In this document: in pieces, positions 1-40,945 of the stretch | How positions within the stretch are numbered: the stretch's first letter is position 1 | Layout: the number at the start of each line of letters is the position of its first letter | NCBI GenBank assembly: GCA_029561455.1 | Contig: JAKQIY010000036.1 | Location: 1-40,945 of the forward strand | Direction: 5' to 3' | Source of the DNA: a bacterium | Lineage (GTDB): Bacteria; Zhuqueibacterota; Zhuqueibacteria; Residuimicrobiales; Krinioviventaceae | Length of the DNA: 40,945 nt | Translations under genes and position numbers: made by a program | The notes under the pieces: generated by a model | What the model was told of the DNA's origin: nothing | The model's input: the letters and a program-made list of their open reading frames with translations, nothing else | The model's database searches: none

Positions 1-50
1 TCTATGACGGTGTGTACTTTAAAACTTGACGAATACTTGTTCTTGGGCAT
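1..50 (-). CDS. Transposase N-terminus (partial, runs off left edge)
   Basis: Only the first 16 codons are inside the window. They read MPKNKYSSSFKVHTVI, which resembles the start of helix-turn-helix transposases of the IS3 OrfA type (basic residues, then Y-S-x-x-F-K-x-x-x-V). The start is backed by a good ribosome binding site: AGGAG lies 7 nt upstream of the ATG at position 50. The rest of the gene and the far end of any insertion sequence are outside the window, so neither terminal repeats nor target duplication can be seen. It could also be another short basic protein. Confidence 0.5.
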   Translation of the reverse strand, partial: MPKNKYSSSFKVHTVI

Positions 51-368
51 GATCTTTCTCCTCTTATTACTCTAAGTTAAGCATTCATGCCCTAAACTAA
101 AAATATTTTCTTAATAAACATTATACGGAAACAATACGCAAAGCACATCGGCATAAAGGCAAAGCGCTCACCGATACTGTGCAAATATTTTTTGTAGAAG
201 ATCTATAGATTAAGGTAATAAATGACCTGCATTGAGGGATAAAAATCGGCAAAAATAATATTGGTCAAAATAAAGAGTACAATAGTTTTTGCAAATGTAA
301 AAAATTCTTGTTAATTTAAGCCGCTCCTAAAAAACCATACAAAAATAATCTACCGGGATTGCTGAATT
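51..368. other. AT-rich intergenic region between transposase and methyltransferase
   Basis: This stretch holds the ribosome binding site of the leftward transposase (AGGAG near 58-62) and the upstream region of the rightward methyltransferase. It is AT-rich and has no convincing ORF. If the left-edge gene belongs to an insertion sequence, one end of the element should lie in the first one to two hundred bases here, but the matching end is outside the window and no boundary can be placed. Confidence 0.5.
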
Positions 369-1178
369 ATGAATTATTTTACAGCAAACCGCAATAACTG
401 GAATGACCGGGTCGGGCCCCATCTTGACGACCAGGGTGAATTTTATAATGTCCCAGCATTTCTTGCCGGGCGTTCCAGTCTGAAAAATGTTGAATTACAA
501 GCGCTGGGCGATGTCGCCAGTAAATCCATGTTACACCTGATGTGTCACATTGGTCTGGATTCGTTGTCGTGGGCGCGAATGGGCGCTAAGGTAACCGGAA
601 TAGATTTTTCCGACCGGTCTATCCAGGCCGCCCGTAATTTAGCTGCCAAAACCGGCATACATGCAGAATTTATACTGGCTAATGTATATGATTTGCCGGA
701 AAATCTGAACGCTACATTCGATATTGTTATTGCCACTTATGGAATTCTATGTTGGCTACCGGATATGCCGGCATTTATGGCAGTGGTTTCCCGATTCCTC
801 AATCCGGGCGGCGCTTTTCTGCTGGTGGATGGACATCCCATACTTAATATGCTAGAGTACAACGAAATCACCCGATATATCACATGTAACGATGCCTATT
901 TTCACAATGATCAACCTGAACATTGTGTGGTGTCATCGTCATATACCAATAGTACTAAAATATTAAACAACTCTGCCACTTATCAATGGAACCACGATCT
1001 GGGTTATATCGTTAATTCATTATTACAAAATAATATGCGCCTGGTATCGTTGTTAGAGTTTCCCTTTTGCTATTACCGGCGGTATAAAGATATGTGGCAA
1101 GATGAAAATGGCTACTGGATTTTTCCTCCGCCGCTAGCGAATCCGCCGATGTTGTTTTCAGTACAAGCGACCAAATAA
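369..1178 (+). CDS. Class I SAM-dependent methyltransferase
   Basis: A 269-residue protein with a Rossmann-type SAM-binding fold. Motif I is a variant, HLMCHIGLDSLSWA (about residues 57-70), where the usual D-x-G-C-G-x-G has become H-L-M-C-H-I-G. It is followed by KVTGIDFS, whose acidic Asp would contact the SAM ribose, then by FDIVIATYGILCWLPD (motif IV region) and LNPGGAFLLVDGHP (motif VI region). This matches the SmtA/UbiE-like Methyltransf_11 superfamily; the substrate cannot be told from sequence. The start lacks a strong Shine-Dalgarno. It is followed by an AraC-type regulator in the same direction after 116 bp, but nothing shows they are functionally linked. Confidence 0.85.
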   Translation: MNYFTANRNNWNDRVGPHLDDQGEFYNVPAFLAGRSSLKNVELQALGDVASKSMLHLMCHIGLDSLSWARMGAKVTGIDFSDRSIQAARNLAAKTGIHAEFILANVYDLPENLNATFDIVIATYGILCWLPDMPAFMAVVSRFLNPGGAFLLVDGHPILNMLEYNEITRYITCNDAYFHNDQPEHCVVSSSYTNSTKILNNSATYQWNHDLGYIVNSLLQNNMRLVSLLEFPFCYYRRYKDMWQDENGYWIFPPPLANPPMLFSVQATK

Positions 1179-1294
1179 AAGTATTTTTTCAGTACCGGAT
1201 CAATCAAACACTATTTATTAAAACAAGTAGATAATTATATTGCAGAGCTCCAATTTTTTCCATTACATTTAATACATTTAACCAGATCATAACC

Positions 1295-2422
1295 ATGCTA
1301 TTAAAAATCAGTATAATGGATATTGTAGTAATCACGGCTATGTTTCAGCTAGCGGTGTTTGTGTTTTTCTTGTTGCTCAAAAAAAACCGTCATTTATCCA
1401 ATATTTTACTGGCAACATTTCTATTCGCCCAGTTTATGATTCTTCTGAATGGGCTGGCAAGGAATTTGTCATACAATTACGGATTAAAACACTTGATTTT
1501 ATTTTACCCGGGTATGGCATTTCTGACCCTGGTCTCCCCGGTTATGTATTTTTATGTCAGATCACTGGCTTTTGCTGATTTTACTTTCACAAAGAAGCAT
1601 TTGTTACATTTTATACCTTTTGCCGTTATGTTGCTGTTTTTTACAGGGTTATTCATTCGCCAGTTTCACCCGGCAATAGTTACTGATATTAATACCGGTT
1701 CAATGCTTTCATTAAAGTTTTATATATATTTTTGCGTACTATATTATACACAAATATTAATTTACAATAGCGCTTCCCTGCTGGTTCTTGCCGACTATCA
1801 ATCGAAAATCAAAGAACAATATTCTTCGCTAAACCGAATCAACCTCTCCTGGCTGCGGATTGTGCTTTATGGTTTTATCATTGCCTGGTTGATCGATGTG
1901 TTGCGTTTTTTATCGGTTCGTCAAATCATCGCTATACATATAGATTTGCAATTACCGGTCATGATAGCGTTTTTTGTGTTTTTTAATATCATTTTTTTCA
2001 AAGGCTGGTCCCAGCCGCAAATTTTTGCTATTAGCGGTAATAGAGCAAAATACCAGTCTTCTCCCCTCACCAGTACCCAAGCCATTGAATATAAAAAAAT
2101 GTTGCACGATTTTATGCTGAAACACAAACCTTTTTTAAACCCGGATATAACCCTGAAAGAATTGGCGGAGGAATGTAACATCCCTCCACGCTATCTATCA
2201 CAAATAATTAATGAACATTATCAACAGAATTTTTATGATTTTATCAGTAAATACCGGATTGAGGAATCCAAATCACTGCTGATGCATAGCCGGCAAAACC
2301 GGAAAACAGTTCTGGAAATCATGTACGAAGCAGGATTTAATTCCAAATCTGCTTTCCATATTGCTTTTAAAAAATATACCGGTATGACGCCTGTTGAATT
2401 TAAAAACAGTTTAGCGCATTAA
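1295..2422 (+). CDS. Membrane-anchored AraC-family transcriptional regulator
   Basis: 375 residues. The first ~235 are very hydrophobic and form about seven transmembrane segments. The last ~110 are an AraC/XylS DNA-binding domain: it runs from about residue 265 through LKELAEECNIPPRYLSQIIN (first helix-turn-helix) to EIMYEAGFNSKSAFHIAFKK and YTGMTPVEFK (second helix-turn-helix and family signature). 7TM-AraC regulators are common in Bacteroidota and relatives and probably sense a signal at the membrane. A second possible start, ATG at 1316, lies seven codons downstream; neither has a strong ribosome binding site. The 3' end overlaps the convergent propeller gene by 12 bp. Targets are unknown. 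Confidence 0.88.
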   Translation: MLLKISIMDIVVITAMFQLAVFVFFLLLKKNRHLSNILLATFLFAQFMILLNGLARNLSYNYGLKHLILFYPGMAFLTLVSPVMYFYVRSLAFADFTFTKKHLLHFIPFAVMLLFFTGLFIRQFHPAIVTDINTGSMLSLKFYIYFCVLYYTQILIYNSASLLVLADYQSKIKEQYSSLNRINLSWLRIVLYGFIIAWLIDVLRFLSVRQIIAIHIDLQLPVMIAFFVFFNIIFFKGWSQPQIFAISGNRAKYQSSPLTSTQAIEYKKMLHDFMLKHKPFLNPDITLKELAEECNIPPRYLSQIINEHYQQNFYDFISKYRIEESKSLLMHSRQNRKTVLEIMYEAGFNSKSAFHIAFKKYTGMTPVEFKNSLAH

Positions 2423-4237
2423 CAGCATCTTTCTGGTAATGACCTGCAATTGCTGTGGATCATTGATCTGCAAACGATAAAAATAAAATCCGGACGCCAC
2501 ATTGTTTCTCTGTTCATTCCTGCCGTCCCATTGCAGGGAGTACTCACCGGCGGCATAGTTACCTGTCGCCAGGGTTTTAATTTGTTGACCTAAAATATCC
2601 ATAACAACCAGGCTTATACCGGCCGGTTTCGGCAATGTAAAGCTAATTGTTGTTTCCGGGTTAAAAGGATTGGGGTAATTTTGCGCCAGCAAAAAATCAG
2701 CTGCGCTTTTTTGATTGTTGTCTGTAATACCTGTTGAGCGAACAATCTCCAATGCCAGCGATCTGTTGAATTTGTTCTGAATAAGATTATTTGCAGAATT
2801 TATAATGACAGACAGGCTATATTTTTTAACTGTTAAAGCTGCCGGCGCAATATTTATTGAGATTTTTTGGGAATCGCCGGGAGCAAGATGAAACTGCATG
2901 GGTTCGATAGTCGTTACATTTCGCAGGGTTGCCGCGCCGGATAAAGAAAGGGTGACAGAATCAGCCCCATCGCCCTGGTTATAGATATAAAAATATGTAT
3001 CTATAGGTTCTGTGCCTTGTGGTATTTTGCCTAAATCAATCTTGCTGTTATCTTTGATCATTGTTTCAGATATGGGCTGATTGAGCATATTTTCTTTATT
3101 CAGCGCATATAAAAATCCATCGGCGCAGCCAAAATAAAGCAAGCCATTTAAAATTTGTACGGAAGAATGTACCTGACCGCCAGCGGTAAATTTATTTATA
3201 ATAGCGCCGGTCACCCGGTCGATAGCAAATACAGAACCAAGCGGTTCACCTGTTTCATTGCCGGTGCCGACAAACAAATTTTCTCCATCGATCAGTGCAT
3301 GGCCGAATATGCGATAATCAACATTAGAAGTCCATTGTTTTACACCGGTGTTAATATCAAAAGCCTGCAGAAAATGCTGGTTGGAACTGCCCATATATAA
3401 CAGGTTATCACAAATTGTCGGTCCACCAAGCAGCCACATATCGCCAGGATCATGGAACATCCAGTTTTTTGCGCCGGTTTCTGCATTGAGAGAATATAAA
3501 AAACAACTCCGTCCGGCAAAATAAACGTTACCGTTGACTATCAGCGGATCGGTTTGAATGGCATTAACCCAACTATAAGTTTTATCGGACCTGGTATCAT
3601 ACTGCCAAAGCATGTTGCCGGTGTTGATATCAAAAACATATAATACCCCGTCCCAGTCGCCGAAAAAAATTCGATTATCCTGAATAAAAGGTGTGGTCTC
3701 AATGGAAGATTTGCCTGCCGTTTGGCATTGAAAGACAACAGCGCCGGTATTTACATTAAAGCCATAGACCAATCCCTGCTCGGTACCTACATAGGCAATA
3801 CTATCAACCAGTTGTGGTGAAGACTGGAAATAATCCCACGCATCATTTTGATTTACAACATTACCTTCATACATGGTGTATTGCCAAAGAAAATTGCCGG
3901 ATAAATCAAGAGCTATAAAAAGGTTGCCGCTGGCAAAGCAGACAATGTTTTCATAGATAGCCGCAGTGGTATAAATTTGATTCGCAGTTTCATAATGCCA
4001 CACCTCGGCGCCGGTTTCGGCATTGACGGCATAAAATGTTTTATCATGACTGCCGATATAGATAATACCGTTGTGAATACGGGGAGTTGCATAGATCGTA
4101 CCGTTAGTATGAAATTTCCAGGCAACTACTTCTGTTGCCTCGGCTAATACTTGAATCGATTCTGATTTCTCACCGGCGAATGCAGCGACAGTCAGAGAAA
4201 GGACAAGCGCGACCAGTAAAAAATTTAAAGACTTCAT
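2411..4237 (-). CDS. Secreted PQQ-like beta-propeller protein with FlgD/T9SS-type sorting domain
   Basis: 608 residues. It has a signal peptide (MKSLNFLLVALVLSLTVAAFA) and then an eight-bladed-style propeller made of repeats of the form NGxxYxGS..FYAxNAxTGAxxWxY, from about residue 45 to 390, as in PQQ_2/PQQ_3 families. A segment of about 100 residues resembling an Ig-like or choice-of-anchor module follows (about 395-505). The C-terminus (about 515-608) carries the hallmark LAQNYPNPFNPETTISFTLP, then ILGQQIKTL, W-D-G-R and GFYFYRL: this is the FlgD-like / type IX secretion sorting domain of FCB-group bacteria. There is no catalytic quinoprotein signature, so it is more likely a surface or periplasmic scaffold than a dehydrogenase. 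It is transcribed divergently from the small exported protein at 4890. Confidence 0.9.
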   Translation of the reverse strand: MKSLNFLLVALVLSLTVAAFAGEKSESIQVLAEATEVVAWKFHTNGTIYATPRIHNGIIYIGSHDKTFYAVNAETGAEVWHYETANQIYTTAAIYENIVCFASGNLFIALDLSGNFLWQYTMYEGNVVNQNDAWDYFQSSPQLVDSIAYVGTEQGLVYGFNVNTGAVVFQCQTAGKSSIETTPFIQDNRIFFGDWDGVLYVFDINTGNMLWQYDTRSDKTYSWVNAIQTDPLIVNGNVYFAGRSCFLYSLNAETGAKNWMFHDPGDMWLLGGPTICDNLLYMGSSNQHFLQAFDINTGVKQWTSNVDYRIFGHALIDGENLFVGTGNETGEPLGSVFAIDRVTGAIINKFTAGGQVHSSVQILNGLLYFGCADGFLYALNKENMLNQPISETMIKDNSKIDLGKIPQGTEPIDTYFYIYNQGDGADSVTLSLSGAATLRNVTTIEPMQFHLAPGDSQKISINIAPAALTVKKYSLSVIINSANNLIQNKFNRSLALEIVRSTGITDNNQKSAADFLLAQNYPNPFNPETTISFTLPKPAGISLVVMDILGQQIKTLATGNYAAGEYSLQWDGRNEQRNNVASGFYFYRLQINDPQQLQVITRKMLLMR

Positions 4238-4889
4238 AAAACCTCCTGATTGATAATTATAATTTATTTCAACATACTCTCTAACCGGGCATCAATCTGT
4301 ATAAAGCGTATGTTTATAACTCTGCCCACATTATTCTTGCCGGTCTGGTCAACAAAGAACCGTAACTCGGTCAATTCTTAATTAATGTGGCGTAACTACA
4401 GACAAAAAATAATCACTTTCAGCGCCAAAATCGTCCTGCTACATGCAAAAGAACTATTTTTTTTGATAAATTTTTAAAAGTATATAACTATCACTACAAC
4501 AATGAACCCCAGGCAATAGACGACTTTACTCATTTATAAAACATTTCGTATGAGTCGTTTCGAAATGCTGTTGCGCCTCCGACTCTTCGTTTACTGGTTT
4601 TGCTGTCAAAGTAAGCTTATCCGGCTTAGTGCAAGAGTATTTCAGGTGTAATGCAATATTAAACTTTTGTCGAGTAAGAACAGGCAGGTTCAAGTGCAAC
4701 CCAATTGTAACACAATTGTAAAAATTGTAAAAAAATGTAAAAAAACCGTGAATTTCCTAAAAATATACGAAATTTTAACATTAAAATGAAACCTTACCTG
4801 AAACCAAACGTCTTATTAAGTAGAAATGAAAAAAAAAAAAAATCAATATAGAGCTGCTTTAAAAAAATTAAATAGCAAGGAGAAAGACC
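4238..4889. promoter_or_regulatory. Divergent intergenic regulatory region
   Basis: This 652-bp gap separates the divergent propeller and small-exported-protein genes, so promoters in both directions should lie here. Visible elements are an inverted repeat CATTTCG/CGAAATG at 4542-4548 and 4561-4567 (12-nt spacer), four helically phased AATTGTAA-like boxes at 4703-4740, a run of 14 A near 4829-4842, and a clear AAGGAG ribosome binding site at 4877-4882 seven bases before the ATG at 4890. No ORF looks real. The palindromic 8-mers CCACATTA (4326-4333) and TAATGTGG (4383-4390) are also exact inverted copies but lie 49 bp apart. Confidence 0.5.
4703..4740 (+). repeat. Four phased AATTGTAA-like direct repeats
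   Basis: AATTGTAA occurs at 4703-4710, 4714-4721 and 4723-4730, with a variant AAATGTAA at 4733-4740. The starts are 11, 9 and 10 bp apart, close to one DNA helical turn, which suits binding of a regulator to one face of the DNA. They lie about 150 bp upstream of the small exported protein gene. Repeat and spacing are seen directly; a regulatory role is inference, and chance in AT-rich DNA is possible. Confidence 0.4.
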
Positions 4890-5276
4890 ATGAAAAAGAC
4901 CATCATAATTTTAGCGATTGTTGCCCTGGCGGCGACATGTTTTGCGGCTACTCCGCAATTGGACAAAAAGGCTCTCGATAAGGCAATTCAGGCATACACA
5001 ATGGCTTTGAATTCCGACAACCCCGGTTTACGAAACAGCGCCCTGCACCAGTTGGCGGTATTAAAGAACAAATACCCGGAAGCCAATTTCACTACTATCG
5101 AAAGAGTAATTGAAAGACTGGCGAAACAGGATAAGAACGTTTCGGTTCGTTTAAATGCCAACCTGACTTACCAATACCTGCTGGATGAGGATCTGGCAAC
5201 CAAAGTAAACCCGGTTGTCATTGATCCAACTGCTTTCTTTTCCGAATTATATACACAAATAGCAACTGCTGAATAA
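4890..5276 (+). CDS. Small exported helical protein of unknown function
   Basis: 128 residues starting with a textbook signal peptide (MKKTIIILAIVALAATCFAA, probable cleavage after about residue 20). The mature part of ~108 residues is mostly helical and reminiscent of HEAT-like repeats: DNPGLRNSALHQLAVLKNKY and DKNVSVRLNANLTYQYL look like two related helix pairs. There are no Cys in the mature part and no catalytic motif. The start is fixed by AAGGAG seven bases upstream, and a strong hairpin terminator follows 57 bp after the stop, so this is probably a well-expressed single-gene transcript. I do not recognise a family. A periplasmic chaperone-like or structural role would be a guess. Confidence 0.75.
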   Translation: MKKTIIILAIVALAATCFAATPQLDKKALDKAIQAYTMALNSDNPGLRNSALHQLAVLKNKYPEANFTTIERVIERLAKQDKNVSVRLNANLTYQYLLDEDLATKVNPVVIDPTAFFSELYTQIATAE

Positions 5277-5333
5277 GAATAACAGGACAAATACGGAAAA
5301 GAAGTTTATCATATATCTTTTTTACTCCCAAAA

Positions 5334-5370
5334 GGCCGGGTAGCTCTTCATAACTACCCGGTCTTTTTTT
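5334..5370 (+). terminator. Rho-independent terminator, possibly bidirectional
   Basis: A 10-bp stem (GGCCGGGTAG at 5334-5343, pairing with CTACCCGGTC at 5354-5363, including one G-U pair) with a 10-nt loop is followed by seven T (5364-5370). It closes the gene ending at 5276. On the minus strand the same hairpin is followed by TTTT, and it lies about 40 bp beyond the end of the hydrogenase operon at 5405, so it may stop both convergent transcripts. Confidence 0.85.
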
Positions 5371-5404
5371 ATACCTGCAAAAGAGAGTAGCACTCCACAA
5401 GTCA

Positions 5405-5884
5405 TTATACATTTTCATAAACATGGGCAAAAAATACGGCAATACCGGTCAACACCTGTGATGAAAGATGATCGCCCACCTCGGTTCGCAGCGGCTCTAT
5501 GCCAAGATATTTAAAAGTAAACTGACGATGGTTCAGCAGGTATTTTTCCACCAGTTGTATTGAATAAGCGTGGGTGCTGATACCCATCGTATCAATAGCC
5601 GAGTTATCCAGCCAGCGAATTTCACCCGGTTCGCCTCCAAAACGCGCAGCATCAATAAAAACTACAACCCGCGCAGGTGAATCCAGAATCTGTTGCAGGT
5701 AATTTTCGGGATTTGTAAAGACATGTAGCAATCCCACCCCGTGAAACAAATCCATTTCTTTTAATTTATCAAGAAACAAAAGTCCGGCGGCATCATCGCC
5801 GCGGTATTCATTACCCAGGGCAACAAACAGTAAATCGGCTGCCGGGTACAAGGATAGCGGTTTGGCAAACTCGTTAAAATTCAT
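5405..5884 (-). CDS. Hydrogenase maturation protease (peptidase M52, HycI/HybD family)
   Basis: 159 residues from the ATG at 5884; a longer frame upstream is overlap with the neighbouring ferredoxin gene. It cleaves the C-terminal extension of a [NiFe]-hydrogenase large subunit after nickel insertion, in the cytoplasm. The family signature GNEYRGDDAAG (residues 24-34) carries the first metal-sensing Asp. The second Asp is in VVFIDAARF and the His is in STHAYSIQLV, so all three nickel-sensing ligands known from HycI (Asp, Asp, His) are visible. It is the last gene of the hydrogenase operon and overlaps the preceding gene by 11 bp. Its expected substrate is the large subunit at 12357-13544, which has a 34-residue tail after its last metal-ligand motif. 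Confidence 0.92.
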   Translation of the reverse strand: MNFNEFAKPLSLYPAADLLFVALGNEYRGDDAAGLLFLDKLKEMDLFHGVGLLHVFTNPENYLQQILDSPARVVVFIDAARFGGEPGEIRWLDNSAIDTMGISTHAYSIQLVEKYLLNHRQFTFKYLGIEPLRTEVGDHLSSQVLTGIAVFFAHVYENV

Positions 5885-6476
5885 CGGCAACGACAATTTT
5901 ATTCCGGCACCGGGGACAAACCTGCTTGATCTGGTCTTCGCGGCGGATGCGGCTTTTAACCTGGTATGGTTCGAGAGGTGTAAACAGTTTCTCCGTTTCC
6001 AGCAGCAGGTTGGGATGGGCATACGCTTTAGCCCCCAACCGCTCTTTTATATAGAGCAAATGCGGGCGGCAGGCGATTGCCTCGCCGCAGCTCTCGCACA
6101 CTACCAGGTCCCGGTCGATAGATTCAAAAACCATACTGTGCTGTTTATCCATCACCGCCAGCGAATAATCGTTGGATAATTTTATTCCTTTCTGGGTAAT
6201 GCATTTTTCCTCGCACTGACCGCAGTTCATACACAAACAATAATCCACCGTTAGGGTACGGGTTTGCTTTTGTAAATCATCAACGATAGAGATGGCTTTG
6301 GGGGGACAGACCTGGGCGCAGGCCCCGCAACCGACGCAGAAATCTTTATTATATTTCGGCTTGCCCCGGAACTCTTCCGGCGCTGTATAGGGCTGAAATG
6401 GAAATTTACTCGTATAGGGCGCGGTAAAAAAAGAGGTCAGCGCTTCTTTAATTTCACGAATTTTGGGCATGTACAT
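5874..6476 (-). CDS. HycF/NuoI-like 2x[4Fe-4S] hydrogenase subunit with C-terminal Cys domain
   Basis: 200 residues. The ATG at 6476 is chosen over the in-frame ATG at 6506 because GGAG (6483-6486) sits six bases upstream of it. RGKPKYNKDFCVGCGACAQV is very close to the start of the HycF/HyfH ferredoxin domain. It holds two [4Fe-4S] motifs, CVGCGACAQVCP and CLCMNCGQCEEKC. As in E. coli HycF there is a further C-terminal cysteine region (CESCGEAIAC and VCPRC) that looks like a split zinc ribbon. The protein should link the distal clusters to the [NiFe] small subunit at the membrane arm. It is placed near the end of the operon, 67 bp after mnhG, apart from the other hydrogenase subunits. Confidence 0.88.
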   Translation of the reverse strand: MYMPKIREIKEALTSFFTAPYTSKFPFQPYTAPEEFRGKPKYNKDFCVGCGACAQVCPPKAISIVDDLQKQTRTLTVDYCLCMNCGQCEEKCITQKGIKLSNDYSLAVMDKQHSMVFESIDRDLVVCESCGEAIACRPHLLYIKERLGAKAYAHPNLLLETEKLFTPLEPYQVKSRIRREDQIKQVCPRCRNKIVVADEF

Positions 6477-6543
6477 AAAAGTCTCCGTACATTCAGAATA
6501 ATTCATTATACTGTTATCAGGAAATATATCTGCCGATAAATAT

Positions 6544-6879
6544 TTATTTTAATTCCTTATCTTTAGCATACTCATCGATCACAGATTCCCTGGTCAGGGG
6601 TATTCCGCCGCGATGCGCAGCACGGGCAATTGCATGTGCGGCAACCGGCGAGGATAAAAATATAAACATAATACCGAGCAGGGCTTTGAAACCGAAACTG
6701 GTAAAACCGTTGATCAAAAACACACCGAACAAAATTCCTGCAGAACCAAAGGTAACACATTTCGTTGCTGCCTGCAGGCGGTTGTATACATCCGGCAGGC
6801 GCACGAGTCCCAACACGCCAAGGAAATCGAAAGCAATGCCGATGAATATAAAGACCATTCCCAGGGTTTCTCTAATCAT
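6544..6879 (-). CDS. mnhG: Mrp/Mnh antiporter subunit G
   Basis: 111 residues with three transmembrane helices and the MnhG/PhaG signature: FLGVLGLVRLPDVYNRLQAA followed by TKCVTFG. It is a small membrane subunit of the Mrp Na+/H+ antiporter, also called MbhC in membrane-bound hydrogenases. The start overlaps the end of mnhF by 8 bp. In this operon it belongs to the ion-translocating arm attached to the [NiFe] hydrogenase rather than to a free-standing antiporter. Confidence 0.93.
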   Translation of the reverse strand: MIRETLGMVFIFIGIAFDFLGVLGLVRLPDVYNRLQAATKCVTFGSAGILFGVFLINGFTSFGFKALLGIMFIFLSSPVAAHAIARAAHRGGIPLTRESVIDEYAKDKELK

Positions 6880-7210
6880 CTAACTGTCTCCCTTCTAATA
6901 TCTTGGAAAATGCCAGCGAGGCGACAAAGCTTAATAATGCCCAGATCAGGGCAATATCCATAAAAAATCCCTGTTTATAATGTAAACCAATCAATGCCAG
7001 CATGCCGACAATCAATACGCCAAGAATATCAACGGCAACAATACGATCCGCAGCAGAAGGACCCACAATGACCCGGAACAACACAAACAGCGCACTGAAC
7101 AGATTGACATTAATCAGTTTGAATAAAATTTCCCCCTTGTAGACAAAGAAATTAAAATATACAAAAGCGGCAATAAACATTAATCCTGTTATCCATTTAA
7201 ACAATTTCAT
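6872..7210 (-). CDS. mnhF: Mrp/Mnh antiporter subunit F
   Basis: 112 residues with three transmembrane helices. The family core VIVGPSAADRIVAVDILGV is intact, including the conserved Asp residues of MrpF/MbhB. It overlaps mnhG by 8 bp and the end of mnhE by 4 bp (ATGA arrangement). Part of the Mrp arm of the hydrogenase complex. Confidence 0.93.
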   Translation of the reverse strand: MKLFKWITGLMFIAAFVYFNFFVYKGEILFKLINVNLFSALFVLFRVIVGPSAADRIVAVDILGVLIVGMLALIGLHYKQGFFMDIALIWALLSFVASLAFSKILEGRQLDD

Positions 7211-7713
7211 TCGAATACCTCCGCTAAAATATGTTCAAACCGCTGGCCGATCTGTTGTGTGTTTTCGTCTACTGTAGTGGCATGAACCTCAATACAATGA
7301 ATATAAATTTCTTTGCTATCCGGGTTTATGTCCACCGTCAGGGTGCCCGGTGTCAGGGTGATGGAATTGGTTAGAATGGTTATCGCCGAATCTTTGGTCA
7401 GTTTGGTTTTAATTTTTACAATTCCCGGTTTTATCGGCAGCATGGGGTGCAGAACAATAAAAGCCACATGAACATTCGCTTTGATCATTTCCCATAAAAA
7501 ATTAAAAAAATACCGTACTGCTGCAATAATCCTGTGCGGAACGCCGCGTTGTTTTGTGGTGGTAATAAAAAACTTGCCGGCTAGCAGAGTAACAACTGCC
7601 GCCAGGACTAGTCCGGCAATAACCTCCTGAAAATCCTTAATATCGGTCAATGCAAACCATACCAGCGCCGCCAGAATAAACACAGTGATTCTGCTTTTCG
7701 TTTCCACTTTCAT
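7207..7713 (-). CDS. mnhE: Mrp/Mnh antiporter subunit E
   Basis: 168 residues: two N-terminal hydrophobic helices (about 10-30 and 32-50), then a cytosolic domain. The core VHVAFIVLHPMLPIKPGIVK and the stretch LTNSITLTPGTLTVDI are typical of MrpE/MbhA. The start has a strong GGGGAGG ribosome binding site and lies 2 bp after mnhD. MrpE is needed for assembly or activity of Mrp complexes, but does not itself form the ion channel. Confidence 0.93.
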   Translation of the reverse strand: MKVETKSRITVFILAALVWFALTDIKDFQEVIAGLVLAAVVTLLAGKFFITTTKQRGVPHRIIAAVRYFFNFLWEMIKANVHVAFIVLHPMLPIKPGIVKIKTKLTKDSAITILTNSITLTPGTLTVDINPDSKEIYIHCIEVHATTVDENTQQIGQRFEHILAEVFE

Positions 7714-7715
7714 CG

Positions 7716-9191
7716 TTACCTCCCCATCACTACGTGCAGGTATTGTGATTTTTGGGTAATTACATTGACAACCGGGTCCATAATCGCTTCACGAATACCG
7801 GGAATGATCAATGCGCTGGTAACCAGGCAAAGAACCGCCAGACAGATCATCGCCAGGTTCATGGACCAGCCAACCTTGTTTACGGTTTTTTCGATGATCT
7901 TTTCACCGTGGAAACCATAGCGCTGTACTTTCATGAATGAAGCCAGGGTTAATAGGCTGCCGACAACAGCCACCAAAGCATACACAGGATGCCCGGTTTT
8001 GATGGCGGCAATGATGATCACCAACTTGCTGAAAAAACCGTTAAATGGCGGAATGCCGGAAATGGATAATGAGGCAATCATGGAGGTGCCGGAAGTTACC
8101 GGTAAAATCCTGGATAGATTTCCCAGATGTTTCAGATTCCTGGTTCCCAGCGCCAGTTCAACCGACCCGGCATTATAGAAAAGTAAAGATTTAAACAGGG
8201 CATGGTTGAACATGTGAAAAACCGCGCCAAAAATTGCCAGCGGCGAAGCCAGGCCTAATCCCAGCAGAATATACCCGATCTGGCTGATACTGTGATACGC
8301 CAGCAGCCGTTTCATATCCCACTGGCCGATGGCAAGGAATACACCGACAAGTATTGATATCGAGCCTAACACCAGGAATAAAGTGAGGAATAATCTAGGC
8401 GCGCCTAATACATTGAAAAAGAACCGTATCAACACATACACGCCCAGGGCTTTGATAAGCACACCGGAAAGCATGGAAGATATGGGCGCCGGCGCTGAAG
8501 AATGAGCGTCCGGCAGCCAGGCATGGAACGGCATGGCGGCGGTTTTTAATCCGAATCCCGCCATGAACAATCCACCCACCCACAACACCATTTTTTGGTC
8601 AAGAAGCGGTAAACGTTGCGCGATAACAGACATGGTCAGCGAAGAAGTAGCGCTGTAAATAACGGCAATGCCAAATAAAATAATGGTAGAGGAAACCGAA
8701 CCCATAACGGCATACTTGAAAGCCGCTTCATATTCTTCAGCCTTGCCGCCAAAAGCAACCAGGCCAAAAGCGGCAAACAAGGCAATTTCCATAAACACAA
8801 ACAGGTTAAAAATATCGCCGGTCATCACCACGCCGTTCATTCCGGTGAGCAATAACATAAATAACGCATAATATTTCCAATCCTGCTGCAAATGCCGGAT
8901 ATATTGAATGGAAAAAAGCGCCGAGGTAAAGGAAATGATGGCGATCATAACCATCATAAATCCGGACAACGGATCCAGCACCAGGCTGATACCATAAGGA
9001 ATCGCCCAGGCGCTCATTTGATAGGTTTGCGTTTGTGCGCCGGTTATAATAAAACTGTACAGCGACATACACAATAATATAGTCACCGCAAACAAGGTCA
9101 AAATCACAGCAGCCGTATCTTTTTTACCGCCAATAAAAGTAATCAGAAAGGCTGTTAGCAGTGGCACAATAATCAATAAAGGCAGAATCAT
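7716..9191 (-). CDS. mnhD: Mrp/Mnh antiporter-like subunit D (NuoM/N-type)
   Basis: 491 residues, about 14 transmembrane helices, of the proton-conducting transporter family shared with complex I. Key charged residues are present: Glu135 in NLFVFMEIALFAAFG (TM5), Lys216 in FGLKTAAMPFHAWLPD (TM7), Lys247 (TM8) and Lys in NGFFSKLVI (TM12). It therefore looks fully competent for ion translocation, like MrpD/MbhH. It overlaps mnhC by 4 bp (ATGA). It is one of two antiporter-type subunits in this operon; the other is at 10547-12367. Confidence 0.94.
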   Translation of the reverse strand: MILPLLIIVPLLTAFLITFIGGKKDTAAVILTLFAVTILLCMSLYSFIITGAQTQTYQMSAWAIPYGISLVLDPLSGFMMVMIAIISFTSALFSIQYIRHLQQDWKYYALFMLLLTGMNGVVMTGDIFNLFVFMEIALFAAFGLVAFGGKAEEYEAAFKYAVMGSVSSTIILFGIAVIYSATSSLTMSVIAQRLPLLDQKMVLWVGGLFMAGFGLKTAAMPFHAWLPDAHSSAPAPISSMLSGVLIKALGVYVLIRFFFNVLGAPRLFLTLFLVLGSISILVGVFLAIGQWDMKRLLAYHSISQIGYILLGLGLASPLAIFGAVFHMFNHALFKSLLFYNAGSVELALGTRNLKHLGNLSRILPVTSGTSMIASLSISGIPPFNGFFSKLVIIIAAIKTGHPVYALVAVVGSLLTLASFMKVQRYGFHGEKIIEKTVNKVGWSMNLAMICLAVLCLVTSALIIPGIREAIMDPVVNVITQKSQYLHVVMGR

Positions 9192-9526
9192 CCTAACAGC
9201 CTCCTTATTTTGGTAATGTCAAAAGTTTTATATTTACCGTATAGCCGGACCGCCAGGGCAACCAGTAATGCGGTTATACCGAGTTCAATAACAATCGAGG
9301 TAAGCACCAGCGCCTGCGGTAAGGGATCGACCATGGCGGTAACACTTGTTCCCTTTTCCAGGATCGGATAATGGGCGCCGGTTCGGTAGGCAAAGATAAT
9401 GAGAAACAGGTTAGTTGAATAACCCATTATCGCCAGGGAAAGAATTATTTTCACCAGATCCCGTTTGGTTATTACGCCATAAAAACCCACCAGAAAGAGG
9501 ATAAAACACATCAGGTAAATGGTCAT
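9188..9526 (-). CDS. mnhC: Mrp/Mnh antiporter subunit C (NuoK-like)
   Basis: 112 residues, three transmembrane helices, homologous to NuoK/MrpC/MbhG. The second helix region IMGYSTNLFLIIFAYRTG and DPLPQALVLTSIVIELGITA are characteristic; the Glu in VIELGITA is the conserved membrane carboxylate. ATGA overlaps join it to mnhB upstream and mnhD downstream, indicating translational coupling. Confidence 0.94.
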   Translation of the reverse strand: MTIYLMCFILFLVGFYGVITKRDLVKIILSLAIMGYSTNLFLIIFAYRTGAHYPILEKGTSVTAMVDPLPQALVLTSIVIELGITALLVALAVRLYGKYKTFDITKIRRLLG

Positions 9527-9972
9527 TGTTCTTCTTCCTCCTCTATTTTAAATGCAGCCATAACCCAGACAACCAGGAACAGGGACATGGCTACCTTGAC
9601 GCCGATAATTATATTCAACAGCGGTATAGTACCGGCGCTGAATAAATGATACAAGGAACCTTTGATAATGTAATTAGCCAGAAAAGAACCGGCATAGAAA
9701 ATACCCAGTAAACCGACCAGCATGAATAACAGGGTGCTGCCCGATTCCAGTTTCTCAAGCAGAGGGATTTTAAGCCATTCACCGGTGAATTTGTGGCCAA
9801 AAGCCAGTAACACATTCAAAAAGGCCAGCGCTATTACAACCCCCCCGCCAAAGCCGCCGCCCGGCGTTAAATGACCATGCAAAATGATATATAATCCATA
9901 CAGGATAATTAACCATACCGATAACCGGGTAACGGTTTTAACAATCAGCGTCATTCCATCATGACTTTTCAT
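9523..9972 (-). CDS. mnhB: Mrp/Mnh antiporter subunit B
   Basis: 149 residues with four transmembrane helices. HLTPGGGFGGGVVIALAFLN is the diagnostic MnhB/MbhF motif (H-x-T-P-G-G-G-F). The C-terminus is a short acidic tail (EEEEEQ). It begins 3 bp after the MbhD/E-like gene and overlaps mnhC by 4 bp. Confidence 0.94.
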   Translation of the reverse strand: MKSHDGMTLIVKTVTRLSVWLIILYGLYIILHGHLTPGGGFGGGVVIALAFLNVLLAFGHKFTGEWLKIPLLEKLESGSTLLFMLVGLLGIFYAGSFLANYIIKGSLYHLFSAGTIPLLNIIIGVKVAMSLFLVVWVMAAFKIEEEEEQ

Positions 9973-9975
9973 TTT

Positions 9976-10518
9976 TCACCTTTTTTCCATTTTTGTACGG
10001 GATTTAATTCTTAATACAGTCAGGGCGCCTAAAATAGCGGTAAACAACACTGTCACTTCACCAAGGGTATCATAAGCCCGGTAATCGAGAATGATCGAAC
10101 TGACCAGGTTGGCGGCGCCGGTTTCGGCTGCCCCATTATCCAGATAATACTGTGAAGTAGTCATTAACGGCTCGCCAAACACCGGCAAACTTTTAAAGAT
10201 GGGAATACTGAAAATAAATATGACGACCAATATAATGACGGTTATACCGGAGAGATAAAGATTGATCCGTGATGGAGTTTCCACATGATAATCTTTTTTA
10301 ATAAATGCTTTGATTAAAATAATTATTGCAAAAATCTCAAATAAAAACTGCACAATAGCCAGGTCCGGCGCCTGCAGGAACAGAAAAGCAACCGATACCC
10401 CCAAACCGACTATGCCGATGGCTATTATCGCCGAAAGAATATCTTTTAACTCTAACGCCACAACAGAGCCGATAATCATTATACCGAGTACAAAAGTTAA
10501 CCAGGTTTCAACAGGCAT
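9976..10518 (-). CDS. MbhD/MbhE-like fused membrane subunit (MrpA C-terminal equivalent)
   Basis: 180 residues. The N-terminal half (about 1-90) is a DUF4040/MbhD module with three helices and the LQAPDLAIVQFLFEIFAIII core. The C-terminal half has two more helices and ends DTLGEVTVLFTAILGALTVL, which matches MbhE and the end of MrpA. In archaeal MBH these are two genes; here they form one protein, as in the C-terminal part of full MrpA. Together with the preceding 606-residue subunit it reconstitutes a split MrpA. The conserved Glu residues in the first half are presumed to lie on the ion path. Confidence 0.85.
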   Translation of the reverse strand: MPVETWLTFVLGIMIIGSVVALELKDILSAIIAIGIVGLGVSVAFLFLQAPDLAIVQFLFEIFAIIILIKAFIKKDYHVETPSRINLYLSGITVIILVVIFIFSIPIFKSLPVFGEPLMTTSQYYLDNGAAETGAANLVSSIILDYRAYDTLGEVTVLFTAILGALTVLRIKSRTKMEKR

Positions 10519-10546
10519 TATAACCTCCGTACAAATCCATATCCGC

Positions 10547-12367
10547 TTAGCGGATCAACATCATAAAAACAAGCACGCCAATTAATATGTATAAAACATA
10601 CAACTGCAATTGTCCGGGATGACCTTTCTGGAACAACCCGGATAAAGAAAAAGTAAACCGGGAGCCCAAATCATAAATATCGAAATACTTTTTTTCTGCC
10701 GCATTGTAGAACTGCTGTAACGGGCGCATATTACGTATTTCATTATAGAATCCTGTACCGGTTATCCGGTATTTTTCCAGCGCCGGCATACCGCCGAGGT
10801 AATTCTCATCATAACGGACATTTTTTGTAGCCAGGTAAACGATAATGCCTACCAGGAAAGCTATAGTCACCAGGCCCAGTACCAGCAGCGGATTATAGGT
10901 ACCGAGGAATTCCGGGATCGGGTAACCGCTTTCTACCAGAACCGGGTAGATCAGTTTCTGCAAGGGGATTTGCAGGGCAAACAGGCCAAACAGGATACAC
11001 AAGGCGGAAAGCAAACCGGTAGCGAGCCATTGATTAATACCGGCCTCGCGGATGCGGTTATATTTGGCCGGACGCTTACCCAGGAAAATGGCATGCAAGA
11101 ACTTTAAAAAGCTGGCCAGGGTCAAAGCGCTGCCAAATACTGCCAAAATCAGGCAGATCAGCAGCCATATTTGTTGTGCAGGGGTTAAATCGCGGGCCAT
11201 TTCCAGCAAGCCCTGGTATATCATCCATTTGGAGAAAAAGCCATTGAACGGTGGAATCCCGGATATGGAAAAAGCGCCGATGATCGCCATAATAAAAGTG
11301 AGTGGCATCTTTTTACCCAGCCCGCCCAGTTCATCCAGATCGTTGCTGCCGGTTTGCTTTTCTACCGAACCCAGGGCGAGGAACAGGTTCGATTTATATA
11401 TAGTATGATTGACCAGGTGAAACAAACCACCGGCAAAAGCCAGTACACAACCACTGCCAATACCAATGATCATATACCCCACCTGGCTCACGGCATGGTA
11501 ACCGAGCAATTTACGCCCATTATGCTGGATCATCGCCATCATCACGGCAAAAATGACCGTCAAAGCTCCCAGGGTGACGATCACCAGGTGCATAGTAACA
11601 TTGATTTCAAATAGAATTGTCATCATACGGGCCAGCAGGTAAATGCCCAACAGTTTATCGAGCGAAGCAGGGAGAAAAGCTGCGCTTTCCACCGGGGCAT
11701 CTTTACTGAAATCGGGAACCCAGGTATGCAGCGGGAAACCGCCGGCTTTGGCAAAAGCGGCAATCAGCAGGCTTATAAACGCCGCCCAGGCCAGTTCGCA
11801 GTTCAAAGTTATATGCAGGCCGAATAATGACCAATTCGTTCCCGGTTGCAAAAACCGCATGGCAACCAGACCAAAGATCAAAAAGACATCGCTGCCGCCA
11901 ATAATAATAAAGGTTTTTTTAGCGGTTTTGGGAGTATCCGCCGTTTGACCCAACAGCGCAAATAAATACAACGCCAGACCGGAGAGTCCCCAGAAAATGA
12001 TAAACAGTAAAATGTTTTCGCTAATAATAACCCCGTTACAAACAGCAACCGTTAACGGGTATAAAAGCAAAAACTTTTTTTCATTGGCTTTATCCAGTCC
12101 ATGTAACGAAAAGATCAGAATGATAAAACTGAGAAGCTGAATAAAGGCCAGGACAAACAACCCTAACCGGTCGACAGTAAAAAGCGTTAAATCCATATAA
12201 GAAAGACTGGCGGCGGGTTCCAGAAATAGATAATAAATAAGAACGATAGTATAAGCCAGTCCGAAAAAAGTAAAAACTTTTTGCAGTAACGGCGGCACCA
12301 GACTATTCAGCGCCGCTATTCCCAAAGGAACCGCGACCAGGTAGATCAGTATTAAACTAGCGTCCAT
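10547..12367 (-). CDS. NuoL/MrpA-N/HyfB-like antiporter subunit
   Basis: 606 residues, about 14-15 transmembrane helices, from the NuoL/MrpA/HycC proton-conducting superfamily. Lys207 in FAKAGGFPLHTWVPD (TM7), Lys238 (TM8) and Lys in NGFFSKWMIY (TM12) are present. At the TM5 site where NuoL and MrpA have W-E-G-x-G, this protein reads FWGLSGLALY (residues 125-134): the usual Glu appears to be Gly127. The C-terminal ~100 residues form an extra hydrophilic and helical extension. It overlaps the large-subunit gene by 11 bp, so it is the first membrane-arm gene after the catalytic genes. It is an additional antiporter module compared with archaeal MBH, which has only the MrpD type. Confidence 0.9.
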   Translation of the reverse strand: MDASLILIYLVAVPLGIAALNSLVPPLLQKVFTFFGLAYTIVLIYYLFLEPAASLSYMDLTLFTVDRLGLFVLAFIQLLSFIILIFSLHGLDKANEKKFLLLYPLTVAVCNGVIISENILLFIIFWGLSGLALYLFALLGQTADTPKTAKKTFIIIGGSDVFLIFGLVAMRFLQPGTNWSLFGLHITLNCELAWAAFISLLIAAFAKAGGFPLHTWVPDFSKDAPVESAAFLPASLDKLLGIYLLARMMTILFEINVTMHLVIVTLGALTVIFAVMMAMIQHNGRKLLGYHAVSQVGYMIIGIGSGCVLAFAGGLFHLVNHTIYKSNLFLALGSVEKQTGSNDLDELGGLGKKMPLTFIMAIIGAFSISGIPPFNGFFSKWMIYQGLLEMARDLTPAQQIWLLICLILAVFGSALTLASFLKFLHAIFLGKRPAKYNRIREAGINQWLATGLLSALCILFGLFALQIPLQKLIYPVLVESGYPIPEFLGTYNPLLVLGLVTIAFLVGIIVYLATKNVRYDENYLGGMPALEKYRITGTGFYNEIRNMRPLQQFYNAAEKKYFDIYDLGSRFTFSLSGLFQKGHPGQLQLYVLYILIGVLVFMMLIR

Positions 12368-13544
12368 AAATATCCCTCCTGATCCGTTCAGTCTTTTCGC
12401 GTGATAATTTTAACAGATCAATTTGCATGGGTTCTCTCTTGTTATCATAGACCCTGAGCGACCGTTCCGTGCAGCAATAGCATGGATCGACGGCCGCCGT
12501 GGTGATGAGGGCATCGGCAATGGGAATACCGACACAGGATGCCGCATAAGTCGGAATGTTAACATAGCTGGGGGCGCGCACCTTGTGGCGGATGGGGCGG
12601 TTGCTGCCGTCGGTACGCACATAATGGAACACCTCACCGCGCGGCGCTTCGTAACGCCCAATACCCTCTCCCGGCGAAATTTCTTTAACATTGTTAACAA
12701 TCGGGCCTTTAACTTCTTTTAATTTTTGCAGGCATTGCCGGCAAATTTTTATCGATTCGAGGGTTTCCAGCACCCGCAGCACCAGTTTGTCATACACATC
12801 GCCATTCTGCATGACTATCACATTGAAATCCACCAGACTATAAGCATCAATATCTTCAGATTTACGGATATCGGCAGGAATGCCCGACGCCCGCGAGGTC
12901 GGCCCGACTGCGCAAAAATTAACCGCATCGTCATGTTTCAACACACCCACGCCTTTGAGGCGCGATTTAATGACCGGGTCGTCATTCGCCGCGCCGGCCA
13001 GCATCGCCATCTTTTTCTCTACCATGTCCAGAATTTCCAGCAGTCCCGCTATTTTTTCGGCATCAACATCTTTGGCTACGCCGCCAACCCGCATCATACC
13101 ATAATGGTTGCGGTTACCGGAAATAATCTCAAACATTTGCAGCACCGGTTCGCGGTACTTCCATGCCCACATCCATAAAGTGTCATAGCCTATAAAATGA
13201 CCGGCCAGTCCCATCCATAACAGGTGGCTGTGAATGCGTTCCAGTTCACCCACCAGGGTACGGATATACCGGGCCCGCAGGGGAATCTCGATATTATCGA
13301 CATCTTCAATAGCATGCACACAGGCAATTGGATGCGAAGAACTGCAAATGCCGCAAATACGCTCCACCAGATAGATGGACTGGGTAAAAGTTTTTTGTTC
13401 GGAAATGAACTCGTGGCCGCGGTGCATCCAGCCGATGTCGAGGTCGATACCGACCACAGTTTCGCCATCAACCACCAGGTTAAAATATTCGGCCTCTTCG
13501 AGCAAGGGATGAAACGGCCCTACCGGGATTGTATTGCTGTTCAT
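12357..13544 (-). CDS. Group 4 [NiFe]-hydrogenase large subunit (HycE/MbhL/NuoD-like)
   Basis: 395 residues. Nickel-iron site ligands are intact: ERICGICSSSHP (C64, C67) near the N-terminus and DPCYCCTER (C355, C358) near the C-terminus, so this is a hydrogenase and not a complex I NuoD. The C-terminal motif is followed by a 34-residue tail, close to the 32-residue peptide that HycI removes from E. coli HycE. Group 4 membership follows from the short length, the D-P-C-x-x-C-T-E-R form and the NuoC, NuoB, NuoH and Mrp neighbours. It catalyses H+/H2 interconversion at the cytoplasmic face of the membrane. It overlaps the NuoC-like gene by 4 bp. Confidence 0.95.
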   Translation of the reverse strand: MNSNTIPVGPFHPLLEEAEYFNLVVDGETVVGIDLDIGWMHRGHEFISEQKTFTQSIYLVERICGICSSSHPIACVHAIEDVDNIEIPLRARYIRTLVGELERIHSHLLWMGLAGHFIGYDTLWMWAWKYREPVLQMFEIISGNRNHYGMMRVGGVAKDVDAEKIAGLLEILDMVEKKMAMLAGAANDDPVIKSRLKGVGVLKHDDAVNFCAVGPTSRASGIPADIRKSEDIDAYSLVDFNVIVMQNGDVYDKLVLRVLETLESIKICRQCLQKLKEVKGPIVNNVKEISPGEGIGRYEAPRGEVFHYVRTDGSNRPIRHKVRAPSYVNIPTYAASCVGIPIADALITTAAVDPCYCCTERSLRVYDNKREPMQIDLLKLSREKTERIRRDIYGR

Positions 13545-13972
13545 GACATCCTCCTGAATCGTAAAGGTTTATCTAATCCCTGTGGATGGTCTTTGGAAAG
13601 CAGGCGTTCCGGCCGCGGATGGCCGATAAATTCAATGCCCCAAAATTCTGCCATTTCCCGTTCAATCCATTCCGCCCCCCTGATAATCGGGGTGATCGAA
13701 TTCATAACCGGCTTTTGCAGATTGGTCATTACAACTCTTGGGCAATAGTACTGCCCGGTGGCGTCATGCGAGAAATGATAGAGCACTTCAATACCATGAT
13801 ACATTTCAGTGGCTGTGGCTGTAGATAACCGGCAGCCCATTTTATGAAACAAGAATTTAACAACCTCATGCAGGTCGTCATTATTCACTTCAAAATATAA
13901 CCGTCCCTTCTTGTCGATGGTTTTATGTATTTTATTTCCCATTGCTTCCAGGAACTCCTTGCAATCAGCCAT
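13541..13972 (-). CDS. NuoC/HycE-N-like hydrogenase subunit (30-kDa type)
   Basis: 143 residues of the complex I 30-kDa family (NuoC, MbhK, EchD, or the N-terminal part of HycE). The family core runs through GAEWIEREMAEFWGIEFIGH and the terminal DHPQGLDKPLRF. It has no cofactor and serves as a structural subunit that docks the large subunit on the membrane arm. In E. coli HycE this domain is fused to the catalytic subunit; here it is a separate gene. It overlaps the small-subunit gene by 8 bp. Confidence 0.92.
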   Translation of the reverse strand: MADCKEFLEAMGNKIHKTIDKKGRLYFEVNNDDLHEVVKFLFHKMGCRLSTATATEMYHGIEVLYHFSHDATGQYYCPRVVMTNLQKPVMNSITPIIRGAEWIEREMAEFWGIEFIGHPRPERLLSKDHPQGLDKPLRFRRMS

Positions 13973-14384
13973 TCAGCACCTCCACAAGTTTTACAATGCC
14001 CTCGATCATCGCTTCGGGTTTGGGCGGGCATCCCGGTATGTATAAATTGATGGGAATGATCTCCTCTCTGACAGGCACCTTGTTATAGCTATCATTAAAA
14101 CAGCAGCCGCCGGAAGGACACGTACCAACCCCGACGACAAAGATCGGCCTTGGCGCCTGTTCATAGAGATGTTTCACTTTGGGTGCAACTTTTTGATTGA
14201 TAATACCGCTCAACAATAACACATCGGCATGCCGCACCGACCCGACCAGCTTGATGCCAAACCGTTCGACATCATATTTCGGCGTCAACAGGTCGAGGAT
14301 TTCAATATCACAATTATTGCATGGCGAAGCGCTGACATGAAAAACCCATATCGATTTGGCCAGACGTTTATTATACCATCCCAT
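13965..14384 (-). CDS. [NiFe]-hydrogenase small subunit (HycG/MbhJ/NuoB-like)
   Basis: 139 residues, the short form without extra clusters. Four cysteines for the proximal [4Fe-4S] cluster are visible in VSASPCNNCDIEILDLL, GVGTCPSGGC and IPGCPPKPE. It transfers electrons between the nickel-iron site and the HycF-like or HycB-like ferredoxin subunits. There is no signal peptide, in line with a cytoplasm-facing group 4 enzyme. It abuts the NuoH-like gene with a 1-bp gap. Confidence 0.93.
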   Translation of the reverse strand: MGWYNKRLAKSIWVFHVSASPCNNCDIEILDLLTPKYDVERFGIKLVGSVRHADVLLLSGIINQKVAPKVKHLYEQAPRPIFVVGVGTCPSGGCCFNDSYNKVPVREEIIPINLYIPGCPPKPEAMIEGIVKLVEVLNG

Positions 14385-14385
14385 A

Positions 14386-15315
14386 CTACACTCCTAACAC
14401 TGCTAAAATTAAGGCAATGAAAGCCAGGGGCGTCGCGTATTTCCAAAAGAAATTCAGAGCCGTATCAATGCGGACGCGCGGATTTGTATTTTTTATAATG
14501 ATAATGAGCACAATAATGAGTATATATTTTAAAATCGCCCAGAGTATACCAATACCTTGAAAATTAAAACCGCCCATAAACAACAGGATCAGCAAAAACG
14601 GCAGAATAACATACATCATAAAATGGTTCAGCTTCCAGAAAGCCAGGGGCGGGCCGCTGTATTCCATAAACGGGCCTTCAACGATTTCTGTTTCCGCTTC
14701 GGGAATGTGAAACGGCGGCAGAGTCATTTTTGCCTGAATACATAACAGACCGATGACAAAAGCAATAAACCCGGAAACTGAGCCGATAAAAACGCCCTGC
14801 TCTGCCTGAACCAGCAGCAACTGTTCGAGATTAACCTGGTAACCGGATTTTATGATCGGGACAAGGCAAACAAGAATGAACGCCAGTTCATCGGCCAATA
14901 GCAATTTAATCTCCCGCCCGGCGCCAATGCTGGAATAGACATTGCCGGTTGCAGCCCCGCCCATAACGATCATAACCGAATAAACCATCAACAGATACAT
15001 AATAACCAACAAATCGCCGCCAAAGCCCCGGCTAAAAAACAGGGCCATACCGATCAATGTAGCAATAAAGGCCAGGGTGGCAAAAGCAATAAACGGCGCG
15101 GCTAAGAACAGTGAATGAATTCCCTCTTTGACGATGATGGTTTCTTTACCGAGCAGTTTAAAGAAATCATTGAAATTTTGCCAAAACGGGGGGCCGACGC
15201 GGAACTGAAACCGCGCCGACACTTTGCGGTCGATCCAGCCTACAGACAAACCCAATACTGCTGTAAACAGCAGACCGGGGAAAATCAGCAGAAAAAACAG
15301 GTATTCCGGATTCAT
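14386..15315 (-). CDS. NuoH-like membrane anchor (HycD/MbhM/EchB)
   Basis: 309 residues, about eight transmembrane helices, complex I subunit 1 family. The cytoplasmic loops read FQFRVGPPFWQNFNDFFKLL and FHIPEAETEIVEGPFMEYSG; the latter is the highly conserved acidic loop that couples the catalytic arm to ion translocation. It should seat the NuoB-like subunit on the membrane. ATGA overlap with the upstream HycB-like gene. Confidence 0.94.
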   Translation of the reverse strand: MNPEYLFFLLIFPGLLFTAVLGLSVGWIDRKVSARFQFRVGPPFWQNFNDFFKLLGKETIIVKEGIHSLFLAAPFIAFATLAFIATLIGMALFFSRGFGGDLLVIMYLLMVYSVMIVMGGAATGNVYSSIGAGREIKLLLADELAFILVCLVPIIKSGYQVNLEQLLLVQAEQGVFIGSVSGFIAFVIGLLCIQAKMTLPPFHIPEAETEIVEGPFMEYSGPPLAFWKLNHFMMYVILPFLLILLFMGGFNFQGIGILWAILKYILIIVLIIIIKNTNPRVRIDTALNFFWKYATPLAFIALILAVLGV

Positions 15316-15815
15316 ACTTTGCCCTCCTTGCGCCGCCAGTTGGGACTCTTGATCGCCAGGTGTTTACCCGCGAACCATAATTTGTTTTTGGGATCCTCCT
15401 CCGCAATTTCCAGCATTGCAAAGGTTTGTTCCGGTGCGGTTTTTACACATGCCGGCTGGTATTCCGGGTCTTGCTGCAATTGCTGTAAACAAAAATCGCA
15501 CTGTGCGGTAATATAGTTTAAAACTTCGGGAAAGATCGTGCCGAACGGACAAGCCAGTGCGCAGCTTTTGCAGCCCACACAGCGCATATTGTAACGTTTG
15601 ATCGTCCCGCTTTCCAGCCGTTCCAGCGCCTCTACCGGGCATGCCAGCACGCAGAACGATTCCGGGCACTGGCGGCAATAGGCGGCAAATTCGGCGATTT
15701 CGAGCAAGGTAAACGGTCCCCGGTTAGTCCGGTGAAACAGGTATTCACATTCGATCTTGTCCGCCGCAGCCCCGGAATTCAGTAATGCAGGAATATCGAT
15801 GAATAGCTTTTTCAT
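15312..15815 (-). CDS. HycB/CooF-like polyferredoxin subunit
   Basis: 167 residues from the ATG at 15815, which forms an ATGA overlap with the gene before it; a TTG two codons upstream is less likely. Cysteine motifs are CRQCPESFCVLACP, CVGCKSCALACP and CDFCLQQLQQDPEYQPAC, i.e. the DMSO-reductase-type electron-transfer subunit pattern seen in HycB, CooF and HydN. In formate hydrogenlyase this subunit carries electrons from formate dehydrogenase to the hydrogenase. Here no formate dehydrogenase is encoded nearby, and the gene follows directly after the flavoprotein pair. It is the likely wire between diaphorase and hydrogenase. Confidence 0.88.
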   Translation of the reverse strand: MKKLFIDIPALLNSGAAADKIECEYLFHRTNRGPFTLLEIAEFAAYCRQCPESFCVLACPVEALERLESGTIKRYNMRCVGCKSCALACPFGTIFPEVLNYITAQCDFCLQQLQQDPEYQPACVKTAPEQTFAMLEIAEEDPKNKLWFAGKHLAIKSPNWRRKEGKV

Positions 15816-16633
15816 TCCCAAATATCCTCCTCATTCTTTATCTGCGCATAAGTGAAAACCGGACCATCCTTGCAGGCATAGTAACCGCCCATCACACAAT
15901 GCCGGCACTGGCCAAACCCACAGTACATTTTCTTTTCCATAGAAAGGTAGATATTTTCATCTTTATAACCATATTTAAGCAGATCCATTGTGCCGAATTT
16001 CATCATTATCGGCGGTCCGCATACCACGGCAGGATTGTGCGCGGGATCGATATCCAGCTTTTTCAGCAGAGTGGTTACCAGTCCCACATCTTCATTCCAG
16101 GTCTCACCTGCCGGTACCACATCGACGCTGCGTAAAAACCGCACATTTTTATATTTGCGCCATTCAGTAACAGCATCTTTATAAATACAATCTTGAGGCG
16201 TTTTTGCTCCGGCAAAAAAAGTAATACTGTTATACTTTTCCACATCATGAAGCAGGGTAAGGAACAGCGAGCGTAACGGGGCCAGGCCGCAGCCACCGCC
16301 AAGTATTAAAAGGTCTTTGCCCGCAAATTTCTCCAAAGGATAGCGGGTTCCGTAAGGACCGCGCAGACCAACCTGATCACCCGGCTGCGCTTTGTGCACA
16401 TATTCGGTGACAAAGCCGGTCTTCATAATGGTAATGTCCATCTCCTCACTGATATAATGAGAAGATGATGGCGTAAATGGTCCTTCGCCAATGCCGGGGA
16501 TCGTAAGTTCAATAAACTGTCCGGTCTTAAAGGGGATCGGTCGTTCCGGTTTTACCCGTAACGTTCGGATCAACGGCGATTCCTGGATGACATCGTAAAT
16601 AGTGGCCGGAATAACCTCATACGGATTATGCAT
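15812..16633 (-). CDS. Sulfhydrogenase gamma-like FAD/NAD(P)/[2Fe-2S] subunit
   Basis: 273 residues, starting at the ATG at 16633 with GAGGAG about seven bases upstream. It is a ferredoxin-NADP-reductase-type flavoprotein. FAD-binding region: FTPSSSHYIS and LRGPYGTRYPL. NAD(P)-binding: LILGGGCGLAPLRSLF and VVCGPPIMMKF. C-terminal [2Fe-2S] site: MYCGFGQCRHCVMGGYYAC. This is the architecture of the gamma subunit of cytosolic sulfhydrogenases (HydG/HyhG; not the H-cluster maturase also called HydG) and of AsrB. It should exchange electrons with NADH or NADPH. It lies 35 bp after the beta-like subunit. The choice between NADH and NADPH cannot be made from sequence alone. Confidence 0.9.
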   Translation of the reverse strand: MHNPYEVIPATIYDVIQESPLIRTLRVKPERPIPFKTGQFIELTIPGIGEGPFTPSSSHYISEEMDITIMKTGFVTEYVHKAQPGDQVGLRGPYGTRYPLEKFAGKDLLILGGGCGLAPLRSLFLTLLHDVEKYNSITFFAGAKTPQDCIYKDAVTEWRKYKNVRFLRSVDVVPAGETWNEDVGLVTTLLKKLDIDPAHNPAVVCGPPIMMKFGTMDLLKYGYKDENIYLSMEKKMYCGFGQCRHCVMGGYYACKDGPVFTYAQIKNEEDIWE

Positions 16634-16668
16634 ATTTTTCTCCTCAGCCTCTCTGGAATAAAAAATTT

Positions 16669-17703
16669 TTATGATACTACAGCCACAGTTTCGGAAATAT
16701 TGCGCACAACCTGGCGGAAATCGATTCCTGCCGTACAGGTTTCGGTACAGCGCCCGCAACCGGTACAGCCGAGTTCGCCAAAGTTACTGTGCATAAACAG
16801 AAATTTACAGAGATAACGGTTGCGGAAACGCTGGAACATTTTCGGGCGCGGCGAGCCGCCTCCGGCTACACGGGCATAGCCATGTAACTGGCAGGAATCC
16901 ATTGAGCGGACCTTGACAAACTGCTGCGCTTTGGTTTCATCATTCAAAATCAAACAATAACAAGTGGGACAAATATGCGTACAGGCGCCACAGCCCACAC
17001 AGGTTAGGGATTCTCTGTTCCAGTTTTCTTTGCCGCTGCTTTGCAGCCGCGTATAATCGTCGCCCCGTTCAAAGGCCCGGTTTTGTTCGTGCAGCAAGCG
17101 GATGATTTCAGAACGTTTTTTTTCAATAGCGCTTTTTATCCCCTCTTTTGCCGGCTGCATGGAAAAATTTTTTGCCATCAAATCCAGTAATTCTTGCCCT
17201 TTATCGCTGCCGACTGTAACCCGGTATTGTTCGCCAAGCCGGGACAAATTCAAATCAAAACCAGCTTCAGCAAATGGTTTTCCGCCTGTCAGGGTACAAT
17301 GACAGGTTGGCGCAATTTCCGAACAATCCGTAGCTATGATCGTCGTACTATGTCGCCAGTGGCTATACCCCGGATCGACAAAATCTTTATTGATCATCGC
17401 CTGGTCGAGAACGTGCAGAGCGCGCAGATCGCATCCTTTGGCGCCGACAATGAGACGTTTAATAGCTGGAAACCCGGCGGGCAGCATTTTTTCGCGGGGT
17501 TGAAAAAAGAAGACTTTTAAAGGATCTACGGTACGGTATGAATCAAGGTTATACGTACCTGTTTGTGTCATAGGAGTAAAGTAATAATTTTTCAGGAGAG
17601 GATTTCGGGAGGGAGCGGGCAGAACGACCTGATCAAAATTATGGAATGTTTTATCAAGACATTTGTGCAGAAAGGAAAAAAAATCTTCCACTTTAATAAC
17701 CAT
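16669..17703 (-). CDS. Sulfhydrogenase beta-like iron-sulfur subunit (HydB/HyhB/AsrA family)
   Basis: 344 residues and first gene of the operon; GGAGGTG lies five bases upstream of the ATG. Two [4Fe-4S] motifs are visible: CVGCGACTHICPTC (C235-C248) and CTGCGRCTETC (C313-C323). A conserved stretch around residues 125-140 (TDCSEIAPTCHCTL) is typical of the beta subunit of group 3b sulfhydrogenases and of AsrA. It accepts electrons from the gamma flavoprotein and passes them on. In this operon the usual partners HydD and HydA (group 3b small and large subunits) are missing, and group 4 catalytic genes stand in their place. Confidence 0.9.
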   Translation of the reverse strand: MVIKVEDFFSFLHKCLDKTFHNFDQVVLPAPSRNPLLKNYYFTPMTQTGTYNLDSYRTVDPLKVFFFQPREKMLPAGFPAIKRLIVGAKGCDLRALHVLDQAMINKDFVDPGYSHWRHSTTIIATDCSEIAPTCHCTLTGGKPFAEAGFDLNLSRLGEQYRVTVGSDKGQELLDLMAKNFSMQPAKEGIKSAIEKKRSEIIRLLHEQNRAFERGDDYTRLQSSGKENWNRESLTCVGCGACTHICPTCYCLILNDETKAQQFVKVRSMDSCQLHGYARVAGGGSPRPKMFQRFRNRYLCKFLFMHSNFGELGCTGCGRCTETCTAGIDFRQVVRNISETVAVVS

Positions 17704-18233
17704 TGCAACACCTCCGTCGCATATCTTGCTGGTTCAAAAAACGCATCAAAAGCACGGATGAAAAATCCGCAAGGGCTTGCCGGATTTCAGGAAATTTGTA
17801 AAGAACAAGTGGTTGTGGTAATACAATATTTCTTGCAAGGTATCAATAAAAGGAAGGTACGATTTTTAAGACAAAAGTCAGACAATCCGGCGCCGCGCCA
17901 GTTCAATCATGGCAATTATTCATTCCTGGAGAACAATAAAAATACCCACAAGATGAAAAAAAACACTACTGCTTCCGGATCTCATTACGAATATCATTCT
18001 GGCACCGACCCATTATTGATTCATGAAAATTGGTAGACGAAGAGTTGTCAGGTCCTTAGCGGAAGAAGTGAGCCTTGTATTTGGCGGGCATGTCAGGGCT
18101 CGTGGTGTATATGTGTAGTGGCAGCGTATCTGATGCAGTATTCAGTCGAATTTTTATATCTTTAATAGTATAATCAAACTAAAGTTTAAGTGCAAGTATT
18201 TTTTTTAAAAATGAATAAAATTCAATAATTTTC
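17704..18233. promoter_or_regulatory. Long leader/promoter region of the hydrogenase operon
   Basis: A 530-bp gap precedes the 17-gene operon. The only firm element is the Shine-Dalgarno GGAGGTG at 17709-17715. No reliable sigma54, Rex or FNR-type palindrome stood out on the minus strand, and no hairpin is compelling. Overlapping ORFs on the plus strand have no ribosome binding site or family resemblance and are judged non-coding. The size leaves room for several operators or a lost small gene. Confidence 0.45.
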
Positions 18234-18569
18234 TTACCTTAACCCGACCTGGTACAATTGTCCGGCGACCTCGAAAGCGTTATTGGGGGTTGTAAAAACC
18301 GGAATGTTCTTTTGCTCCGCTTTTTCAACCGCATCCGGTTCCGGTTTTATTCCGCCCGGCAGAATGACCCCGGCCAGACCTTTGAAAAAAACCAGGGCAA
18401 TTATATTAACATGGGTCTGGTTGGTAATCCACAGTTCACCTTTACGGGCTCTGGCCATAACATCACTCAAAATGTCGGAAAAGATTGCGCCGGTTACTTC
18501 GGTATTCAAGTCCGGTCCCGGATGTAACGGGATCAGGTGCAGTTTGATAATAATACTTTTCAAATCCAT
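18234..18569 (-). CDS. DRTGG-domain protein
   Basis: 111 residues, one DRTGG-like domain: AIFSDILSDVMARARKGELW, then THVNIIALVFFKGLAGVILP and a C-terminal IPVFTTPNNAFEVAGQLY. Stand-alone DRTGG proteins are often encoded with [FeFe]-hydrogenase subunits and HsfB-type sensors, and are thought to bind a small ligand or nucleotide; their precise role is unknown. Here it follows the [FeFe]-like sensor kinase by 81 bp on the same strand and precedes the [NiFe] operon. AGGATA lies just upstream of the ATG. It probably acts with the kinase in signalling. Confidence 0.8.
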   Translation of the reverse strand: MDLKSIIIKLHLIPLHPGPDLNTEVTGAIFSDILSDVMARARKGELWITNQTHVNIIALVFFKGLAGVILPGGIKPEPDAVEKAEQKNIPVFTTPNNAFEVAGQLYQVGLR

Positions 18570-18650
18570 ATATTATCCTGGTTTTATTATAACAGAAATT
18601 AATTACCGTAAACTGCTAACCTTAACTAGTTATGTTCTTTTGCAAAAATA

Positions 18651-20702
18651 TCAAACAGGGTCACTCTCCTTATGCAACAATACCTGGTTAAACAGACCAT
18701 TATTCTGCATAGCTCTGGCCGTCGGCAAAAAAACGGTAAAGGTTGCGCCTTCTCCTGCCTTGCCGGATACACTTATTTCACCCTGGTGTTTTTGGATGAT
18801 GCCGTAAGAAATTGCCAGTCCCAACCCCGTGCCCTTGCCTGGCGGCTTGGTGGTGAAAAATGGATCAAAAATCTTGTCCTTAATCTCATCTGCTATACCC
18901 GGCCCGGTATCGGTAAAAATGGCCATCACGCGCTGCCGGTCGGGTGACATATCGGTTTTAACCACCAGCTGACCATTGCCCTGCATGGCTTCGGCGGCAT
19001 TTAAAATGATATTTAAAAAGATCTGCTGAATTTGTCCGACATCGACAAACACTTTATCGATGTCGCCCTGCAATTCCTTAACGATCTCGATGTTTTGAAA
19101 AATTGCCTGACGTTCAATTAAAGAGAGCGTGCTGGTTAATATTTTATTGAGATCAGTTATTGCCGCCTGGGTTCGCGATTGCCGGGAAAAGTCCAGTAAA
19201 CCCTGCACTATTTTACGGCACCGCTCCGTTTCATCGACTATTCTTTTCAGGTCGGTATAATCCTGGTCAGTTTTGTTTTTTTTCTCCATGAGCAGATTGG
19301 TAAAAATAAGAATGCCACCCAACGGATTGTTCAGTTCGTGCGCGACCCCGGCGGCCAGTTCGCCAATGGAAGCCAGTTTTTCAGATTGTACCAATTGCTG
19401 CTGGGTTTTACGCAGCGTATCCAGCGATTCCTTTAATTCCTGATTGGACTTTTGCGCTTCATTCTGTACCTGTTCCAGCTTGTCAATCATATAGGGCAAA
19501 CACATTTCAGCCTCCGCCAGTCCCCGGAAAACCGCAACAGCTTTTTCATAACAGGAAGGGTAACCGCAAGCGCCGCAATTTAATTCGTCTTCTGGATTCA
19601 TTTTCCCGGTCATTGCCAGAATGCGTTTAATATCGGCTTTGCCAGGTTGTTTTTCCGGCTTGTATTCATTGGTGAACTGCCGGCTTGTATCCGGTATTTG
19701 CTCCTGACTAATTTCCCGGGGCGATTCCAGCCGGGACTGTTCTTTGATGTAATTAATAACCCGATCTTTTTTCACAAAAACCGACAGGGAGTTGTCTATT
19801 TTGGGTCCATTAATACAGCCTTCACAAAACAGAATATCAAGGAATTTGGCCTCGATCTCCCCTTCTGCGGCTTTACTGATAATTTCCAATACCCGATCCC
19901 GCCCTTCGGTAACGATAATATCATTATCAGTAATATCGGCATCAATGCCGGCGCTTTTTAATAAACCACCGGAAACCGGAAACAGTTTACCGTGCTGTCC
20001 GCGCGGCCCATCAAATTCACTATTGGACAAATCAGCCAGTTGAATTTGATTATAATCAAACATGGCTTTCAATTCATCGAACGTTAAAACGCAGTCAATT
20101 ACAGCTTCAAGTTTGTTGTCAATCATCTCCCGCTTTTTGGCTATGCAGGGTCCGATAAAAACCAGGTGGTTGTCTCCGCCGTAATTCTTTTTAATATAAC
20201 GGCCGACAGCGATCATTGGGGAAACTACCGGCGCCAGACAAATAGACAAAAAAGGATAGTACTTTTCAATATAACTCACCACGGCGGGGCACGGCGATGA
20301 GATGATTACCGGCATTACGTTGGCTTCCAGCAGTTGTTTGTACTTGAAACTTACCAGGTCTGCCCCAAAGGCGACATCAAACACCCTGGCAAAACCTAAC
20401 TGCCTGATTGCAGTAAGTACCTGGGCCGGGGAAATATCGGGAAAAGCGGCCGGAAAAGAGGGCGCCAGCAGTGCATACACATTTTTACGGGTACTGAGTA
20501 ATTGCATGACCGGTAAAATATCATCGCGAATGCTTTTGGCGTTTTGCGGACAGACGCGCACACAATAGCCGCAGGCAATGCAACGCTCGGCAATAACCTG
20601 AGCCTGGCCTTTTTCGACCTTGATGGCTTTGGCGGGGCAATTACGTATACATGAGTAACAACGTTTGCACCTGGTTTCGATTGTGGTAACTACTGGCGAC
20701 AA
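18651..20702 (-). CDS. [FeFe]-hydrogenase-like sensor histidine kinase (HsfB-type)
   Basis: 683 residues, no transmembrane helices. Order: two [4Fe-4S] motifs ([24 protein letters not shown]; residues 12-51); an [FeFe]-hydrogenase large-domain homologue (about 60-325) with SSPCPAVV (C138), [10 protein letters not shown] (C186) and FCEGCINGP (C293, C296); an FeS domain CGACGYPSC-x16-C (376-401); a coiled coil (about 405-445); HisKA with phospho-acceptor His455 in [14 protein letters not shown]; and an ATPase with N, G1 (DTGPGI), F and G2 ([11 protein letters not shown]) boxes. The cysteine that relays protons in catalytic enzymes is replaced by Pro137. It is best read as a H2 or redox sensor. 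The start must be TTG at 20702, because an in-frame stop lies just upstream and no ATG precedes the first cluster. No response regulator is adjacent. Confidence 0.9.
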
Positions 20703-20947
20703 TTTTCAATTCCATTTGTTTGGCGGACAAAAAGAATTTAAAAAGCCGGTATTCTCTTGATGTGTTGGTAGCTTTCCTGGGGATGGCAAAAATTTCCTGT
20801 TTTACCGGATGGATAGCGGGGGCAGTGGCATCAGCTTTTTATTTTCTCTACTCATGTTTATGTTGTCTATGTCATGATGATAATACTCTCTTGCAGTTGT
20901 CAAATTTTTCCAGTTTAATTGCCTTGTGATGATACTCCAGGCTTCCG

Positions 20948-21733
20948 TCAACCAACTAAAAAATTGCTTCCGACCAGGCCGTCCGGATAATAAAGCTGCC
21001 GATATTCTTCATTTTCCAGCAAATGCCGGGTTATAACCCCGTTTTCCCTGTCGATGAGATATTTTAATTCGGTGATATTTTCCGACCACGTATTGCCGTT
21101 AAAAAACTGCATACCGGGAAACTGGGTTTTATAGAGCGCACTGCGGCTGTAACAGGAACCGAGATAAATATTTTCAATACCATACTCTTTCATCAAACCT
21201 ACAACCACCGTCATCATGTACATGCCAAGATGGTCGGCCGGAAATTGTAAATCATAAAAGGCATAGTAATAAAAAGCCATCGCAGGTTTTTGCAGGTAAA
21301 GCATTACCAGGCCGATTTCTTTTCCCGAAGTTTTATCGGTAAAAATAACCAGGTGTGATATGATCGGTGAACTCATCAACCGATCCAGCCGCTCATAACT
21401 CATCACATCCTGTCCGAATTTGGCATCCGCATAATTCTTACAAAACTCGCGCCATTGCCGGGTAAAGTCAAAATCACTGCGGGGAACTAGTTTAATAGCT
21501 ATCTCCCCGCCTTTGCGTAGTATGCGCCGGTTTTCAGAAGACGGCTGGTATTTATCCAACACGACCCGGATATTGCGGCATAAATAAAAGCGATCCAGGT
21601 TGGGAGAATTGGGTAAAAATCCCCGGCTAAATAGATCTGCCGGGGTTTCGTGTGATTCCGGAACCGCCCATATTGAATATGGGAAGATATAATGCTCGTA
21701 ATCCGATTTATATTCTGAAAAAAACAATTTCAT
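20948..21733 (-). CDS. GNAT-fold protein resembling arginyl/leucyl-tRNA-protein transferase C-domain
   Basis: 261 residues from the ATG at 21733 (an ATG at 21751 is also possible; a longer frame overlaps the upstream gene). It starts MKLFFSEYKSDYEHYIFPYS, like the N-end-rule ATE/Bpt family. The C-terminal half has AFYYYAFYDL, LGMYMMTVVVGLMKEYGIEN and YLGSCYSRSALYKTQFPGMQ, similar to the ATE motif in which a Y-I-x-S-C-x-K-M-x-Y-K segment is followed by a proline-containing turn. The N-terminal Cys pair of true ATE enzymes is not seen. A role in transferring an aminoacyl or acyl group is plausible; a specific substrate cannot be named. It follows the ATP-grasp gene and probably shares its transcript. 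Confidence 0.55.
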   Translation of the reverse strand: MKLFFSEYKSDYEHYIFPYSIWAVPESHETPADLFSRGFLPNSPNLDRFYLCRNIRVVLDKYQPSSENRRILRKGGEIAIKLVPRSDFDFTRQWREFCKNYADAKFGQDVMSYERLDRLMSSPIISHLVIFTDKTSGKEIGLVMLYLQKPAMAFYYYAFYDLQFPADHLGMYMMTVVVGLMKEYGIENIYLGSCYSRSALYKTQFPGMQFFNGNTWSENITELKYLIDRENGVITRHLLENEEYRQLYYPDGLVGSNFLVG

Positions 21734-21788
21734 AGGTACAGGTTCTTTCATTGCGCTAGTTGAAATTGAGAATTGATTGAGAAACCTG

Positions 21789-23054
21789 TCAATTTTCTCC
21801 CGGCGGCCACAAACTTTTACCGACATCCAGGCGGAAATAACTGCTGAGGCAGTAAATTTTACGTATATTTTTATAGGCAAGATCAATAGCGCCCTGCATG
21901 GTTTCGGCGACAGCAGCAATATCGGCAATACGGTGCCCGGTCATCAGCAAGTGCTTATCCGGCCCGCCGGTTACTTCATTCCACCAAATATCGCAGTCCG
22001 GCTCTTCCTGCATTTGTACGGTTAAATAGGGCCCGGTAATTTTGGTATAGGGATAGCCCCAACCGGCCAGGGTCAGCACACAGGCATAACGCTTGCCCGG
22101 TTTATAATCTATGGTTAGTTTTTTATTATGCGCCGTATCCAGCCAAATTTGTACCGGATTCTTTAACATGCGCAACAGCGGCAATCCTGCGGTAACGCCG
22201 GTGCGGACGTTATATTCCAGAACATACCACTTGCCGTCGCGTTTGGCGGCGGTAACCTGCACCGGGCCATTGAAATTGGTTTCACGGAACCAGGGCAATA
22301 ACGGATGGATCAATTCCCTGGCCAGGCCATACTTGTCGCCGGGATCGACCTCAACCAAACCGCCCAGCGGCGCGCCTGCTACCGGCCCCATATTGCCGTC
22401 AAAAGCGCGTTTATATTCCTGGTTGGTTACCAGCGAATAGATCTCGCCATTACTCACCAGCACAATATGTCCCGCTTCACGTCGGCCCATATATTCCTGT
22501 AAAAACACCCCTTCGGCATAATCAACGTTTTCCAGCCAGCTTTTGGTATCTGCAACGGTTTCGGTAACAATGGTATGCACCGGGCTGCCGGGTCGGCACA
22601 AGGGATTTTTGATAACATAGGGTTTAGGATGTTTGTTGACATATTCCAACGCTTCGAGGCGGTTTTTTGCAACATGCGAGAGTGGAAAAGGTATGCCGTA
22701 TTTTTTACATAATTTATAGGCAAAATCACGATCCCGTTCCAGTTGCATGGCGTCGTTAACCGGGGCAAAGATGGGTATGCCGGAATTCAAGAATTCATCT
22801 GTCCAGGGCTGCTGATGCCAGTCGATGGACATTGGAAAAACCAGGTCAATTTTTAAATCCTTGAGTAATTTACAGGGATTGGGATAATCCTTGTACGAAA
22901 AAACCTTCCCTTCCCTGGCCGCGCTGTAATGACCATAATCGCGGTTTAAATAACAAAACACTTCGGCGCCTTCCTCAGCCAGTATCCGCATGGCGGAACT
23001 GGCAAAAGAACCGATGCCGAACACCATGATCCTTTTTTTTTCTTTACTGCTCAT
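21789..23054 (-). CDS. PurD-like ATP-grasp ligase
   Basis: 421 residues from the ATG at 23054; a TTG ten codons upstream has no ribosome binding site. The N-terminal domain begins RIMVFGIGSFASSAMRILAE, as in the PurD/CarB-like pre-ATP-grasp fold. ATP-grasp landmarks are YVIKNPL (ATP-binding Lys), EGVFLQEYMGRREAGHIVLV and KWYVLEYNVRTG, where the Glu-x-Asn pair would bind magnesium. The C-terminal ~100 residues resemble the PurD C-domain. Such enzymes join a carboxylate to an amine through an acyl phosphate. It is unlikely to be purine PurD, since the neighbours are acyltransferases and a membrane protease, not pur genes. The substrate is unknown. Confidence 0.8.
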   Translation of the reverse strand: MSSKEKKRIMVFGIGSFASSAMRILAEEGAEVFCYLNRDYGHYSAAREGKVFSYKDYPNPCKLLKDLKIDLVFPMSIDWHQQPWTDEFLNSGIPIFAPVNDAMQLERDRDFAYKLCKKYGIPFPLSHVAKNRLEALEYVNKHPKPYVIKNPLCRPGSPVHTIVTETVADTKSWLENVDYAEGVFLQEYMGRREAGHIVLVSNGEIYSLVTNQEYKRAFDGNMGPVAGAPLGGLVEVDPGDKYGLARELIHPLLPWFRETNFNGPVQVTAAKRDGKWYVLEYNVRTGVTAGLPLLRMLKNPVQIWLDTAHNKKLTIDYKPGKRYACVLTLAGWGYPYTKITGPYLTVQMQEEPDCDIWWNEVTGGPDKHLLMTGHRIADIAAVAETMQGAIDLAYKNIRKIYCLSSYFRLDVGKSLWPPGEN

Positions 23055-23093
23055 GAATTCAATCAGCCTTTCTTCAGATAGCAAACAGTAAAA

Positions 23094-23687
23094 TTACAGA
23101 TTTTGAGACAATTTTTCAACCATTCCTTTAATAACACCACCATTTAAATCTTCACGCAGAATATCCATATATATATCATTATAAAATTTTCCGGCAATAT
23201 AGCAGTTTTGCCGCCGCATGCCAATCCGTTTAAAACCGATCTTTTCATAAACATGAATCGCTCTGTTATTGAACTCATGTACACGTAAAAATATGCTGAC
23301 CAGGTTAGCAATATTGAACCCATAGTCGATGGTTAACAGGGTTGCTTCGGTTCCATAGCCTTTATTTTGATAGTCCTTATCGCCGATGACAATACCAAAC
23401 TCGGCGCCGCGGCTCACGGGTTCCACATTCAACAGCGCCGTAGTGCCGATGGGCTTGCCATTGCTTTTATCGAATATTGTGAACAAAATATTATCGCTGT
23501 TATCCATAGTGGCAAGCCACTCGGTTTCCTGCTCATGGGTCAATAACAACGAGGGTGTCAGGTATAAAAAATTACCGGCATCGTGCAGCCATAACCGATA
23601 CAAATCGTTCAGCTCTTTTTGCATGGGGCCGAGTAACACTTTTTTACCGGTCATTTTCGGGGCTATTGTTGTCAGGTCCATTCTCAT
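23094..23687 (-). CDS. GNAT-family N-acetyltransferase (RimJ/RimL-like)
   Basis: 197 residues. The acetyl-CoA-binding segment reads GIVIGDKDYQNKGYGTEATL, with the Q/R-x-x-G-x-G/A-like pyrophosphate loop as Q-N-K-G-Y-G. The flanking pattern LRVHEFNNRAIHVYEKIGFK (motif B, N-x-x-A-x-x-x-Y-E-K-x-G-F) is classic for RimJ/RimL-type enzymes, which acetylate protein N-termini, ribosomal proteins or amino-acid-like small molecules. It sits between the CPBP protease gene (10 bp away) and the ATP-grasp ligase gene (about 39 bp away), so it belongs to the same four-gene unit. An ATG two codons in is an alternative start. Confidence 0.88.
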   Translation of the reverse strand: MRMDLTTIAPKMTGKKVLLGPMQKELNDLYRLWLHDAGNFLYLTPSLLLTHEQETEWLATMDNSDNILFTIFDKSNGKPIGTTALLNVEPVSRGAEFGIVIGDKDYQNKGYGTEATLLTIDYGFNIANLVSIFLRVHEFNNRAIHVYEKIGFKRIGMRRQNCYIAGKFYNDIYMDILREDLNGGVIKGMVEKLSQNL

Positions 23688-23697
23688 CTCGTATTTG

Positions 23698-24756
23698 TTA
23701 ACTATTTAAGATTACCAGCCATACCCAGATAAAAAGCGTGTGCACAAATGTAGCAGCGGTCACTTTGCGGGTTTTCAGCAGGGTCCAGCCAAACAACCAG
23801 GAAGCGGCAAAGGCAATGAGAATATTGACCCATACAGGCTTTCCGCCGCCCGGATAAACAGAATTGCCGCCGAAATCGAGCACAAAGGCATTGTGATAAT
23901 GCGCCAGTCCGGAGATCAGAGAAGCCGGCGCGAGCGTTAAAAGGGCGGTATTTTTTTTTGTAGTGATCTGACCGGCAATAAAGTTTTGGATAATGCCGCG
24001 AAAAAGCAGTTCTTCAGGCAGAGCAATAAAAAATCCGATAAACAGGAATTGCTGCACCATTTCCCCAAACGGCATCATGTTGTGTGACAGAGTGAAAAAA
24101 CGCAGGGCTATACCGGGAATGAAAACCAGTATAAATAAAAACAAAAAATTCATTATAGCCGAACGCCAGTCGTTATCTTTTAACCGCAGGGTATAGCTGA
24201 AATTGGGTAACGGTCGTAGAGTCAGGTAGATAACCAGGAGATGAATTATACCGATCATCGGATAAATAAAGAAAACCGGCTGCGCTGGCGGCGCACCATA
24301 GCGGGTGAGGAAAGGGAATTGCATGGGCAACAACACCAATAAAATTACCAGCGCATCTGTCCCCCCCACCGGGTGTTGCTTCTTATTTAGCAGGATTGTG
24401 GCTATTAAGGGCAGAAAACAATACAGCGCGCCAGCAGGAATGATCAATAAATTTGCGGGAGCGGCTGCCAAAATATATAATGACGCGACGCACCACAAAA
24501 CCAGGGGCACAAGCCATAACCGGCGCGGATGGGTAGCGTAATCGGTAGTCAATACCTTGACAAGCGTTGGATTGCCCAAAAGAATAACCGGCGCCATCAG
24601 TACAAGAAAAACAAAAAACGCGGTCAGGGTTTGCGCCGCCCCACCCGGAACATGAATTAAATAGAAAGCCCAGGCAAAGGCAAGAAGGATAAAAAGTATA
24701 CCCCCCAGCCGAAAATCTGCCGTCAGTGTGCCGCGTTGATGTTCTTTCACTCTCAT
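23698..24756 (-). CDS. CPBP-family intramembrane glutamic endopeptidase
   Basis: 352 residues with about eight to ten transmembrane helices. ATG at 24756 is preferred over the upstream TTG. Abi/CAAX motif 1 is PEELLFRGIIQ (E-E-x-x-x-R), motif 2 is SGLAHYHNA, and the last helix carries FVHTLFIW with a conserved His; together these are the zinc-free catalytic residues of Rce1-like proteases. CPBP proteins cleave prenylated proteins in eukaryotes; in bacteria many process or give immunity to peptides. As first gene of the unit with a GNAT, an ATP-grasp ligase and an ATE-like transferase, a part in peptide processing or export is a reasonable but untested idea. Confidence 0.85.
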   Translation of the reverse strand: MRVKEHQRGTLTADFRLGGILFILLAFAWAFYLIHVPGGAAQTLTAFFVFLVLMAPVILLGNPTLVKVLTTDYATHPRRLWLVPLVLWCVASLYILAAAPANLLIIPAGALYCFLPLIATILLNKKQHPVGGTDALVILLVLLPMQFPFLTRYGAPPAQPVFFIYPMIGIIHLLVIYLTLRPLPNFSYTLRLKDNDWRSAIMNFLFLFILVFIPGIALRFFTLSHNMMPFGEMVQQFLFIGFFIALPEELLFRGIIQNFIAGQITTKKNTALLTLAPASLISGLAHYHNAFVLDFGGNSVYPGGGKPVWVNILIAFAASWLFGWTLLKTRKVTAATFVHTLFIWVWLVILNS

Positions 24757-25872
24757 AGATCTGTCCAATATTCAGCGATTAGTCTAATATAATTAATAAA
24801 AAACCTGATGTCAAATTATTTATACAAAAGGTATAAAATATCATGAAAAGGGAAACTTTTGCTCTGAAATTTAACAGGGTAAATCAATTGATACCCCATT
24901 GTCAAATTTATTAATAAAAAAGGTATTAGATTGTTTGTAGCAGGTAATTCTCCTACTATTTTCAAGAATAAAAACTGGTCAACTTGATTTAAAGACATGT
25001 TTAATGTAAATTTTCGGAGGATCGGATTAATTACATTAAAACTAGTCCCGGAAGAAAAATGTTGTTTGCCATACATATTAATAAACTTTTAATGGATATA
25101 TTTATTCAAGAGATACAGCCACACACAAGCGCTATAAAAACAATTGTTTGAACGCTTTTCCCGACGTTCCCGGTGTCCTCTGCTGTTTAATGAAAAGAAA
25201 GTAACCGTAGAGATACCGGAGGACAGAGGGGAAAAAAGAGCATCGCTACTCCAGGTCATAGTCTTTTGCTTATAACAAATGTAAATGCAATTAGAGCTCC
25301 TCTTGCCTGATATACTTTTGCAACAATGAGAGTATTGTTAAAAAGCACCCACTGCAAACCATTTAGAGCCTCTAAAAAATCATTTTGACGACTTGATATC
25401 AAAAAAAATTTTACTTTTTTTTACAATTAACTGGTACAAGAATTGCTAATAACATTTTTAACAAAAAAAAATAATTGGAAAAAATATACTGGACAGCAGA
25501 AAAAAACATGTAATAAATTCAACTTTTCGATAGAAAATGTTAGAGCCACCTATGTATACTTATATTATCAGCGCCGAATTGACCACTACCGGACAAAACA
25601 ACCTTACCTCTTTAACTAGCCCTGGCCCTCTCACTAGAACACGCTTGTGCACCAAACGGTATACAAACGCTGCACTAATCATCTATCATTTTATTTGCTT
25701 CGAGTTTAACAGATAACAGATCATCTGCTGCCTTTTTTCATTTTTTACTTGTTCATGTTTTTAAATAATATCAATTGGCAATACTTGCTAAAACCTATAT
25801 ATAGATAATATCTGATGATAGCAAATCAGAGATTTTACTAAACTAATTATCCCTAAAAGAGCGAGGAGAAAA
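24757..25872. other. Long AT-rich intergenic region, divergent promoters
   Basis: About 1.1 kb between the leftward CPBP gene and rightward cheW. It is AT-rich and has no gene with a ribosome binding site. An 86-codon minus-strand frame (24816-25076) was examined and left out. Visible structure is the interrupted palindrome at 25127-25157 and a weak CCTCTG/CAGAGG pair around 25178-25235. A run TATATATAGATAAT near 25796 may hold a promoter for cheW, whose ribosome binding site AGGAG is at 25864-25868. The rest is unexplained; an AT-rich scar of a lost gene is possible. Confidence 0.4.
25127..25157. repeat. Interrupted palindrome
   Basis: A perfect 12-bp palindrome AAACAATTGTTT (25138-25149) is nested inside an outer inverted pair, AAGCG (25127-25131) and CGCTT (25153-25157). 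Such a dyad could be an operator for a dimeric regulator or a weak hairpin followed by TTTT. It lies far from both flanking genes (about 370 bp from the CPBP gene start and 720 bp from cheW), so its target is unclear. Confidence 0.35.
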
Positions 25873-26388
25873 ATGACAAGGATTTCCCAACTCAATCAAG
25901 ATTATCGTTTTGGGGGGAAATATTTAACCTTTAACCTGGGGGGAGTGGAATATGCCATCCAGATACTCAAGGTGGTGGAAATTTTCGGGTTTATTGACCC
26001 AACAATTATTCCACATACGCCACCCTGGATTTTAGGATTGATCAATCTGCGCGGTAAAATATTGCCAATTATGGACCTGAGAGAGAAATTCGGGTTGCAT
26101 TATGAGAAAGATAATGCAGATAAAGTGATCATTGAAATCCAGGCAAACAATATCGCCATGGGGATTTTAGTCGATAATGTGTCTGAAGTTGTGAATATCC
26201 ATGCAGAAAATATCGAGGATACCCCGTATCTTGGCGCCAATATTAATACGGAATATATTCTTGGTATTGATAAAAGCCAGAAACATGTAAAAATCCTGTT
26301 GAACATCGACAAGATCATCAACAAAGATGAACTCGCCACCCTGACCAAGGTGTCGGAAAAAGCCGATGCGGAATTACTATCAGCTTAA
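25873..26388 (+). CDS. cheW: Chemotaxis coupling protein CheW
   Basis: 171 residues forming one CheW-like SH3-type domain. It opens with KYLTFNLGGVEYAIQILKVV, and has the hallmark HTPPWILGLINLRGKILPIM and IGILVD-like stretch NNIAMGILVDNVSEVV. CheW bridges chemoreceptors and the CheA kinase at the inner face of the membrane. The start has AGGAG five bases upstream. It is followed after 46 bp by a chemoreceptor gene in the same direction, so the two probably form a dedicated pair. No cheA or cheY is in the window. Confidence 0.95.
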   Translation: MTRISQLNQDYRFGGKYLTFNLGGVEYAIQILKVVEIFGFIDPTIIPHTPPWILGLINLRGKILPIMDLREKFGLHYEKDNADKVIIEIQANNIAMGILVDNVSEVVNIHAENIEDTPYLGANINTEYILGIDKSQKHVKILLNIDKIINKDELATLTKVSEKADAELLSA

Positions 26389-26434
26389 ATGACAATAATA
26401 ATGAATATAATATTTTAGTGTGGGAGACAAAAAA

Positions 26435-28837
26435 ATGAAAAATGCCTTTAAAAGTCTTAAAACCCTGATAACAGTAATTGTAATTACTGTTTTAATATTA
26501 CTTATCTGGATAAGTGGTTTTGTATCCTATCAAGCCGCGCGCAGCGCTGTTGAAAAAGCTTATATCAACCAGTTACAAAATTTTAATCGTGATATCGAAA
26601 GACAATTGGTTAAATTTTTTGAAGATCAACTGAAAAACGCCAATTACCTGGCAACCCACCCGATAGTTATACAAGCTATAGAAAATAATGATTTTAGCCA
26701 GGCAACGGAATTCTTGACTCATTTTTATAATGAACAGAAAATTTATGAAAATACTTTTATTGCTACTCCAGGTCCCGATCCTGTAATTTTGGCCGATGTC
26801 GGAATCGGTACAATTGGTTTACATTACCGGGATAAAGGCTTTGCTGATAATGTTACCAATAATGTGGCGGGGCGTGAATTTGTCAGCCAACCGCATAAAG
26901 CGCCGGTGCGCGATATGATTGTTATGCTGGTCACTGTACCGATCCGCAATAATGGGGAAATTATCGGCATATTAGGTCTGCCTTTTGATGTAGGCTCCCT
27001 GTCGGAAAATTTGGTAAAGGAATTAATAATGGGCAAGACCGGTTATGCCTTTATAACCGACAAACAAGGATTGGCGTTTGCTCATCCTGATGAAAAACAG
27101 ATATTGACCCTGGATGTTAAAGAATATGACTGGGGTAAGGAAATGATGGCTTCCCAAAATGACGACATAATTTATTATCAATGGGAAGGTAAAGATAAAT
27201 TTTTAACCGATATCAAAAATGAGAAATATGGGTTTGTTGTCGCTTCAACAATATATTTAGCGGATATAAATGAAGACGCCAATAAAATGGCGGCAACTAA
27301 TATCGGAATTGGAGTAATTCTCCTGATTATTTCAGGTATTTTTCTCACCTTATTCCTGGCCAACCGTCTCAAACCGTTAGGAGATGCGGTTGGAGTTGCC
27401 GATAAACTGGCTGCCGGCGATATTAACGTTGCCGTTGAAGCGAAACGAGACGATGAAATTGGTAACCTCATCCAGGCTTTCGGTCGTATGATCGCCTCGC
27501 TGCGCGATAAAGCTCTGGCCGCCCAGCATATTGCCAAGGGCGATCTCTCTATACAGGTAACCGCCGCCTCGCGTGATGATGTGCTCGGCAACGCTATGTT
27601 ACAAATGAAACAGAGCATCTCCGCCATGGTCGCCGACGTCAACTCCCTGGCCGACGCCGCCGTGCAGGGCCGCCTGGACACCCGCGCCGATGCCGGCAAA
27701 CACACCGGCGATTTCGGCAAGATCGTCTCCGGCATCAACCAGACCCTCGACGCCATCGTCAAACCCATCAACGAAGCAACCGATGTGCTTGAACATGTGG
27801 CGCAGCGGGATATGACCGCCCGTATGAACGGTAATTATGCCGGCGATTACGACCGTATCAAGGTCGCCCTCAATACCGCCGTGCAAAACCTTGATGACGG
27901 CCTCGAACAGGTCGCCATTGCCGCCGACCAGGTAGCTACCGCTTCCGATCAGATCGGCATCGGCGCCCAGGCCATTGCCCAGGGCGCTTCCGAACAGGCC
28001 AGTTCACTCGAAGAGGTTTCGGGAAACCTGCAGGAAATGTCTGCCATGACCAAACAGAACGCCTCCACCGCCACCGAAGCCAAAAAAACCACCGAAAAAG
28101 CGGTGCAGGTTGTGGAACAAGGCTCAAGCAGTATGGCGAATTTGTCCACAGCTATCGAACAGATCAAAACCTCATCGGACGAAACCGCCAAGATCGTCAA
28201 AACTATCGACGATATTGCCTTCCAGACCAACCTGCTGGCGCTTAACGCCGCCGTTGAAGCCGCCAGGGCCGGAGAATCCGGCAAGGGTTTTGCCGTGGTA
28301 GCTGAAGAAGTACGTAACCTGGCCCTGCGCAGCGCCGAAGCCGCCAAAGACACCGCCAACCTCATTCAGGAAGCAGTGAAAAATGCCGGCAACGGCGTTA
28401 CCCTCAACAACGAGGTTACCAAAATCCTCAAGGACGCTTCCGATCAGGTCGGCAAAGTCGGTAAAATGGTCACTGAAATTGCCATCGCCTCCGAACAGCA
28501 GAGTGAAGGCATCGACCAGATCACCACAGCCGTAACGCAAATGAACCAGGTCACTCAGCAAAACGCCGCCAGTTCCGAAGAATCGGCCAGCACCGCCGAA
28601 GAATTATCCAGCCAGGCGGTGGAACTCAACAGCCTGGTGGCTGCGTTCAAGCTGACCAATAAAAAAACGGGTGGTTCGGCAGCGCTCAAAAAAAGCTTCC
28701 GCATGGATGCAAAGCCCGCCGCCAAAGCGCCGCAAAAACAGTTTTACAAAGGGTCGGCAAAAAATCTCGATCCTAAAAAAGTGATCCCCTTTGATGATGA
28801 TGATATGAACGATAACGATACCCTGAAACAATTCTAA
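26435..28837 (+). CDS. Methyl-accepting chemotaxis protein with periplasmic Cache-type sensor
   Basis: 800 residues from the ATG at 26435, chosen over the upstream GTG because GGGAG (26422-26426) is its ribosome binding site. Order: TM1 (about 8-35), a periplasmic double-Cache-like sensor (about 36-280, with [20 protein letters not shown] and [14 protein letters not shown]), TM2 (about 288-310), HAMP, a HAMP-like linker repeat ([10 protein letters not shown], then [13 protein letters not shown]), then the long helical signalling domain. The kinase-contact tip reads [20 protein letters not shown]. The C-terminus is a basic stretch ending in an acidic tail. The second half is markedly GC-richer than the sensor half. 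The ligand is unknown; Cache domains often bind amino acids or organic acids. Confidence 0.94.
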
Positions 28838-28852
28838 CCGAAAAAATCTCTT

Positions 28853-28884
28853 CCCCGGATTCCGCCATCCCGGCGGGTCCGGGG
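28853..28884 (+). terminator. Putative terminator hairpin after the chemoreceptor
   Basis: CCCCGGA (28853-28859) pairs exactly with TCCGGGG (28878-28884), and the interior CCGCC/GGCGG extends the stem. It begins 15 bases after the stop codon. No T tract follows, so it may be a weak or factor-assisted terminator, or an mRNA-stabilising hairpin. It lies between convergent genes and could serve the minus-strand gene as well. Confidence 0.5.
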
Positions 28885-28957
28885 ATTAGTTCGCGGGGCT
28901 AACTCTTAATTTATACAAAAAGTATATTATAAATCCGACCACATTTCCCGCAACTTG

Positions 28958-29734
28958 CTATAAATCAACCAGAGTGCGGATTTTCTCCACCATTTTAAAA
29001 TAATGCGATCCCTGCCAGTAAATATTATTACACTGACTGCATTGAAAAAATTGCTGATAAAAACGGGCGGTGCGCGGTGGCAGACGATCCTCGATAACAC
29101 TTTTCTCTACCGGCTGCACCAGACCGTTGCAATTCATACAGCGGCTGAACAAGCGAACCCTGGATTGCAGCTGTAGCCGCTTGACAATTTCCTGTATCTG
29201 TTCTTCGGGATGCGTGCTGCGTACCCGGTAACCGTGCGTTACGGCGCTGTTTTTCAGCAAACCCAGATCGCGGGTGAGGATGATCCGCTTTTCACGGGCG
29301 GCAATAGCAATTATTTCCTGATCGGAGTAATCATTACGGTATAAAGCATCGAATCCCAGCATTCGCAGCAGCCGGGCGAGCTTGCCGAGATGAACATCAA
29401 GGATAAAGCAGGGAGTGCGCAGCGGACTCTCGCGCAGCCGCACCAGCGGTGTAATATCGAGACTTTCAAACACCGGGTACACGGCAACCCGGTCGTTATT
29501 CTGCACCTGGTAACTGAAATTAACGGAACGGCCGTTGACGATTATCAGCTCTACTTCGGAATGCGGAACTCCCAGCGCCTCGATACTATCTTTAACGGCA
29601 GGATGACCATTAAAAGTATATGCAAATGCTTGTTTGCGCTTGTTCGGCGGCAAAAAATCATTCAGTTCTTCATAAAAGCGGAATTCGGCGGTGTGGGACA
29701 TGGGAGCATCATCCTGATAATGGTTTGAATCCAT
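28958..29734 (-). CDS. Ubiquitin-like/Mut7-C RNase fusion protein
   Basis: 258 residues. The N-terminal ~95 residues form a MoaD/ThiS-like ubiquitin fold (AEFRFYEELNDFLPP, then VELIIVNGRSVNFSYQVQNN and DRVAVYPVFE). From about residue 105 comes a Mut7-C PIN-type RNase domain: FILDVHLGKLARLLRMLGFD, with NDYSDQEI and ILTRDLGLL supplying the catalytic aspartates. A zinc ribbon follows (CMNCNGLV and CSQCNNIYWQGSHY). This Ub+Mut7-C pairing is a known bacterial family whose function is not settled; RNA cleavage is expected. The ubiquitin-like part does not end in Gly-Gly, so conjugation is unlikely. A possible later start is the Met at residue 12. No clear operon partner. Confidence 0.88.
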   Translation of the reverse strand: MDSNHYQDDAPMSHTAEFRFYEELNDFLPPNKRKQAFAYTFNGHPAVKDSIEALGVPHSEVELIIVNGRSVNFSYQVQNNDRVAVYPVFESLDITPLVRLRESPLRTPCFILDVHLGKLARLLRMLGFDALYRNDYSDQEIIAIAAREKRIILTRDLGLLKNSAVTHGYRVRSTHPEEQIQEIVKRLQLQSRVRLFSRCMNCNGLVQPVEKSVIEDRLPPRTARFYQQFFQCSQCNNIYWQGSHYFKMVEKIRTLVDL

Positions 29735-29800
29735 TATAATATAATTCCTGAATGCTCAATAACTCTATTTATATAATAAAAAATACAGGTAAAAGACTAA

Positions 29801-30778
29801 TCACTTGCCTGCATACCACACACCGCGCAGCCAGGCATGGGTGCGTAATTTGGCCAGGGTTTCCGCCGGTAAATCGGGCAGATCAGATACGGCGGTATTG
29901 GCCTGCGCCTGCTCCACAGTACGAATGCCGGTAATAACCGTGCTGACCGCGTTATGCGCCAGGGCAAATTTTATGGCCGCCTGCGGCATGGTGAAACCGC
30001 TGTCTTTAATATCGGTTTTTATCTTTTCCACTCGGTTCACGGTGCGTTCCATGCGGTCGTCGGCAAAGTACCTGCTGCGGAAATCATTATTCGGAAAAAC
30101 TGTAGTTTTACTGAATTTTCCGGTGAGCGCGCCTTCATCAAACACGACCCGGACAATAACACCCACATTCAGTTCACGGGCAACAGGTAACAACTCGGCG
30201 GCCGGTTCCTGCTCGAATATATTATAGATCACCTGTACCGTGTCAAGGTATCCGGCGCGCATCAAATCGATTACTGCATTTTGATCCTGCTCCGGGGTGG
30301 AAATACCGATATACCTGATCTTGCCTTCGCGCTGTAATTTTTTGAGAATTTCAAACGGCTTGGGATTTTTATTCCAGGCGCGCGTCCAGGTGTGTAATTG
30401 TAAAAGGTCGATGCAGTCCGTATCCAGGTTACGGAGGCGCTCCTCGATATTATGCCGTAAATAGGCTTCCGAATAGCGGTCGCTCATATCGCAATAAGGC
30501 GAGGGCGGCCAGGGCCCCGGCGCCGGCGGCGTTTTGGTAGCGACCATGATTTTTTCCCGGCGTTCTTTGAGGACTTGTGCAATAAGACGCTCGCTTTTGC
30601 CATCGCCATAGCCCTGGGCGGTATCGATAAACGTGACGCCCATATCGATTGCTTTATGCAGAGCGTCGATGGAATCGCTCTCTTTTTGCGAACCCCAGGC
30701 GCTCTCCCCTATCGCCCAGGCGCCAAAACCGATTTCGGAAACCCGCTGCTCGGTGCGGCCCAGTGTCCGGTATTGCAT
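29801..30778 (-). CDS. Aldo/keto reductase
   Basis: 325 residues, TIM-barrel NAD(P)H-dependent oxidoreductase. It opens MQYRTLGRTEQRVSEIGFGA. The catalytic tetrad is visible: Asp and Tyr in FIDTAQGYGDGKSERLIAQV, Lys in IMVATKTPP and His in DLLQLHTW. Near the end FALAHNAVSTVITGIRTVEQ matches the NADP-binding region of the family. It resembles the YajO/PdxI/AKR group acting on small aldehydes or ketones, but the substrate cannot be assigned. It is a single gene on the minus strand. Confidence 0.93.
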   Translation of the reverse strand: MQYRTLGRTEQRVSEIGFGAWAIGESAWGSQKESDSIDALHKAIDMGVTFIDTAQGYGDGKSERLIAQVLKERREKIMVATKTPPAPGPWPPSPYCDMSDRYSEAYLRHNIEERLRNLDTDCIDLLQLHTWTRAWNKNPKPFEILKKLQREGKIRYIGISTPEQDQNAVIDLMRAGYLDTVQVIYNIFEQEPAAELLPVARELNVGVIVRVVFDEGALTGKFSKTTVFPNNDFRSRYFADDRMERTVNRVEKIKTDIKDSGFTMPQAAIKFALAHNAVSTVITGIRTVEQAQANTAVSDLPDLPAETLAKLRTHAWLRGVWYAGK

Positions 30779-30884
30779 AGTCTCTCCTGAAATTATAGAA
30801 TGTGTTCTGTAATAATACCTGTTCGGTTAACAGATCAGAAATTACATGTTAAACAGTTATTTAGGTTTGCTATTCATAATTATA

Positions 30885-32078
30885 CTATTTTAACCAAAAG
30901 TCGATCAGTTTAGTCATTGCTTCAATATTCTCAACCGGCTCGGTGGCAATTTTCATATAAGGCTCTAAAACTGCGTTTATGGTTTCCCGGTCTGTGATCA
31001 TATCCTGAAGTTCAAAACGCCGGATCGCCTCGCGTTTAAAATCATCGTCCAGCAACCCCGGGTAACCGATAACCAGTTTCTGTTCACGTAAAGGAGTGGA
31101 AAATACAAATCCGGTAAATACATCGGCATAAGTGGCCTTGTGCGGCTTGAATTTATAATAATCAAAGGGGTCAGCGCCAAAAGGCGACCCGGCCAAGTCA
31201 AACGCCGCTTCTGTAAGATCAAGCGCCGCAAAGGCGGCATCCCATTTGCCGTCCTGAATCGGGTTGCCGAGCACCTGCTGCTCATCGAGGCCGGAGGTCA
31301 ATGCTATGGAATTGAGCATAACATTGGCAATACGCCCCCGAAACTTTTCAAATAAAAACCGCCCGGTGTTTTTACCCTTACTGCCATCGTAAAATTCAAA
31401 ATCGTTAAAGCCATGCCGGTAATTTAAAATGACCAAGGCTTTAGGCTGCCTGACCGCGGTCTTTTCCCATTCCAGAAAAGTATTGGTGATATAATCGGCA
31501 ATAAACTGATCGCGAAAGCGTATTTTCTTTAAAAACAGCTTGTAACGGGCTTTGGTCATAGTGTCCCAGCGAAAGGTCATATCCGCCGGGTAAATATTGA
31601 TTTTCTTGTGATCGGGCAGGGTTGTGTTAAGTTTATAAACCCTGGTTAAAAAATCATAAACATTTTTATTTGCCCAAAAGGGCACTATTCCAGCATTTCG
31701 ATAAATAGTGCGGGCGCCGGCGGCAATATCCGCTTCGGATAAAGATGGGGCATGTAAATAGGCATACATTTCTTTCTGTAACGAATTACTGCCCAGTTCC
31801 GTGAAAATGACCCCCACGTTGTCGATAAAACGCTGGTCACTGACCAGCCTGTAGATAAAATCATACTGAGTATATTCCGCCTGCATCCGCTCGCATATAA
31901 TCACCAAATCATTTTTTTGAAACAGACTGAGGACATAATCGACCGGATCCTGTTTATTGTTTTGCAGAAATTGCACATAAGGGGCAATTTCAGGTTTGTA
32001 TTTGAGCTGCTGAGACCTTTTGCAACCTCCAATAAAAACCAAAACTATTAATAGCCCCAAACTACATTTCTTCACCAT
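30885..32078 (-). CDS. Lipoprotein of the EreA/ChaN-like superfamily (putative)
   Basis: 397 residues. The signal peptide ends in a lipobox, VFIGGC, with the lipidated Cys at residue 19. The body is about 375 residues: FQKNDLVIICERMQAEYTQY (like the G-E-x-x-H-x-x-x-E opening of erythromycin-esterase-like proteins, here C-E-R-M-Q-A-E), VGVIFTELGSNSLQ, INIYPADMTFRW, PKALVILNYRHGFND and KLVIGYPG. This order resembles the haem-binding/TIKI/EreA fold. The usual His of the first motif appears to be Gln, so catalysis is doubtful. It is placed between an aldo/keto reductase and a methyltransferase on the same strand. The fold call is moderate; function unknown. Confidence 0.6.
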   Translation of the reverse strand: MVKKCSLGLLIVLVFIGGCKRSQQLKYKPEIAPYVQFLQNNKQDPVDYVLSLFQKNDLVIICERMQAEYTQYDFIYRLVSDQRFIDNVGVIFTELGSNSLQKEMYAYLHAPSLSEADIAAGARTIYRNAGIVPFWANKNVYDFLTRVYKLNTTLPDHKKINIYPADMTFRWDTMTKARYKLFLKKIRFRDQFIADYITNTFLEWEKTAVRQPKALVILNYRHGFNDFEFYDGSKGKNTGRFLFEKFRGRIANVMLNSIALTSGLDEQQVLGNPIQDGKWDAAFAALDLTEAAFDLAGSPFGADPFDYYKFKPHKATYADVFTGFVFSTPLREQKLVIGYPGLLDDDFKREAIRRFELQDMITDRETINAVLEPYMKIATEPVENIEAMTKLIDFWLK

Positions 32079-32105
32079 AAAATCCTAGTTCCTGAATTAA
32101 ATAAA

Positions 32106-32915
32106 TTAAGCTTTATTTTTAACCGCCATACCTTTAAACCAGGTATAAAAAAACGTTCCGTCCGGCGGTTTTGACGTACGCGATAAATCAGCAATTCCCT
32201 TATTCCAGATATCGGCATCCACTATTTTTACGTCCAGAATTTCCTTTTTCGATGAACTGACCATCGGCACAATGATCCGGTTGACCATACCGTCCAGTAA
32301 TTCTTTTTTACCCAGATCGCCATATACAATTCTGGGCGATACATCCTGCACTGCAAATCCAGCCTGGTGGAGAAGCGGGTATAAACGCCTGCCAATGAGT
32401 GGATCATGGCCGAGACGTTGCTGTACAGTCACCAGCGCCCGCCATACTGCAATAGATTCAGGGGTTTCCGGGTACCAGAAGCAGGAGCCGTGATCGCCCT
32501 CTATTACAGTAATCGTACCGCCGGGTTTTAGTACTCTCTTTAACTCAAGCAGGGCGTTTTCAGGGTGATCCAGATGCTCTAGTAAAAAGCAAACAAAAAT
32601 ATGATCGAATGAATTATCCGTAAAGGATAATTTCATAACATTTTCCAAACGAAATGTAACGTTGGAAAATTTCCCCTTTTTTATCACAGCTTCAGCTTGT
32701 TCAATGGATTTTTCCGAAATATCTATAGAAGTAAACCGGGCGCCTGGACTGTTGGCGGCCAGAATAATGGTTTGCCCGCCAACTCCGCATCCGGCTTCCA
32801 ATACCTCGCTGCCGGCCGGGTAATTAGTTCCCTCATGCAGCAATGTTGCCAAAATTCCGGACTGATCACGCAGGCGTTCATTTTCCCGATCCGAGTAACC
32901 ATGTACATATTTCAT
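32106..32915 (-). CDS. Class I SAM-dependent methyltransferase (UbiE/Methyltransf_11-like)
   Basis: 269 residues. Motif I is SEVLEAGCGVGGQTIILA, with ARFTSIDISEKSIEQAEAVI as motif II. SFDHIFVCFLLEHLDHPENA (motif III-IV region) and ALLELKRVLKPGGTITVIEG (motifs V-VI) complete the SAM-binding fold. The gene lies 27 bp before the lipoprotein gene, so the two may be co-transcribed. The substrate cannot be deduced; the family includes quinone, sterol and small-molecule methyltransferases. Confidence 0.9.
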   Translation of the reverse strand: MKYVHGYSDRENERLRDQSGILATLLHEGTNYPAGSEVLEAGCGVGGQTIILAANSPGARFTSIDISEKSIEQAEAVIKKGKFSNVTFRLENVMKLSFTDNSFDHIFVCFLLEHLDHPENALLELKRVLKPGGTITVIEGDHGSCFWYPETPESIAVWRALVTVQQRLGHDPLIGRRLYPLLHQAGFAVQDVSPRIVYGDLGKKELLDGMVNRIIVPMVSSSKKEILDVKIVDADIWNKGIADLSRTSKPPDGTFFYTWFKGMAVKNKA

Positions 32916-33183
32916 TTTTTTTCCCTCTAAAGTTTTATGTACTCTAATTCATCCTACGTATAAAAGGTTCCAATAATGTTAAAAACAATTCCTGTTAATA
33001 AAACAATTTAATCAGGATAATGACAGTTGTATCATGATAAAGGTTAGCAGAATGAAATACCGGAACAGAACCGGGGTAATAAGTACATAACTAACCCCTG
33101 GCAGAAAAGCATAAAAGACACCTGGCGCCGGCTCAGCCGGGTATAAACAGAAACAGGCAGTACACCCTAATTTTTTCTCAAGC

Positions 33184-33957
33184 TTATCTGTTTTTGAAAA
33201 CCGGTTCGCGTTTTTCAAGATAGGCGGTTATAGCTTCGTTTTGATCTTCGGTATTAACACAATGCGACAAAGCCAAACTTTCCTCATCTTTTAAATTATC
33301 AAGGTCCCAGGGATAACGGTTCAGCATTTTTTTGGCCAAACGGTTGGCAATCGGCGCATTTTTTTCAATACGGCGGGCAATATTGAAAACATTCTCCATA
33401 AAGCGTTCATCGGGATATACTTCATTAACCAGGCCATATTCCCTGGCTTCAACAGCGGTGATCATTCTGGCGGTAAAGAACAGTTCTTTGGCGCGGGCAA
33501 CGCCTATATGCCGGGGCAGGCGAAAGGTTCCGCCCCAACTGGTGATCATACCAACTTTGGATTCGGGGAGGCCGAATTTGGCAGATTCAGCGGCAAAACG
33601 CAGATCACAGGCGCAAGCCATTTCAAGTCCACCGCCGACGGCATAACCATTCACGGCGGCAATTACCGGGCACGGAAAATTCTCGATCTTTTCCAGCAAA
33701 CGGTGGCCGGCCAGGGAAAAATTTCGGGCAGTATTGGGATCGAAATCTTTGATTTCTTTCAAATCGACCCCGGAAGAAAACGATTTGCCCATACCGGTAA
33801 TTACCAGGCAGCGCACATCCGCTTTTACCAGGGCGTCCAGCTTACTGCTTAAAAGCTCCAGCATTTCAAAATTTAACGCATTATAGACATCGGGCCGGTT
33901 AATGCGGAAAAAAACTATATAATCTGTAAGTTTTTCCTCAATTATGAAATCTGTCAT
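33184..33957 (-). CDS. Enoyl-CoA hydratase/isomerase (crotonase family)
   Basis: 257 residues. The CoA-binding and oxyanion-hole segments are intact (MGKSFSSGVDLKEI and NGYAVGGGLEMACACDLRFA). Both catalytic glutamates of enoyl-CoA hydratase are visible, one in GGGLEMA and one in KFGLPESKVGM, so hydration of trans-2-enoyl-CoA is possible. Related crotonases do other reactions, and the substrate cannot be fixed. There are no fad genes next to it. The gene is followed on its own strand by a short GC-rich hairpin (33128-33140) that might end transcription. Confidence 0.92.
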   Translation of the reverse strand: MTDFIIEEKLTDYIVFFRINRPDVYNALNFEMLELLSSKLDALVKADVRCLVITGMGKSFSSGVDLKEIKDFDPNTARNFSLAGHRLLEKIENFPCPVIAAVNGYAVGGGLEMACACDLRFAAESAKFGLPESKVGMITSWGGTFRLPRHIGVARAKELFFTARMITAVEAREYGLVNEVYPDERFMENVFNIARRIEKNAPIANRLAKKMLNRYPWDLDNLKDEESLALSHCVNTEDQNEAITAYLEKREPVFKNR

Positions 33958-34113
33958 TGTCTACCTCGAATATGATCAGATAAATTATACGGAATGCAGA
34001 ACAAGTGTGGATATCAAGTGCGCTATCTAATCGTTCAATAGTTATAATATAACGTAAATATCGAAAAATTGCAAAACAATTCATAATCCCTTATATAAAC
34101 TGCTTGGCTTTTG

Positions 34114-34761
34114 TCACCCGATAATATCGGTCATCAGAATAACTCCACCGCAGATTTGTTGCACACGGTCGGCAAACAAGCGAGTCTTCTCAAATAGGAG
34201 GTTTTTATCATATTCGCCCGGTGAAAAAATAACCAGGGCGGCGTTTTTAGTCGCCAGGTCGACTGCCGTACGTTCGGAATCGGTGATGGGTGAACCAAAA
34301 GGGCCGGTTTCATCGGCAATGCAATACCTGCCGGCAAGATTGATACTATTATGATTCAAGCCCGAATATGATTCGCCCTCTTTACCCAGACGTATTGTTA
34401 CATTACCATTGATCTTGTTCAGGTCGTAAACACAAATCGGCAACAGGAAGTCAAGAGAACACCAGTTGCCCACATCGACCAGGGAATTGACGGAATACAA
34501 TTCCTTATCTTTCAGAGCCCGGTTGAGTAGCGCTTCGGATGATGACCTGCGTTTGGTGGGATCAACGCCTATAGAATGGAAAAACTTGCGGGCGTACTGT
34601 ACCCCCGGCACTTCACCGATAGGAATATCCCTGTAGCGGTTACGCCATGATTGTGCACAAGCCAGTAACTCCTGGTAGGCGTTTTCTCCGGTATCGACGT
34701 TTATTCCATTAATAATTACAAGCGCCAGATGCACCGGTAAATCGGTCAAAAGTTTCCACAT
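34114..34761 (-). CDS. B3/B4 tRNA-binding-domain protein
   Basis: 215 residues that make up one B3/B4 domain, the fold that edits mischarged tRNA in the beta subunit of phenylalanyl-tRNA synthetase. Recognisable stretches are PGVQYARKFFHSIGVDPTKR with RRSSSEALLNRAL, NSLVDVGNWCSLDFLLPICV and YCIADETGPFGSPITDSERT. Stand-alone B3/B4 proteins are common and poorly characterised; trans-editing of aminoacyl-tRNA or binding of an amino-acid-like ligand is a reasonable inference. It is read after the alkaline phosphatase gene with a 43-bp gap. Confidence 0.85.
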   Translation of the reverse strand: MWKLLTDLPVHLALVIINGINVDTGENAYQELLACAQSWRNRYRDIPIGEVPGVQYARKFFHSIGVDPTKRRSSSEALLNRALKDKELYSVNSLVDVGNWCSLDFLLPICVYDLNKINGNVTIRLGKEGESYSGLNHNSINLAGRYCIADETGPFGSPITDSERTAVDLATKNAALVIFSPGEYDKNLLFEKTRLFADRVQQICGGVILMTDIIG

Positions 34762-34804
34762 TGTGATACTATCAATAACTGAAAATTATTGGACACAAAA
34801 CAAA

Positions 34805-35893
34805 CTATTTTTTTACGAACTCGATCAGGGTTTTGCCAATAAAAGTATTATCATGGATGCCACCTAAAACCTGGCTTCCCGGTCCATAAACCAATAACGG
34901 TACCATTGTAGCCGAATGATTGCCGGTGCTAAAAGCCGGTTTGGATACTTTTTTATCCGGGATAGAACCTTCTAATAATGTTAAACCACCGGTTTCATGA
35001 TCAGCGGTAACGACCACCAGGGTATTTTTATTTTTTTCGGCAAAATCCAGCGCCGCGCCAATTGCAGCGTCAAAATCTATTACTTCATTGATGAGATACT
35101 CTGCATTATTATTATGACCGCCCCAATCAATTTGCGAGCCTTCTACCATCAGAAAAAAACCTTTGGAATTTTGCGCTAAAAGTTGAATGGCTTTACTGGT
35201 CATGTCGGCCAGGGAAACCGAACGCTCCTTAGCTTGGGGCAAATTTTCAGCTGCAAAAAAACCGGCTACCTGTTTGGGGGAGCCTAGTTTGGCAAATTCT
35301 TCCGGGGTGCGAATGACAAGCATTTTTTTCTCCAACCCGGTCAACAAATCCAGATCATCCTTTCTGCGGCTTTTTTCGACAGACTTGGGAACCAGAAATC
35401 CCCAGCCGCCGCCAAACACAACATCGATGCCGCTATTGGCCAGTTGTGCGGCGATTTCATTTTCCATAGATCTTTTTGCAACATGAGCAAAAAAACTTGC
35501 CGGTGTTGCATTTGTAAATGTGCAGGTCACAACCAGACCGGTTGCTTTGCCTTTTTCTTCAGCAAACTCACAGACTGTTTTGACCGGCAAGGTATCTGGG
35601 GAAACCGAAATAGCGCCATTATATGTCTTTGTACCGGTAGCCAGGGCGGTGCCGCCGGCAGCGGAATCGGTGACATAATTATTTGCGGAATATGTGACAG
35701 ATAGACCACCACCGGTCATCCGCTCCATATTCAGCGTTCCGTTGACAGTTTTAGCTGCAGTTACATGCGCCACGCCCATACCGTCGCCAATCAATAGAAT
35801 AATGTTGCGGGGATTCTTTTCTGCAAAAGAGTTTGCAGAAAAGAAAATAACAGAACAAAGCAGGATTTGAAGAATAGTTTTTATTTTTTGCAT
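34805..35893 (-). CDS. Alkaline phosphatase (PhoA family), secreted
   Basis: 362 residues from the ATG at 35893, preferred over an ATG four codons upstream because of a GGAAAAG seven bases before it. A signal peptide is visible (MQKIKTILQILLCSVIFFSA). Active-site parts are complete: LIGDGMGVAHVTAAK (first metal Asp), VTDSAAGGTALATG (nucleophile Ser), VEGSQIDWGGHNNN (Glu, Asp, His metal ligands), TADHETGGL (Asp, His) and STGNHSATMVP (last His). It should hydrolyse phosphate monoesters in the periplasm using zinc and magnesium. It may share a transcript with the B3/B4 gene. No Pho box was recognised upstream. Confidence 0.93.
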   Translation of the reverse strand: MQKIKTILQILLCSVIFFSANSFAEKNPRNIILLIGDGMGVAHVTAAKTVNGTLNMERMTGGGLSVTYSANNYVTDSAAGGTALATGTKTYNGAISVSPDTLPVKTVCEFAEEKGKATGLVVTCTFTNATPASFFAHVAKRSMENEIAAQLANSGIDVVFGGGWGFLVPKSVEKSRRKDDLDLLTGLEKKMLVIRTPEEFAKLGSPKQVAGFFAAENLPQAKERSVSLADMTSKAIQLLAQNSKGFFLMVEGSQIDWGGHNNNAEYLINEVIDFDAAIGAALDFAEKNKNTLVVVTADHETGGLTLLEGSIPDKKVSKPAFSTGNHSATMVPLLVYGPGSQVLGGIHDNTFIGKTLIEFVKK

Positions 35894-35905
35894 ATTCTTT
35901 TCCAT

Positions 35906-36289
35906 ATTATTTTAATATATGCCTGGACCATTTTTTAATTGTACGTATTATTACAAGTTAAAAATTTAATATCAATGATAAAAGGATTTTTTTCAAGCTG
36001 ATATTTATTGACTGTAACTTGAATAAAACGGACAATTAATTCTAAAACTAATATTTTTTCAATAACAATTACAAAACAAAGATAACAATAATTAAAATAA
36101 ATATCGCCATTTACATTTTTTTTTTGTATTATTACAGTTACCATACAGAGAAATTTGGAACATAGACTTTAACACCCGGATTTCCGACTTCTTTCCTGTG
36201 AGTAGTGTTCATTCATAATTTAATATACGATTCACCAGAATATATCATATTTTAATTTATTTACGTGGTATTTTGAAAGGATTGTTTCG
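35906..36289. promoter_or_regulatory. AT-rich divergent intergenic region
   Basis: A 384-bp gap between the divergent alkaline phosphatase and endonuclease IV genes, so both promoters should be here. It is very AT-rich. A 69-codon frame on the minus strand (35935-36144) has no ribosome binding site or recognisable sequence. The only clear signal is GAAAGGA at 36275-36281, the ribosome binding site of the endonuclease gene. Confidence 0.45.
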
Positions 36290-37138
36290 ATGAAACGTAT
36301 CGGCGCGCATGTCAGCGCTTCGGGCGGGGTAGAAAATTCGCCACTGAACGCGCAAGCGATAGGCGCAAAAGCGTTTGCCCTGTTTACCAAGAACCAGCGG
36401 CAATGGCATGCCGCTCCATTAACTGAACAAAGCATCCAGGCATTCAAAAAGAATTGCCAGGAAACCGGTTACAAAACAGAGCATATTCTGCCGCATGACA
36501 GTTACCTTATCAACCTGGGGCACCCGGAAACTGAGGGTTTGAACAAATCCCGCGATTCTTTTCTGGACGAAATGCAACGCTGCGAACAGCTTGGGCTAAC
36601 ATTGCTCAATTTCCATCCCGGCAGTGGACTGGGGGTTCTGACTGAAGATGAAACTATGGACCGGATCGCCGAATCCATCAACATGGCCCTGGACAAGACC
36701 CGCACTGTAACCGCCGTTATTGAAAACACCTCGGGACAAGGCAGCCATGTCGGCTATAAATTCGAGCACCTTGCATATATTATTGATAAAGTAAAAGATA
36801 AATCACGGATTGGCGTTTGCCTGGACACCTGTCATACCTTTACCGCCGGATATGACCTGCGCAGCAGGGAAGCCTGCGACAATACCTTTAAAGAATTCGA
36901 CAACATCGTAGGTTTTAAATACCTGCGGGGTGTGCATTTCAACGATTCCAAACCCGAACTGGGCAGCCGTGTCGACCGCCATGCGCCCATCGGCAAGGGG
37001 GTATTGGGAATAGAAGCTTTTCGCTATATTGTGAATGATGATCATTTTGAAGAAGTCCCTTTAATACTGGAAACGCCGGAATCGGACTTGTGGGCGGATG
37101 AGATAAAAATGCTGTATGGGTTGATTGTAAATAAATAA
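36290..37138 (+). CDS. nfo: Deoxyribonuclease IV (endonuclease IV, AP endonuclease)
   Basis: 282 residues, the usual length for Nfo. It starts [20 protein letters not shown] and contains [80 protein letters not shown] and a final LILETP, which are the successive metal-binding motifs of the TIM-barrel enzyme with three zinc ions. It cleaves DNA 5' to abasic sites in base-excision repair. The start has GAAAGGA eight bases upstream. The next gene begins 24 bp after its stop, so they could be co-transcribed, but their roles appear unrelated. Confidence 0.97.
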
Positions 37139-37162
37139 ATTTTAAAAATATGGGAGGATACA

Positions 37163-40100
37163 ATGCGTAGGTATTTGCTCGTTCTGTGGCTTTTTTTAGT
37201 ACCGGTCACAAGTATTGCAAACACAATTTATCATGCTTATTCCACGATAAATAATATAAAATTAGATTCTTTGTTAACTCTGGATGGTGTGAAATCTAGT
37301 ATGAAATCAAATTTAGCGCAAAAGTATGTTTTCCGACTTTATATTGAGAGTTTATCTGGACTTGAATCACCTCTTTCCAAATTACGGTTAATTTTTGGAG
37401 AAATAGATTACATAATCGGTTATGGCGAAAACACCAATAATTCAGATCATTCCCTGGTTGAAATTGGTACTTCTTCCACCACAATGCAAGGTATCAACAC
37501 AAAAACCTGGCAAGATTTGCACATTTTAATTCATTCCGATGATATCTGGGCAAAAGTTGAAGCAGATTGGAATACCGGAAAAGCATCTACTCTCACTTTA
37601 TGGATTGGTACAAAGAATCTACCGAATTACGCTTTTTTTTATAACGATGAAGAGAACACAAGTAGACCTGCTCAAATTCAGCTTGACAGTTATGTAATAT
37701 CCAATAGCACCGTAACAGTTCCAATTTACCATAGTTCAGATAATACAGTCTCGTTAAAAGAATGGTTAAAAAATTTTGGCGCCGGAAATTTAGCAGAGTC
37801 CTTTTCTGAATATCCTTATGTATATTATATTTATGCACGAAGTTTTAAACATAATTCTGATATGACAAGAATACTATTTAATTTTAAAAGTGCACCAGAA
37901 TTATGTATTGGTAAATCAAATTTCAATGGAAGAAATGTTGTAAAAGTTGGAAAAGATCAAACAAATTTGCATCAATTCTCAAATAACAAGGTTACTGATT
38001 TAATTCAATATTGTAATAATTCTAATTTTTATATTTACTTAGATGATGATCAAATAAATGACATTCCAGGAGAAATTTTTCTTATTTTGGCATCTTATAC
38101 TCGTTATGATAACAGTACTTTTGAAATCTTATCAAACTCTAATGGCCCTGAAGGTATATATATTGGTGGACATGATGTTTGTGAGGGAAATTTAGAACAA
38201 ATTACATATAATACAATCAGTAAACCGGATCTGGACAATTTATTAACTAACGATGGCGCCGGCAGTTTTACATCTGGATTTACGCAAAATTATATCTACC
38301 GTTTCTCAATAAATAGCCAGGGTGGTAGTCCCGAACCTGATCCGACAAGTATCAAAATGAAATTGGGGCATGTTGCTAGCCGAGTCATTGCTAAATGCGA
38401 TGATGAATATGCAGCGGAAATTGGTTCAACAACATTACATGATCTTGATACCGGGGATTGGCAGGATATCACTTCGTGGTGTGATGCTGCCGATATACAT
38501 CTGCGATTACTTCCTGATATATGGGTACATTCAAGTAACCAGATCATAATCTGGTTTGGTTTTTCATCTTCACTGGGGAGTTCTTTGCTATATGATATAA
38601 TGGAACAGTATGCAGGGCCATCGACTTTTACCATCCAGGGTTTTAATATCTCCGACGATATTAACATTACCATTGCCTCCCGCAATCTGGCCTATGAACC
38701 GGTTACCAAACCGGATATAGATACGCTGTTCATGACTGACGGCGCCGATGATTTTATAAGCCAGTTCCGCGATTATGATTACCTGTATCGCTTTGATCTA
38801 TACAGCAAAACCAATCTCACCAAAGGCAACAAGATCAAAGTGCACCTTAACGATATAGTAGACAAAGTGATTGCTTACAGTAACGGTACTACCCGGCAGT
38901 TGGCCAGCATCGGCAAGGAACTGACCCAGCAGCAGTTGTTCGGCGTCGGCGCCTGGAAGGATGTAACCCAATACGCCAATGTGCAGGATTTCTATATCGT
39001 CATGATCGACGACCCCACCGAACACTATCCCGGCCATTTGCGACTCTGGCTCGGCTCCAACTCATGGCTGGGGCAGTCCCTGACGTATGAAACTGTGGAT
39101 AACGCAACGCCGCCGGATTCATTCCTGGTCCGCTCTTTCCGCAAGTCCGATATAACGGTGCAAGATGTGCATGTGCTTACCCCGGCTACAGGCAAAGCCG
39201 CATGCCTGTATGATGGCGACCAGTATTACTTTGACCGCGACTATTACATCCTCAACATTGCCGACAGTCTGCGCAACCTGGTGTGGATCAAAACTGCCAA
39301 CGACGATAAAAACAGTACGGCAGATTCATTATTAAAGATTTCTGTTGACCGTCCCGCCGATGTATTTATCGGTTATGACCATCGCGGCACGACCCTGCCG
39401 CCCTGGCTGGTGGATAACTTTACACAAACCAATTATAATATTGACGTGCTCGATTTCGCCAGTCCTTTAAAAGTATGGCGTCAACACGTACCGGCCGGCA
39501 TGTTCGATCTCGGCGGGAACATGGCCGGTGGAGCGGCCGGCGCCAAAAGCAATTATATTGTGCTGGTCGATGTGGAAGAACCGCTGCCGCCGGTAGCCGC
39601 ATTCGATTATGATCCCAAACAGGGTGTGCATCCCCTGGCCGTGCAGTTCACCAACCAGTCCACCGGCGAAATCGACTCGCTGCGCTGGGATTTTGGCGAT
39701 GGGCAAAGCAGTGTTGAAGAAAATCCCCTGCATGTCTTCACCACAGTCGATACCTTTACCGTCTCCCTCACCGTACACGGGCCCGGTGGCGTCGATTCAG
39801 ATTCCGCCCAGGTACAAGTAACGGAACTGCCGCCGGTGGCCGCTTTCGCCGCCGACACAACTGTCGGAGTAACACCATTAACAGTAACGTTTGCCGATAG
39901 TTCCACCGGTATTATATCTTCATGGTTGTGGAATTTTGGCGACGGACAGACCGGCGACCAACAAAATCCTGTACATATCTATACCACTGCCGATACCTTC
40001 AGCGTTTCATTAACAGTTACCGGGCCGGGCGGCGCCGATACTGAAAACAAACAAGATTACATTATCACTTACGCCCCGCCGCTTGCCGCATTCACTTATG

Positions 40101-40945
40101 AAGAAGTCGCCGAGCCGCCACTGACTCTTAATTTCCACGATAATTCCACCGGTATCATTACCTCCTGGCAGTGGGATTTCGGCGACGGCGATTTCAGCAC
40201 TGACCAGCACCCCTCCCACACCTTTGCCAAAGCAGATACGTTTACCGTCATTCTGCTGGTTGAAGGGCCCGGCGGTTCAAATAGCAAATCCCAAAACATC
40301 ATCGTCACCGGCGGCCAGCCCATTGCCGAATTCGAGGCCGATTCCACCGCCGGCGTGCGTCCTTTCTCCGTACAGTTCTACGATCGTTCCTCCGGCATCA
40401 TTGACTCTCGGACATGGGATTTTGGCGATGGTAACAGCAGTGACGGACAGCATCCTGTGCATGTGTATACATCTGCCGATACCTTTACAGTAACCCTGAC
40501 GGTTACCGGGCCGGGCGGGTCGGATTCCATGACCAAAACAGATTATATCATTGTCCGCGAGCAGCCGCCTGTGGCCGCTTTTGCCGCTAATGTTACTACC
40601 GGTATCAAACCGTTGACGGTAGCGTTTGCCGATAGCTCCACCGGCGTTATCACCTCCCATGTCTGGAATTTTGGCGACGGCGCGCAAAGCTCCGATCAGA
40701 ATCCAATACATACCTACACCACCGCCGATACTTTTAATGTAACACTCACAGTAACCGGACCGGGCGGGACGGATACGGAAGCTAAAACCGATTATATTAT
40801 CGTTCGCGAACAACCGCCGGTGGCCGCCTTTGCCGCCGACTCCACCAGCGGCGAAATCCCCATGACTGTGACCTTTAGCGATAGTTCTACCGGTATCATT
40901 TCTACCTGGCTATGGGACTTTGGCGACGGGCAATCCAGTTTCGAA
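37163..40945 (+). CDS. Giant secreted multidomain protein: four novel repeats plus PKD array (partial, runs off right edge)
   Basis: Open from the ATG at 37163 (GGGAGG at 37152-37157) to the window end, 1261 codons with no stop. A short signal peptide (about residues 1-20) is followed by four tandem repeats of ~162 residues starting near 31, 194, 354 and 516. Then comes a ~130-residue beta-rich module (about 678-808; WIKTANDDK, VFIGYDHRGTTLPPW and FDLGGNMAGGAAGAKSNYIV). PKD domains start near 809, 890, 972, 1052, 1135 and 1218, each with W-x-F-G-D-G. PKD arrays are typical of cell-surface or exported adhesins and enzymes. The missing C-terminus probably holds a catalytic module or a sorting domain. 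The start of the gene is much more AT-rich than the rest. Confidence 0.88.
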   Translation, partial: MRRYLLVLWLFLVPVTSIANTIYHAYSTINNIKLDSLLTLDGVKSSMKSNLAQKYVFRLYIESLSGLESPLSKLRLIFGEIDYIIGYGENTNNSDHSLVEIGTSSTTMQGINTKTWQDLHILIHSDDIWAKVEADWNTGKASTLTLWIGTKNLPNYAFFYNDEENTSRPAQIQLDSYVISNSTVTVPIYHSSDNTVSLKEWLKNFGAGNLAESFSEYPYVYYIYARSFKHNSDMTRILFNFKSAPELCIGKSNFNGRNVVKVGKDQTNLHQFSNNKVTDLIQYCNNSNFYIYLDDDQINDIPGEIFLILASYTRYDNSTFEILSNSNGPEGIYIGGHDVCEGNLEQITYNTISKPDLDNLLTNDGAGSFTSGFTQNYIYRFSINSQGGSPEPDPTSIKMKLGHVASRVIAKCDDEYAAEIGSTTLHDLDTGDWQDITSWCDAADIHLRLLPDIWVHSSNQIIIWFGFSSSLGSSLLYDIMEQYAGPSTFTIQGFNISDDINITIASRNLAYEPVTKPDIDTLFMTDGADDFISQFRDYDYLYRFDLYSKTNLTKGNKIKVHLNDIVDKVIAYSNGTTRQLASIGKELTQQQLFGVGAWKDVTQYANVQDFYIVMIDDPTEHYPGHLRLWLGSNSWLGQSLTYETVDNATPPDSFLVRSFRKSDITVQDVHVLTPATGKAACLYDGDQYYFDRDYYILNIADSLRNLVWIKTANDDKNSTADSLLKISVDRPADVFIGYDHRGTTLPPWLVDNFTQTNYNIDVLDFASPLKVWRQHVPAGMFDLGGNMAGGAAGAKSNYIVLVDVEEPLPPVAAFDYDPKQGVHPLAVQFTNQSTGEIDSLRWDFGDGQSSVEENPLHVFTTVDTFTVSLTVHGPGGVDSDSAQVQVTELPPVAAFAADTTVGVTPLTVTFADSSTGIISSWLWNFGDGQTGDQQNPVHIYTTADTFSVSLTVTGPGGADTENKQDYIITYAPPLAAFTYEEVAEPPLTLNFHDNSTGIITSWQWDFGDGDFSTDQHPSHTFAKADTFTVILLVEGPGGSNSKSQNIIVTGGQPIAEFEADSTAGVRPFSVQFYDRSSGIIDSRTWDFGDGNSSDGQHPVHVYTSADTFTVTLTVTGPGGSDSMTKTDYIIVREQPPVAAFAANVTTGIKPLTVAFADSSTGVITSHVWNFGDGAQSSDQNPIHTYTTADTFNVTLTVTGPGGTDTEAKTDYIIVREQPPVAAFAADSTSGEIPMTVTFSDSSTGIISTWLWDFGDGQSSFE
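37256..39193 (+). repeat. Four tandem copies of an unnamed ~162-residue domain
   Basis: Each copy opens with a consensus x-L-D-x-L-L-x-x-D-G-A-x-x-F-x-S-x-F then Y-x-Y-R-F: KPDLDNLLTNDGAGSFTSGF (copy 3) and KPDIDTLFMTDGADDFISQF (copy 4) are the clearest. Mid-domain W-x-D-x-T recurs as TWQDLHILIHSDD, VTDLIQYCNNSNFYIYLDDD, DWQDITSWCDAADIHLRLLP and AWKDVTQYANVQDFYIVMID. A later L-x-L-W-x-G-S/T strand recurs as TLTLWIGTKN, GEIFLILASYT, QIIIWFGFSS and HLRLWLGSNS. Copies 1 and 2 are AT-rich and more divergent. The pattern suggests a beta-sandwich. I do not recognise a named family. Confidence 0.8.
39587..40945 (+). repeat. Tandem PKD-domain repeats (at least six)
   Basis: Six repeats start at 39587, 39830, 40076, 40316, 40565 and 40814, spaced 240-249 bp. 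Each encodes P-x-A-x-F near its start, an F-x-x-x-S-T/S-G-I/V-I middle, W-x-F-G-D-G, a T/S-A-D-T-F-x-V-x-L-x-V strand and a G-P-G-G turn. The sixth is cut by the window edge. Nucleotide similarity between copies is high, notably in the last two complete ones (from 40565 and 40814), so recombination or assembly collapse is possible here. Confidence 0.92.

Follow-up and report, generated by a model that had tools for sequence, protein, structure and literature searches.

The membrane-bound hydrogenase (MBH, group 4d) of Pyrococcus furiosus joins core hydrogenase subunits to an Mrp-derived membrane part and takes its electrons from ferredoxin. Its structure is not known to include HydBG or a HycB-like subunit, and has one large antiporter subunit, against two in the operon described here. 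In Thermococcus onnurineus the plan is trimodular, with an input module for formate or CO added to Mbh and Mrp (the Mrp-Mbh-Fdh and Mrp-Mbh-Codh complexes). NADPH is not directly usable by P. furiosus MBH (PMC4731540). The sulfhydrogenase I of the same archaeon (SHI, group 3b) is a soluble enzyme, in which beta and gamma subunits accompany group 3b catalytic subunits.

HydDB lists group 4g as 'ferredoxin-coupled (putative), undetermined role' (PMC5037454), and the Mrp-linked enzyme of a Ca. Celaenobacter antarcticus MAG (L081 below) was assigned to this group by its authors (PMC8542988). Genes for asrA, asrB and cooF have been listed beside a group 4 hydrogenase-Mrp cluster in Saganbacteria RX5A, Zixibacteria and Omnitrophica (Matheus Carnevali et al. 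2019, PMC6349859); the passages of that account dealing with the cluster do not propose NAD(P)H as donor, and place a molybdopterin oxidoreductase in the region.

Here we describe a 17-gene operon from a bacterial contig, analysed as one window (the whole stretch of DNA examined, 40,945 nucleotides). Like the Saganbacteria RX5A cluster as described in those passages, it sets a group 4 [NiFe] core, Mrp-like subunits, asrA, asrB and cooF side by side and has relatives in Zixibacteria and Omnitrophica, but its genome encodes no molybdopterin enzyme. The operon probably encodes a single trimodular membrane complex that would act as a reversible, ion-translocating NAD(P)H:H+ oxidoreductase. It would share the three-part plan of the T. 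onnurineus complexes, with NAD(P)H proposed as input in place of formate or CO, and in place of the ferredoxin taken by P. furiosus MBH.

Results

Operon layout

Gene calls and the 16 junction lengths confirm the run of 17 minus-strand genes with mostly overlapping or abutting ends that a preliminary description had reported at 17703→5405 (Table 1). Junctions fall within -11 to +3 bp in 13 of 16 cases, the other three being gaps of 28, 35 and 37 bp, and purine runs resembling ribosome-binding sites precede most of the starts. Two starts were corrected, HydG to the ATG at 16633 (the TTG at 16759 falls within HydB) and HycI to the ATG at 5884. The gene order proposed earlier also stands: a HydB/HydG-type beta/gamma pair comes first, equivalents of HycB, HycD, HycG, NuoC and HycE follow, and HycF and HycI-type genes end the operon. 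The Mrp set, then called near-complete, is indeed present and is in fact complete, MrpA being represented by the 606-aa and MbhD/MbhE-like proteins and MrpB-G being intact; two large antiporter subunits are encoded in all.

Table 1. Genes of the operon in order of transcription, with coordinates in the window
Product	Coordinates	Strand	Remarks
HydB/AsrA-like beta subunit	16669..17703	-	344 aa; 16 Cys match Cys positions of P. furiosus SHI beta
HydG/AsrB-like gamma subunit (FAD, NAD(P), [2Fe-2S])	15812..16633	-	273 aa, corrected ATG
HycB/CooF-like ferredoxin subunit	15312..15815	-	12 conserved Cys, enough for three [4Fe-4S]
HycD/MbhM/NuoH-like membrane anchor	14386..15315	-	
HycG/MbhJ/NuoB-like small subunit	13965..14384	-	four invariant Cys
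NuoC/MbhK-like subunit	13541..13972	-	
HycE/MbhL-like [NiFe] large subunit	12357..13544	-	RxCGxC and DPCxxC intact
Large antiporter-like subunit, MrpA N-part / MBS H'-like	10547..12367	-	606 aa
MbhD+MbhE-like subunit, MrpA C-part	9976..10518	-	
MrpB/MnhB	9523..9972	-	
MrpC/MnhC (NuoK-like)	9188..9526	-	
MrpD/MbhH antiporter subunit	7716..9191	-	
MrpE/MnhE	7207..7713	-	
MrpF	6872..7210	-	
MrpG	6544..6879	-	
HycF/MbhN/NuoI-like 2x[4Fe-4S] subunit	5874..6506	-	extra CxxC...CxxC site
HycI-type hydrogenase maturation protease	5405..5884	-	corrected ATG

Hydrogenase core and membrane part

The enzyme is a [NiFe] group 4 hydrogenase by its nickel-ligand pairs and its complex-I-like core. The motifs RICGIC and DPCYCC of the large subunit are intact, with all four nickel-ligand cysteines (C64, C67, C355 and C358, kept in 92/92 aligned large subunits), and NuoB-, NuoC-, NuoD-, NuoH- and NuoI-like subunits are all encoded. 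MbhD/E, MrpB-G and two large antiporter subunits share the operon with the hydrogenase, as expected of the Mrp-linked MBH type, and the best solved relatives of the large subunit are Pyrococcus MbhL and E. coli HycE. The complex appears to be related to HydDB group 4g. Its large subunit is 68% identical to that of L081, which is the only labelled 4g reference in our tree, a tree that has no labelled 4b references.

Diaphorase module

Among solved structures, the best relatives of HydB and HydG belong to P. furiosus SHI, being its beta and gamma subunits respectively, and the cysteine pattern is the same. They show the features of an SHI-type diaphorase, namely an FAD/NAD(P) domain, a DHODB-type [2Fe-2S] site and the Fe-S cysteines of the beta subunit. 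Fifteen HydB cysteines and the four [2Fe-2S] cysteines of HydG are conserved in all aligned members, and the nucleotide motifs GGxGxxPxR and GPP in at least 97% of them. An AlphaFold model of HydB (pLDDT 88) matches NADPH-bound SHI (9nf0_B) with a TM of 0.80; the HydG model, made without an alignment, had a pLDDT of 46 and was set aside. Whereas SHI carries group 3b catalytic subunits, this pair accompanies group 4 catalytic subunits and a membrane part, and a branch of 97 sets the operon HydG apart from group 3b/SHI HydG in the HydG tree. The operon HydG thus forms a lineage of its own and has not been borrowed from a sulfhydrogenase present in the cell.

A lysine or arginine occupies the loop after the second nucleotide-binding strand in 70/70 HydG sequences (30 K, 40 R). 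We considered and rejected this residue as a guide to NADH or NADPH preference, since a basic residue is common to P. furiosus SHI (TARYGKD) and the NADH-dependent NqrF (GARSLRE) and so does not discriminate between the two nucleotides.

Rest of the genome

Whole-genome searches (the genome is 98.8% complete) found one [NiFe] large subunit in total, group 4-like, so that the beta/gamma pair is without group 3b catalytic subunits of its own, as first described. The same searches found no other [NiFe] hydrogenase, no molybdopterin oxidoreductase (PF00384), no CO dehydrogenase (PF03063) and no second HydB; for AsrC they gave no match above cut-off, with short partial matches in Fe-S proteins. A formate dehydrogenase, a CO dehydrogenase or a group 3b hydrogenase elsewhere in the genome had been named as what would undo the NAD(P)H reading by claiming the pair; given these absences, none does, and formate dehydrogenase, CO dehydrogenase and AsrC are ruled out as HydBG partners.

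Two alternatives bear directly on these searches. A formate- or CO-driven hydrogenlyase, its dehydrogenase supplied from elsewhere, would use the scaffold shared with the Thermococcus Mrp-Mbh-Fdh and Mrp-Mbh-Codh complexes, and some relatives have a molybdopterin-family gene inserted between HydG and HycB; for this organism the proposal is contradicted by the lack of any PF00384 protein, hence of an FdhF-type subunit, and of any PF03063 protein, and we regard it as very improbable. Equally hard to credit is that HydB and HydG are AsrA and AsrB of an anaerobic sulfite reductase, or a sulfur reductase, adjoining the hydrogenase by chance. The highest-scoring NCBIfam model for HydG is indeed AsrB (207 bits), and HydB is matched by AsrA (102 bits), but all these scores lie below the curated cut-offs, the genome search yields no AsrC above cut-off, and the linkage to hydrogenase genes is fixed in about 20 phyla.

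Conservation of the arrangement

The hybrid operon of the preliminary description is not a one-off but a widespread conserved complex. When genomes were checked for the same gene order, as had been suggested, HydB-HydG lay directly upstream of the same core in 53/54 testable related loci (at least 6.5 kb of upstream DNA; one record is counted twice), which span about 20 phyla by record title; relatives number at least 576 in all. This linkage is far beyond chance. HydB and HydG also track the divergence of the hydrogenase no less tightly than its core subunits: distance correlations with HycE are 0.81 for HydB and 0.86 for HydG, against 0.84 for HycD and 0.78 for HycB, with a permutation maximum of 0.13. 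Simple co-inheritance of an operon would likewise raise such correlations. Fusions joining HydB or HydG to other subunits, sought as proof of contact, were absent, those found being NuoC-HycE fusions.

The one testable relative without HydBG is L081, so the scaffold can run without the pair. This fits a ferredoxin-coupled Mrp-linked hydrogenase, like P. furiosus MBH, in which ferredoxin would feed HycF/HycB directly and HydBG, as a side module, would equilibrate the chain with NAD(P)H, both donors possibly acting together (confurcation). HydDB's view of 4g and the Ace Lake paper (PMC8542988) assume such a partner, HycB and HycF are ferredoxin-like, and energetics favours it, as set out below. 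However, a HydBG pair present in 53/54 loci with invariant cofactor sites is more constant than a dispensable side module should be, and Rnf and an [FeFe] A6-type hydrogenase already provide ferredoxin outlets in this genome. We consider the ferredoxin scheme unlikely, though less so than the two alternatives above; the genetic data favour NAD(P)H over ferredoxin as partner.

Discussion

With intact cofactor sites, a conserved HydBG linkage and no competing partner in the genome, the NAD(P)H-driven, ion-translocating oxidoreductase first proposed for this operon is its best-supported reading. Our literature search turned up neither biochemical nor structural work on a complex of this kind. Electrons would pass from NAD(P)H through FAD to the [2Fe-2S] cluster within HydG, on to the [4Fe-4S] clusters of HydB and the clusters of the HycB-like subunit, and then through HycF and the single cluster of HycG to the Ni-Fe site of HycE, where protons would be reduced to H2; the whole path could also run backwards. 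As in Mbh, a complex-I-like membrane part, here made of HycD, the two large antiporter subunits, MbhDE and MrpB-G, would tie electron flow to the movement of H+/Na+.

By our energetics calculation, H2 formation from NADH becomes endergonic once H2 exceeds a few Pa, which counts against NAD(P)H as donor. At low H2, electrons of NAD(P)H could be disposed of as H2, with at most about one ion conserved for each H2 made from NADPH, or the ion gradient spent for NADH; at high H2, NAD(P)+ could be reduced.

Since the gene order recurs in about 20 phyla, NAD(P)H may be the true electron partner of a class catalogued as probably ferredoxin-driven. Models of metabolism that use the 4g label would then have the wrong donor and the wrong energy yield, in lineages including Omnitrophota, Cloacimonadota, Neomarinimicrobiota, KSB1 and Ignavibacteriota. 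NADPH would be used directly and coupled to an ion gradient, and fermenters and syntrophs could release the electrons of NAD(P)H as H2. The operon would be a definite example of an Mbh-like enzyme that, like complex I, is fed by a pyridine nucleotide.

On balance, though with less assurance than for this operon, we favour the broader view that a widespread bacterial respiratory complex is a single ion-pumping unit that links the NAD(P)H pool to H2, an H2-evolving counterpart of complex I with an input of SHI type, not NuoEFG type; in some lineages this complex may also work with a molybdopterin partner. Where a molybdopterin-family gene lies inside the operon, HydBG might serve formate/NAD(P) exchange.

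Operon composition and conservation of gene order

All 17 minus-strand genes claimed in the preliminary description are present at the place it gave, in a window of 40,945 bases from a genome of 5.85 Mb and 98.8% completeness. At 13 of the 16 junctions the spacing between genes is -11 to +3 bp, and at the remaining three it is 28, 35 and 37 bp; two start codons were corrected relative to the mechanical ORF list (see table). The order is HydB-HydG-HycB-HycD-HycG-NuoC-HycE-antiporter-MbhDE-MrpB-G-HycF(-HycI), with HycF and then a HycI-type protease at the operon end.

Positions of the operon, its neighbours and two related upstream regions
Feature	Position	Strand	Description
Operon	17703 to 5405	-	17 genes
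HydG start	16633	-	corrected
HycI start	5884	-	corrected
Upstream gene	18234-18569	-	DRTGG-domain protein
Upstream gene	18651-20702	-	[FeFe]-hydrogenase H-cluster domain fused to histidine kinase
Upstream genes	20948-23084	-	arginyltransferase-like protein adjoining PurD-like ATP-grasp protein, both under family cut-offs
Locus L081	208-7476		complex-I-like cluster in place of HydB and HydG
Locus L055	695-4603		FdhA-like gene directly upstream of Sec-type operon

The search for this order in other genomes, proposed in the preliminary description, found it in same-phylum genomes and beyond: in nine same-phylum genomes (HycE identity 77-85%; one contig begins inside HydG and one stops inside the Mrp genes) and in five further genomes at 53-55% HycE identity. 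A scan of GTDB genomes gave at least 576 relatives; the 80 highest-ranking ones, which by their record titles span about 20 phyla, were kept. HydB and HydG lie upstream of HycE in 53 of the 54 loci having at least 6.5 kb of upstream sequence, or 52 of 53 when a record seen twice (L041 and L073) is counted once, a count that covers the nearest relatives (about 53% identity and up) and not all of group 4g. The lone exception is L081, from Ca. Celaenobacter antarcticus. Its upstream cluster has a large subunit without Ni ligands, and the last genes of that cluster encode a NuoI-GltD-type fusion (PRK13984) together with a CBS protein.

A molybdopterin-family gene lies between HydG and HycB in L112, L117, L124 and L135, and L120 has a similar-sized gene there with no Pfam match at the threshold used. 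The arrangement agrees with the published description of the Saganbacteria RX5A region, which lists asrA, asrB, cooF, a molybdopterin oxidoreductase and Mrp (PMC6349859). Since the molybdopterin gene occurs in only some loci, HydB and HydG are the constant part and that gene is optional.

The DRTGG protein and H-cluster kinase, possibly an H2 or redox sensor, are also paired upstream in genome G037 and partly in G036 and G041.

Subunits and predicted electron path

The closest solved relatives of HydB and HydG are the beta (E 3e-36) and gamma (E 2e-52) subunits of Pyrococcus furiosus sulfhydrogenase I (SHI), and an AlphaFold model of HydB (pLDDT 88) has as its top match 9nf0_B, the beta chain of NADPH-bound SHI (TM 0.80). 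Both proteins score under the curated NCBIfam cut-offs of the sulfhydrogenase and anaerobic sulfite reductase (Asr) models, so their names rest on homology rather than equivalog assignment. HycE matches MbhL (E 9e-85) and Escherichia coli HycE (E 6e-63), with both Ni-ligand pairs intact. The membrane part comprises MbhD/E, MrpB-G, an MrpD/MbhH subunit (E 2e-73 to 6cfw_H) and a second antiporter subunit of 606 aa resembling MrpA, MbhH and MBS chain X.

Fifteen cysteines of HydB are invariant among 65 aligned sequences (a 16th is found in 74%), and HydG keeps four [2Fe-2S] cysteines and its nucleotide motifs (70 sequences). The HycB-like subunit keeps 12 cysteines in 99-100%, room for three [4Fe-4S] clusters; HycF has cysteines for two clusters and a CxxC...CxxC site, HycG those for one cluster, and HycE four Ni ligands. 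With these sites kept, a full wire can be drawn, along which electrons would pass from NAD(P)H through conserved clusters to the Ni-Fe site by way of predicted subunit contacts. Preference for NADH or NADPH is unreadable from the HydG sequence.

Co-divergence and phylogeny

When pairwise distances were compared with those of HycE, the correlation was 0.81 for HydB and 0.86 for HydG, similar to 0.84 for HycD and 0.78 for HycB; the maximum among shuffles was 0.13. In the HydG tree (short search, long row L060 at the root) a branch with support 97 splits operon copies from group 3 HydG, SHI gamma and a third set. Three KSB1 genomes have a second operon with its own HydG and hydrogenase genes immediately upstream (in L048 the large subunit is a PF00374 hydrogenase), so two kinds of HydG can share one cell. 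The large-subunit phylogeny that had been called for (also a short search) groups the window with KSB1, Ignavibacteriota, Neomarinimicrobiota, Cloacimonadota and Thermotogota.

Locus L060 (G011:C174) reads HydB-HydG-HycB-HycD-HycG-NuoC-HycE-HycF, without Mrp, on a long branch outside the Mrp-linked clade; it may show the pairing of HydB and HydG with the hydrogenase before or after Mrp.

Competing partners and energetics

A group 3b hydrogenase, or a formate or CO dehydrogenase, elsewhere in the genome had been named as a partner that could take HydB and HydG instead. The 98.8% complete genome encodes one [NiFe] large subunit, which is group 4-like, and it has no molybdopterin oxidoreductase and no CODH/prismane protein; there is one HydB only, and AsrC above cut-off was not found in it. 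Ferredoxin has other outlets, since Rnf and NADH-dependent A6-type [FeFe] hydrogenases, adjoining NuoF-like genes, are encoded; kinases with an [FeFe] domain are also present.

Assuming textbook in-vivo potentials (NADH -280, NADPH -370, ferredoxin -480 mV), H2 formation from NADPH was computed to yield -8.6 kJ/mol when H2 is at 100 Pa and -14.3 kJ/mol when it is at 10 Pa, which falls short of one ion at 180 mV. H2 formation from NADH becomes endergonic once H2 exceeds a few Pa, and NAD+ reduction by H2 at 1 bar could cover the cost of about 1.5 ions. By these values the complex would act reversibly, its direction set by H2 pressure and the ion gradient.

Relation to earlier descriptions

HydDB gives group 4g as 'ferredoxin-coupled (putative), undetermined role' (PMC5037454). 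The Ace Lake study gave 4g with Mrp to Cloacimonadota and Omnitrophota, ferredoxin being assumed for Mbh (PMC8542988), and the Saganbacteria paper lists asrA/asrB/cooF genes and describes the complex as Mbh-like (PMC6349859). In searches of an open-access library, no paper naming NAD(P)H as the partner of such a complex was found. The scaffold and the input module had both been described before; within that scope, what is added is that the two are paired in a fixed way across phyla, and the function read from this pairing.

Putative Sec-type group 4 operons

Twelve of 12 same-phylum loci (L025, L026, L027 and L029-L037) have Hyf/HycE-type group 4 large subunits with an in-frame TGA at the second cysteine of the L1 motif (RICGI-U-G...HS), L2 (DPCFSC) being intact. 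Judged from sequence, this TGA likely encodes selenocysteine, which by analogy with other [NiFe] enzymes would be a bridging Ni-Fe ligand. Classic [NiFeSe] enzymes carry selenocysteine in L2, whereas the putative residue here is in L1. Just downstream lies a conserved stretch, ACAGTAC-GTACTGT, that could form a hairpin; it has no Rfam match, and the folds gave weak shuffle z-scores. SelB scores above cut-off in 57 of 82 genomes. Sec-type operons L053-L057 also carry HydB-HydG, and are a second, separate pairing of these subunits with a group 4 hydrogenase.
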